In this document: positions 1 to 64,000 of the stretch, piece by piece | Layout of the letters: each line of letters begins with the position of its first letter | Numbering within the stretch: the stretch's first letter is position 1 | Assembly: GCA_963971285.1 (NCBI GenBank) | Contig: OZ020256.1 | Coordinates: forward strand, 7,380,501 to 7,444,500 | Source: Astropecten irregularis | Taxonomy: Eukaryota > Echinodermata > Asteroidea > Paxillosida > Astropectinidae | DNA: 64,000 bases | Reading direction: 5' to 3' | Position numbers and translations under genes: made by a program | The notes under the pieces: generated by a model | What the model was told of the DNA's origin: nothing | Database searches by the model: none | Seen by the model: the letters and a program-made list of their open reading frames with translations, nothing else

Positions 1-224
1 CTGTGCCGTTGGGGTAAGCGGCACTACCATTGGCCCAACTGTTGACCTTAACCCGGTCCTTGTCCGGTGACAGTCGCCTCTCTGATTGGCTCTTGGGTTC
101 TGAATGACGGGTGTTGTTAGCGACCGAGGTGGCAGCATTGCTGGTCGTTGATGAGGGGGAGGAGGAACGTTTCGATCTGAAGGATAACTTCTCGCCAAGA
201 CTTGAAAGAACGCTGCTTGTTGAA
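1..224 (-). CDS. TMEM131: TMEM131 exon 27, partial (cytoplasmic tail)
   Basis: From residue 1193 to the window edge: STSSVLSSLGEKLSFRSKRS, then Ser/Thr/Asn-rich sequence with HSEPKSQSERRLSPDKDR and WANGSAAYPNGT. Low complexity is normal for the TMEM131 tail. Acceptor TTTGATAG fits the one-base phase needed. The exon is open to base 1 and must continue to the left. Confidence 0.85.
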
Positions 225-3200
225 CTATCAAACAAGAAACGGATGAAGTGGCATTGAATGTGTTGTACAAATGATAACATATATTAATCATTGAGATATT
301 CAGTCTTTGGGCTTCAGCTCAATTTTGTATGTCCTTTCTTAAGTAACAAGTGTCACAAAATAGAGGACTACTAGTCGTGTTTTCAGAAAGATGTATTCTG
401 TTTAGAACAAGAAAGCTTTTGTATGTTAATAAATTCACAACATGTCCTTCTACATGTAGCTTTAAGATGATGGAGAACAAGCTCAAGCCTAATCCTGAGC
501 CAGGGTTTTAAAGAAGGTTCCATGAAGGATATAACAAGGCCAATGATTAAACTCCACAGATGACAGGACAAACTGGATAGGACTAACTTAATATGACAAA
601 TGAGATTGGATAAATTGGATTGGACAAACTGGACCAGGCAAACTGGCTTAGAAAAACCCGACTGGACAAACTGGACTGGATAAATTGGATTGGATAAAAC
701 TGGACAGGGCAAAGAGGATTGGACAACCCTGACTGGACAGACTCATGTTACCAACAGATGGTCATCCTGATCAGTCCAGTATATAGTCTGTATCTCAACA
801 AGTCCCACGGCTTGAGGTGAGATTTACGGATTGAACTATTGAAACATACAGCCACTATGTACAGGGTCTGTAACCATACCAAACACTGTCAAGTACTCAC
901 CTTAGCTTTGCCCCTCCTCCCCCACTGGCCCCGCCCCCTCCACTGCCAATCTTGATTCCCGATGCTATGTTGCGCAGGTCAAAGCGCTTCAGCTTATTGA
1001 CTTCCCCGTTCTCCTGGCCTGTCATACTGCCTGTCCGGATGGCCATGGGCTCCGTCAGGCGTAGAGCCTCCAGGTAAGAGGCTGTTAGAATCCCTAGGAA
1101 CAAGATGCCCATCAGGATGACGGAGATGATGTACAGGAGGTGCTCCCACTGGGGACGAGGCAGGGCTGATGAACAGACTGATAACATGTGGGGCGGCAGG
1201 GTAGCAATCAACGTATACTCCAGTGCCTCCTGGTTGTAAGTTAGGACTTTCAGCTGGCGGGTGATGCGCGACATTGTAAAGTCGGGCGTAAAACTGCCGA
1301 TTCAATCAAATTAAAGGAGACTGTATTATTGAAATGATTCTTCAGACTAACAACAATGAACATTAACAATGCACTAATATTATTTCACAATAAACCCATG
1401 GCATAAAAGCACATCATACAATATAATAAATAATGTTGTACTAGTAACAGTCTTTTTTAGTATGTAACAGTTATTAAGTGCATCTCTTGAGGAAGATTTG
1501 AATGGTAAAAGTAATGGGAAAAGTTTGACACAATCATGATTTAACCTTAGTCAAAGGAGGGCTTAAAACAAGATGACTGATGAACATCTACATTGATCTT
1601 ATGGGTTTTGTTGTCGCTGCTTGTGTCCATAAGCAAGGCAATATGTTGCAATATCATAAATTTGGGCGATTCACAATAGTGCGGCTCCAAGAGTTTGCGA
1701 AGCATTGGCTAATCACAATGCACGGAATTTGTCAACCCAGTGTACATCGGAAAGGGTCGACCGATTCCACGCATTGTGATTGGCCAACGTGTTGCAAACT
1801 CTTTGAGGCGCACTATTGTGAATCGCCTGTATTGCACTTCAAGTATTCTTGTTCCACCATAACCAAAACTCAAATAAGTGAAATTCCTGTTTCAACTTAC
1901 AAGCATGTTTTCCTTCATACTTATTCATGAAAGAACTAAGTACATGACTTCTTGGAATCAAGGGATTTATAGGGAAAAGCACACAATATGAATGAGGCTT
2001 CACTCTTTTGTTCAGGTGTATTTAAAGTAGGATATTATTGTTTCACAATAATACATAAAAGATTTCTCATCTCAGTAAATAATACTTACGCTATATCCAA
2101 TCTTTTGGTTTCATTGGGTGCCAGCTCTAGAGGCCTACATTGCAGTACTTTGAACCCATAGCCATCACAGTCATACCCATTAATGTTAAAAGTTTTGATG
2201 TGAATGGGCAGTTGACCGGTGTTTTTCAGTGTGAAGGAGCGCTTCACGGTAAAGTTGGGGGGAACTCTGGCTTTTGGGGATGATCCTGTGAATGAAACGA
2301 AACAAGCATTTCATTTATTGTAAATGAACTAATATTAATATACTGTACATCATTTCTCCATCAATGTTTTGGTATGAATTGTTCCATTAATTATTGTCTC
2401 GGTAATGAGTCTGTTAATCCAATGATGTCATTTACGTGTATACATTTTGCATATGACCCACATTGACTGAGTAGGACGCCCTCGCTTGACTATAAAACAT
2501 ACATGTTTTATAGTTAAGCGAGGGCGTCCCATGTTTTACAGTCAAGTGAGGGCGTCCTACTCAGTCAATGTGGGTCGGTCATATGCAAAATGCCTTTCTT
2601 TTGTTTACAAACATTCGCTGCTGGTTGGCATGGGCTGTAAAATGTTGCAATCATTTCGTCTTCTCGACAGACGGCGTGACCATTTTTACCAACTTTCCAT
2701 AGCTGAACAAAATACATACCATCATTGCTTGTGTTGTTTCCATTTATACATTCAGCAATATCTTTCAATGTTTATGAAACGTTGTGTACAAATTGTGTTC
2801 AAATTGTGGATATTTTGTATGCCCGGCTTTGATGGCTCTCCAAAGTTTCCGCCATCTTGGTTGGCAAAAACTCGGGCTGTGATGTTGCAAAAGAAAGGTC
2901 TATAAAGATTATAAAGATAATTGTTGGTGTAAAACTGCAACTTACTATCACAATCTACAAGATGCGTAGGTTTGAGCTCAAACAGCAAGTTACTGCTGGC
3001 ACTGGGGATCTTGCTGTTGAATCTCAGCTCACCCCTTGCCCCTTGACCCCTGACCATAAACGCATCCAAGATAGTCAGATTATTCCTGTCAAAATAAGAG
3101 AAAAGATAGGGAATTAGATGATGCACCATGCCTGAGAGATGTATATCATCAATTCACAAAGAAACAAATATGCTCTAAATCTTGATTTTGATTCCAGGAC

Positions 3201-6200
3201 TGAAGTCTGGGATTGCTACTTCAAGGTATACAACATGTCCAATGGAGAAAAGAATAACTATGGGATATGAATGAGCCTACAGACCCCAGCTCAACTTGGT
3301 GGTCAAGCTGATTAGACAGCGGCACCATTTGGCAGGTGATTGGTTCGAATACTACCAGAACCAGCATATTTTTAGAACAGCCATTTTTGGATGACCCTTC
3401 AGAATTCTAAATTTTCCCTCACATTCAACTCACCTAATGAGCATGAGTGATATTCGCTCGCGGCCATCGCTGGGTTTAAAGCCGATGGACACGGTAACGT
3501 TGTGGTGCGGCTTGATTGCAACGGTCAGCGCTGTCCGATTTGGTCGCACGCCAAACATTTCCTCTATCACACCACAGGAATTATTTTTAAGGCACTTTCC
3601 CGATGAACCCTGTGGATAAAGAGAACAATGTGCATTTAGGTTTATAAGCCAGTTAGCTATTGGTCAACTGTTAGTCCTCCCTAGGTTGTGGGTTCAACCC
3701 AGGCAAAGGATTGCAGTGTTTGTGTCCTTGAGCAAGGCGCTTCGCACAATTACTTCCGTTCTGCGCTGTCTTTGTTTTGGGGTTTTTTTTTTATAAATAT
3801 TGCCCAACACAAGGCCCTAGAGGGCCATTCAAAGGTGAGGGCTAAAGGAAAGGAGAGAGAAAACCTGAGCAATTAGGAAGATCTGTTTGCAAGAAAACTA
3901 TTAACATTACGTTTGATTGGGAGAGATTATATCCTGTAGGAAAACAGGATGAGGGTAGGGAATTCCAGAGTGAGGCAGTGCGTGGGAAGAAAACACGAGG
4001 AATATCTTGAGGTATTTGATTTGGGGACAGTTGCATTTAAGGAACCTGACAAGCAACGGTCATAACAACTGTACATGCTATGATCTAAATATTAGGCACT
4101 CAAATGCAAGTTATTACTCTTCTTTTCACAACTACACAAATCTCAAACAGTGTTTCACATAGTAGTGATTGCACAAGTTTGTGTCATAAAAGTTTGCTTA
4201 AAAAGTCATAAGAAATACAACAGAAAAAAGCTCTTACCCTGTCTGTATTGTTAGCCAGAAAGAAGACCCCCGGGTCATCTGTTTCTATTAACTCAGGATC
4301 AAACCTGTAAAGGAAAAGAAAGCAATGTAAACCAAATACAAAAGACTGTTCAGAGAAAATGTTGGAAAATGTAGTAATATTGAGTAATACCCTACGATAA
4401 TTTCTAGGTAATTAAATATCAGATTCATCCCTACACATCTATGATAAAAAAAATATGACTGTTTAGAGAAAAATTGACACAAGTACAAATAACAAACAGA
4501 GAATTATACATGAATAAAGATAGGTTTAAGTGTGTTTAAATACAATAGCACAAAGCAAGCAAAGAACTGTAGAAAGGACTTACCTGTCTGACAAAAAGTC
4601 TAGTACTGATGTAGGGTCCTGATATAATGCTATGGGTAGAAGCTGAACTAAAACCAGGCTATCTGATGGATTCAATATCTGCACCTCCGATATCTGAGGG
4701 GGAAAATATTCATAAAGCACACAGGTGATTTCTACTACATTATGAGCCCAAACTTCAAGGTAAACTCTCTGAATCTGCCAAAAACCAACCGAACCTCCCT
4801 GAATATGTCAAAATCCAATACTTTAAAATTTGATCTTAGTTTGCACAATTTGTAAATTCACTATAATTTGGCCCTCAGTGTGATCTCTTCCTGCTAGGTT
4901 TTGCCTTTTTCTCTTCTTACCCTTACTGACCCGGAATATATTTTTAGAGGGAGCTTTACAAATGCTCATTATTATCACTGTCAAAGGAAATTAGATTCAA
5001 GGTACAGTACATGATTGGTAACATACCCAAACAGAAATGTTACGTATTCAAATTTACGTATAACGTTCAGGGTATGAAGATGGTGGTGGTAGAAACATAC
5101 CGTTAAAATATTTCCACCTGAAATGCTGTATTTATCCAGACATTAGTAAAACAAAGCCCGAAAACAGTTTTAATCTTCTGATCTTGGGGTGAGATCAAAA
5201 CCATTCTTTGTGTTTTATAAGATAAATTGAGTCAAATTTTCGCTATTTTCTTGGGACACAGATGTCTGATTGGCTCAAATTTTCACAGAACTGGATCAGG
5301 CAAAGTGTGAGTGTGTGGCCTTCACCAATCATGTATTATACCTTTAATGGAAAAATTTGATGACAGTGCAGTGATGTAATTTCTAAAGTAATGTTTAGCA
5401 TATACAGTACTTGGATGCAGAGAAACTACAAACACGACAGGGGAAACGTTCATAGCATTGACAATGAAACGATTACTAAGACATTGAAGAGAGGAAACTT
5501 ACACTGGAGTTTTCTATGTAGGTAAGAGGGAACTCTAGTTTATCCTGGCGTATGAGACGAGGCCATTCTAAAACTGCTGTCACTGGTATCTCCTTGTCCT
5601 TCACTAAATTGCTGGTCAGTTTCAGTGTAGCATTAAAACTGAAAGGGAAAAAATGAAAACGATGTGGAAATTACGTAATCACGTTGAAGAAAATCAAGTT
5701 GTTTAATACCCCTTTCTTCTTTCTGTGGTTTCTTAGACTGATTGAGAGCTTTCCTTATTGCCCTGGTCCCTCTGCCATACTTTGTTTGGCTCCTCTTATC
5801 CATTTATGTATATCTCTGTCCTTCTGTCATTTAGCCTTTGAGAAAGATCCTGCTAGGGTCGAAATCTCAGGCCCTTCTCTGACTCTGAGCATTTCAAAGA
5901 AAGTCTAGCAGCTACTAAATGAACAAACTCCAAAAGCACATTAAGGTCACCACTCCGTTGCACTATAAATTCAAGATGCTCCTGAAAGCTCGCCTCAACC
6001 AGAAAGTCTACTATGTTTCATTTACATGTAATTTGCACCTCAAAAAAAAACTTGTTCTGATTTTTTTGTCTGGTACAGTATAAACATTTTGCCCTGTATA
6101 AATCTTGCCCAAATCTGCTGACACGACCCACTTCACTAAGAATTATAAGCCTGAAAAGGATGAAAACAGGAAATACATCTCATTCAACCTCAGACAAAAA

Positions 6201-9200
6201 CAAAGTTGGCGGGTGGGGGGGGGAGACAGGGAAATCACGTCAAAGAGGAAAATGCTGTACATTTCAACGAACAAAAGACCCCACCCTATCCCCAAAGGGA
6301 AAAAAAGGTTAGTCCAATGAAAGCACTTGCTGTAGTGCCATGACTGTCAGGGATCTGTGGCAATGTTATGAATGGTGCTGGGATTTATTACTTACACTGT
6401 TTTGCCTGTCTGTTCTAGACTCTGCCATCTGTTGCGCAGGTGGTTGTAGAATAACCTGTCTACATCCTGTGTCTCATCAGGCAAGGCCAAAGATGACAGC
6501 CAAACTTCACCATCTATAGGCAGTAGCGGGAAGGGAAACAAATTAAAGTTGACTCCAATGGGAGTGTTTGTTGTAGGCATTGGAAAAAAATTAGCCTGTA
6601 TGTATAAAGTTGTGCTCTGTTCATCTTGAGAAAATTCAAGAAATGTGATGTTAAGTAGCCACCAAAAAAGATTTCCCTCAAGATGATCACAGCACACTGC
6701 TCAAAACATCGATGAAACCTCCGGTTCTTCTCAGTACCACACACACTTAAAAAAGTACATAGTAATACTGCAATCCTTATCCCATCTAGCAAATTGTTAG
6801 TGTCGCAGCACTGTATGCTAGGACCAGTTTCTGGTAATGGGCCAGGGGTCAATTTCACCAATCTCATCGTAACTTGCAATCAATCGTAGCACTTATGATG
6901 TATATTAGCTGCCCTACATGGCAAAGGCCCCCGACGATGGGTTATCCTTCGTAACTCAAATTACTATCGATCGTAGGGCTTTATGACATCGACCCCAGGC
7001 TTGTTCAGCACATTAAGTTAACTCAGCATGAAAGGCTTCCATGGTGAAACACAGAATTACCAACTAAATAATGCTCAATGGGTGGACACAGCTTGAGATG
7101 GGGTTACATACTGTGGTTTGCTTCAATTTCTGTACATGTTCTCTGAGGTTATCTAGTGTAACGCTCTATGGCTGCACAATCATATTTATTCCTTCTAGGT
7201 CATTTCAAGGTACAGTACAGGATTGATAGCATACCGAAACACAAATGTTCACAGACTTACGTATAACATTCAGGATATGAAGATGGTGCTGGTAGAAATA
7301 TACCGCTAAAATATTTCTGCCTGAAATGGTGTATTTATCCAGAAATTATTCAAACAATGACCAAAACAGTTTTGATTTCGGGGTAAGATCAAAACTCCTG
7401 TGAATAGATTTGAAAATACTGAGCGTTTTTCACTGTTTTCTACAGTTTCCAAATGATGATAAGAGTAGGATATTTGACAGGTTTGTTATTATTCCATGAA
7501 AATCAAATTATGAAGTCTGTAGCTATTCTGTGACCTTTACCAATCCTGTATTATGCCTTTAAGAGGATAGCAGATAGAGACAAAAGCCAGGAACCAGGAT
7601 GAGGGACCTTACCTAAGGATTGAGTGGACAGCCCAACATAGCACAAGTCCTCCTCCTCACAGGCAGCCTTGGGATCAAAAACAATTCTCCCAACCTAGCA
7701 ATACACAAAACAAGAATAATCAACAGTTAGAAGATATCCACAGTAACTATTCCACTGAAGCATGCTCTGCACGGTGATCCTGCCATTTGGTTGTGACAAA
7801 ATAAAAGAAACCCTTCTGAAAAAGCAAAAAGGTCTTCAATGTTGAAATGTAGCAGTTCACTCTTTATCTTAGCACTTTGAAGATTCACTTAAGTTTCCTG
7901 AACCAAACAGATTGTGTAGAAATGAATAGCATCCTGAACCAAACAGATTGTGTAGAAATGAATAGCATACAGCTTCTTCACACAGTTTCAAAAAGGCTTT
8001 GAAAACTTTTTCTTTCGCTGAAGAAGAGGGCATTGAAAAGTGAACAAAGTAAAATTGAGTGGAGCTGGATTCAAACCAGCAACCCCCGAAATAACCTATC
8101 GGTGGTCTACCAACTGAGCTATCAAACTCTATGTTGGTGGTGGCCCAAATAGCCATTTAGTTTTGTTCGTTTGGCAGTCATAAGCCATGAAAGCACTCAA
8201 ATATCACTACATTCAAAGGATCATTAAGATATGTGCAGCATTAGCAACGCTGCAACCTGAGAAATAGTACATGGGGGATCACTCAAAGAAGATGAGTTTT
8301 TTTTTCCCTTTTTCAATGACTGAAATTGAATGCAGTCCGTTTTCCTTGTGGTTATTTGATGAAAAAGAGGGCAACTGAAAATCCAAATATGTCATGCCTG
8401 ACTATTACCATTACTACCCATTCTTCTGTGTAGATAAAACTTTGCTTTGTGGCATTGGTGACAATGTCATCCTAAGACATTTTAGGCAAAAAGGCTGCTG
8501 CATCATCAAGAGTCTATCAGCCTAACATTCATGATGGAGCTAGACAAGGACCACTTACTTTCATTTTTTTGTGAGGATCAATTTCAATGGCCGGGGTCTT
8601 CTTGGGCAGTCGATGGTAAAAGCGTTTATCCGGAGGATCGGGTACAATGCTTTCTAACTTCATGCGGTGGCTGAAATTGTTCACCAGCGTCAAGCTGACT
8701 GACTGCGTAGATCCCTGAAATAGGAGAAATCAACCCAACAAACTTGACATCAGAATTCACAAGGACAAAATTCCACTTTGTTTTTTGCAGACTTTTGTCT
8801 GAAATGGCTTTTGAAACTGAAGGTGGAATCCAAAAGGTCAAATAAAAAAGCAAAGAAATCCATGAATATGCAACAACAAAAAACAACTGAGAAAGCCATG
8901 AAGACATGTCACTCTCTTGAAAGTCAATCAAATGATAAATGAATATGCTACTGATTTTTTTGCTATTAAAAAAGAAAGTAATGATAATTGACAGGTAAGC
9001 GAACATACCGGAAAGGCAGGCCTAGGGATAATGTGTTCCGGCTTGAAGCCCAGACATCCTTCCACGGTGCGCAGCCTGGCCGTGATGGACAGGCGCTCTT
9101 GAGGCGTTTCGATCACCACTTCACCCAGAAACTGACCCTCGGTGAGCGGGGCCTTCACGTCCAGCCGCAGGACTGAAAAATGGTGCTCATTGATCACCAA

Positions 9201-12200
9201 CTGTGGCCAAACAGGGAACAAAATGATCAGACTCCTTGCTTAGAAACTAATGAGTTGAACGACCAATTAGAAAACTTGTATGAAACTTGGTTTATATTCA
9301 AACTGTTGCAAATTCTCATACATGCCCTCACCCAAATCACTCAACATTTCTAAAAATGCCAAGAAAGTAATTTTTACTCAAAACTAAAATATTGCAGATG
9401 GAGCAGCTTCCGTGCAAGGCTAGACAAAATAAAATCTTTCAGACAAGTAAGGATTCAGATGATTATTTGTGACATATGTTTTCATGGGAGATTACCAATA
9501 GTGTATACATATCTCCTTCAGTAATACCTTCTGTATGGCCAAGATGATACAAGTTAATCAAGATTTAACTCTAAACAAGCAAATGGTACTCACAGATTTT
9601 CTTTTAATGCTGAAAACATCATGCTGCTTAGTAAGATGCTTGTCATCCCCTGGTTCAACACCAAGTACCACTGCCTCACAATCATCCAGATTGCAGCTGA
9701 AAGTTTGTATGGGTACCTGAGAGATGAGAGTCAACACCAATATCCAAATCAAAGTCAGAGTCAGAGATAAAAACATCCAAGAACCAGCAGAAGAAGGACT
9801 CTATCTTATCTAGGAGAGCCACTTGAGATAGGTGTTTATGCACTTTCAGCAGCGCCCATCTTGGATTCTGCCAAGAATCTTCGCTCTTAACAATTCATCA
9901 CCTTCTGACGGAATATTTATTGAGTAAATGAGGTCGCAGGTTCGAATCCTGCTCCAGTCAATTTTCTATGTCCACCTTTCAATAAATGATACTTTGTTGA
10001 TGAACAGAATGAGAGAAGAAGACAAAAAACAGACGAGAGAAAGAATAAAGAAATGAGTATCCAATGCATAATTGTGAATTATGAAGAATTTTCTGAACGA
10101 TTGCGAAACCACTCATTCTTAAAATATAATTCAAGTGCTACACTTACGTCTATAGGGTTGGCATTCACTAATGTGACGAGCATACTCCGATGGTCTCCAA
10201 CGCTCATAACACCAAAGTCAAATTCATTCTGATTGTCGCTATGAATAAAGTACTGCACAGGAGACAATAATAAGAGGCAGGGGAGGAAATATATCAATAC
10301 TATGGCATAAAGATGGTATCTCCTGCATTCTAATATAGTGACATTCAATACTTCTATTGAGATCGGTGAAATTTGATATTAGAATTGATTGAGGAAAGTG
10401 ATACGCCGTGGAGACTGCTGGAGTGAATGGCAAAATGTCCTAAGCCCTCTTCAAGCAATTTGGCAAAGAAACAGATATCTGATGGCATCATTCTCACCAG
10501 AGTGAATGCCCAAGTGGAAACTCAGTATATTTGCCCTTTTGGACGTCATGAATTTGTGCACAGGCACTCGCACCTGTGAATAAAACATGGGGGGCTTATT
10601 GATTTTCTGCTTAAAATGGAAAACCCATGGTTCTGACAAAATGTCTTTTTCTGGAACACTTTTTCCTTCAGGAAGCAGAATCCAGCTATGTGGAAAAAAT
10701 CTGAAATGGTACAACTGAAACCTTACTACGCAAGTAAATGCCAAAAAACAAGCTTGTTTTTTATGATTTAACCCACTTTCAAAGCTGTGTCACAGTGTCT
10801 TCACAGTGTTCGTGCAAATTAAACTGTCCAAATTCACGAGCAAAAATGGGATGTCAGCAAACTATTGAGATAATTCCATGTCTTTTATGGAAGACTTCCA
10901 CGTTATCTTTACTTGGGGATAAAATATTATGTTTCTTTTAGTCATCAAGTCAAGCTTTTTAGCATTTTTGTCACTTCAGGTGGCTGAGAAAGCGAATACA
11001 AAAAGCATCATCTTGGCAATGAGATTAAAATGAATTCCCTCGCACGTCTGCTACTTTTAAACCAAAAAAAGGATTACAAATTATTTTAAACCTGATTGAA
11101 GCAATAATCTAGATGATTTATTACCACAGAAGATCAAAAACACTACATGCAAGAGATGACTGACCTGTAGTTGGCCTGTGTAGACATGAATGCTCATTGA
11201 GAAGACCGATGCATTGCTGCCCATTCTTAGAGATGTTAGCAGAGCCGTGGTGGTTGCATTCGGTGTAAAGACAATGGACATGGAGGAGTCTGTCTCCTGG
11301 GGCTTGATGACCAGGGTTTTATCAAACCCTGATACCTATTATCATGGCAGAAGGATTGGAGTCAGTTTGAATCTTTCCATTCATGTTTAAATTAACATCT
11401 ATGACCCATTTTGGTCCAGAACCCTTCCCAATCCCAAAATCACAGAATTGGTATGGAGCATGCCACTGCAACGTGCAGTGTGACTTAAGCAAGGAACATG
11501 TGTTCACTGCCCAAGTGTGCTGTGGCAGAGGATTACTACTACTAGATGTGTCTATTTTGAGGACATGCTATACCTGGCAAAAAATACACATTGTCCTGTT
11601 TGGCAAGATTCCATGAAATTTTCGAATTTTTTTATTTCTAATCAAAAGTACTTCCATGAACAAGAAATCAATCAATCAATCAATCAATCAATAACAAGGG
11701 AAACTGACTGAATTTTAAAATTGACGGGTGCAGGATTCGAACCAGCGACCTCCAGAATACCGTACCAGCTCTCTTAACAACTGAGCCACCCAGCCCATGT
11801 TGGTGGTGACCCTAATAGTCAATTATATTTGTTCGTACAGTACAATATTCCGGAGGTCGCTGGTTCGAATCCCGTTCCGGTCAATTTTTTTTTGTTCACT
11901 TTTCAATAAATAAATCATTAAATTCCATTAGAATTAAGCAAACTGAACTTGCTTGACAAATTGTTACCTTAAAAATATTTTTCACGTCCTCTGGAAAGCT
12001 GACTTGATGAATGACGAGGGTAAAGTTGAAATAGTTTGTAAGCACTACAGGTTTAACAACGGGCTCGCCTGACTCGACTAGACTAGGCGTCAAGTAGAAT
12101 AACTTGCTCTGTTGGTCACAACTCAAGGTGCTGCAATCAAACAAGGAGAAAATGACCAAATGTTAATAATACTATTTCACTGAATTCGAAGTTTGGGCGA

Positions 12201-15200
12201 CAGTTTTTACAAAAAAAAAGTATGTTAGTGCGACAGACAACATTATGGCGACTATTTGATGTCGCCCTAATTTCTTTTCAAAAGCTAGAAAGAATTTTAC
12301 TGTCGGAAATGTTTTTTAGGAATCCTGTAGTCTAAATCCTTTGTCTATGAAGTTTGTCCCAAGTCAATGGGATAGTCGCCCTTTTGAAGAATTCAGAGGT
12401 ATTATTGTTTATTTATGTTAATGCAACCAAGGATTCCACAAAAGCCCCCTAGGCACTGCAGCTTGAAAGCCTGATAAACCTTTTATTGAAAGATAATGAG
12501 AAGAAGATACAGTTTTAGAGGTGGCAGGAAAACCCCAGAGTAATATTCTGGGTAAAACCCACGGTATCTGGTAGGGACTAAGGATTGAAGAACCAATCCG
12601 TAAACCATCTTGGTTAGACAAAAAGTTACACTGCAAAGAAACAGTCTATGGCACGTTTCTTGGCATGGCCTTGTAAAGTGGCCTTCAGCTTTGGAATGTT
12701 TTAGAACCAGAGTGTCTTCTTCACCCATTGTGATGCATGTACATGTACTGTATCAGTGCTGGCCTTCTATATTATAACCATACAATCACTTGCCTTGAAA
12801 CGACTGACAAAGGGTGACAACACAGCAATGTCCTTTGTAGTCTGGGAAATTTGTACATGCTCGCTTTTAGTGAAATAACTTAAATGTGTGTGCCAGATAC
12901 TGACTAAGGTAGCCAACAGTATCATCAAATAAGCATACAAGGAGGCACATGTGGCCTAACATACCCATTTTCCAATGACATAACCTTGAACAGACAGGTG
13001 CAAACAACCAGATAATATTACAGTTGAAATCCTCCACAACAGATCTCTAAAATGGTATCATACTCTTGGGGCCTAGTAGTTTCAGCCCGTCTGTTGTAAC
13101 CTTACATATTGGAAATGCTCTATGAAAATGAGTCACATGTCATAAAAGAGGCATGCAATTTGTACAGCAACATCCTGTGAAGTATCTCCATGATGACTGC
13201 CCATAAATTGTGGATGCAAGTGGTGCAACAAATGCCTCATTTTGATAGAGCGGGGTCATGTCACTGGGACAGGAATGGCTTGATGTGTCTAGAGCTTGAC
13301 ACTGACTCACCCTTGTAAAACGTGTGCCTGGTAAGGAATCTGCAGCTTGACGTTCTTATCCTTGGTCTTGACGATGAGCTTGCCTGCCCACAGACGGGAG
13401 GTGTTGGCCTTCAGTGGATGGAACGTAACAAGGGCAACCTCTGTGTGGATGTCCGACAGCTTCAAAACTTGGGGCTTAAAGTCTATTGTTAATGCATTGT
13501 TAGCCCTCATCGGCGTTATACTCTGAAAGAAAAATGAACCATGGGAACAAAGTACAGAGAACGTTAACATGATGCATCACTAACGAGAGCAAGGAATTTC
13601 AGATGAGAGATTAAAAATAAGTCTTTGATTATCTTTCATTTACAGTTCTCCAACATCACTCAGATATTGGAAGGTTACGTCGAGATGGCCCATGTTCTGT
13701 ATTTGGTTCATCTGTTTGGTTGCTTGTTTATTTTGAAAGATTTTGACATTTTTGCTCATTTGAAATTTATTTTTTCATTCAAATTTTACAGAAAATGTAT
13801 GATTCTTCCATGAAACAGTTTCCACTTCAGAAGCAAGTTTTCCTTGTTTAATAACTTCAAGTACACCCTTGCATAAACTTACAACCATCAAGAGGGGATG
13901 AGAAGGTTAACTCATTAACTTGAATCAAAGATCCTCGTACCAAACATTTATACCTAATACAAGGATTGATTTACATAGAAGGAACAGTATGACAATGACA
14001 GTACTGTCTGCTCTTTTTAGTCACTGACAGGACTTACCACAATATGAATGCTTTTAGGACTAGTGTTGAGCAGATATAAAGGGAGCGACTTGGGTGCATC
14101 TAAAGATCTCAGCGTTCCAAAGTCTAACATCTCTAAAGATGAATAAAGTCCAGGAGCTGAAAAAATAGGAATAAGAAGAGTCACATTCTGTTGAAAGTAG
14201 ATCGCCTAAAACGAATGACAATAATCACGAGTGAAAGTCACCTTAACCCCATGAAGAGGCGGGGTCTTTGCTAAGGAAAAGGAGGCAGTTGCTTTGGGCA
14301 TGAAGAACATGTAACTACAACTCACCTGAAGAGACTTCTACTTCTACTGGTAACATGAGCAATTCATTTTCCTCCTCATCCAGCCGTTTACTGTGGTTGG
14401 TCTTGATACGAATGAAGGCAGTGTGATTGCTCTCCACTCTCCCTGTAAAGCTTGCCCTCATGACCGACCTTGTTGTATAAGGTGGAATCTCCTGTACAAA
14501 TAACATATATCCACATAAAAGGGTAACTGATGGAATTGAAAAGTTAACAAAGAAAAATTTACTGGAGCAAGATTCGAACCGGCGACCTCCTGAATACCAT
14601 ACAGGAATATCTAGATAGAAACAAACAAAGTGCGCAAACTGGTCATTCAAACAGGTTGGGGAAAGATTTGTACCAGTAGCACACATGTGCGTATGTGGAT
14701 CGGTTTGTGGTAACACCATGTAATACTAGTTTGTACTTTTGCAATTCTTACTTCAACACACTTCTTGTTACATGAACATTACGTAGCTAAATGAACTACC
14801 TGTTATACTTCATTTCAATTCCCAATTAACCATCCTATACCTTCATATTATAGTTCAGAGTATTTTGAATTCCTTTAAAGGTAGTATCATACTTTGGGTT
14901 TTGTCAAAGAAGTACAGATTCATGGGCAAAATTATCAAGGAAGATACAGTCACAGTCATCTGTGAAATTTTCAGTCCCATACCGGTGCCCACTTTTTTAG
15001 AAAATCGCGAAAAATGGCCACAGTATTTCTTAAGCCTTTTCTCTTTTATTTTTGATCTTTTAAAAGATCAAAAAGATTTTCGGTCGTTGTTTTACTAATT
15101 TCTGGATAAATACACCATTTCAGGCGGAAACATTTTAACAGTATGTTTCTACCACCACCATCTTCATAACCTGTAAGTTATACATAAATCTGTGAACATT

Positions 15201-18200
15201 TCTGTTTTGGTTTCGCTTACCAAAGTATGATACTACCTTTAAATGGGAAAACAATATTGCAAACATGAACTCAAAGGATATCTGAGGCTGCATCAACCGA
15301 CGTCACAAGGGGATACAAGTGAAATAACCCTACCCCAACCCAGTGAAATTACCTACAAATAATACACAACATTTACAACATTTAAAAAAAGGAATGTGTT
15401 GGATTATAATCAAATTTTACATGTACATGTAAATGCCTCAAGCCCAGCTTCAGCTTATTGTATATGTCAATTTCCAATGTATGTATCTTTATTCACTATA
15501 CTACAGCATCATCAACTGCATGGGTTACTAATAAGTGCCACGTATAGATTTTTCATATTTTGAGGAAAGAAATATTGATCTCTATCATTAAAGATACGAG
15601 GTCAGTGCTTCGGAGTTTCAATCATGCTTTTGTGCTGAACAATACACTCAAATGGTAGGCTTACATATTGGCATTTTTTCTGCAGTTGAAGGTAAAACCA
15701 CACCCTAGCTAAAGAGCTTCAATAAAAAAAAAACAGTGAGGATGAAAATAATTATAAGGAAAGGTAGAAATTCTCTGTAAATGGCTAGAGACTGAAAGAT
15801 AGAAGAAGGCATTCAACATGGAAGGGTCAAGATCAAAAGAGATGCAGTAGGCCAGGAAAAAAACCTGAAAAAATGCTCTTTATTGAAGATTTAATATCTA
15901 TAGGCAAAGTTAGTGTATATGGGTGATGATAGCAGATTGCCATGGTTTACTTCTATGCTCACACAATACCCAGTGGAGATTTTAATATGTACAGTGGAAC
16001 GCCACTATAACCAACACGCTGGGATGCACAGAAATTGTTTGTTATAGGTCATTCTTTATAATGAATAATGTTCAGCATGCCTATACATTGTACATGAACA
16101 CTTGGAAATGGGAGCCAAGGATGATATTTGGTATAGCCAAATGTTCAGTATAGCAGAGTTTGTTATATTAACGTACCACTGTACGTCTAATTTGTGAAAT
16201 TCATGTACATTTGAGAATATCATTATAGTGTCAAGACATGGGTTCATGTCCAAATAAGGACGAACACTTAAAATAATGCATGGGTCTCTACATGTATGAG
16301 ACGTGGCTACAGTATATCAGTTTATGTTATGACAATCATAGAAAACAGCCAGATTACTCGGTAGCTTGAGTGATTCATACCTCAATCATTTCATCCATCT
16401 TTCTTTTTTCTAAAAGAGAGCATGAAACATGCAGTACAGTTTCCAACGCTCCGGTTGTTTGGCCAAAAATGCAAACATCCTACTGTGTTACTTGGACATA
16501 CCTGTTTGGGATGTAACAGGAGATGTTGCAAGCAATGCATATCAGACAACCTGATACTGCATGTCTGTCAGGTTTGCCTCTGATTAAATTTTAACAGTCT
16601 GAGCCACACATCCATAGATGCACCCCTCCCCCTACATTAAACCAGGGGCTAGCTGCTTGCTATACGTTGTTTACATGAAGATTGTTCAGGTTTTTCAATA
16701 TACAAACCAGAAATATACAGCTCCAATGAATCAGGTCAGTTAATGGATGTATAGTGTATGTACACACACAGTTTCCCAGCATAATCGGTGACATCGGTTG
16801 AATCATTAACGAACCCTAGCTCAAGAATTGGTGTAATCTGTGAAGAACATCAGGACTGTGACCAGGTGGAAGAAGTGGACTAATCTAGCGTTAAATCAGC
16901 AATTAATTTCATTTCTCTTAGTTCCCTTCTTTTTTTTTTTGCCATTTGCCTGAGTTTGTTGTTTTGTTTCCTTTCCTACATGTACATGTAATTCAGAGAA
17001 ATGAAGAGCTAGGGCTGGTGGATTTGGGAGGAAGCAAGCAAGCAAGCAGGAAGCTAACACAGCTTGTACCGGCTTGAATTACATGTGAATGTAAATATGT
17101 GCTACCTACCCATAGGTTCTGTGGTGCATCCGGTGAGCCAGTAGGTAACTCTAAGTGTAATTCACCTCCACTGGAGTACATTTCCGTCACCTATTGAATT
17201 CAAGGTGAACAAGTCAAATCTTGTTGCATTCTTAGTTATAAAATCAACATTGATTAACTCCAGTTATCCTCTAATGGATACAACATGTATTTATCGGATT
17301 TTGAAGAACACAGGACTGTAGGCCCCAGGCACCACAAACTACACAAAGATGATTAATGGTCCAATTACTTGGTACCTCATCCAAAGATTGTGCGAAAGAG
17401 ATATTGAACAGTGTTGCAGGATCCAGGTGATTGTTGGCCCATGGTGCTAAAATCAAAAATAATGTTAATAGGGATTTATTGCAGAATGTGAGAGATAAAC
17501 TCTCTCACATTCTGCAATAAATCCCTATTAACATTATTTCGGATTCACATTGCTTGAAAAAGAGGAGATTAAAGTTGAACATTTTGCAATGGATTCCAAG
17601 ACTCCTAGAAAAATTCAAGAGGATTTAGAGCTGAATATTTGCAATTTTATTCCAATTTTGGCATTTAAAAATAAATTTGACTAAAAGTGGACGAGAAAAT
17701 TGTTTTGGCAATAGCACTGGCACCAGTGTTCATAATCTTGAATAAACTACGTGACTTCATTGGCAGACTTTTATTTTCGGAAGCCATAACTTGTACACAC
17801 TAGTCTATAACTTATAAGTCTATTGCTTTTTAGTACTATACAGTACATTGGCTTTAATGAGCTTCAGGCTGAGTGAAGTTGAACAAAACTGAAAGTCAAT
17901 AAAAGGGTACTGCAAAGTCATCCTTGGATTTGTGCAGGTCATCAAAATCAATATCCTCCTTTCTGCTAGGGATAAGTAGTTATCAATCATGCATTTCCCA
18001 ACGACCATCAACTACACCACCAAAATCATACACACATGTGTACCAGCCGAGTAATACATATCAATAATTATGTTTTAAGTCAAAAAGAAGGAAGTTTTTG
18101 TACCTTTTCAAATGTAAAGAGTTGTCAAATGTTCATGTTATCATGAAAAGTTAATGAATGCTTTAAGCCCAATGTATCCTGTGCAATCAATCATACAATT

Positions 18201-21200
18201 AGTGAAAGGCATTGCGGTCTGTGTACTTACCATGAGCCCAGAACTGTAGGGGTTGTGCATTGTGATCAGGGGAGAATAGCTCGTATTAATGGGGACCTTA
18301 GCCCCCAAGAAGGGTCTTAATCTGTAAGGATTGGGAACGCCAACGCCAAAAACCTGACAAAAACAAAAATTACAATGGGAAAATATATTTATACTGCATC
18401 TTTGTTCTGCAAATGAAAGGCTGACATGCAGGTTTGTGTCTTAATGATGCTTTATGGAAACAACATTCATTGTAATAAAAGAAAATCTACCTGGTCTGTT
18501 TCAAAATTAATGGTAAGTAGTGTTTTTAAGCTGCACTCAAAAATGACAACACAGAAGGCTGATGGATAATTCAGAGGAAAAAAGACTATTTCAGGGAGCC
18601 ACTTAAGATAATGGACTGACCTTGGACTCAGTCAGACAGGTAACTACTGTGTACATACATTGTACATGTACAGCCAGCCACTGTATTCCTTCATTCACAC
18701 ACAATGCATAATTATGAGCAAGGCAATGGATACCCAAAATGCATGGAGAATTTGATTTTACATGTCAAACATCAATCAAAGGAACCTGTGTACATGTACA
18801 TGGACTTATATGGGTGGAGAGTTCAGTCTGGAATCATATTAAGCCCCAAACATATTCACAGCTTTCTGGCTTCCGGGCTTGGTAATATTACACAAAGGTC
18901 TAGCGTATCCCTGGTTGACCTTGGTACCTGGTGCCCTTTTCATGCCGTTCACATGGATCATTTGATTTTTCAAAGAACGCCAAATAAAAGGTGGGGGAGA
19001 ATAATGAGAAATAACCTTAACAATGACACAGCATAAAATTTCCAGGACAAAAAAAAATCTACCCTATTTGTCGGGTTTGTTGCTTCTCTTTACTTTAAAG
19101 GTAGACTGGAGTGTAAGATTGGTAAGGATTGTCTCTAGCAATAGCATAAAGTCCATAACCACAACTAAACCATTTTTTTGGTGAAATTGCCCACTGAAAT
19201 ACTGTCACATTCAAGAACACTGCATTTAACAACCTAAATACTTGCACAAGCTGATTTGGGTTGCAGCCAGTGTTGTATGACTCGAGGCCGGCCTCGGCCT
19301 CGAGGCCGGACTCGAGGCCGAAAATTTGCTGCCTCGGCCTCGGCCTCGGCCTCGTGGGTCCATGACTCGGCCTTGGCCTCGGCCTCGAAGAATTTTGAAT
19401 GATGACTCGGTCCGAGGCCGGGAAGATTTTTTTATTTCAAACTGGAATGTGTTTCCCAACATTTCAGGGGGACAATTAAATATTTTTCATTAAATAATCA
19501 CGTACAGAAAGAAAGTTAGTGTGTAATTCATCAAATGTAATGAATTGAGAGCATGGTGAACTGTGCTAGTGTGGTTATAAACCGCATTGGAAAGTTCGGG
19601 TATCGCGTCTAGCTTAGCCCTGTCCGCACTGGACTTTTTTTGGGCAAAGTAACCGAGACACTGGGTACTTTACCCATTTTAAGTCCAGTGCGGACGTCTC
19701 AGGAAGTCTACCTCTCAGTTACTTTGCCCGAGCCGCGCGGGTATTCCTACCGGCCAACTTCTGCCCGGGTAGAATGCCCGAGACACTTTACCCGAGACGA
19801 AAAGTCCAGTGCGGACAGAGCGAGTCGGGTACCCGCATGACCCTACACACTGTAGTATTGAAAGATCGGTAATTCTTCCGTGCGTGCACGGGTAAGTTAC
19901 CCGAGTCAAAAGTCCAAGTGCGGACACCGGTAATATTTGCCCATTTTTCATTTACCCATCGGCTCGGTTAAATCCCCGGAAAAAAAAGTCCAGTGCGGAC
20001 AGGGCTATAACAGTCTCTTGCGGAGTGAAATGATATGCTCATATGTGACTCGGCCTTGGCCTCGGCCTCGGAGACCCATGACTCGGACTCGGCCTTGGCC
20101 TCGGCTACTTGTGAGAAACTCAGCCTCGGCCTCGGCCTTGGCCTCGGAGACCCATGACTCGGACTCGGCCTTGGCCTCGGAGGTTGTGGACTCGGATACA
20201 ACGCTGGTTGCAGCAATCCATATGAAACAGAATTGTTTTCTCAATCACGTGAATATGGTTTTGATCTTCTCAAGAGTTAATCATTGTACACATTTTTGAA
20301 AAGTACAATAATGTTATTGAATGCTTTCCCACGTTTCCTCACATGAAAACAACACGACCTACATTATATGATATACGATACTTTTTCATGTGTACAATTC
20401 CTGTTTGCAAACATCTACACGTATTATACAGACATAGGAAGCTGCAGTTCCGGCCAGCAACACGTCCAGGCTGAGCTGCCGGTCTCCACCCTTCCCTATA
20501 AGCTGTCAAATCTAGTTTAATGCCTCAAATCAGCTAGAGGGGGCAACCCTGGATTCAGATAGAGCACTGTCCCCGTTATAAACTAATCCCGTCCCACTTG
20601 CCCCCCTCCCAATACAACAGACGTGGGGAGGGGGTAACAGACAATCACATGTAGGCATAATGTTACAACATACATGTATACACATGTCCATGCACACAAC
20701 ATGTGCTACCACTATTCACTTCTCATGGACACACCTGTCTGTATATCTAAAGATGTTAACCATTCCATGACAGGTGCCTTTAGCCCAGGATTGTTACTGT
20801 GTCTGCATTATTCATACAGAGTATGTATAGATTGGTCTGAACATGTAACCAAACCAGTAGGAGATTACCCATCTATTGATTTTATCAGGACAACTATACA
20901 GCATTTGCAGTTCTTAGTGCCATCAGCATTGCATGCATAATCTGTTGCTTTGCTTTTTATTCACTTACAACTGTAGGTCTATATTCTTCACAGCTGATTT
21001 TTTTCAGTTTTTCCTAATTTGTCCATTTCACCATAGCTGTGTCACAAGAAAAGAGTGCTAAACAGATGACAATCTGTCATTGACCTCAGCAAGCTTTCCA
21101 TTACATAATTATGTTTTTTGTGTAATTTCCTCTATTTTCAAGTGTCTTATGGCACTAGCACTACATGCTTACATTTTTTTTAAATTACCTTTTTTGTGTG

Positions 21201-24200
21201 CATTGCCTACCTGCCTTTCAGAAAAAGCCTTAAACTATTAAAATACACTAAAATAGCCAGACTTGCACCTTTAAACAATTATCAGAAACAATTCACCCTA
21301 GGCAGGCTAATGCATGGTGGAAAAATATTATGATTTGTGCAAATTGATGTACTTTCGTTGTTGATGATTCTGTTGGTCATGTTGGTATATGTTAACTGAT
21401 CTTGAACAATTTGCTGACAACAATTTTTGCCAAAAAAAAAAGAATTACATATCTCATCTAGCAATTCATAAGTGTATTAATCAAAATGACCGGTAAATAT
21501 TATTAACATAAATGTGTAGTTGTGTACTCAAAATTGCATTTCAAAATTGTACATTTACAGGCAGTGTATTCATGAAAAACGAAAAAATTCATGAAACATT
21601 TGGATAAATATACAGTGACGTAGGACCTATATGCTTTACATCTCTTTGAATGCATTAAGATACGGTTCAACAGAAGAGAGAACGTCCCTTGGGAATATGA
21701 AAACTTACTGCACACCCGTCTCTTTTTTTCTCTCAACATTCCTAACCAAAGATTATACTTGTGCCGTTTCCGGGATATGTGAATCTTGTGGGACTTAGCT
21801 TGAGTGCTGCCTTGTACTTAAAAGCAGGTCTCAATCATTTTCTATTGTAAGAAAGGAATTCTCTTTACAAAAACACTCGGCCGACTTCTCCCCGGCTTGA
21901 AATGGAATTACGTGCATTATAATAAAATTGCGCAGAAGAGAATTACAGGCGCATGAATGGAATCCTTGATTGTAATTGATTCATAATTTCAGGCCTAATA
22001 TCTTCTTTCGGCAGGGGTCGTGGGGTGATGGAAGATGGTGGGTTGGCCAAGTAGATGATATACTAACCTGGTATGGGCAGGTTCCGGCACTGGTGTGAAT
22101 AAATATTGTATTTTCAGCATTGCCTGGTACCCGTGGCAGGAAAACAATTTCAAATGTTGTATTGCCTCCCGGTGGAACAACCTGTATGCATTCAGATCAG
22201 ACAAAACACACAGTCAAAACACTTCACATGGTGGACAAATTTGTTTTTCCTAAATGTCTGTTTTTGTATCTTCTACTGAAGATGGAAAGAGTAGGGAAAA
22301 TTCTGGTTAAAATGGCAGAATTTCCATGTTTTAATATGCATCAGATGCAACCACCCTGCTAGATCCAAAGGATTTCAACGGCAGTTTGCCAAGAATTTCA
22401 GTCCTCTCCCCCCCAAAAAAAAAAAAAAGAAATGGAAAAAATAAATAAATAAAGTTCCCGATGAAAAGTTCTAGTTCTCCGTAGTTCCCAATACCTTGTG
22501 ATAGATGAAAATAGTTCCTGTCATAACAAAATCCCACAATTTCAAGTTCAAATCCTGCTCCAGTAAAACTTGCTTTGTTCACTTTTCAATTACTTAAAAT
22601 CAATGCAGTCAGTTTCTCTTGTGGTTATTTGATGATCAATTATTTTAAGACCGGTATATTATTGGTTGCTAAAAATGTTAACATGTTGAGCCCATTACTT
22701 TGAAGTTCCCACGATTTCTAGCTGCCTGTGATTTCAAGAGACCCAGGATGTCTTGGCACTGTAAACATTTTGTCATCCGTGCTCACAGCATGCAGAGATG
22801 ACATTATCCAGGATTATAGTGCTAATATAATAAATGCACAATGTGGATGTACAGTATAGAATAGCCAGGAAATCACACCATGGCTTCAATTCCACGCTGT
22901 GATATAGAAACGCCAAAGGACTAAAGGGAAGACCTGGTTAGGTAAATATTGACATTATCATAGGTATGATAGAGCGTACAGCTTCAGTTTATATGCCATA
23001 CGTTGTACTGTATAAAAGGATGTGGACTATGGCCCGCTGACAACTTTAATCCTTGCATTATCAGTAATTGCATGCTTTTCTTATTAATATGGGGGTTAGC
23101 AATAATTACAATCCAATCCCAGCCAGCATCCTGCTGAATAGTCAGGGGAAAACCTATTCAAATTCATAAGTGCTTCATGCATTTTGTACGACTTATATTT
23201 CACAATGCCCATCATGACCATGAAGAGGATAAAATATTTGATAACACAAGAAAACGCTTGGAATACACGTAACTGATGTAAGGAATCATCTCTGTGGGTT
23301 ATGTGATAGCTGACAATTTAAACTGCTTTTACAGAGCTCTGTGCGTGTACATGTATCATAATTTCAATATGGAAGTATCTTGGATTGATTTACTTAAAGG
23401 TATAATGCATGATTGCTAAAGGTCACAGAACAGCACTCATACTTTGTCTGATCAAACATGTACATAAAATAATTAACCTGTGCAAATTTGAGCTCAATCG
23501 GACATCTGAGTCACAAGAAAATAGCGAAAACCCGACTCAATTTTTCTTATACTGTAAATCATAAAGAATGGTTTTGATCTTACCCCAACCTCAAGTTCAA
23601 AACTGTTTTCTGTCTTTGTTTGACTAATTTCTGGGTACACCATTTCAGGCGGAAATACTTTAACAGTTTGTTTCTATCAGCACGATCTTCATATCCTGGA
23701 AGTTATAGGTAAATCTGTGAACATTTGTTTGGGAATGTTACCAATCCTGTAGCTAGTACCTTTAAATGCCTCTTTCAGCATGATTTCTGCGACAGAATTA
23801 TGTTACAGTGAAAAGGGAAATCAGAGGATTGTCATGTTGCATGCTGGATCACTCACTGCTCCAAATCAACTGACTTTCATTGGGTTAAGCTTCACAGTCA
23901 GCAGGGGGAGAAAGATTACAATAAAAAATGGCAACAAATCTTATGAATCATCCCAACACAAAAAGGGGGATGGGGAAATAACCGTACAACAAGCTGATGA
24001 GAGCAGTGAGTTGCAACTGCAGGCCAGGCTGCGGTCTGAAGGCATCTTGGGACTAGAATGAGAGCGAAACTACTAAGTCACATTTGTCCATGTTTCCTGT
24101 GTGCACTTTTCCAATATACAATGAGAAAAAGGTCTCCTAACACCATGTATTCATGAATAACATGGCACTCCCTGCCAGCACTTTATAAAATATCGGGTGT

Positions 24201-27200
24201 CACATCAAGATGGTTGAAAAAAAAGGGAAGAAAAAGTTCTAAATAATAATCTTTCATATACGACTTCAAGTCGACATTTCATAATCGGATGTTCAGATCA
24301 AGGGATCCCAAATGACTGTTAGGAATGAAAAACTGACATTCTGACAGAGTCAGTGTCTGAAACTTAAAGGAAATGAAATCTGCGATGGAAGCGTTGTCGC
24401 ATCAAAATATTTTCAAAGTATTACAAAAGAAAAGCAAATAATTAACATTGCAGGGAGATCAATTTTTGTGTACAAATGTGTGTTTCATGAGAAAACCTTA
24501 CCAAGGTTAATTTCAATTTTTACATGTGACTCAGGTGGCATCAGAGCGCATGTACACCATGTTGAATCAGACATTGAAAGTAATGTTGTGTGACCTTTAC
24601 CAACCATGCGTTATCTCTCTGATATGTCTAGCAGCGTTTCATTATAGACTCAATCCATTATTTACCTTGTCCTGAAAGAACGAACAATGGAAATGCGGAG
24701 TGCTTCCCGAAATGGAGAGCATTCTCAGTGTGTTTTCTGGATGTGGATTGAAAACCCTCACCGTTGCTATTTCAGGCATACCGATGGCACTGCAATGGGA
24801 AAAGCAAACATGTAATGCGTTAAGTTCATGTTGAGAACTCCTCACAAATGTTTGGCTGAATACAGCTATTCGATCAGTTTCCCCCCAATGCGTCATCTAA
24901 CTATGTACAGTATTAAACAAACACTTCTAAACGGAGACGAAGGTCTTCATAGAGATACTTCATGTTTTTGGCCATCTCAACAAAACTACACATCATGCAG
25001 GATACCAAGACCTTTCCTATCATCATTATTCTTTCACATCATTGCTCAATACTTCATGGACTTCATTTTACAAAAAGAGCGAAAAAAGAAAACATAACAA
25101 ACACGACCTATGCTGAAAACACAGCACTTTTTTGAAAAGGATTAGTTTGAGAAAATGTAATGAAACTTATTGTCTGCATAAGCAGTGAATGCCAGGCAAG
25201 CTGAACAATAAAAGGTGCAAATACAAAGGTTTTCAATGTTATGTATGGATTATGTCTACATGAACATTAGGGCATCCATGTGAAAACCTCCCACATGTGG
25301 CACTATCCCTGAATGCCATTTAAAATGTGCCCCATTGTAGAACTTGTTTGACGGTAGGTATTCGTTAAAACTAAATCACAGGCTTTGAAGCACAAACAAA
25401 ATCAAGGTAAACTTCCAAGTGAAATACAAGTAAAAGTACTAAACTCTACCTGTCCTGATGCATGGTCTGTGTATAAATTGCAATACAATTTTGAATGTAT
25501 GGGAAAACACTATATACTAGGTAATCATGGTAATGTACATGTACGTGTATGTCATGAGTGTTAGTAATTCATGTACAATAGCAATTCCACAAATACAAGT
25601 TTTGTCAGAGGAATTTTTTTAATTCAGGTGCTGAAGTACAGAAATTTACTGAGGAGAAAGATAATTTGCTTAGGAGACACTGGTTACCAGCCAAAATCAT
25701 GTGCAAAATATATTGCTTGCAACTGGTTTTCAGCAGATAACTGCTTAGCATTCTGAGCATTTGCCTGCAACATTGTAAGCTCTAGATGCAAGTAGGCCTG
25801 CACGATTTCCTGTGGCTACTCATAATGCCGCAAATTCAATCTGGTCCCAAATCTAAATGCATATATTCATCTGTTCATAATACAAGAAAGTTAATAACAA
25901 GAATACTTACTGTTCACCAAAATCTAACATTGGTGGAAGTAAACTTAGGTCCAGATCCCATTGCTTATACAGGCCCAGACCCAATGTTTTAACAGAACTG
26001 AAACAGAAAAACATAATCAAGACATCAAGTTACAATTTATTCAAAACAAAAACATAGCATACAGCAAACTTAAAGGTTTACTGTAATCAAAGCTCATGTG
26101 AAGTTAAATACATCTGTATTGCTATAAAATTCAACATGTCTATCATTGTTTGTGCTAAACAATATTGTACGTGTACATATATAGAAAAATGTGGTATTTA
26201 AGACATAATTTAGCACCCCACTTTTCGCGACGAAAAACAGATTACAGTCCATTTCTGCCCATTTCAGTTTAATGCAATTCTGTATTGCAGTCTCATTTTT
26301 AAGTGTACATGTATGTAATCATTTTCCATTAAATTCTGGGAAGCGTGCATATTGTACATGTATATGTATGGCAGGGAAATTTGTCAGATCCATTTTAGGA
26401 GCATAAAATGTCGATGTAACAAAGGAAGGTTTGGGGAAATGTATGCATGTTTATGGGATTACCACCCATTCTGAGAATTTCCCTTCTTAAACAAATGCTG
26501 TCATTATTATTAAGAAAACTGCATCTGAACTCACTAAAGATTCACAGGCCGCCATTAACATACATGTAATAGGAATAAGAAAGATTTGAGGCTTTGCATC
26601 AGGAGATGATGACTGATGATGACTAGAGCAGGCTAGTCAAATACGTTCAGACCTTACAAGAAAAGCAAACGAAATAAGAAGTGCAAAAGTATGAACAATT
26701 CTTAAATGGTATTTCCGCAAACCGATCCACATAATCATGATAATAGGAATGTGCACAAATGCACCATGTCCATGTAAATCAGGGTTCGAACATAACACTG
26801 GTCCGGTGGCCAAATGCCAGTCAAAATGCTAGTCAAAATGCCCATGGACCAGTCAAACTCTTGTTGAAGTGGTCCGGTGGACCAGCCAAAATAATTGCAA
26901 ACGTTTGCCCCTTTACCCATCATAATGCCACATGTATGATACCACTACAACTGAGCGGGTTTTTGAGTAGGCCTACTGTTTCATTTATTTGTAACTAAGT
27001 GAACGTCACAAATTTACCTTAAAGTTATTTGTCGAAAATAATACTGAGAACTGAAAATTTTTCCATTATACTGTGCCTAAATAATTTGATATTGAGAAGT
27101 GAAGGAAATGGTGAGAGAATTTATCTTGCCAAGTAGGAATAAATGCTATTGCATGTATGAATTCACTCAAACAAAAAGAGGACCGTCCATGACCAGTCAA

Positions 27201-30200
27201 AACCTTGGCGGACCAGTCAAGATATGAGCCAACTGGTCCGGTTGGCCAGTAAAAAAAGTTATGGGGAAACCCTGTAAATGTAATAAAGTATTGGAACTGC
27301 ATTATATACTCATTGCTTCCTTTAAAAAAATATATGACGACTGATTTGGATGAAATGTATGTATGTAGGTTTCATGATACACATTTCGTAATTAGATGGC
27401 TAAAATGAAAACAATCTTCAAAAAACAATAACAAAGAGATGGCCAATGATGTCAAGCATCTTTGAGACTCATACTAAACACAAATATTAAAAACTGACTT
27501 TCTTTTATGGAAAGTAAAAACATGTTTTCAAAATGTTGTAACTACTTGCAAATGAACTTGACCTACAAGTGCCAATGCCATCCCACAGTACAGTATATGC
27601 TTTTTTCCCTGAAACGCAAAAACCAGCAAGCTCATCGATACCTGAACCTGACAAGGCTATTACAATTTGTCCACATGTACATGTATCAGGAGTAACCATG
27701 GCAACCTAAATGCAAGGAGCTACTAGCATACAGTTATGTACACGTGGCAGCTCCAAATATATCCAGATATTGATGGCCAGGGGAACAAAAGATGCGTTGC
27801 TAATTTGTTGGACGCCATGACAACCAAACTGCCTGGCTCTTTGACACAATAGCACCCTACACACGGTGGATTCTGATTGGTCGACTAGGCGTTGCCCCAT
27901 TCTAAAGGCTCTTCCCAGGCCATTCCAATTACTGTCAATAATGACTTGAGCAATGAAGCGTAAGATAATAAACAATAAAAGACTACAATGAAATCATCCT
28001 CTTACTGATGAAGGCTACCTATTCCAGCACAAACATCAACAAACAAGTGTATAAGGCCTATTTCTTATTGCATTGTAAAATGTGTACATGTTTATGACTG
28101 ACTGCACAACAAAAACAATTAGTAGTCAACAAAATTGGGCTCCTCAATTTCTTAGAATATGATCTGATCCTCATTTACAATACTCCTTATTGATCTTTGG
28201 ATATTTTATGCTGTAATTTCTATAAACTGAGCATCTGATTTGTACACATCACTTCAACTGTTACAAGACCGATTTCTGCAATTTGTATTGTTTTTTTTTT
28301 GCCTCTCAACATTGGAAATAAATTTAATGAATACTGTATATGAAAAATTCCTTTCAAAATGGAATTATCTAGATTTTGTGTTACCAACTGATACATTCAC
28401 ATACCTACAGTACATTATCAGTATTTGAGTTTATTTGATTCTTATTTAACTTGCATTTGATTATACCCAAATTGTTGCATTCTTCAAGCTTATCGTCCTT
28501 TTTCTCACGTGTACATTTTATGTATATTTTTATTTTTAGTTTATGATCAGTTTTAAAACCAACAGAATTCCGGACAGGTCATGATTATCACAGGCCCGTG
28601 TTAATATTATGCCAGGAATATGATTGCAATATTATGTCAATACCGAGTGTACACACAAATGAACACACGGCCAAGGGTCAACGTAGCTGTTGGCATGTAC
28701 ACATCATGCATAGGCCTGCATGTACTGTATACCGTAGATTGGCAAATTGTATGAAGTGTGAGAGAGTAACCTCTACCAGTTACTGAATATGTGTTAAGCA
28801 TACGTGTGTACAGACACAAGCATTTTGTAGGCCTACATGTACATGATACATGTACATTAACATGTTCATTACAAGTGCATAATACATTGGATACGAAGTG
28901 TGGACATGCACACCACATAGATTGGCACGTACATGTATGTAAATTAAAACAAGTGTACCAGCATTCAATGCAAGTGGTACATCATACACTGTACAATTGT
29001 ACATGTCATTCATGCATACATGCATAGTAGATGCACAGTATACATGTATGGATTGTGCACACACAAACATAATTTAGCTAATGTAACAATGTGATGATTC
29101 AATAATGGTGCAGATGATGGCAGAGTTGGATTCCTCACCATTTAGTCTGCACATTTAAGCCCCATTCAGACTGGACTTTTTTTGGGGGGTAAAACTCACC
29201 GAGACAACCTTACTTCACCCGTTTTTAGTCCAGTTTGAATGGCCAGGAAAACGTTTCTCTCAGCTCACAAATGGCCTCTATAATCGGAGATGTTTTTGTA
29301 CAGAATATAGGCCTAAATTAAGCACCGTCCCACTAAGCATATCAAATATTTCATAAAATATACCGTAACGTGTCGGCCTACATACAGTAGTACATGCTTA
29401 ACTGGACACTTCAGGCTTATCCATGAAAGGGTCCATGCAATGTACTGTACAAGTATACAGTATTGTGTCTGAATCACATTAACATATATGCATTAATTAA
29501 AGCATTATTACCCTATAAAGTATTGATTGACAATGTGTACAGCATGTATTGTGTGAATTTTCTGATGTGAAGCATACAAAAAAAGACAGTGCTTGACTGA
29601 AACCACATACACAACATAATGTATGTTTGTAAACCAAGGATACTACCTGGCGGTAGCACTACATGTAATTAGCCTGGCGGTAGCAGTGCATTGACCAACG
29701 CAAATTTCAGGATGAGGCCACAAAAAGAACATAGTTTCACCAACTACATGCATGTGCCTTACATGAAAAAGTACTTGTAAATAAATTGTGTTTACCGAAC
29801 ACATAGTTGGAGACAACCCCAACTGCTCATACTGTACGTGTACTGCATAGGGCTGAGTTCAAATACATGTAGTAGGGCAATTCCACGCAAGTGCGACATG
29901 AGGGTCAAAATTTCAAAATGCTTTTCTCCCAAATATCTTTTGCAAAATTGACAGGGTATATGCTGAAGCTTCTAGAAATAAAAAAAAATTGTCTCTAGAC
30001 CAATTATTTTTAAAGTTACAGCACTCTGAAGTCGATGCTACATTTATGCTGCAAATTGGAGGTAAGAACATAAAATGTATTTCTTTTCATATTTTTCATC
30101 AATCTGATGATATCTAATTTAATTTTGTGTTAAAATACCAGCTTTGAGTGTATGTTTTAAGGAACATAACTTTTATTTAAATAGATTTTGTAAGATACCC

Positions 30201-33200
30201 ATGATGCATGATCAAAATAATTGCTTAGGGTTGATGTAATGTCAGTCACGAAAAACAAACATTTTTCCTATAAAAGTAAGCAAGATAGTAATTAGAATCT
30301 GCCCTTCATTATTTTCTTGGTTTGGGCTGTGGGTAGTGCAGTAATGTTATAAAGTGACCTGATGATTGTTATTTAAAGATTTGGTAAATGGTACAAATGT
30401 GTAATGTCAGTCACAATGTAATGTCAGTCACGATAAATTGCCATATTGTAATGTCAGTCACGTCAATACTTTTAGTCAATGGAAGAAATTTTGAACAGTG
30501 AATGGGCTGATAACTTCTCTAGTATAGTACCCACATTCCTACAATGACATTTAATCATGCTGAAATAATGCTCTTAGATCTAACATACTTGTTTTTGGTA
30601 TTTTAAATCCACCATCTTCAATGTTATGCTTGTAAGTGAATAATAAATGGATTTTGTTTTGGTCAAATGCACCCCATGTTAACACTCATTCAACATGAAT
30701 AATTATTTACATTTGATTGAAGTAAAAGTAATTTTATGCAGTCTTTTACTTTTTTGAATAGGGGCATACATTACAAGGGTCTCACACTACATAAGTTGTA
30801 CAGGAGAGTCAGGAGGATGCCAGAGACAGGAGCAGAGAGACAGGCCGAGTGCAGGAAAAATGTGAAAGAAAGAGGATTAAATGCAGCATACAAGCAGACA
30901 AGGAAAGAAATGCGGAGGAACAAAGGTCACCAAAAAGAGAACAAGAGGACAAAATATCTAAGACTTGTCAGAGAAAGTTGTGAAAGGTGATGATTCAATT
31001 GCAGTCAATGATTGGTGTGTTGTTGAGTAATTATAAGGGCGAGCCCTTCCCTGGGGCATTAATTTAAGTTGTGTATCCGAATGACAACTCCGAAGTGTCG
31101 TCATGGTAAAAGCTGGTAATAATACTAGAAGTGACCATTGAGAGAGGACAAAATACACTATAGTACACCACAGAAACAATAAGGAGAAAGTTGGAAGCAC
31201 AAATGTCTGTGAACATAACTTTGATGGCTTACAGCAATGCTTAATTTTTTTTAATACATATATACATGTACATATGTACAGTATATCAATGTACACTGTA
31301 CACATGTACATACAGGTGTGTAGCCTTTTTTTCTCTCATTTCCAAGCTTTAATCATCTTAGAATTGTAATTATTCTTTTAAATATAGTATAAACAGTCAA
31401 TTGATACTTCTCTTGTTGACAGAAAGTGTATTATTTAAGTGTTGAATTGTTGCTACTGTTAACATCTATTATGGATCTAACATGTAATGTCAGTCACGGT
31501 AATGTCAGTCACGGAGGTTAATTTGCATATTTGTTAAGAAATTAATTAAAAGTTTTTCCCATCTTACTACATTTGTTTGTAACCCTATTAGCAATAATGT
31601 CATACGGATTTAGATCTGCAGCACTTTTAACTTGAAGAGAAATTTTAAAAACATGTTTGCCCTTTTTGGGTTGCGTCGCTTTTTGTAATGTCAGTCACGG
31701 CAATAAACAACCCCCCTGGTCAGAAAAGCTGAACATGAAATTTCACAGTTTGATTACTGTAATGTGTATTGGGGTCCCAGTATCCCTCATGGCAAATATG
31801 GTTCTGCTGGCTGTAATTGTTTAGACATCAGAGCTGATTTGATATTCAAAATGTGTAAAAAATGTAATGTCAGTCACGGTGGAATTGCCCACTACACCAA
31901 AATTCTACTTTTATCAACAGGTGCATGCATTTGTTCAATTCTGGGACATTAGTTATATGTGAAAATACAACAATAAATGTAGATACGGGACTCCCCCAGA
32001 GCTTTTCCCTAAGTGGAGGTACTACCATTTCCTTGTTTAGCAGTCCTTTGTGCTGGTGTAAAGCCATATGTATACATGTAACCTTTTGATTGCTGACTTT
32101 CATGGACCATGACAATCCTGGTTGTAAACCATGTACAATAAAGTGACACATTGTGTACCAAGTAATGCCTTTAATGCTATTTTAGCCTTAAAAAAAAAAG
32201 CCTTAACTAATGCCAGGCCACATTGATGATCACAATGCCAATCCTGTACAATATTTGGTTCCCTGGTATGCTGGAAATACATGATGTTTTTAAGGAAATG
32301 CATATATCCTGGTTCACATTCACAGCACTACGGATAAGCTTCAAATTTGCACTTACTGTGCATTTCATTGCATGGTAGGAAAGGTCCAAATTGCCATAGG
32401 GATACTGCACACACACTGTACAACTACGTACAGGTATACCACCATGACACACTTCATATAGTAATAACATGGAGCTACATGTAGGGCATACCTGGTAATA
32501 TATTTACATGTAAGGCGATTAAAGGTATTGAGTTTTGTGTCATTCAACATGTTCAAAGCATATTTAAATGTACTGTACAGTACAGGATTGATGACATAGC
32601 CAAACAGAAATGATTTGCGTATAACTTTCAGGGTATGAAGATGGTACTGGTAGAAACACACTATTAAAATATAATCCACCTGAAATGGTGCATTTATCCA
32701 GAAAAAAAGTAAAACAATGACCGAACACGGTTTTGATATTGCGACGAGATCAAAACCATTCTTTATGTTTTATAAGAAAAATTTAGTCGGGTTTTCGCTA
32801 TTTTCTTGTGAATCATGCATGTCCGATTGAGCTGAGATTTTTACAGGTTTATCATTTCATGCACATTCTGGATCAGACATAGTGTGAGTGCTGTTCTTTG
32901 ACATTTACCAATCGTGTATTATAATGTAACTGTAATGGGTGTGCATACAGTATAATCTGTATCCTGGCCTACAAATTTATAGGTAGTACAACAAAATGTA
33001 CAAATGACAGGCATCTACATGTCTAGTACATGTATTGTCCATCACGATGTACACCTGTACATGTACAGTACATGCACAGTGTATCATATTCGGTGAAATA
33101 GCACTGCGCACTTGAGCTAAAAATAGCACCGAACCTCAGACAAACATAGCAACCAGCCATGAAAACGTGTGGTGAGTGGGGATATGTGTGTGTGTTCATG

Positions 33201-36200
33201 CATGGTGTGACGTCATTAGTGCGGAACGCTATTCGTGAAAACTGCACAGTACATGTAAATTCAGACTGATATGTACATGTACATGTGTATGCATTTTTTA
33301 AAGATCATTAATTTCTTCGGACGAATACATGTATATGCAAAATATGTACATGTACCCATGTACATAATGCAGTTTATCTTGAAGTGTATTTTTGTGAGCC
33401 CCCTGATTCAGTGATCATAATGACTTACATACATTAACAAAAATCGCCAATTACAGGATGGTTAAATATAATAATTAATAATAAATTGTTAATTTACATC
33501 TATAGGCCTGTAATGTTTACATGGTGCGTATAAAGTGTATGCCCTGCAATTGATTGAAAACAATTTATTCAGAACATGTAGTTTAACATACATTTTTGTC
33601 ATATGCACATTAGGTTAAAACTGATTTAAAAATACAACAGGGCATGCTGCTAAACACTGTCTTGCAAACTAGAGGCCATATACATGTACATGTATATATT
33701 ACCACATGGATGTTTCAGGCAATTTGTGTTGGTGTTTTACTTATAAAATGCAGAGTAATACTAAGCTATACATATGTGTACAATAAGATGTACACATTTA
33801 GTGTATCTACCACATGTTAAACACAGTGTCATTGTGATACATGTAGGGTACATGTACACACATCAAAGATGTTCTCTTTTGACCCAAGCGAATTAGTACT
33901 CCATGGATTGACAGTTGATTCGATGGTATGTACAGTATACAAGTGCCCCTGAAGTGTGTCAATTAAAGTGCTATCATGCATGCATGCATATGTATACAGT
34001 ATGATACTGTATACCGGTACACGTACAAGCAGCGATGGTCAATTATCTACAAATGCACCATAACTTACTGGTAGTTACAGTAATTTAAAAGCACTAATCT
34101 TGCATTTAAAAATAAAATGAAAATATGTTTTGTTTCTCCTACTGTACATGATACATTGTACATGTTGGCCTAATACCAGTGAATACACGTGTATCAACTG
34201 TTGGTTACAATATATGTACAATGTATAATTTCAATGTACCATGACCTTTATAATTAACACATTGTTTCAGGCGAGTCTATGCTAGCGACTGTGGCTGACT
34301 TCCCATTGATTTGTGTGTATATAATTTCAAGCGGTGAAGCCACAGCCAGGTAATGTGGACGCAGCAGCATGGAGTGACCTACAGCGTACACATACACACG
34401 GTTTCAAAAACAAGCATAAGATTTACAATGTAAACAGAATGAATGGGTTTATGACAGAGGCAAAACAAAATGATGATAATAACAACCAATTCCAACTGTG
34501 TGCACAAGTTACTTAAAAATTGAAGAATTACATGTACATGTAACTACCAGTATACAGCCTTGAGACCTTGACCTACAGTACAGTGTACAAATACAAGATC
34601 TGATTTATCAAGACAGATGCAGGTACCTGTGCAAGTTTTGCAAATTTTAGGCCTACACATCTACTCAATAGACCTTATACACGGTGCATCCATCCCGCAT
34701 TTGAAGCAGTGCAATCAAACCGAGGCTTGATTCAAAATAATCTGGTACCATATCCTTTTTAGATTTTGGTGTGATCTGTTCCAAAGGGTATACAGGGAGG
34801 GTGACAAAACACCATGAATAAGGCATATACTGTTCATGTACTGCACAGTGTTTTTCTAAGCTGACATAATTTCATCAAAGTTAACATAATATTTCTACAC
34901 AAGATATTTGGTCCTATTATTTGTCACATAGTATTTAAACACAATGTACACTGTAGGCCTACATGGGTACATGCACTTAATGTAAAGAAGTGTGTACAGT
35001 ATGCATATACATGTATGCATATTACCATATTATTTTTCCAACAGAAATGAAAACATAGACGCGTGTATATTGGCTAGATTGTATTCCAGAAATGAAACTA
35101 CATGCATGATAAACTTTTTCTGTCTGTACCCATGTACACGTATGTATACACCTGTGCATGGAATTGTGCCATTGTTTTAATGTGAGTCACATCTTTGATT
35201 CTGATCATTTCCATCTGGTATTACATACATGCAATGTACATACTGTACATTATATATCTAGAGCACTTGATTAATTTGAGCTCACTTTCAGTTTACAACA
35301 AAATGTGCTGGTCATAAGACACGTACATGTACAGAGCATATTGCAGTGCTTGCACATATGCATTCACTACATGTACATAGGCCCACATGAACACATGTAG
35401 AAATACCTGTGTATTGTATTCAAGCACAATAGATATAGCAATATCCTTCAGTGGAAGGTCACATAGATACTTCTATTGTTGACACATGTGCAAGGTGAAT
35501 CCTCAACTCCTTAACTGATTTTTTCTTTCTTTTTTTAAATGAAGGAGAAAAAAATGAAAAGGCCTATTTGTGATTAATCAGTATGTACATGTACATTACG
35601 GATTAGTTTGTTTTGTAGGCAAATGCACCAGTTGGTCTCAATTATAATGACTAGAATGAATACTTCTGGTTTTTATCTCATTCAGTCATTCCCTGTTGAG
35701 ATTGATTTCATTTTAATTAGAAGAACTGTGGATATAACCTCACACTGGAAGACGGTCCATTGACTCGCATCATGATATGCAATCAATGACATCGTTAAAA
35801 GATGATGCTCTTAACTCGAGTGGATATGACCCTCGTATCGTATGAAAACAAAATGAAGAGATATTTTAAGAAGTAATGTAATTGCACCTGCTGGCAGCTA
35901 ACCCAAATGCTTTATATTGAATACATACTTTGTTTGTGATGCAGTTCCTAAGGCATTGTGTGCACACCTGTCATTTCTATGTGTAGTATCAGATGGCGGG
36001 GACCTAAGATAGAAAATGCACTCAAAACCATACAAAAAATGATAAAGAAGGTCAATAAAATACCCTAGAAAATCTATACAAAAGGAAGGAGAGCTCAGAA
36101 ATATGTGTACAGATGTACACGTATTCAGTAGGCCCCTACTCATTTGAGTCAGCCAGAAATAGTTCTCGCTTGACAAATGGGGTTGACATTTGGTATGGCT

Positions 36201-39200
36201 GTTACTATTATACACGGCCACTATCTGATGCTCTGTCAAGCAATTATGGTCATCAAGCTCATGGAGCAAGTGACAGTGTGAGCCAATGGGGTGATGCAGC
36301 GTTGCAGTCATATGGCAATGAGGCTGGCCGTTGGTTCTGCCAAAGTGCTCCGTTTTGTAGTCACAAATGCTACCCAATAGGCTACAGATTCTAAGATTGG
36401 CTGAACTTGTGTGAAAATGCCTCACCAGGCAAAGTAAGTTACTGGTGAAAAAATCCATGTGAATTTCAAGCAAACCCATCCTAATAATGGCCACAGAACA
36501 TATACATGTACACATTCATACATGTACATGTATGCTGTATCATGTACAATCTTGACCGTACGCACTATTCATAGAAATGATTTTGTGCAAAGGATTTTTT
36601 TGTTATTAAATTTTTATTTTTTTCTTACCATTGACCTATTGCCTACATGTAGACCTCTCTCACGGTAACACGTGCCTGGATGGTTGGTTGGACAAAAAAG
36701 GTTAAAGGGCAAACATGACTTGGCTGCACCAAATGCCATTCAACAGAACTACATGTAAGTACATGTACATGTACATGCACACATTAGCAGATGTACTATG
36801 TATGTGTAGTACATGTAGGCCTACACTACATGTATACCTATTGGATTTGATGCAAGTCAAGTAAAATGTTACATGTATTTTAAGTTAAATTCTGACTGCT
36901 TAACAATTAGTAATAAACTAAGTACAAATCAATGACAATATAAACAAGCATTGCACAATGAAGCTATTGACTGTCACAAACATGTAGATGGCCTTAATAT
37001 TATAAGACCATCCTTTCCAGTATTTCCTGCAACATTTCAGAAGGGCTTGTGAAGTCCTGTTCAATGAAACAATAAATTAGACAAGACCTACTTATTTTAA
37101 TGGAAATCTCAAATCCCACCACACATACTGTACATGTATGTATTCACAAACACAATGTGATATTATTCAACCTACATGTGGACTGTAAGAGCACACAATG
37201 GCTAGGCCTTTCACTGCACTGGTCAACCTTGACAGACTAATTCCATGAATAGGTACATGTACATGTAGTCTACATCTTCCCTACAAGCAATGCAGACAAC
37301 GTGCTCTAATTATCAGAATAATTTTGGCATTGGCCCATACAATACACATACACGCATAGTCTTCATATCACAGAATGGGAAACGTTGTGCATTATGCTCA
37401 ATAAAGTCTCTGCAGTTTCCATGGCAACGGGCACAGAGGGTTTTAGGTTGAGAAAGTGGCAAGGTCCGTCATTAAATGAAAGAGAAATTAAGGTTAAAGA
37501 GACACATTATTTTTCTGGTAAAAACAAAGCAATAGCTGATAGCTTGAGATTATAAAAGATTTCAAAATCATATGAACCTGAACGTGTACACGTAAGTTAC
37601 AGAGCAAATTTACATTTTTTTTCTGAAATTTCCACTATGAGCAATGTCATGAGATTGATATTTAAACCTGTACCAAAAATGTTCTCTGCACAGAGCAACA
37701 TGTACATGTATCTGACCCAAAGCACCAAGGAATGATAATCAGCACTCTTGACCAGACAGGAAAATTACATGTCAGCCATGATGCTGTCAGGTTGGATTCT
37801 GTCAATCCCGTAAGCACAACGAATATGCATACATGTACATGGAAGACCTTAATTCTGGGCTTTCACAACATAAGTATAAAGCCTCTGGCAGACAGCCAAT
37901 AAATGTAGGAGGGGTTGGGCAAAGGAATTAATGCTAGCTAATTGTCTCCATTTGGAAGGCTGATCAACAAGCCCAAAAAATTCCCAAATAATTGGAAGAT
38001 GGCAAACAGCACAAAATCCACAGACAATTCAATGCACCATTAGGCCTAACAGGGCGCTGACAATTGCATCCATACTCCATCAGGAAGGCAAGTATTGGTG
38101 TGATATCCTATCTGTCATCTGTCCTGACAGCATGTATCCAGCAGAAACACCTACTGTCAAGTATGATCAATGTACAGTGTATGTAAAATGACAAAGTATA
38201 GTCCTACTGGACAGAACGTTTCAGAGTTGACCAAGTCTGTTAAGAGCCACACAAGAGTATAATTTATGTTTAATTGTGTATGCACATGTACATGTACATG
38301 TACATGTACATGTACAGTACATTTAATAGGCCTACATATTTTTTTATGTATTATTAAAGGTTTACTAGTACAATCAAATAACGTGTATAAAGAAATACAT
38401 CTGTATTGTTATAAAACTCAACCTGTTTATCATTGTTTGTGCTAAAAAGTATTGTACATAGAAAAAGGAGGTATTTTCAACCCATATTCAAGCACCCCAA
38501 TGTTTGCGACGAAAAACCTTGCTTACGTCACATGCAGAACTCCACGCACTGCACGCAGTATACTGTAGTGCAAGCCTATACACCAGTTCTGTAGGTGCAT
38601 GGACTGGATCAATAGGGGACTTTGGGGGGGGGGCGGGGCATGTACATGTACATGTACTGATTTTGTAACTTTTTGGTCAAAATTAAGCACTAACATAGTC
38701 AGTAATTATGTACTAAGCAATAATTTCAAAGCACTTGTCTTTCACCCCTTTTCCAAATTTGATTACAGTACTAAACCTTAAAAAAAAACCTGATATTCCA
38801 TACATGTACATGTGTACATGTATACATATACATGTGCAGGTACACACCATGTACATGTACTGTATGTAAACAAATGCAGCAAGAATACAATGTGAACTAT
38901 AATGACAAATACAATGTGCAGAAAATGCATATCCACAAACTGACTTACAACAAATGATTACGGCACAACACAGTACATGTACATGTATGTAGGGCCTACA
39001 CGTGTACATGTATTATACATGTATTGTATGTACAAAATGTATTACTGTCATAAAATATTTGCTGGTATGTGTATAAAATGCATGCTACATGTATCTGCTA
39101 TGATCATGTACCTATGAAGTAACAGCTGTGGTGTTACTCCATTGTTAAGAACAGTAACAAGGCAGTACTTACTGGACCACTTCATCAGGTTGGGACATTG

Positions 39201-42200
39201 TTATGGGTTGCATACATGTACATGTATCATAAATTCGTCAACATGTACTGTACCATCAGTCACCCTTGTAATAATGGGTGCTTATTCACAGATGTTCTTT
39301 GAATTAGTATGAAATTAATCATAATGAAAATAGATAATAAAGAGTCTTCATTAACCTACATACATGTATACATGTATGTACAAATTATGATGGACATCAG
39401 ACAGTTGGCTGTCAGCAGATTTTAGTTACCCGGGTAGCTTTTAAAATTGCATCATTACAAGTTTGAGTCAGATTTAAACCAGGCAATTTCACAACAACTG
39501 GACGCTGTGCTGTCACGTTCACAGGTCTGCCACAATGTGAGTGAACCTGAACTGGTTTCTTTCTGCCTACTGCCTGCATCCAGTATACCAATTACTAGCA
39601 ATGATCCTACATGTACTTCTCAGCAAGTTATATAATGAAACCAGCCCTTCGTGAAATGACCCGTATATCCAGTACACGCATCACTTCAATCCTTGGTCAA
39701 AATTTGATGCTCAAGGTCCTCCACTGATAATGATATTAAAATTACCCAAAATCTCATTTCAAATTGCATACTAACAGGCACAAAACTAGAATTACAAGAC
39801 CATTGGAAAGAATCATGAAACAAGTTAAATTAACTTGACAAGCTCTTTCGAAGCCCAACCCCGAAAAAAGGATTTAAACGGAAGAAACGCTTTTTATTTC
39901 AAATTCCTTACAATCTTTACTGGCCTCTTCAGACTTAAATCTCCATGACAATCTTCCTTTTTTGTGGCACTGGTGAGTTGAAAGTTTCTCAACCATTTAA
40001 AAAGAAAATATCCTGAAAATTCCATTAAGTAAAACCCATCCATCTTTCATTAAAAGCCCATGGCAATGACTGTAACCAATACATCAAGAATGTAAAAAAG
40101 CTCTTTGAACAGTCTCCATGTGTATGCACGTCCATGCGTGTAGGCCTACATGTACAGTGCCCAACATTTTCATACAAGCAGCCTGCTTTACAAATGACAA
40201 AGAATCCTACAATTGGGACAACATTTGGTAGCCCCATAATAAAAGACCACTTCCTTCTCCGATCACCAAATCTGGTGTATATGCGCTATTATACATCCAT
40301 AAGCTATTACATGTATATGGACACACATGTACAACATGTGCCTGAACATGTTGGATACATTAAATGCAAACATCTAATTTCTCCAAAACTGACAAAAATT
40401 GATAGCCTACAGTATGTGACACATACAGTACAAACTACAATGCATACATGTACATGTAAATGACAACCAGTTCCACATGTTACACATGTCCACATGTGCC
40501 AAAGTAAACTTTTCCCTTCTTGTTCCACTCGATGTTCTTCTTTTTTAATACACTACATATTAACATTGTATGCTCTATACACACTGTATACACCTGTGCA
40601 TAATGTACATCAAATGGCCTAGTAGTCCCTTTGAACTTCTTTTCCCACGGTTGCCCTACAAAAAGTCAACAATGGTCATATTGTTCAGTAATATAGTATT
40701 TTCAACCCAGTTTTAGCATACCGTACATATGTACATGTACAGGTAAATACATACATTATGTACAGTATATCACCACATGTATGGTGTAAAAATTTATAAT
40801 CATTGCAAAGCTTAAAATCAGGTTGGGCCATGGGATCACACAAATCTTACATCCCTGAGGAAGATACTTTGTAAATGTCTGATCTTTATGCAAATTGATT
40901 TATATGTACGTTCCTTATGTTTCAGTTACATCGTACCAGCACATGTATGTATACGTCATCTGTCCGAAAGGTCCCACGTAGTAAGGACATTACTGGCTGG
41001 TATTTCTGAGGAGCTGGTATATAATCACTGGGCCAATGAAATTCTCATAAGGGGGCCCAAAATATTTGTGTACCAGCTATCTGTATCATATTCATACAGT
41101 GTACATACTACTATCACCAACTAACCAACCAACCCCACATCCATCAAGATCTCTATCGAAAGAAATATTTAATAAAATAAATGATATGATGAAAGGCATG
41201 CTGTGTTATTATGAGTGCCCTCAGGTACAAGAAAGAAGGTCCAGAGTACCTGACCAGTGAGCCATGCTCTGCATTAGCCACACTACTACCGTGAAAATTA
41301 ATTGCATGGTGCATGTGAATAACAATTTGATATTGTGCACCCAGAAAAAAAAAAATTTAAAGCTGGTATCGGAAAACTGACAAAAGGAAATGGCTCCTCA
41401 AATGAAAATGGCAGCAAGTGGCCAATTCAGCTGCAAAACTAGAATGGCACTTCAGACTTCTCCATTTTTTTCTGGATCTTTTAATAAGGATATTCACCAG
41501 CGCTTTATGCGTTGGCTTGCTTGAGAAGGCAATTACGGTCTAGCGCCTTGCCTTCCAGGTTTACCTTACCGTATCACAGTATCATATTGATTATATGAAT
41601 GCACGGTCAATAACTAACATTGCAGCTGGCTACGACATCATCATGAACACTCTTAACATCTATATGGGTTCACCATTTGTCATATTCTATGTTTGCACAG
41701 TTTGTGTTAGTGCAGCAAATTGGCCGTCTATAAAGTTAATGGCAAATTTGTATCATTTGTGCTTTCCTTTCTGTTTAATTCAGATACTGTAATTAGGTTG
41801 AGTGAAGACAATAGGCCTAAACCAGCAACTGGCAACATTTTATTCAATTTGGTTATATCCCAGAATACCTGTGGCACCTTAATCCATGCTGTTATTAACC
41901 ATGTATCAGAAGTTAATTTAAAACTAGATGAGTATTTTTAAGGGTAGGGATCTCTAGCCATAAATGGCAATTAACTGGGTTTTGGCTTCTGACTGGCAAT
42001 TCAAACAGACCAGCACCAAAATTAAGCAGTAAGCCCTCTTGGATATAATTATAATCATGTCACAAATAGGGCTGGTGATGGTGTTTCGCTTTCAATTGCC
42101 TATTTTAATATTTAATTGCGACCTACTGGCCTCGCTTATTTTAGCAGTCACCTCTAAAGTTTATCCAGCAATATTGCAAGCTTGAAAATAAAACTGGCAT

Positions 42201-45200
42201 GAAACCAAAACAGCAGGAATATTGTGGACTAGTGTTTTCCTTGCCTTTGGTCAGTTTCCTGCCACCATATATCCTTTCATGGGTTCTGGCTGAAGAACAA
42301 TAAAGGATTTTGTAAAATAAGCTCAACATTGGACCATCAAATATTCAAAAATGTACATGTCCCATTACTGGAATGGATCCAGTCTGAATCTGCAATGTAC
42401 ATCTTGGGCAATGTCACAGGGTTTGGTAGCATAGTGTCTTCCCAAAGAGGTTGATATTAGAAAAATTTAAATATATTAATAGATAATGGTAAGGCGTGTG
42501 ATCATGGCCAAGGTAATCTAATTGGTAGCATGGCCCAACCACAGGGTACGTTTCCTATGAAATGAGAAGGAAATTCTCGGACTGGCAAATTTTCCCTTGT
42601 GTGCAAAAATTGTCAAGACAGTGAAATAAAACAATCTAATGTAATGTAGATTTACTCTCCTGAAAAAAGTAGTTGGGGTGTTGCATATCTTCTGATTGTA
42701 GAAATGGTAGAGTAAGTGCCTGTTGGCTGCCAAATGAATATTTGAAATATAGACTTCCATATTGGCTTCACATTAGTGGATTACCATGCAAAAAGAAGAT
42801 GAAGTGGTACATTAATAATTGGCAACTACATGTATATAGAATCTTGCATTATAAACGGTGTATAGGATGTAGGCCTATACATGTACAATGTATGAAAGTG
42901 TAACCTTCCAACTAAATATAAACTTATAATGTTCATGTATACATGTATGCACACATTTATACATGTACATGCATGCACACTTGTACATACTATTTTGTAC
43001 ATGTACATCATGCACGCATGGCACATACTTGTATGTTGTACTGGTATGCAATGTGCACATAAGTATACAATGGACATGTATTATATTATGCACACATGAA
43101 TACACATCATGCACATGCACAGTATGTCATTCACACATGTGCATGTATGTAGGCTACATACTGCACATATTACTGTACATGTATACGTACATGTACATTG
43201 TGTACATAATACATACGTGTGTACACTGTACACATTAGTGTGGCAGAGTATGTACATGTACATGTATTTTTCACTTTCTCCAAGTGCAGAAAGAAAACAC
43301 AGTCCTGACCTAAACACACCCTGTAAATAAGACAGCCATAGCAAGTATACTTCAACACTGACAACATCATTCAAAATACCAGTTAGCTGTAGGCAATTAT
43401 TTACTATCCTCTCCTTGTGTCCATTGGCACAGAGCAAATAATGCCTCATTTACATAGAACTGCCACCTTCTTCCTCAATACACAAACACCCCACACTCAC
43501 ACTCAGCAAGTCTGGCAAGTGCTGTTGACATATCAACAGGACCTTAATCCAATTAGCATGTAACTGTGATTTTAAATAGAATACTTCCACATTATTTTAC
43601 CCTGGTCTCCCATGGTAATAATATAAGTATGAAAGGAATTACCATGACTCCTTTTGTTGAGGAGCCATTACTTAATCCAACAGGCAGCACCAATTACAAT
43701 GTGACAGCCATGACAGTACAGTGCCTGTATCCTGTCATTAGGAGTTGGGGAAAAACCAGCCGCATGTCTTATACATACATGTAGTAGCTAACAAGCAATT
43801 TATCCTCCTTGTTAAACCACTTCGTACACTCACTTAGCCTCACTACCTGCATACATTCATACAGTGTAGCTAGATACGGTTGTGCGAAAGCCGTGGCCAT
43901 GTCTAAAATGTGTACACTAACTGCACATTGAGGTCTACACTGCACATGTATGGGTGTACATGTATAAAATTATACAGTGTGCAATTTGTAACCTCTCCAA
44001 ATTGCAAGAAAAAATATGTGCACTGTAGGCCTACTGCATCCTTATGCATTTGCCTTTTTGATTTATACCGTATTCTTTTTGTTTTTTAGAAGAAAACTGA
44101 ATTTAAATGGGCTTTTAAAAAAAGATATCCCATACTGTACATATACTACCGGTAATATCAAGTGACAAATAATTAATGCATATTTGCAAATAGCTATACG
44201 TACCCTGTATGATGGTCACAAGTGATGGTGGTGCACATGTTAATTTACCTAACTGAATTAACTGCAATTATTCAATAACTTTGGGAATTCAATCAAATTA
44301 ACAGGTAAATCAATTAAATCTATTCTCACAGTAATCTTTTTAAATGCAGATGAGATATGGAACCAATGAAATATACATGCTCGTGAAGTGAACGAAATTT
44401 GTGTAACCTATGTTTTAATTCTTAAGTGAAACTACAGTTCACAAACTATTGTTATAATCAATATATATACAGCCATGCCGGATTGAACTTGTAATAATAA
44501 CATACATTGATTCATATCAGTTGTAGTTTTCCCAATGCACAAACATCCTTCACCTTAAACATGAAGCAGCATGAACAAGCTCCAAAGGTCAGTTGTAAAG
44601 AAGGGGAAATTGGTTAAATTTTATATTTCCTGTTCTTGACAGGCATATTGCTAGTGTCCAGCGGCACATGGAGATCTTGACTCCACTTTACTATAAAATG
44701 ACTTGATTACATCCAGGTTTGTTTCTCTCTGCGGACACGCCCTTCCGATGGAGGCCCCTCTACAAAAAGCTGTGAAATCATTAAAAGATGTATTGATTTA
44801 CTGGCAATCTGTTTGAGGAAATCTTGAAAAAGATAAACATCCATCTTTCAATCTGTACACAACTTTCTCTGGAACATTAAGACACTGTCCAAAACAAAAT
44901 GTGTTTTATGTGATCCTTTTGCATGTAGTGCAGTTCCAGGGTGCCTCCAAGATGCCTGTAAAAATTGTTAACATCTCTTCATTAATTAGGGCCTTAATGT
45001 CAAATTGTATACTGGGTATTTCAACTTTGTTCTTTAAAGGATTTTAAAATGCACAATGTATTTATTTCATTCAATGTTCTGAAAGTTTCCACATTTCTCA
45101 TGTAACCAAGAGACCCAAAGCCTGAATAATCATTACAAAACTGAAACCTGAATCTACACAAAGGTGCAAAATTTCAATGAATGATGAAATGAAGGCATCA

Positions 45201-48200
45201 TAATTGTGAATCAAAATAATGTGCATACAAAGCCTCAATAGAATACTGCATTTCAATTCAGGAAAACCTAGATCTACAATGTAGCCTATAAGATGCTGCA
45301 CCATTACCCTAAAAGTGAAAGCATGCAGTTATATGTGCAAATCAATAGGAATTCAGGGCTGCTTCCAAACCAACAAAAGAATGCCTATTCAATCTTATTT
45401 TGCTTGCATTCTATTCCACAGAGTCCCAGTGGGTGTTTAAGGCTCTCTGTCCAGCTATGCTTTTTGTCCTCTACCAAGTCTATATCACCTCAAAGAATAA
45501 CAAAAACGGCCAAATGGCAAAATGACCTGAACGCTGTTAAGAAGGAGTTAACAAAGCTGTCCAGGTGCTGCATATGTGAAACTCATCTAGCATTGATATG
45601 TACATGTATGCATATACACTGTACTGTATGTACTCACTACTCAAGGAATGTTTCTTGATTCAATGCTTGTAGGAAGAGAGCAGGATGATGATCCTACTAA
45701 ATGGACATGTGACCGCTACGTGCATTTTCCAGATGTGTTGTTCAAACTTTAATCACCCAACCAACAACCCAACTTTATCAAGACAAATTTGTTGAAATAA
45801 AAATAGATAAAATAGGCCTAACGTATAAAAAATATAAATTAAATTCACCATTCACCAGTTCTTCCACCATACAAAGCTTCAAATTCTACCAAATTAAATT
45901 CAAATACATGTAGATCAATTTAGCGTTGTCTCCACACAATTTGCAAATATTAGAGTCTTACAAAGTTACATATAACCGATACCTAGTCTCCACTGGGTGT
46001 AGGACACCCTTTGTTTAAAACAATGCATGAATAGGTCCACAAACATTATGCTGCTTGCTGGCATGTATACACATCTGTCTACCACATCAATAATGCTGTC
46101 GTCATTTTGTCTTTACTGGGACATTGTAATTGATTTAACTTGGCCAGGGATGTACATGTACATTATTCACCATCACAATAACCAGACTGCATGAGTTGCA
46201 ATTGAACAACGCCTTGTCTAGCTACATGTAAGTGTGTTTACCAAAGAGATTGTCAGGAAAATGAGAGCAACTTGTCTAAAATTGGCAGAGGCACAAGAAA
46301 TCCCACTATGTACAATTAACTGCACACATAGTTTATTACTAAGAATATTTAACAGGAATTAACTTCCTCGTTCAAATTTGAAAGAAAAGTCTACTGAGCA
46401 TAACAGATAACACATGATGTATGTCAAATATATTGAATCCAATTTGATTGGAATATACACGGTACATGTAATTGCAATTAGGAAGATTCACTGTATACAG
46501 ACATATGAGCATCTGTTGGAGTATAATGATTAGAGATCTGATGCAACTGCAATTAATATTTGACTGGTCTTGTGCACTACCAGTTCATATACATAATGTA
46601 TTTTACAGGGAGGGACTGATCACATGTATGTCACAATGGAGAATTGTACTTTCAGGAATTAGACAGTATGTACTGTACATACATGTAGATCAGAGCTTCA
46701 AGACAATACTCACCAATTTTACCGGTGGTAAGTGGATTTGGCAGGATATACCGTAAGTGATTTTGAAATTTATGTAAGCAAAATTCATGTGAATTTACAT
46801 GTAAGGTTGGATTTAAACAGATGAAATCATAAACTCTTGTATGAGTCATGTAATGTAGCATTTCATCAGAAAAATACATGAAATGTGCTGAAATAAAATC
46901 ACTGACACTGACGCTTGGCCTACAGAATATTAAAAAACTATAGCAGGAAACACTGTCAAATACAGCATTGTCAAAGGAAAAGTAAGTCATGTCAAAGGAA
47001 AGTATCATCAAACCACATACATACATGTACAGTACATGTACACTGTACACTGTATATGAATGGGCAATGTATGATTATCCCATGCAAGCTTTTCCTTAGC
47101 CACACAATCATGAATATAATGCTGTCTGATTAGCAATGGTATTACATAACAACAATAAAAATACATGTAGAGCAGAGAGCACTAAGCTGCAATTTGTATT
47201 ACATACATCATCTAAATCCCTGAAAGCATAATGAGAATACATGATGGACAATGTACACATGTACTGTATCTGTACAAGTGTATAACATGTGCACACATGT
47301 ACACATATTCTGTACATGTAGGCCTACATTCTAATCAGGAAGAACGTGTACACTGTACAATATGTGTACATGTACCGGTACTTTGTTGTTTGTTTGTTTA
47401 CAGTTACATGTACAATGCTCTAAATGTACACTGTACATGGTACAATCTGAGCATTATTTTTTTTACAGTGTACATGTACTGAAAATGGTACATTTGTTAT
47501 AGAATACAATATGCATGAGATGCATGTATGTACATGTAGGGGATTTTTTACAGAAAACATCAACTGAAATTTTATCAGGAAACTGAATTGCATTACTACA
47601 CATTATGAATTGTAGTTGATCCCTAAACTAGTACAGCGACTGTCCAATCAGATGGCCTGACTGCACACACCCACATCACTCCTTTTACTACACAATATGA
47701 ATAGAGGGTTTAGAATTCATTTGTTTACTGTTAGGGGGCAACTTCCTACATTCAATTGCATAGTGCTGTAGTTGATAGTACAGACAACATTTTGCATATC
47801 CTCCTGAAGGGTTTCTAGTAAGCATGATATAATGTTTATAACGTAAATTTCAATTCAGTTTCAAAATTAAATTACACAAAGCACAAATTGTCAAGTATCT
47901 TTTAGAATAGTGGCTCATAATCTTCTCCGACAATATTTCTAACACAAGTACCTGCATGATCTAGCTACATCAACTATCTAACTCAAAACGTTCATTACTT
48001 ATATCGTACATGTAATGCATTATTCATGAATTCAATTTATGAATTACCAAAGGGCTCTGTCACAAGCTACATGTGCATGTAATTACATGCATTAAAGGTA
48101 CAATACATGATTGGTAAAGGTCACAGGACTGCACTTATACTTTGTCTGATCAAACATGTACATGTACATGAAAAAATAAACTTGTGAAAATTTGAGCTCA

Positions 48201-51200
48201 ATCGGACATCTGAGTCACGAGAAACTTACAAAAACCCGACTCGATTTTTCTTATAAAACATGAAGAATACATGTGGTTTACTTTATGTTTGTTCGAGAAA
48301 TCGTTCGGACAAACTATCTTTTAAAAGACACTAAATCTTGATTTGCTTGAAAAATTCAGCATCTGATGAACCAAGTTTTCCCATGGTGACTGTTTGCTCT
48401 GTTTACGAACTGTTGATTCCATTTTCTGTCTCAAACTCAATACTTTTTTTTGGAGGCCTGGCAAATCCTATATGCTCCCTTTAATGTAACTACATGTACA
48501 GGTACATGTACATATATTTCACATTGCAGCATTCTACAGTATGTACAGTACATACATGTACATGTATGTGTACAGGTTTTGCAACAGAACCACATGACAT
48601 GAGTAATACATGTAGTTTATCTGCTGTAACAAATTTGAGAAAAGGATTGTTTTGCTATATCACATTTTTTTTTTAATTATACAAAATTCATTGAGTGCAT
48701 GAATTAAATGCAAAGGGCAAACCCTGAGCAGGTGCCTAGAGTGTCACACGTGTCGTGGTCATATACATGTATACAATGTGCAGTGAATTAATCAGTATCT
48801 AAACTCCAAAGGAAAATGTTTCTGTTTCTGTCCAGTCATAACCAAACTCTCAGTCTCAGTTTCCATTCAACGTGTACAAAACCAAACCAAACCAAACCAA
48901 ACTAAACCTAGACTGTGTGACTAAAATGGCTCTGGTATTAAAAGCCCACGCAGCCCAATTCAACTTCAAGTACACCGTACATGTACAATACAGTTGGTCT
49001 ATGCAGATATTATTTCTCAGCTTGTTGATGTTTATCACTTTGTTCACTGGCACACCATGAGCACTCCCCTTGGGGGGAAAATACATTGTGAATACACCAT
49101 GGCCAGCCACAACAGTGTGTACAAATTTAAATATCAAAAGGGAGAACCAAGGCTACAGAACCATAAGGGTAGTTTCTTTATACACACACTAACTTGTGTC
49201 CATGACCACAGCAGTACATACAGTACTAGTTGAAAGTGACTTTGACAAAGCGTCAACTGTAAAGTTGGTAAAACCTACATATATGTACAACTGCATGTAC
49301 ACAAGAACTACATGTATTTGGTTGGTTGTACACTTATTAAAGGCCAAGTTACTTTCTCTAAAGATACAATGTAAAGATTACATCCATGCATATGTGCCAT
49401 AATAATAATTGAACATACTGTACAGTTTTGGTAGTTTATGGAATAAAATTGGGAAAAATATGAATGAAAAATGCACAGAATATATGTATTGTCTGAATGT
49501 ACACATCACTGTTTGGTTAGCCTTGACCAAGGCTATGAAGCTGTTCCCGGCGAGCGATCAGGGGCACCCGGCCGTACTGTCCCCGTACCGTACGTACCGC
49601 GTACCGAGCCAGCTAGATGCACAGATACGTACCGCGCATACGTACACGCATACGTACAGTATCCGCCCCCAGTTGAGGCTGGATCATAGCCTTGACGCAA
49701 CCGGCAGCCTTTTCTTATGTGTTTCTTTACATTTTCGGCCAATATTGGCCGAAGATTTTTTATGTGCATATATATATAAAACGGTATCCAATCAAACTCC
49801 GTAATCTTTGACCGGATATGCATATTCATGAGCTTTTCACTGTGTGTAGGCCTACGCGTGTAAAACATGACGATGGTACGGCATGTCAGTACACGTATAT
49901 TGTAGCGTATACAAAACAATGGCGGTGTCGCGGACTCGACTCGTTCGTTATCCGAGAAGTAAATGTAAGTCTCACTCTGGCGTTCATAAGTTACAAATTG
50001 AGGATTTTCCACTTGAGTAGCGGACTGCCCTTCAGTACTTTCTTGAAGGACACGACGATTTGGTAAATTTGCCGACCAGATTCCGGAAATCTCAGCGCCG
50101 TAAGATTGTGCAGTACTTATAAATATTCATTTTTCTCGACAGCAGTTATCCAATGAGAGAAGACTGTTTACCATAGCGGCTATAATTATCATAATTATCA
50201 AATCGCGCTTGCGTCAAGGCTATGATCCTGGCTAAACCTGGGCCGGCGGTTACTGTACGTATGCGTGTGTGCGTGGTCGGTACGTACCGGGTGCCCCGTA
50301 CTGATCGCTCGCCGGGAACAGCTTCATAGCCTTGGTCAAGGCTACTGTTTGGTTTGACACTTCATGACATTTTATCTATAGGTGTACATGCACATATGTA
50401 AGCCTTAATGCATGCACACACACATGAATGCAATCATTAATTAATGATGAAGATTTCAGTGTAAGAATAACTTGACATTATACTTCAGATAACACAGGTA
50501 CATGTACACAACTTCACATTCATGTAATTCCTCAAGAAAATATGCCTTTGGACTTTGTCACTGAGAAATTGCTATTTGATGTCAATGCATGCTTGAACAA
50601 CAAATGATCACTGTTTTTAAAAACATTGTTTTAAATCTATTCCAAATGATTTCTGAAAAATGTATCTTTGAGCAACTACCACACATGCAAAACAAGAGCT
50701 GCTTACCACATTACACACATTCTAAACAGGCAGACCAAAAACCATACATTACCACACAATACCACACTGTGGTAAACAGTGGTATTGCAGGTGGGTTAGG
50801 TTAAGTTGCCCTAAAACCAACAAACTCCATTTAATACAGTTAGTACTAGAACATGTAGTAAGTAGTGTGCACTACAGGATTTTGAAGGAAATAGGACTGT
50901 GATTCACTATGAAGATATCTGAATTCTGAATGGGACTGGCAAGCACACAAAGAATGTAGCCCTGTACATAATGTATCATCGACACTATGTACTACACAGC
51001 ATTTTGCAAATCCAAAGGTTACTTTCCAACATGTGCACATAAATGTATACCAAGCTTGGGGCTAAAGAAGCATTATCCATCATGCCATGTATTGAAAATA
51101 TATTTATGTGTAAATGGAACATCGCAAGCATTGTAAAGAACATTAAGCCATCTGTTTGGAACTGAGATACATGTATAGTAAGTACTATAGAAATATTTAT

Positions 51201-54200
51201 ATCATCTTGTCTCTATTTCCCCAAACTAATCAGTCTAATTTTGAAGTTCTCAGCATTAAAAAAAAAGACTACATGTATGCTCTAAATTTCAGTTTGTTAA
51301 TTTAATAAAGGGCACTCTCAAAAGAAAATTAAAACATCTTTGCGAACATTTGATGGGGGGGGGGGGGGGCACCAAGGCCATGACCAGGGCAACAAAGACC
51401 ATGGTCTCTGTGAATGTGCAGGGATGTATTGTAGGTGTACATACAATGCTCAGTATTATTAGTTGAATATTTCTATTCGTTTTGTTATGACAGGTGGGGT
51501 TTTCACATGTCACAACTGCATGAGTTGTTTGATTACGCCCAGGCCTCTATTTAAAAGAAAATCCATAACTGAAAAATTCCAGGGAAATTACTGTTCAGTG
51601 TTCAGGGTGACTGGAAGGTGATAATTGTATGCAAATGCAAAGCTCATTGTAATAATTGTACCTCTGCTACAACTAAATGATTAAATGTATATCTGCAAAA
51701 TCTAAAAACCCTATCCACAATGGACTTTTTGTCGTAAAATTTACCAAGTACTTATATTATCGCATATATGTGAAGAGCAAACAGTCTCAATGACATTTTC
51801 AGACCCACGTTCAGTTTCTTTCTTTCTTTCTTTCTTTTTTTTATGTTTGAATTGTACAGCGCTGCTGAATATTTATTATAGAAATGGTGCTTTACAAAAG
51901 TAATAAATGTTAAATGTTAAATGTTAGTGCATGGCCAAACATTGCTCAGGAGAGGTGGCAAATGGTTGCTTTCACCAAAATCATTGTAACTTCTACCAAT
52001 ACTAATGCTGCATTGCAGCCCCGTGTAGGATGGGTTATAAATCCTTTGTAACTCGAGTTACGACCAATCATAGGGCTTTGTGAGATCAACCAGTGTTCGT
52101 GGGTAAGGGATGCACAAGGAAAGTGTGCATATAGCCCAAGTGACACTACAAATGAGCTGGGCCCATAACAAACAAACAAACAACATTTGGTAAAATTCTA
52201 CTGTTTTCCCTTTCACCAATTGATGCCTTGGTAAAATCTGCCCAAAAGCTCCGAGTGTACACACACAGCTTTATTTGAACACTCACAACTTGGTGAATTG
52301 TGGTGACAGATTGTCTCATTTGTCACATACATACAACTGTAACTTTATATTTTACACCAGGACTTAGTGCATGGACAAAACACTGTTCAGACAAAATAAT
52401 ATTTCATGGGATTTCTTTGTTTTGTTAATTGCTTTTCACCCTGTACGCTGTCACTGCAGCAATTCAATGGATTAGGTTGTGTTGTTTGATCCAAAAATAA
52501 TTATTAGTGGGAATAAAATCCACTCTGCTAACTGAAATCAATATTCCATTTAATTTATGCAGGAACTGATAACAACACAGCAAAGCTTCACAAATGCCCT
52601 TGTGCTATACACCAGATGTAAACAATGGAAATTGGCTATATATACAGGATTGATTTTTACCAGCACATACTAAAGTGTGTTTATTCAGTTGACAGTACAC
52701 TAATAAACCATACTATTGGAATACATACATCATCTTACTCACACTGTAAACTTTCCAGTTTTTAACTGCTTTGCTATCTTTGCTGGTAACTGACTAACAG
52801 TAACTGGACACTCAATATGCATGAAAGAGTCTACATGTTGGGCCCAATTGAATATGTTGAATAATATTGGGGGGTTTTGTGGACGTAAATAAATTTTTAA
52901 TTTATAGTAAAACAAGTGAAGCACATGTATTGCAAGTACATGTATAAAATGGGTATAACTCTTCATTCGCATTGGTTTGTGAAATTGCTAGATAAATTTA
53001 TGAATCCCAATTAGTAACAAAACTTTCTACTTACTTTTTATCTTGAATGTTAAGACCCTGGTTTGTAAGATCACCCTATAAGGAGGAATAAATATGACAC
53101 AGCATTTTACAAATATCAAGACAAAAATGCACCGGAAAAATTATAATTGCTTCAAAACATTTCATGATCTAAAACACACTCCGTCAGACCGCCATACGGT
53201 AAGACCGTGAATATATCAAATTTCTAGGTAATTGATTATTAGGGACACCACGGTACCAACATAGTACTGGACAGCTCAGTTGGTAAGAGCGCCGATACGA
53301 TTTTCCGGAGGTCACTGGTTCAAATCCCGCTCCAGTCAATGTTTTCTTTGTTCACTTTTTAATGACTGAAATAATGGGGGAGGGGGTTAATACACATCAT
53401 GACATATGTGTCATCAATTCATACAAAAATGCTAGAAAACATTAATCTTGCACATGACTAATTGTGAACTACATGTACATGTAAGTCCTTATAAAATTGA
53501 GGTTTTTTAAATACAACAAAATGGCTTACATTAAATTTACATGTAAACAGCTAAAATACACTTTGCATAATTCATAATCTTTTCTTTTGCAAGTTTGCTT
53601 TAGTTTTCATGTATCTAGAATTTGTGCTCAATTCATTTATTTTTAATTCATTCATTAAAAAGCTATTTAAATAATGAAAGTCTTTCAAAGTATTGAATAT
53701 GTCTGGAAATAAATTTTAAATGTAAATGTACCTTAAGTGTAACTTCCTCAACGAGATGGCGCAATTCATTGAAGTCTGTCTGGACAAATGCTGCAGTTAT
53801 TAAAAAAAGAAAACAAAAACATTAAGACAAATTATTGTCTAAATGGTTATCAAGATTTCACCCAACACTACCATTAATCTTAAATTGTGAATCAATCATA
53901 ACTTCTAAGCAAAGAGTGATGTCACAACACAAATCACTATGGTGATGCTGACAACTCATCTTAAGATTAATCTTAGTGCTTTGTGAAATCCAAGTCTGCG
54001 TTCATTCATAGAAAGAGAAACCAAGTACTTCATATTTTTCTGTCTAATGCAATACGTTTGTGTTGGGTATTTATGGTACAATCTGAAGGAGGGTCATTAA
54101 TGTTTTAGTTTGACAAAAACAAGTATGGGATATGGGTTTCGGCTGTGAATGTTCCAACTCAATGAAAAATCTGTTTGAATATGAAACAAAAATTCAGTGC

Positions 54201-55692
54201 GTTTGTCAAGCGCACTGAATTTTTTCAAACTCCCTCCCAACAAAAAACACATTGCCGCTACTAAAGCTTTCAGAGTATGGAAAAATGTTTGTGGTCTCAT
54301 AAAACCAAAAGAAATGCTGGTTTGATCAAATAGCAAAATTGCTGATAGAGAACAAGGTGCAGGATTGGCAACAAAAATATCAGACGCAAAGTGGGTACAT
54401 ATAACAAACACACCATTTTGTCATTTGGCATGTGCTCAAAGCCAAAAACTCAAGAAAGTGACATTTTGCACAAGTTTGGTTTTTATCACATTTGACTATT
54501 CTCATTACTACTACAAATTTTGTTTTCAAAATGTAAATCAAAAAGACTCTGCATAAATAGACTCATAACACAGAATAAGCAAAACTGTCCTCTTATATCT
54601 GCATCGGACAAGGTAGGTAAGCTTTTTCCCAAGAGTAATAACCCAAATGGCAGATTGGCAGTTCACATTTTGAAGCAAAATTAAGACCAGACAATTTTAG
54701 AAGAAATAAATGGAACAAGGGTCCTGTCATTGTCAATGAGTGTCGTTTATAAACAAAGTGGAAATGAAACAATGGTGGAAGTACTATTAATTAGAATCCT
54801 TCCCAAAGGACAAAACCAAATATCTTGAGATGACACTGACAGGATATGACATTGTTTCCTGTAAATGAAATCAACATTGGTTTGGCCTTGGACATTCCTT
54901 TCAATTCACTCAGCATAAACACGGCCAAGTAAACAATCAGCCTAAACTGACTCAGTTCTGTCAAAATTGTGGCAAAATTTGAAGGAAAAAAATGGCTTGG
55001 AAAACACGGCATTCAGTGTGAATTTATAGAATATTTATGCCATGCTTCTTATTGTTTATACATAGGCCATGATGTGATCATGCACACGTACATGTAGATG
55101 ATAGGCCTACACCCATGATGATCAAAAAAGGAAGTAAGCATACATGTGTACACGTAATGTGTACAGTATAGGCTGGGTATTAAAATTGTAAAAACAATCA
55201 ATGAATCATGTCATGTGTATTAAATATTGGTAGGGCCTAAGCCAAACAATGAAAAATTAAACGATTACTTTGAGAAATTGTGACATTTTGTAAATGTCCA
55301 GGTAATGAAAATTGTATGATGAGAGAGATTTTGTATTTTAAAGGCTAATTTGATGGTTAGCAACGGTATATCGATCGAGCGCTGCGACCGTGCTGCCTCC
55401 ATTGACTTTGTACAGTTCCTCGCTGATCGTCTGCTCTAATGCAATACGTGCACTGTACATGCAACACTGACGAATGTAGCTGCCTGTGCGTCAGGCACGA
55501 ATTTACAATTTTCACTGGCAATTTTCAGCATTTTACATCGAATCAAACCATCAAAAAATGACACTCACCTTGTCCCTGTGCTTTTACTGTGTCGAGGTGA
55601 GTTGGGAGTAGTTGTAGAATGCTCAGGGCAAGGGTAAGCCACATATGTGCCATTCCGTTACTGTGTAACTCGTTTCTCCCGAAAACCGCCAT
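1..55692 (-). CDS. TMEM131: TMEM131 homologue, 27 coding exons, 3' end outside window
   Basis: Type I membrane protein of the secretory pathway. In animals the family binds procollagen through a luminal PapD-like domain and the TRAPP complex through its cytoplasmic tail, promoting collagen export from the ER. The joined exons read: signal peptide (about 1-40), PapD-like domain (about 92-190, containing LPPMLDFGE, PPGGNTTFE and FGVGVPNPYRLRPFLGA), a block with EMYSSGGELHLELPTG and FIRIKTN, further Ig-like strands (MLDFGTLRS, PYQAHVL, IHVYTGQL, LPIALYQDP, RNNLTILDAFMVRGQG, NGYDCDGYGFKVLQC, FTPDFTMSR), one transmembrane helix (about 1114-1136) and the start of a Ser-rich tail. Every junction is GT/AG and every phase matches its partner. 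The order and spacing of these blocks follow vertebrate TMEM131 rather than TMEM131L. About 1267 codons are present; the stop codon and roughly 600 residues of tail lie to the left. Confidence 0.93.
562..742. repeat. Degenerate minisatellite of GGACAAACTGGAT-type units
   Basis: In intron 26. About 14 imperfect units of roughly 10-16 bp alternating GGACAAACTGG and GGATAAATTGG. The long minus-strand reading frame across it (383-712) is a by-product of the repeat. The rest of 225-900 shows nothing recognisable. Confidence 0.7.
901..1293 (-). CDS. TMEM131: TMEM131 exon 26 (transmembrane helix)
   Basis: Residues 1062-1192: FTPDFTMSRITRQLKVLTY, LIATLPPHMLSVC, ALPRPQWEHL, then the single membrane span YIISVILMGILFLGILTASY (about 1114-1136), so the N-terminal 1,110 residues are luminal and the rest cytoplasmic. 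After the helix come LKRFDLRNIASG, as in vertebrates, and a Gly-rich run (GSGGGGASGGGGAK) that I do not recall from them. Acceptor CGGCAG, donor GTGAGT. Confidence 0.97.
1665..1827. mobile_element. Foldback MITE, 57-bp inverted arms
   Basis: Left arm 1665-1721 (GGCGATTCACAATAGTGCGG...) and right arm 1771-1827 are imperfect reverse complements around a 49-base centre. The structure is typical of a small non-autonomous DNA transposon; no target duplication was obvious. Confidence 0.7.
2090..2285 (-). CDS. TMEM131: TMEM131 exon 25
   Basis: Residues 997-1061: PPNFTVKRSFTLKNTGQLPI, INGYDCDGYGFKVLQC, LELAPNETKRLDI. The NGYxCxGYGFxVxxC block with its two cysteines is a family signature. Ends phase 2; GC|T completes Ala with exon 26. 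Confidence 0.97.
2443..2592. mobile_element. Compound hairpin element
   Basis: Outer arms CATTTTGCATATGAC (2443-2457) and its complement (2578-2592) enclose a long stem (CACATTGACTGAGTAGGACG...). The right arm holds a second copy of the ACGCCCTCGCTTGAC segment, so the left arm can pair with either of two partners. Probably a MITE with an internal duplication. Confidence 0.65.
2946..3085 (-). CDS. TMEM131: TMEM131 exon 24
   Basis: Residues 950-996: NNLTILDAFMVRGQGARGEL, then SSNLLFELKPTHLVDCD. RNNLT-x-x-D-x-x-x-V-x-G-x-G is a hallmark of both TMEM131 and TMEM131L. Acceptor TTTTGACAG, donor GTAAGT. Confidence 0.96.
3434..3609 (-). CDS. TMEM131: TMEM131 exon 23
   Basis: Residues 892-949: GSSGKCLKNNSCGVIEEMFG, then KPHHNVTVSIGFKP and ERISLMLIR. 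Runs into the conserved RNNLT of exon 24. The intron to its left (3086-3433) holds nothing I recognise. Confidence 0.93.
3660..3770 (+). repeat. SINE-like fragment
   Basis: Contains a Pol III B-box-like GGGTTCAACCC (3690-3700) followed by TGTCCTTGAGCAAGGCGCTT (3723-3742), a phrase common in short interspersed elements of aquatic animals. No A box or complete unit was recognised. Confidence 0.35.
4238..4304 (-). CDS. TMEM131: TMEM131 exon 22
   Basis: Residues 869-891: RFDPELIETDDPGVFFLANN then TDR. A short exon in a variable loop; both splice sites are strong (TTTACAG and GGGTAAGAG) and the phases fit. Confidence 0.88.
4584..4693 (-). CDS. TMEM131: TMEM131 exon 21
   Basis: Residues 833-868: ISEVQILNPSDSLVLVQLLP then IALYQDPTSVLDFLSD. 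Matches NPADVPVYVQFIPLALYSNP of vertebrates. Acceptor CCCCCTCAG, phase 2 end. Confidence 0.94.
4999..5346. mobile_element. AAGGTA-family MITE, copy a
   Basis: One of the dispersed units of about 350-370 bp. Starts AAGGTACAGTACATGATTGG and ends ACCAATCATGTATTATACCTT, i.e. terminal inverted repeats of about 20 bp. Inside it carries the family words GTATGAAGATGGTG, GTAGAAACATACC, CCACCTGAAATG and TTTATCCAGA. Confidence 0.75.
5503..5638 (-). CDS. TMEM131: TMEM131 exon 20
   Basis: Residues 787-832: VFNATLKLTSNLVKDKEIPV, LEWPRLIRQDKLEFPLTYIE. Corresponds to the family's TAELSWPSILSSPRHLKFPL. Acceptor TTTCAG, donor GTAAGT, phase 0 end. Confidence 0.92.
5823..5890 (+). repeat. Retroelement-type conserved tail motif
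   Basis: Contains TTTGAGAAAGATCCTGCTAG (5837-5856) followed by GGTCGAAATCTCAGG. This 'GAGAAAG...CTGCTAG...TCGAAA' phrase recurs in invertebrate repeats and, inverted, at 56010-56050. Family not assigned. Confidence 0.35.
6396..6513 (-). CDS. TMEM131: TMEM131 exon 19
   Basis: Residues 748-786: DGEVWLSSLALPDETQDVDR, LFYNHLRNRWQSLEQTGKT. It occupies the place of the vertebrate segment DLHQSLFKGWTGI and is only weakly similar. Phases 1/2 match both neighbours; acceptor CTATAG with a pyrimidine tract. Confidence 0.88.
6842..6999. mobile_element. Short MITE with CCAGGGGTC ends
   Basis: Starts CCAGGGGTCAATTTCACCAA and ends TGACATCGACCCCAGG. The interior has several CGTA...TACG complementary words (CTATCGATCGTAGG). 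A degenerate relative appears at about 52004-52096 and perhaps at 53860-54000. Confidence 0.55.
7207..7562. mobile_element. AAGGTA-family MITE, copy b
   Basis: Same family and orientation as the unit at 4999-5346: AAGGTACAGTACAGGATTGA at the left, ACCAATCCTGTATTATGCCTT at the right, and GATATGAAGATGGTGCTGGT inside. Confidence 0.75.
7613..7694 (-). CDS. TMEM131: TMEM131 exon 18
   Basis: Residues 721-747: VGRIVFDPKAACEEEDLCYV then GLSTQSL. The paired cysteines in FDP-x5-C-x5-CYVGL are conserved in the family. Ends phase 1 (G|AT gives Asp with exon 19). Confidence 0.93.
7897..7968. repeat. 36-bp tandem duplication
   Basis: Two adjacent identical copies (7897-7932 and 7933-7968) of a unit beginning CCTGAACCAAACAGATTGTG. 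A recent local duplication inside an intron. Confidence 0.85.
8020..8293 (-). mobile_element. tRNA-like (SINE-type) repeat, copy 1
   Basis: On the minus strand it reads GATAGCTCAGTTGGTAGACC (A box) and GGTTTGAATCC (B box), then the family tail CAATTTTACTTTGTTCACTT. The part at 8150-8293 (TTTGTTCGTTTGGCAGTCAT, CATGGGGGATCACTCAAAGA) is shared with the copy near 57050-57170, so the repeated unit is longer than a tRNA. It overlaps no exon. Confidence 0.65.
8559..8714 (-). CDS. TMEM131: TMEM131 exon 17
   Basis: Residues 669-720: GSTQSVSLTLVNNFSHRMKL, then RFYHRLPKKTPAIEIDP. Matches the family's SLNIMNSFSQKVKI and RFYYKRL block. Phase 0 on both sides; donor GTAAGT. Confidence 0.93.
9009..9200 (-). 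CDS. TMEM131: TMEM131 exon 16
   Basis: Residues 605-668: FSVLRLDVKAPLTEG, LGEVVIETPQERLSI, GCLGFKPEHIIPRPAFP. Corresponds to the family segment ending in CFPKHVVLPPSFP. Phase 0 on both sides; donor CCG|GTATGT. The intron to its right (9201-9593) shows no recognisable element. Confidence 0.92.
9594..9716 (-). CDS. TMEM131: TMEM131 exon 15
   Basis: Residues 564-604: VPIQTFSCNLDDCEAVVLGV, then HDVFSIKRKS. Phase 0 on both sides; acceptor CTCTCAG, donor GTGAGT. This is a divergent part of the family, so the call rests on ORF, sites and phase. Confidence 0.88.
9930..9988 (+). mobile_element. tRNA-like repeat, 3' fragment
   Basis: B-box half only: GGTCGCAGGTTCGAATCCTG followed by CTCCAGTCAATTTTC and the tail CACCTTTCAATAAATG, matching the family at 8020 and 53270. 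Confidence 0.55.
10148..10252 (-). CDS. TMEM131: TMEM131 exon 14
   Basis: Residues 529-563: YFIHSDNQNEFDFGVMSVGD and MLVTLVNANPID. It joins VYTGQLQ of exon 13 directly, as in the vertebrate protein (VYTGFLDYF), so no exon is needed between 10253 and 11164. Confidence 0.93.
11165..11335 (-). CDS. TMEM131: TMEM131 exon 13
   Basis: Residues 472-528: VSGFDKTLVIKPQETD, MSIVFTP, MSIHVYTGQLQ. The acceptor is ATAATAG before GTATCAG; the alternative AG eight bases downstream would break phase, so the upstream one is chosen. Donor GTCAGT. Confidence 0.92.
11666..11693. repeat. (ATCA)n microsatellite
   Basis: Seven uninterrupted ATCA/CAAT units in intron 12, directly beside the inverted tRNA-like pair. 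Confidence 0.9.
11718..11912. mobile_element. Two tRNA-like heads in inverted orientation
   Basis: Left head (minus strand) has GGATTCGAACCAGCGACCTC (11731-11750) and an A-box complement near 11780 (ACAACTGAGCC). Right head (plus) has GGAGGTCGCTGGTTCGAATC (11851-11870) and CCGGTCAATTTTT. The two B-box regions are reverse complements, forming a foldback. Confidence 0.6.
11968..12130 (-). CDS. TMEM131: TMEM131 exon 12
   Basis: Residues to 471: CDQQSKLFYLTPS, VVLTNYFNFTLVIHQVSFPE, DVKNIFK. Matches the family block LTNTFSFAILIHDVLLPEE. Acceptor TTGCAG; donor AAG|GTAACA is suboptimal but gives phase 0. Confidence 0.94.
12181..12395. mobile_element. Short inverted-repeat element
   Basis: Left end TGAATTCGAAGTTTGGGCGA; right end, read on the other strand, TGAATTCTTCAAAAGGGCGA. 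Interior carries further GGCGAC/GTCGCC words. Probably a MITE of unassigned family. Confidence 0.5.
12396..13310. other. Intron 11 remainder, no feature seen
   Basis: No exon with suitable splice sites, no conserved peptide and no recognised repeat. The minus-strand frames near 12418-12728 lack any family similarity. Confidence 0.5.
13311..13522 (-). CDS. TMEM131: TMEM131 exon 11
   Basis: Residues 347-416: SITPMRANNALTIDFKP, VALVTFHPLKA, GKLIVKTKDKN and IPYQAHVLQ. Ends in phase 2 (GG|C) and joins exon 12 exactly. The surrounding introns (12131-13310 right of the 12181-12395 repeat, and 13523-14037) show no gene or clear repeat to me. Confidence 0.95.
14038..14156 (-). CDS. TMEM131: TMEM131 exon 10
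   Basis: Residues to 346: APGLYSSLEMLDFGTLRSLD, then PLYLLNTSPKSIHIV. The MLDFGTL motif starts a second Ig-like (ASH/PapD-like) module. Acceptor TTTTTTCAG, donor GTAAGT, phase 0 end. Confidence 0.95.
14326..14491 (-). CDS. TMEM131: TMEM131 exon 9
   Basis: Starts at residue 252 with EIPPYTTRSVMRASF, then NHTAFIRIKTN and LPVEVEVSS. The acidic RLDEEENEL stretch is longer than the equivalent human loop. Ends phase 1 at GTGAGT. Confidence 0.95.
14536..14612 (-). mobile_element. tRNA-like repeat fragment
   Basis: Reads AACAAAGAAAAATTTACTGG then GCAAGATTCGAACCGGCGAC: the tail and B box of the same tRNA-like family on the minus strand. It lies next to exon 9 but outside it. Confidence 0.55.
14874..15243. 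mobile_element. AAGGTA-family MITE, copy c (inverted)
   Basis: Starts TTTAAAGGTAGTATCATACT and ends AAGTATGATACTACCTTTAA, giving nearly perfect ends of about 20 bp. The interior has TGGATAAATACACCATTTCA and CACCATCTTCATAACCTG, the complement of copies a and b. Confidence 0.75.
15990..16183. mobile_element. Mariner/pogo-like MITE (TA-flanked)
   Basis: Ends are TACAGTGGAACGCCACTATA and, on the other strand, TACAGTGGTACGTTAATATA, flanked by TA. Interior CCAACACGCTGGGATGCACA and TTTGTTATAGGTCATT are typical of Tigger/pogo-related small elements. 194 bp, no coding capacity. Confidence 0.7.
16184..17109. other. Intron 8 remainder
   Basis: No coding or structured element seen beyond an (AAGC)n run at 17033-17048 and a T-tract near 16930. 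Confidence 0.5.
17110..17190 (-). CDS. TMEM131: TMEM131 exon 8
   Basis: Residues 225-251. Encodes VTEMYSSGGELHLELPTG followed by PQNLW, one of the most conserved blocks of TMEM131; it favours TMEM131 over TMEM131L. Phase 0 on both sides; donor GTAGGT. Confidence 0.96.
17457..17539. repeat. Perfect 39-bp hairpin with 5-base loop
   Basis: Arm 17457-17495 (AAATAATGTTAATAGGGATT...AGAGA), loop TAAAC (17496-17500) and an exactly complementary arm 17501-17539. Lies in intron 7. Could be a recent foldback insertion, a small-RNA precursor or an assembly/cloning fold-back. Confidence 0.85.
18231..18353 (-). CDS. TMEM131: TMEM131 exon 7 (PapD-like domain end)
   Basis: Residues 184-224, phase 0 on both sides. 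Contains FGVGVPNPYRLRPFLGA, nearly identical to the vertebrate protein, then SYSPLITMHNPYSSGLM. Acceptor TTTTGTCAG, donor ATG|GTAAGT. Confidence 0.96.
18354..19259. other. Intron 6, left part
   Basis: No exon or clear transposon. 19098-19130 (AAAGGTAGACTGGAGTGTAA, GATTGGTAAGG) resembles one end of the AAGGTA family. A plus-strand frame at 18704-19036 has no recognisable domain. Confidence 0.4.
19268..20206. mobile_element. hAT-like non-autonomous element, 939 bp
   Basis: Ends CAGTGTTGTATGACTCG and, reversed, CAGCGTTGTATCCGAG form hAT-type inverted repeats. They are flanked by an exact 8-bp duplication GTTGCAGC at 19260-19267 and 20207-20214, the hAT hallmark. Subterminal arrays of CTCGGCCTCGG/CGAGGCCGAG (19280-19425 and 20047-20195) face each other. 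No transposase. A second element is inserted at 19615-20007. Confidence 0.85.
19615..20007. mobile_element. TA-flanked MITE nested in the hAT element
   Basis: Perfect ends of about 26 bp (GCCCTGTCCGCACTGGACTT) bounded by TA on both sides. AAGTCCAGTGCGGAC recurs internally at about 19681, 19801 and, altered, 19911, so the end sequence is repeated inside the element. GC-rich compared with its surroundings. A decayed relative lies at 29156-29245. Confidence 0.8.
20215..22067. other. Intron 6, right part
   Basis: About 1.85 kb with no exon and no confidently recognised repeat. Some GTACATGT words and short T-tracts. Confidence 0.4.
22068..22181 (-). CDS. TMEM131: TMEM131 exon 6 (PapD-like domain)
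   Basis: Residues 146-183, phase 0 on both sides: VVPPGGNTTFEIVFLPRVPG, AENTIFIHTS, then PYQ. This is the core PapD-like strand pair of the family (PGGNTSFDVVFLAR, NTLFINTS). Confidence 0.95.
22543..22640 (+). mobile_element. tRNA-like repeat, 3' half
   Basis: AAGTTCAAATCCTGCTCCAG (B box) then TTGCTTTGTTCACTTTTCAA and AATGCAGTCAGTTTCTCTTG, TGGTTATTTGATG. The last phrase also occurs at 8325-8365, so it belongs to the same family. Confidence 0.55.
23394..23765. mobile_element. AAGGTA-family MITE, copy d (inverted)
   Basis: Best-preserved copy: TTAAAGGTATAATGCATGAT to TAGCTAGTACCTTTAA. Contains TGAGCTCAATCGGACATCTG, GACTCAATTTTTCTTATA and CACCATTTCAGGCGGAAATA. Both ends carry TTAA, suggesting TTAA as target or as part of the terminus. 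Confidence 0.8.
24530..24615. mobile_element. AAGGTA-family MITE, decayed fragment
   Basis: Fragment of one half with GAATCAGACATTGAAAGTAA and TGACCTTTACCAACCATG, just left of exon 5. Confidence 0.45.
24666..24789 (-). CDS. TMEM131: TMEM131 exon 5 (PapD-like domain)
   Basis: Residues 104-145: AIGMPEI, VFNPHPENTLRMLSISG, then HFHCSFFQDK. It aligns with the family's VGMPKM, NPSSEETI, HFHASFFQ block. Acceptor TTGCAG; donor GTAAAT. Confidence 0.93.
24790..25910. other. Intron 4, no feature seen
   Basis: No exon, tRNA-like module or inverted-repeat element recognised; only scattered GTACATGTAC words near 25540. Confidence 0.4.
25911..25997 (-). CDS. TMEM131: TMEM131 exon 4
   Basis: Residues 75-103. 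Encodes the first PapD-like strand, LLPPMLDFGE, matching the family's PPxLDF motif. Acceptor TTTCAG, donor GTAAGT. The split codon CA|T joins exon 5 to give GEHAIGMPEI. Confidence 0.9.
26068..26290. repeat. Dispersed repeat, copy 1 of a pair
   Basis: Shares with 38355-38560 the phrases AAAGGTTTACT, AATACATCTGTATTG, ATAAAA(C/T)TCAAC, TATCATTGTTTGTGCTAAA, GTATTGTAC-type sequence, AGCACCCCA and GCGACGAAAAAC in the same order. Family unassigned. Confidence 0.65.
26780..27274. mobile_element. hAT-like element with CAGGGTT ends, 495 bp
   Basis: Starts CAGGGTTCGAACATAACACT and ends (reversed) CAGGGTTTCCCCATAACTTT. Subterminal repeats of ACTGGTCC, GACCAGTCAAA and TGGCCA lie at both ends. It is flanked by TAAAT on both sides (26775-26779 and 27275-27279), shorter than the usual 8-bp hAT duplication. 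No transposase reading frame. Confidence 0.7.
29156..29245. mobile_element. Remnant related to the 19615 element
   Basis: AGCCCCATTCAGACTGGACT then TTTTTTTGG and AAAACTCACCGAGACAAC, TTTTTAGTCCAGT, parallel to the left third of the TA-flanked element at 19615-20007 (GACTTTTTTTGGGCAAAGTA, CCGAGAC). Right part absent or unrecognisable. Confidence 0.5.
29868..31896. mobile_element. 2-kb element with eight TGTAATGTCAGTCACG repeats
   Basis: Ends TGTAGTAGGGCAATTCCACG and, reversed, TGTAGTGGGCAATTCCACCG. Inside are eight same-orientation copies of (T)GTAATGTCAGTCACG at 30235, 30400, 30417, 30447, 31483, 31499, 31684 and 31863, two pairs being adjacent. A degenerate reading frame lies in the middle. 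No clear target duplication. Likely a DNA transposon of a family I cannot name; the repeats could be transposase binding sites. Confidence 0.7.
30736..30990 (+). pseudogene. Basic-protein fragment inside the 2-kb element
   Basis: 84 codons; the informative part starts near the ATG at 30817 and reads MPETGAERQAECRKNVKERG with further Arg/Lys/Glu-rich sequence. The 'AERQ..CR....' lysine/arginine-rich layout resembles the N-termini of uncharacterised repeat-encoded proteins of cnidarians and echinoderms. Probably a remnant of the autonomous element's protein; the function is unknown. Confidence 0.35.
32571..32925. mobile_element. AAGGTA-family MITE, copy e
   Basis: TGTACTGTACAGTACAGGAT at the left, ACCAATCGTGTATTATAA at the right, with GGGTATGAAGATGGTACTGG, CCACCTGAAATGGTGC and TCCGATTGAGCTGAGATTT inside. 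Confidence 0.7.
38284..38318. repeat. (CATGTA)n microsatellite
   Basis: The longest uninterrupted run of the palindromic CATGTA/TACATG hexamer in the window, about six units. It is an extreme case of the motif scattered through this intron. Confidence 0.9.
38355..38560. repeat. Dispersed repeat, copy 2 of a pair
   Basis: AAAGGTTTACTAGTACAATC, AAATACATCTGTATTG, TTATCATTGTTTGTGCTAAA, AAGCACCCCAATGTTTGCGA in the same order as 26068-26290. The right boundary is uncertain. Confidence 0.65.
48092..48265. mobile_element. AAGGTA-family MITE, copy f (truncated)
   Basis: TTAAAGGTACAATACATGAT, GGTAAAGGTCACAGGACTGC, GAGCTCAATCGGACATCTGA and GACTCGATTTTTCTTATAAA match copy d. The homology stops near 48265 and the right terminus is missing. 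Confidence 0.65.
48881..48909. repeat. (ACCAA)n microsatellite
   Basis: Five ACCAA units then ACTAAACC; simple repeat in intron 3. Confidence 0.85.
49518..50344. mobile_element. Mutator-like element, 827 bp, 9-bp target duplication
   Basis: Long inverted repeats: left arm about 49518-49700 and right arm about 50209-50344 share TAGCCTTGACCAAGGCTATG, AAGCTGTTCCCGGCGAGCGA and GATCATAGCCTTGACGCAA. The left arm has an extra CGTACCGTACGTACC-type insertion. Direct repeats CTGTTTGGT flank it exactly (49509-49517 and 50345-50353). Long arms plus a 9-bp duplication indicate the Mutator superfamily. The element is GC-rich, has no transposase and carries a gene fragment. Confidence 0.82.
49919..50122 (+). 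pseudogene. Captured RecQ-like helicase N-terminal fragment
   Basis: Inside the Mutator-like element. A single frame runs from ATG (49919) to TAA (50120-50122), 68 codons, broken only by one TAG at 50018. It reads MAVSRTRLVRYPRSK, KLQIEDFPLE, stop, then RTALQYFLEGHDDLVNLPT and RFRKS. The second half matches the layout of RecQ-type helicases just before and at the Walker A motif (helix, EGxD, xxLPTGxGKS). Both motif glycines are replaced by Arg, so no ATPase activity is expected. A GTAAGT overlaps codons 16-18. Identification is from motif layout only. Confidence 0.5.
50354..53034. other. Intron 3, right end
   Basis: Holds a G-run (about 51356-51370), a (TTTC)n tract (51814-51842), three AAATGTT units near 51905 and a degenerate MITE near 52004-52096. 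One minus-strand frame ends at a strong GTGAGT (52741-52972) but is not needed by the gene. Nothing else recognised. Confidence 0.45.
53035..53075 (-). CDS. TMEM131: TMEM131 exon 3 (41-bp micro-exon)
   Basis: Encodes GDLTNQGLNIQDK plus two bases of Asn. Acceptor CTTATAG, donor GTAAGTAG. The phase-2 end matches the one-base start of exon 4, giving QDKNSVKTLGLG across a 27-kb intron. It corresponds to the variable spacer before the first PapD-like strand, so it is supported by phase and splice sites more than by similarity. Confidence 0.7.
53270..53385 (+). mobile_element. tRNA-like (SINE-type) repeat, best head
   Basis: GACAGCTCAGTTGGTAAGAG (A box) and CTGGTTCAAATCCCGCTCCA (B box) with ACTGGA/TCCAGT pairing as an acceptor-like stem. 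The family tail CAATGTTTTCTTTGTTCACT follows. It looks most like a tRNA gene of all copies, but the shared tail and missing clear anticodon arm point to a SINE. Confidence 0.65.
53732..53790 (-). CDS. TMEM131: TMEM131 exon 2
   Basis: Residues 42-61, AFVQTDFNELRHLVEEVTLK, the N-terminal luminal segment conserved at the start of mature TMEM131. The acceptor is ACTGCAG. The donor (AAG|GTACAT) is weaker than the others but keeps phase 0 into exon 3. Confidence 0.8.
53791..55568. other. Intron 1
   Basis: No exon seen. The right end (about 55360-55520) is CpG-richer than the rest (CGATCGAGCGCTGCGACCGT, GCGTCAGGCACG), which could mark a regulatory region near the gene start. 53860-54000 has paired TTAAGATTAATCTTA-type words and may be an old MITE. 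Confidence 0.4.
55569..55692 (-). CDS. TMEM131: TMEM131 exon 1 (start codon, signal peptide)
   Basis: Residues 1-41. The ATG at 55692 has A at -3 and G at +4. A second in-frame ATG at 55653 also has a good context and begins directly before the hydrophobic stretch MWLTLALSILQLL, so either start gives a signal peptide. The exon ends in phase 1 at a GTGAGT donor; its last G joins CA of exon 2 to make Ala. The sequence reads VKAQGQ then AFVQTDF, like the processed N-terminus (AFVQ...) of vertebrate TMEM131. A 5' untranslated exon further upstream cannot be excluded. Confidence 0.85.
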
Positions 55693-55728
55693 GATTGCAA
55701 TAATTACATTGCTGAATTGCACACATTG

Positions 55729-55738
55729 TATATATACA
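55729..55738 (-). promoter_or_regulatory. Possible TATA box of TMEM131
   Basis: TATATATACA on the minus strand lies only 37 bases before the first ATG, so a start site 30 bases downstream would leave a very short leader. It fits the second ATG (55653) better. It may also be a chance AT-rich word. Confidence 0.2.
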
Positions 55739-55994
55739 CACACGCAAGGTGCATATAGCGCGCACATAATATTGCCGTGCAGCTTTGTGTGTTTGGTTGC
55801 ACGCTACATTATAGAGGGAGCCCTTGTAAGTTATGGGTTATGGTTGAGCCGTTTCCATCTCATAACCCCAATCACATCACAACAGATTGTTTACATTTTG
55901 TGGTAATTAACATGACAATAAAATATGACCTAAAAGATACTACGGAAACGAAGTGTGTAGTACCTGCAATGTATTAAGTTAATTTTTAAACTGT

Positions 55995-56160
55995 TTGGAG
56001 ATAGGAGGGCCTGACGCGTTTCGATCCTCTAGCAAAGATCCTTTGATTGAGAAAGTTAGTCCTCCGCGATCGAAAGGTGCCGCATCAGGCCCTCCTAACT
56101 CAATATTATTCCCCAAGCATTTAATGATCGAAACGAGCGCGTCAGGCCCTCCCGCAAGCA
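55995..56160. repeat. Inverted GGCCTGACGCG/GATCGAAACG repeat
   Basis: GAGGGCCTGACGCGTTTCGA (forward, 56006-56025) and ATCGAAACGAGCGCGTCAGG with CCCTCC (56128-56154) face each other, with a third GCATCAGGCCCTCC at 56083-56096. TTTCGATCCTCTAGCAAAGA is the inverse of the tail motif at 5837. Probably the remains of two convergent retroelement tails. Confidence 0.5.
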
Positions 56161-56520
56161 TTTTTATTTCTGATTATTTTTGGCTGATGAGCAGTTTGCA
56201 GCAATTTACTTGTATTAAGTTAATTTCTAAACAAACGTATTAAATAAGAAAACTAATTCAAAAACAATCCGGACAATCAAATGTATCAATCAATCAATCA
56301 AAAAAATTAATCTACCAATTTAACCAACAATACAAAAATGATTATGGGGTGAACTTTACACAAGGTTTTTCATAAGTCAGAAAAGTGGTATGATTGTAGA
56401 GAGTAGTTCTAAGTGGATGAGGATACTGCAAATCCAACACGATTCGACCGATTTCTCTGGTTAACATTATTTAAAAAAGTTTTTTGTAATATAAGATGAT
56501 CATCACTCCTGCCACTAACA

Positions 56521-56783
56521 GATTTCTGTTTCGGTATGCTACCAAAGTATGATAGTACCTTTAAGTCTTTTTGGTCACCGGTTTTACTCCTTTCTGGATA
56601 AGCATTAATAATAATAATATATATTACCACGATTTATAAAGCATAAATTTCAGGCAGAATTTTTTTTAACGGTACGTATATAATACATGTAGTATGTTTC
56701 TACCATTACAATCTTTATACATAGGTAAATCTGTGAAGATTTCTGTTTCGACGTAGGAATGCTAACAAAGTATAGTACTTTAT
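56521..56783. mobile_element. AAGGTA-family MITE, degenerate copies
   Basis: CCAAAGTATGATAGTACCTT, TTTCTGGATAAGC, AATTTCAGGCAGAA, GTATGTTTCTACC, GTAAATCTGTGAAGATTTCT and CTAACAAAGTATAGTACTTT follow the family order, with AT expansions. Confidence 0.55.
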
Positions 56784-56987
56784 AAATATTGCTCTATGAA
56801 ATCGGTCCATGGCGTTAATATTAGGTAGTATAGAAAAATACAAATAGCACTTTATTGACTAACTAGAGTTGTGCATAAGCTTTCGTAGCAACATCTACTT
56901 CATCAGATGCAATGAAGTAGCATCATCAGGCAAGTCCGGCTGTGTAGCCATGGGAAGGAAAATTCCTGAATACTCCGTACATATACA

Positions 56988-57175
56988 GGCGCTCTACCAA
57001 TTAACTGAGCTATCCAGCCCTACGTTAATCAATCAATTATCTTTGTTCGTTTGGCAGTCAGAAGCCATGAAACCACGCACACACCGCCATGGCCCAGGGA
57101 TCGTTTCGACTGATACACGCAGCAAGCTGCAACCTGGGAACGGTACATGGGGGGATCACTCAAAGAGGATAGGGC
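56988..57175 (-). mobile_element. tRNA-like repeat with long body
   Basis: GCGCTCTACCAATTAACTGA (A-box complement), then TTTGTTCGTTTGGCAGTCAG, AGCCATGAAACCACGC and CATGGGGGGATCACTCAAAG, shared with 8104-8293. The B-box half is missing or replaced at the left. Confidence 0.55.
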
Positions 57176-57283
57176 TTTTTAGCTGTTTCGCATGCAGCGA
57201 GACAGCTTTTGTTTTTCTTATTTTTTTAGCTGTTTCGCATGCAGCGGAACAGCTTTTGTTTTTCTTATTTTTTTTTTCTTTTT

Positions 57284-58529
57284 GGCTTTTCCGTGTTCAA
57301 CGGAAAAGGTATTGTTTTTGTTCTGATTTTTTTTTTTTTTCTTCTTCTTCTTCTTCTTCTTCTTCTTCTTCTTGTCGTTTGGAATTCCTATAGACAAAGC
57401 ACAGGGGCATTCTGCACCCCACTTTGGCCATTTTTAAACAGCCGATCTTAACCAAACTTGGTCAAAACAAAGTCCCTATATCGTCAATGTATGCCGAATC
57501 TTTTCGTCATCATGACGTCATCAGGTGTCACGTGACAGTGTCTTAAAGGGGCAAACTTCAGACATCAATTATGAACGAACCCTAAGTCCGATTGAGTTGA
57601 AACTTGTTATGTATCTAAGACGGGAAGTGTTATATCGAAAAATTGCAATGACGTCATCATGACGTCATTCCTTGATTTTTTATGATTTATTGAAATTTTG
57701 GGTCATTACAGTTCTTTTAACGATATCTTGTAAACGAAACAAGATATCTTTGAATTTCTTTTTGATAATTCTTCAGCATACACCATAGATGAACACTGTA
57801 TAGACAAAAATTCGGTGACGTCATCATGACGTCATAAAAAATGCAATTTTTATAACACATAGTAGGAACGGCCGATCGCCTTGAAAATTGGTACATTGGT
57901 GGATTGGAGGTTGGGGATTGTAATTCTGAAGAAACGTCAAGACAGCGTCATTTTTTTATTTTTTATGATTTTTAAAAATATTTTCACGCTATAGCCCATT
58001 GACTTGTACAGGGCAAACAGGAAGTAGCTCCTCATTTAAAAGTGGTAAGAGCTGTGATCATGATTCTTTCACCAAAAGTCAATGTTAGGCAAGGTCTTTC
58101 ATTGTGACACATTGCTTGACCTCTGTGACCTCTACATCCGGTCAAACAGGAAGTAGCTCCTTATTTAAAAGTGGTAAGAGGTATGATCATGATTCTTTCA
58201 CCAATAGACAATGTTAGGCAAGGTCTTTCATTTGTGATACATTGCTTGACCTCTACGACCTCTACTTCCGGTCAAACAGGAAGTAGCTTCTGATTTAAAA
58301 GTTGTAAGGGCTATGATCATGATTCTTTCGCCAAAAGTCAATGTTAGGCAAGGTCTTTCTTTGTGACAGAAATATGACCAAGTCACGTGAGTGTATGATT
58401 AAAGGTGAATACTTCAAAAGTATAAAACTTAAGATCTTAATCAAATGTCTTTGTGTGTATAAGGTTATGTTGATTTTTCTATAAAACGGAAAAGCCTTGT
58501 GTTCTGTTTTTAACAGACACAATTTCTAG
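57284..58529. mobile_element. Helitron-like unit A
   Basis: 5' hairpin GGCTTTTCCGTGTTCAACGG (57284-57303) plus AAAAGG; 3' end ACGGAAAAGCC, hairpin 58498-58521 (TGTGTTCTGTT/AACAGACACA) and CTAG at 58526-58529. Inside: a (CTT)n run, repeated TGACGTCATCATGACGTCA palindromes, CACGTGAC, and three tandem units of about 130 bp starting AAACAGGAAGTAGCTCC (58015, 58144, 58274). Confidence 0.6.
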
Positions 58530-58542
58530 TTACCTTTTTTTT

Positions 58543-59647
58543 GGCTTTTCCATGTTCAATGGAAAAGGTATTGTTTTTGTTCTGATTTTTTTTTCTTTTC
58601 TTCTTCTTCTTCTTGTCGTATGAATTCCTATAGACAAAGCACATGTGCATTCTAGGTGCCACTTAGGCCACTTTTAAAATGCCGATTTTAATCAAACTTG
58701 GTCAAAACAAAGTCCCCACAGCGTAGTTGGTTGCCGAAACTTTTCGTCATCATGACGTCATCAGGTGTCACGTGACAGTGTCTTAAAGGGGCAAACTTCA
58801 GACATCAATTATGAACGAACCCTAGGTCAGATTGAGTTGAAACTTGGTATGTATCTAAGTCGGGAAGTGTTATATCGAAAAATTGCACTGACGTCATCAT
58901 GACGTCATTCCCTGATTTTTTATGATTTATTGAAATTTTGGGTCATTAAAGTTCTTTTAACGATATCTAGTAAACGAAACAAGATATCTTTGAATTTCTT
59001 TTTGATAATTCTTCAGCATACACCATAGATGAACAATGCATAGACAAAAATTCAGTGACGTCATCATGACGTCATAAAAAATGCGATTTTTATAACACAT
59101 AGTAGGAACGGCCGATGGCCTTGAAAATTGGTACATTGGTGAATTGGAGGTTCGGGATTTTAATTATGAAGTTACGTCAAGACAGCGTCATTTTTTTATT
59201 TTTTATGATTTTTTGAATATTTTTCACGCTATGGCCCATTGACTAGTTGTACAGGGCAAACAGGAAGTAGCTCCTCATTTAAAAGTGGTTACAGCTATGA
59301 TCATGATTCTTTCACCAAAAGTGAATGTTAGGCAATTTCCTTCATTTGTGTCACATTGCTTGACCTCTGTGACCTCTACTTCCGGTCAAACAGGAAGTAG
59401 CTCCTCATTTAAAAGTTGTAAGAGCTAGGATCATGATTCTTTCAGCAAAAGTAAATGTTAGGCAAGGTCTTTCCCTGTGACACAAACATGACCAAGTCAA
59501 GTGACTTCAGATTAAAGGTGCACTCTTCAAAAGTATAAAGCTTAATATCTTAATCAAATGTTTTTGTGTGTATAATGTTTTGACAATTTTTTAATATCAT
59601 AAAACGGAAAAGCCATGTGTTCTGTTTTCAACAGACACAATCTCTAG
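58543..59647. mobile_element. Helitron-like unit B, close copy of A
   Basis: Head GGCTTTTCCATGTTCAATGG, then the same order of blocks as unit A (AGACAAAGCACATGTGCATT, AAAGGGGCAAACTTCAGACA, TTGGTATGTATCTAAGTCGG, GGAACGGCCGATGGCC). Two of the 130-bp units remain. It ends in the hairpin 59616-59639 and CTAG at 59644-59647. Head-to-tail after A with 13 bases between. Confidence 0.6.
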
Positions 59648-60853
59648 TTTTTTTTTTTTTTTTTCTTTTTCCACTTTTTTCCCATAGACATAACACAGGG
59701 GTTTTCTAAGAGCCACTTCTACCATTATGCCAATTCCAATCAACTTCATACTTGGCACGTAGTTAGACCAACACCCCGAATAGTGTCCCACGTATGTACG
59801 TCATCGTGACGTCATCACGTGCACAATTATGTCATCATAAAAGTGCACATTTTAGGGCTCTTTATCTCCGGAACGGCAAGTCCGATGCAGCTCAAACTTG
59901 GTATGTAAGTATATGGGGACGTGTTATAGACAAAAATTGCAGTCACGTGTTGATGACGTCATCATGTGATTTTATACGAATTATTCAATTTTTGGACCTT
60001 TTCTTTATATCTCATGAACGACAAATCGTATTTTCGAAATTCTTTCGGCAATATGTTTGTTAGGCTATAGGCACATGCCACAAAATACCAAAAAGGTGTG
60101 ACGTCATGATGACGTCATCAAAAAGCCGATTTTCTGATTCACATATAAGGGAATATCCGATGGTGATGAAACTTGGTGGGTAGGTAGGGAATGGTACTAG
60201 TATCCGAAATGTGAAGTGACGTCACGATGACGTCATCGGCTGATTTTTTTATTGATTTTTGAATAATTAATGTTGCAATTTTTTTCACAGAAACACATAT
60301 AAGCGAATATCCGATAATGATGAAACTTGGTGGGTAGGTAGGAAATGCTATTACTATCCCAAATGTGAAGTAACGTCACGATGACGCCATCGACTGATGT
60401 TTTATTGATTTTTTTGAATAATTAATTTTGCCATTTAGAGTCAAACATAACACAAAAGACGGTCTTTGGAACTTTTTGGACCGCTGATATGGCTATCTAT
60501 AGTAGTGGGCCAATTGTGTACGCGTGAACGGAGCACGACATAGCTAGAAAATCAATCATTTTGCTGTTTCCACCGCCCATATGCACAACCATACATACTA
60601 TGCGCGCTGGCCTATAGTAGACTCTGCCATTTCTGTGTTTCTCATGGCCGTGTGTATAAATCTAGGCCTATCTGTATGTGTTTTGATGGATGAGTGACGA
60701 CGCTCCTGGTAGTTGTTTAGGACAATTAAGACCGTACCGCTGATAAACTATTTCTCTGTCCTGGGTCAATTTTATATATATTATATGTATTTTCTAAAAA
60801 CGAAACAGCTCAGTGTTTGTTAACTACAAACACAGGTCTAGTTTTTTCTTTTT

Positions 60854-63050
60854 AGCTGTTTCGCATGCAGCGAGACAGCTTTTGTTTTTCTTATTTTTTT
60901 TTTTCTTTTTACCTTTTTTTTTTTTTTTTAGCTGTTTCGCATGCAGCGGAACAGCTTTTGTTTTTGTTATTTTTTTGGCTTTTTCGCGTAAGCGAAAAGC
61001 CTTTGTTTTTGTTATGTTTTTTTTTTTTTTTCTTCCTCATCTTCTTCCTAAATTCCCATAGACTTTACACAGGGGTTTTCTGGACCCCACTTTGGTCACT
61101 TTGAATCAGCCGATCTTAACCAAACTTAGTCTGAAGGAAGTCCATATAAGGTAGTTGTCTCCCGAAACTTTTTGTCATCATGACGTCAACGAGTGTCACG
61201 AGACAATGCCTTAAAGGGGCAAACTTCACACATCAATTATAAACGAACCCTAGGTCCGATTGGGTTGAAACTTGGTATGTATCTAAGTCGGGAAGGGTTA
61301 AAACGAAAAATTACACTAACGTCATTATGACGTCATCGTGCGTCACGTGACGGCAACTTAAAGGGGCAAAATTAACACATTAATTATAAACGAACCCTAG
61401 GTCCGATTCGGTTGAAACTTGGTATGTATCTAATTCAGGAAGTGTAATATGGAATGACGTCATCATGACGTCATCGTGCATCACGTGACTTCGCCTTAAA
61501 GGGGCAAACTTCACACATCAATTATAAACAAAGCCTATGTTCCATTGGCTTGAAACTTTGTATGTGTCTAAGTCGGGAAGTGTTATATCGAAAATTTGCA
61601 ATGACTTCATTGTGACGTCATCGAGTGTCACGTGACAACGCCTTAAAGGTGCAAACTTCACATATCAATAATAAATGAACCCTAGGTCCGATTGGGTTGA
61701 AACTTTGTATGTGTCTAATCCGGGAAGTGTTATATCGAAAAATTGCAATGGCATCAGCATGACGTCATCTTGCGTCACATGACAGCCCCTTAAATGGGCA
61801 AACTTTACGGCCAATTAAGAAAAAACCCGATATCCAATTTGGCTGAAACCTGGTATGTATCTAAGTCTGGAAGAGTTTATATAATTTTTGTTTAAATGCT
61901 AAAAAGGTGTGTCATGTGACAGGGCTTTTTTAAGGGGGCAAACTTTATATGCCGATTAAGAATTAACAAGCCCTAGAAGAAGCTCCTCATTTAAAAGAGG
62001 TAAGAATGAGAATCCAAATTTCTGAAGTAGCATTATTAAGAAGGCTTTTTATAATTATCATAATGCGGAAAAGCCATATGTGCTGTTTTCAACAGCCATA
62101 AACTCTAGTTTTTTCTTTCTTTTTTTTTTTTTTTTTTCTTTTTCCACTTTTTTCCCATAGACTTTACACAGGGATTTTCTACAAGTCACTTCTACCATTA
62201 TGCCAATTCCGATCAACTTTATACTTGGCACATAGTTAGACCACCACCCCGAATAGTGTCCCGCGTATGTACGTCATCGTGACGTCATCACGTGCACAAT
62301 TACGTCATCATAAAAGTGCAAATTTTAAGGCTCTTTATCTCCAAAACTGCAAGTCCGATACAACTCAAACTTGGTATGCAAGTATATGGGGATGTGTTAT
62401 ATACAAAAATCGCAGTCACGTGTTCATGACGTCATCGTGTGATTTTATACGAATTATGCAATTTTTGGACCTTTTCTGTATATCTCATGAACGACAAAGT
62501 GTATTTTCGAAATTCCTTCGGCAAAATGTTTGTTAGGCTACAGGCACATGCCGTAAAATACCAAAAAGTTGTGACGCAATGATGACGTCATCAAAAAGCC
62601 GATTTTCAGATTCACATATAAGGGAATATCGGATGGTGACGAAACTTGGTGGGTAGGTAGGGAATGGTACTAGTATCCCAAATTTGAAGTGACGTCACGA
62701 TGACGTCATCAATCGTTTTTTAATTAATTTTTGAATAATTAATTTTGCCTTTTCCCCAAAAAAACATATAAGCGAATATCTGATCGTAATGAAAGTTGGT
62801 GGGTTGGTAGGAAATGGTATTAGTATCCCGAATGTGAAGCGACGTCACGATGACGTCAACGACTGATTTGTTTTAATAATTAATTTGGCCATTAGGGTCA
62901 CATATATATAACACAAAACACGGGCTTAAAAACTTGATGGACCGCGGATATGGTTATCCGTAGTAGTGGGTCAATTGTGTACACGTGAACGGAGCATGAC
63001 CGGCTAGAAAATCAATCGTTTTGCTATTTCCACCGCTCATAGGCACAACC
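60854..63050. mobile_element. Nested Helitron/Helentron-like composite II
   Basis: Repeats the order of composite I: head 1 (60854-60880), head 2 (60930-60956), head 3 (60977-61001, GGCTTTTTCGCGTAAGCGAA...), inserted body, CTAG at 62105-62108, then the outer body (TTTCCACTTTTTTCCCATAG, CGTCATCGTGACGTCATCAC). The outer body stops matching near 63050, before the 3' hairpin, so this copy is truncated. Confidence 0.55.
60977..62108. mobile_element. Helitron-like unit C with internal tandem repeat
   Basis: Between head 3 and CTAG. From about 61140 to 61980 it holds five or six imperfect units of roughly 130-150 bp: AAAGGGGCAAACTTCACACA, ATTATAAACGAACCCTAGGT, CCGATTGGGTTGAAACTTGG, TATGTATCTAAGTCGGGAAG, TGACGTCATCGTGCGTCACG. 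The 3' hairpin uses CTGTTTTCAACAG. Confidence 0.6.
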
Positions 63051-64000
63051 ATAAAAGCCTGCTACTCGATCACGTTGAAGTCGCATCCTTCGCAATTCAG
63101 CACCCCAGCTGCCAGTACAGTATGGATGATAAGCCTCCCAAATATTTTTTATTAGCCTTTTGTCGAACAAAATACGCCAAATAAAATTCATGGCGCCCTC
63201 TGTTGGTCACACATTCTTAGCCCACGCGCGTGGCAGCGGTTCATTCTTATAGTAGTAGTTGCAAACGACTGATTGGAATCATTATTTTGTTGCGTAATGG
63301 TCGCCCTGCTGCAGTTATAAATATTCATCCCGATAATCCATCCCCTGTGTTCCATAAATTATTCATATCATAAGGTAAATTGATGACACATGCATTTTTT
63401 GTCTCCGCGGGAAATACAAATATATTGTACAAAATTACATGCTGAAACCACGAATGTGTTTATGTATTCGTTACAAAAATGTTTCAAGTGGCTGTCCGAG
63501 AGTTTGGTTGGTGTGGGGACCCAATATTTTGGGTTCTTCTAACACTCGCTTCTGCTAAGCTTATGGGGGGTCGAAAAACATGCACATTATAATAGCCCAC
63601 ACAACGCGTTTTTTATTTAATTGGCGCTTAATAACTGAAAAAAATCCAGTATTTTCACGAATTTTGGGGGGGCTAGAGCCCCCTTAGCTCCCCCCCCCCC
63701 CCCCGTAGAACCGCGCCTGCATGGTGGGGAAGGCAAGCCTAATTTGCATATTATCTATTTCATTTAATATTCAAGACTAATAAATGTATTATTTCCCCAA
63801 TTTCAGCCTCTGGCTGCGATGGAAAATGTTTTTAATAAACCATGAATAATAATATTACATGTAATTAAAAAGCGTTTTGAATGATTGAAGGCTGATTTCT
63901 CATTATATTTTCATTGAACTTTTTATTCTAATCAATGTAGAGTCCAAAAGAACACTACAGCAGTACATTATGTAAATTTTGTATTAAAACTGTTATTATT
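63051..64000. other. Right end of window, no gene
   Basis: No coding region recognised. 63480-63722 ends in a C-run after GGGGGGCTAGAGCCCCCTTA (63665-63684) and, read on the minus strand, starts GCAGGCGCGGTTCTACGG, a terminus style seen in dispersed elements of marine invertebrates; the other end was not found. Confidence 0.35.

Follow-up and report, generated by a model that had tools for sequence, protein, structure and literature searches.

The hairpin-ended elements towards the right-hand end of the window (the whole stretch of 64,000 nucleotides of Astropecten irregularis DNA analysed here) very probably form a nest in which a Helentron and non-autonomous elements built like it (HINE type) were inserted into one another's T-tracts (Table 1). 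The nest measures 28.2 kb and runs to position 85,398 in continued window coordinates, the window showing only its left part; to the right it goes on with two further heads and five further tails. Heads and tails, nine of each, match up like brackets, A1(A2(B1)(B2))(A3(A4(B3)))(B4(B5)), which bears out the nesting proposed in a preliminary description of this sequence and yields a balanced nest resolved four levels deep. The body of A1 was predicted beforehand and then found downstream at C20:7464754-7465898 with a 99% match, and the tail of B4 was located at 84,236.

Table 1. Elements of the nest and their parts, in window coordinates.
Feature	Position	Strand	Remarks
A1, outermost, young-type A head	57179..64000, on to 85,398	+	T-tract broken by three inserts; tail CTAG ends at 85,398
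A1 body	84,254-85,398, outside the window	+	99% match
A2, putatively non-autonomous A, in A1's T-tract, interrupted by B1 and B2	57226..60841	+	head 57228, body 59671-60841, CTAG 60838-60841
B1, in A2's tract at CTTT/TTACC	57282..58529	+	head 57284, CTAG 58526-58529
TTC microsatellite in B1, after the head	57339..57373	+	
B1 central tandem repeats, 130-bp, 2.7 copies	58014..58368	+	
B2, in A2's tract 3' of B1	58541..59647	+	head 58543, CTAG 59644-59647
Leftover of A1's T-tract between A2 and A3	60842..60851	+	stitching restores T11 and CT5ACC
A3, putatively non-autonomous, young type, in A1's tract at CTTT/TTACC	60852..64000, on to 81,724	+	body 80,578-81,724, 99%
A4, predicted Helentron, about 18.5 kb when B3 is left out, in A3's tract	60928..64000, on to 80,560	+	
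B3, in A4's T-tract	60975..62108	+	head 60977, CTAG 62105-62108
B3 central tandem repeats, 147-bp, 4.9 copies	61174..61877	+	
A4 sequence 3' of B3	62109..64000	+	matches A body positions 1-868 as far as 63,000; beyond that, sequence also present at L019

The element ends were as the preliminary description had them. All seven 5' hairpin heads in the window were located, the AGCTGTTTCG heads beginning at 57181, 57228, 60854 and 60930 and the GGCTTTT heads at 57284, 58543 and 60977, and the four 3' ends at which CTAG follows a hairpin were confirmed with CTAG starting at 58526, 59644, 60838 and 62105. Five of the seven heads and all four tails were folded as DNA and compared with 200 shuffles each. 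Head folds reached z values of −3.5 to −6.3, with no shuffle as good for four heads and 2 of 200 for one, while tail folds were weaker (z −2.5 to −4.4; 0, 3, 2 and 2 as-good shuffles per 200). In each tail the head type recurs inverted (CGAAACAGCT for AGCTGTTTCG and CGGAAAAGCC for GGCTTTTCCG), in agreement with the matching inverted ends described earlier, the B3 head being a variant. The 5' end consists of TT and the hairpin head, and subterminal inverted repeats and a 3' palindrome are present in the nest elements, as are asymmetric terminal inverted repeats, hairpins at both ends and a T-rich target. The ends of B1-B5 follow the same plan as the A ends.

Each of the eight inserts sits in a T-tract just inside another element's head. 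This part of the earlier proposal stood, whereas its assumption that each insert occupies the tract of the previous head did not, as A1's tract hosts A2, A3 and B4 and A2's tract hosts B1 and B2. When the inserts were removed and the host element's T-tract was rejoined (the stitched tract), A1 gave the unbroken tract T4 G T5 C T2 A T11 C T5 ACC T31 C T5 CCAC, so that any target duplication can be no longer than one T; the stitched tract of A3 is like that of A1 but with T25, that of A2 has T10 and T23, and B4 regains T14, as in B1. Nine uninterrupted copies with the same ends (1,235-1,254 bp) are each preceded by TT and followed by T, and seven of the nine carry T11 and CT5ACC (L025 has T10, and L026 is altered). 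Duplications of at least 2 bp, lacking in the stitched tracts, are likewise ruled out by L023 and by the sequences flanking L011, with up to 1 bp possible, and the T-T insertion that had been suggested is thus corroborated. Across the genome, TT precedes the inner head in 56 of 57 A-in-A pairs, A-TT instead of T-TT preceding 14 of 56 inner A heads.

A4 is bounded by a head and a tail of the A type and contains, on the minus strand at 67,117-77,037 (Rep antisense to the element), an open frame of 3,307 aa with OTU, Rep (HUH) and PIF1 helicase domains and a C-terminal endonuclease. The frame scored 4e-34 for Helitron_like_N, 1e-25 for PIF1 (PF05970), 3e-12 for OTU and 2.5e-7 for Exo_endo_phos (PF03372; 31.1 bits, the cut-off being 24.5; residues 2063-2248 of a 2,261-aa C-terminal piece), and it matches PIF1 structures, at best with 2.5e-40. 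Within the Rep domain, SPHTHCLFW and AYVVSYMSK were spotted by eye, which we take to be the HUH motif and the two tyrosines. Judged from its sequence, with this Rep/PIF1/endonuclease frame linked to the stacked ends, A4 is a Helentron, as the preliminary description had anticipated in calling the elements Helentron-like; A1-A3, to judge by their ends, which are as in A4, are its non-autonomous (HINE-type) kin. Mobilisation of both A and B elements through rolling-circle replication would presumably be the work of the A4 protein, whose endonuclease may be what picks the T-tract. Between 56,001 and 83,900, the only frames of at least 150 aa are the Rep frame and one of 176 aa at 56863-57390; Rfam returned no match at gathering scores for 50000-64000, and ARAGORN found no tRNA gene in the window.

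The 5' region of A4 and part of its Rep frame match a further locus (L019), and the first 76 nt of A3 match several single copies at 100%. Two candidate readings were discarded: A1 and A3 as head-only scars, their bodies being absent from the window, since both bodies were found downstream, and position 63,050 as an element end, since A-like sequence continues there into sequence shared with L019.

In the 475.7-Mb assembly, the exact 17-nt A head occurs 597 times and the exact 20-nt A tail 678 times, more often than chance would give, and stacked head pairs amount to 57 A-in-A, 99 B-in-A, 777 B-in-B and 9 A-in-B, with reversed-pattern controls at 0 for ends and pairs alike. On contig C1, 75 exact heads were compared with the tails downstream: at 31 the nearest one on the same strand is 1,150-1,300 bp away, a distance seen at none of the 75 for opposite-strand tails. 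Head pairs less than 130 bp apart were always on the same strand, both for A heads on C1 (9/9; 0.018 pairs expected) and for B heads among the first 100 listed (12/12). Of the 37 Rep places on C1, 7 have an exact A head at a distance of 3-25 kb that is directed at an antisense Rep and none has one directed at a sense Rep, and heads directed away occur at 2 of 37 for each Rep orientation. Twenty loci were fetched with a two-head query and are hence enriched for stacks; ten have stacked A heads, of which five close in the sequence examined, all of them balanced (L013, L017, L022, L023, L027), and four show no closure in the sequence examined. The tenth, L012, is a head pair without a body at 6084. 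Surplus heads were also seen at L020, and because that nest is unclosed within the 9 kb examined, they are not claimed as proof of chimeric elements.

The elements are built to one plan: TT at the 5' end, then a hairpin head that includes a subterminal inverted repeat, then a T-tract, the body, an inverted head copy and a 3' hairpin with CTAG. Insertion takes place between T (or A) and T with a duplication no longer than one T, and each copy brings its own T-tract some 30-100 bp inside its 5' end. As every copy contains such a tract, it very probably offers later arrivals a place to land in its own orientation, and repeated landing leaves the heads stacked, with bodies and tails coming after them in mirror order.

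Other histories could in principle produce two similar head series. The preliminary description had called the stack duplicated, and duplication of one composite block would fit the repeated head order and the 87% identity between 59587-60593 and 62047-63053. The divergence is uneven, however, as the A1 and A3 heads are identical over 47 bases, compared with 77% between 57175-57668 and 60848-61336 and 87% in the A-body parts. Moreover, the head spacings of the two series differ (47 vs 76), A2 measures about 1.26 kb without its inserts against 18.5 kb for A4, A3 and its contents lie inside A1, both A1 and A3 have separate young-type bodies (99%), and the bracket pairing contradicts a block copy, which we consider so improbable as to be close to negligible. 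Rolling-circle read-through beyond the 3' end, thought to explain Helitron arrays in bat and silkworm according to the account in PMC4067079, could likewise build tandem arrays. Rep genes 10-60 kb apart lie on the same strand in 33 of 38 cases, neighbours in arrays are often equal in score and frame length, as local copying would yield (three of 3,714 aa on C11, three of 3,326 aa on C20), and tail-then-head junctions exist (60841/60854; L024). Yet in the nests examined stacked heads come first and bodies follow in mirror order, the inserts belong to different families, and junction points vary between loci; we regard read-through as quite improbable, with the qualification that it may account for the large Rep arrays.

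A further reading concerns the head stacks themselves, many of which could have been inherited by multi-headed transposition (from the outer head to the first tail) or by T-tract slippage instead of arising by fresh insertion each time. Several 5' termini with one 3' terminus have been reported and modelled for Fusarium Helitrons, as set out in PMC5148889. In seven stacks on C1, 16 heads face 10 exact tails within 45 kb and tails equal heads in only one stack, a shortfall that multi-headed copies would give, as would mutated tails missed by the exact pattern; the bodiless head pair at L012 and the very common B-in-B pairs point the same way. Against this stand the balance of the window nest and of the five closed loci and the uninterrupted sequence regained in the stitched tracts. 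On the whole we find this reading rather doubtful; many of the genome-wide head pairs may nonetheless have such an origin. Insertion into kin T-tracts could also be extended to a general rule, in which self-landing is the main route of accumulation: the 5' T-tract would serve as a strand-specific docking site for kin, with the same-family bias of the pair counts given above, clusters and same-strand arrays of intact Helentrons would grow as nests with heads at one end and not by terminator bypass, and host DNA would be spared. We put this forward tentatively and hold it to be unlikely in so broad a form.

The nest elements resemble the Helentrons, HINEs and DINE-1 elements as described in PMC4067079 in their subterminal inverted repeats, which are palindromic and sit close to the 5' end and some 40 nt short of the 3' end, and in the 3' palindrome, T-rich insertion, microsatellites, central repeats and Rep/PIF1 protein with a C-terminal AP-type endonuclease; the antisense Rep recalls Helentron-Da-40 of the same account. 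In contrast to the Helentrons presented there, A4 has OTU and a Herpes_teg_N-like domain inside its 3,307-aa frame, OTU being an additional ORF in that account, and the 3' end is CTAG and T-tract nests occur. Clusters, termination bypass and adjacent insertions are discussed in that paper, and T-tract nests do not figure in that discussion. Hairpins, asymmetric terminal inverted repeats and a T-rich neighbour at the insertion are shared with descriptions of Helitron2 (PMC3627910) and FoHeli of Fusarium oxysporum (PMC5148889), unlike which the endonuclease domain is here fused to Rep/helicase. Proposals for FoHeli include self-insertion and several 5' termini in a span of 200 bp, and the account in PMC5148889 gives one nested example and head-excess copies, compared with the balanced four-level nest found here. 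The B elements fit the Pacific oyster HINEs as portrayed in PMC7492417, with a left module (subTIR, inverted repeat, microsatellite), satellite-like central repeats and a right module (subTIR, palindrome); the oyster HINEs are unlinked to autonomous elements in that portrayal, whereas A has an autonomous element with the same ends. Canonical Helitron1, as outlined in PMC5148889 and PMC3627910, shares the 3' hairpin followed by CTRR, which CTAG fits, and a possible A-T target, but differs in its 5' end (TC without a hairpin instead of TT with one); in addition, an endonuclease is present here. Among the titles and abstract openings listed from the open-licence literature, no description of T-tract nesting was found.

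The elements are thus of a known kind, and their value lies in an unusually clear record of kin T-tracts as landing sites. Skipped termination has been the explanation given for clusters of rolling-circle elements, while multi-headed copies have been ascribed to self-insertion, inferred after the event. Here the T-tracts act as built-in empty sites, so that a single genome is enough to read off directly the ends, the rule of insertion, the orientation and the order of nesting; for testing, there is also an element that combines these ends with an open Rep/helicase/endonuclease frame. Heads piled up with no tails need not be truncated debris: a long nest can have its left edge there.

All head (5′) and tail (3′, CTAG) positions of the hairpin-ended stack that the preliminary description had placed at 57181..63050 were confirmed, with clear stem-loops at the heads (five of the seven window heads were folded) and weaker ones at the tails (four of four folded). 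The matching inverted ends claimed there correspond to a 10-bp inverted repeat common to head and tail within each family, AGCTGTTTCG/CGAAACAGCT in A and GGCTTTTCCG/CGGAAAAGCC in B; in A, the repeat begins two bases inside the 5′ end, and at the opposite end, which is CTAG, the inverted copy starts about 41 bases in. Within the window, four A heads stand against one complete A body. Further right, the A4 tail was reached, followed by the A3 body (99% to the young type, the A sequence type of A1 and A3) and further B heads; a young-type A1 body was forecast beyond these and then located by search (99%), with the missing B4 tail just ahead of it. The proposed nesting is borne out by the pairing of nine heads with nine tails as A1(A2(B1)(B2))(A3(A4(B3)))(B4(B5)), where X(Y) denotes Y inserted in X, four levels deep. 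Two different satellite-like repeats in B elements with similar ends are reminiscent of oyster HINE central repeats. A domain search of 10 of the 38 listed window frames also gave two TMEM131-type Ig-like matches, likely exons of a minus-strand host gene; together with the genome size, they point to a eukaryotic source.

Features of the nest, its surroundings and related loci (window numbering, with the window at C20:7,380,501-7,444,500, plus strand, and the numbering continued rightward beyond 64,000, unless a contig or locus is named)
Feature	Position	Strand	Remark
Nest of nine elements	57,179-85,398
A4 head	60930
130-bp repeat, B element	58014-58368
147-bp repeat, B element	61174-61877
A4 open frame	67,117-77,037	minus	3,307 aa
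A4 tail	80,560
A3 body	80,578-81,724
B4 tail	84,236
A1 body	C20:7464754-7465898
TMEM131-type match	14315-14725	minus	above curated cut-off
TMEM131-type match	897-1301	minus	below curated cut-off
GACTTTTTCGCACTTTCGAGTGCGAAAAAGTT head	L016 ~1246	plus
GACTTTTTCGCACTTTCGAGTGCGAAAAAGTT head	L021 ~1078	plus
Rep gene near GACTTTTTCGCACTTTCGAGTGCGAAAAAGTT head	C25:4401700		3,127 aa
Rep gene near GACTTTTTCGCACTTTCGAGTGCGAAAAAGTT head	C9:3980762		3,063 aa
Same-strand Rep cluster	C11:16.21-16.39 Mb		7 genes
Same-strand Rep cluster	C14:10.49-10.65 Mb		6 genes
Same-strand Rep cluster	C15:21.49-21.60 Mb		5 genes
Same-strand Rep cluster	C20:6.83-6.90 Mb		4 genes

A query of 107 bases with heads A3 and A4 gave at least 66 matches in the assembly of 475.7 Mb and 168 contigs (40 scored of 673 candidates), and 20 matched places were taken together with flanks reaching about 1 kb upstream and about 8 kb downstream, a sample enriched for stacks because the query holds two heads. 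At nine of the 20 loci the A element was uninterrupted and measured 1,235-1,254 bp (the nested L027 being left out of this set), invariably with TT at its left flank and T at its right; six of the nine were 99% alike, and no two of the eight joined flanks compared with each other matched. Just inside the head, the T-tract starts with T4 G T5 C T2 A T11 C T5 ACC in seven of the nine (L025 has T10, L026 is altered) and ends with Tn C T5 CCAC in all except L011.

Excising the inserts of the nest as TT...CTAG and stitching the tracts restored this structure: A1 minus its three inserts reads T4 G T5 C T2 A T11 C T5 ACC T31 C T5 CCAC, A3 is restored as in A1 with T25, A2 with T10 and T23, B4 regains T14 as in B1, and A4 minus B3 regains T11, but further right it differs from the stacked locus L019. 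The A tract is thus a built-in empty site. A3 in A1 and B1 in A2 share the insertion point between CTTT and TTACC. At L023 a single T precedes C on the right side, as judged against the known tract, and the right flank of L011 is also a single T, which excludes a TT duplication; a target duplication of one T would be masked by a T run.

Stacked A heads were present at 10 of the 20 loci. All five that closed within the sequence examined were balanced (L013, L017, L022, L023, L027), and L016, L018, L019 and L020 did not close within it. At L012 (reverse complement), two stacked heads at 6084 and 6134 run into unrelated sequence, with no body or tail in the stretch examined; L024 holds A bodies whose heads fall outside it. 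L022 and L023 have equal make-up and unlike junction points, and therefore nested independently.

The linked Rep/helicase protein proposed as a check was found inside stacked A4. Its frame comprises a Herpes_teg_N-like domain (9e-9) alongside OTU (3e-12), as well as DUF6570, Helitron Rep, PIF1 helicase and C-terminal Exo_endo_phos domains. An HUH motif and paired tyrosines are also present, and the frame has structural matches to PIF1 and Helraiser and is 99.4% identical to the L019 frame over 2,595 bp. The C-terminal endonuclease is shared with Helentrons, of which passages of PMC4067079 and PMC5148889 treat it as a mark. With 150 of 154 candidates scored, the Rep profile PF14214 gave 149 matches in the assembly, or 143 genes once neighbours were merged, and none in 14 control genomes; one match lies 6.7 kb past the window end. 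On contig C1, an exact A head 3-25 kb off pointed at Rep in antisense at 7 of 37 Rep places and in sense at none of 37, and away from it at 2 of 37 each; most Rep genes hence have no exact A head nearby and are probably tied to other head types. A third head type, GACTTTTTCGCACTTTCGAGTGCGAAAAAGTT, is innermost in A stacks, and antisense Rep genes about 10.5-11.5 kb downstream of such heads were observed; it possibly represents a third autonomous family. Rep genes lie on the same strand in 33 of 38 cases at 10-60 kb separation, 11 of 17 at 60-200 kb and 26 of 61 beyond 200 kb. All 22 clustered genes have frames above 3,000 aa at 19-51 kb spacing, and adjoining ones often have equal score and frame length, so that these arrays may stem from local copying.

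Exact patterns counted 597 A heads, 678 A tails and 496 B heads (one subtype) in the whole assembly, and head pairs spaced 37-67 comprised 57 A-in-A, 99 B-in-A, 9 A-in-B and 777 B-in-B; these are raw numbers of places rather than independent events, without copy-number normalisation, and all reversed-pattern controls gave 0. TT precedes the inner head at 56 of 57 A-in-A junctions (AA at the other); in 42 of the 56 this TT follows a T, and in 14 it follows an A. Close A-head pairs on C1 were same-strand in nine of nine cases (0.018 expected). The pair counts suggest a same-family preference, although inherited multi-headed elements would look alike, and the rarity of A in B tracts beside the very common B in B could mean either that certain targets are preferred or that multi-headed B elements are copied. 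A shortage of tails counts against the nesting account: for the 16 heads of seven C1 stacks, exact tails within 45 kb number 10, and tails equal heads in only one of the seven. Mutated tails escape an exact pattern and nests grow longer through B inserts, but the shortage also fits multi-headed copies, as modelled for Fusarium in part of PMC5148889. Among 75 C1 heads, 31 have a tail at 1,150-1,300 bp and five at 17-25 kb, a distance that corresponds to the size of A4, whereas for ten the tail comes only beyond 60 kb.

Repeated landing in the T-tracts of kin is most likely the process behind the nest: Helentrons and HINE-type elements would land again and again in the tract beside each copy's own head and, as this tract lies on the element's own strand, inserts would take the same orientation. 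The A4 protein may carry out these landings, its endonuclease selecting the tract. Clusters have been ascribed to termination bypass or adjacent insertion in a section of PMC4067079, and multiple 5′ termini to self-insertion, with one nested example, in a section of PMC5148889; the present nest preserves, undisturbed, the product of self-insertion as the latter proposes it.
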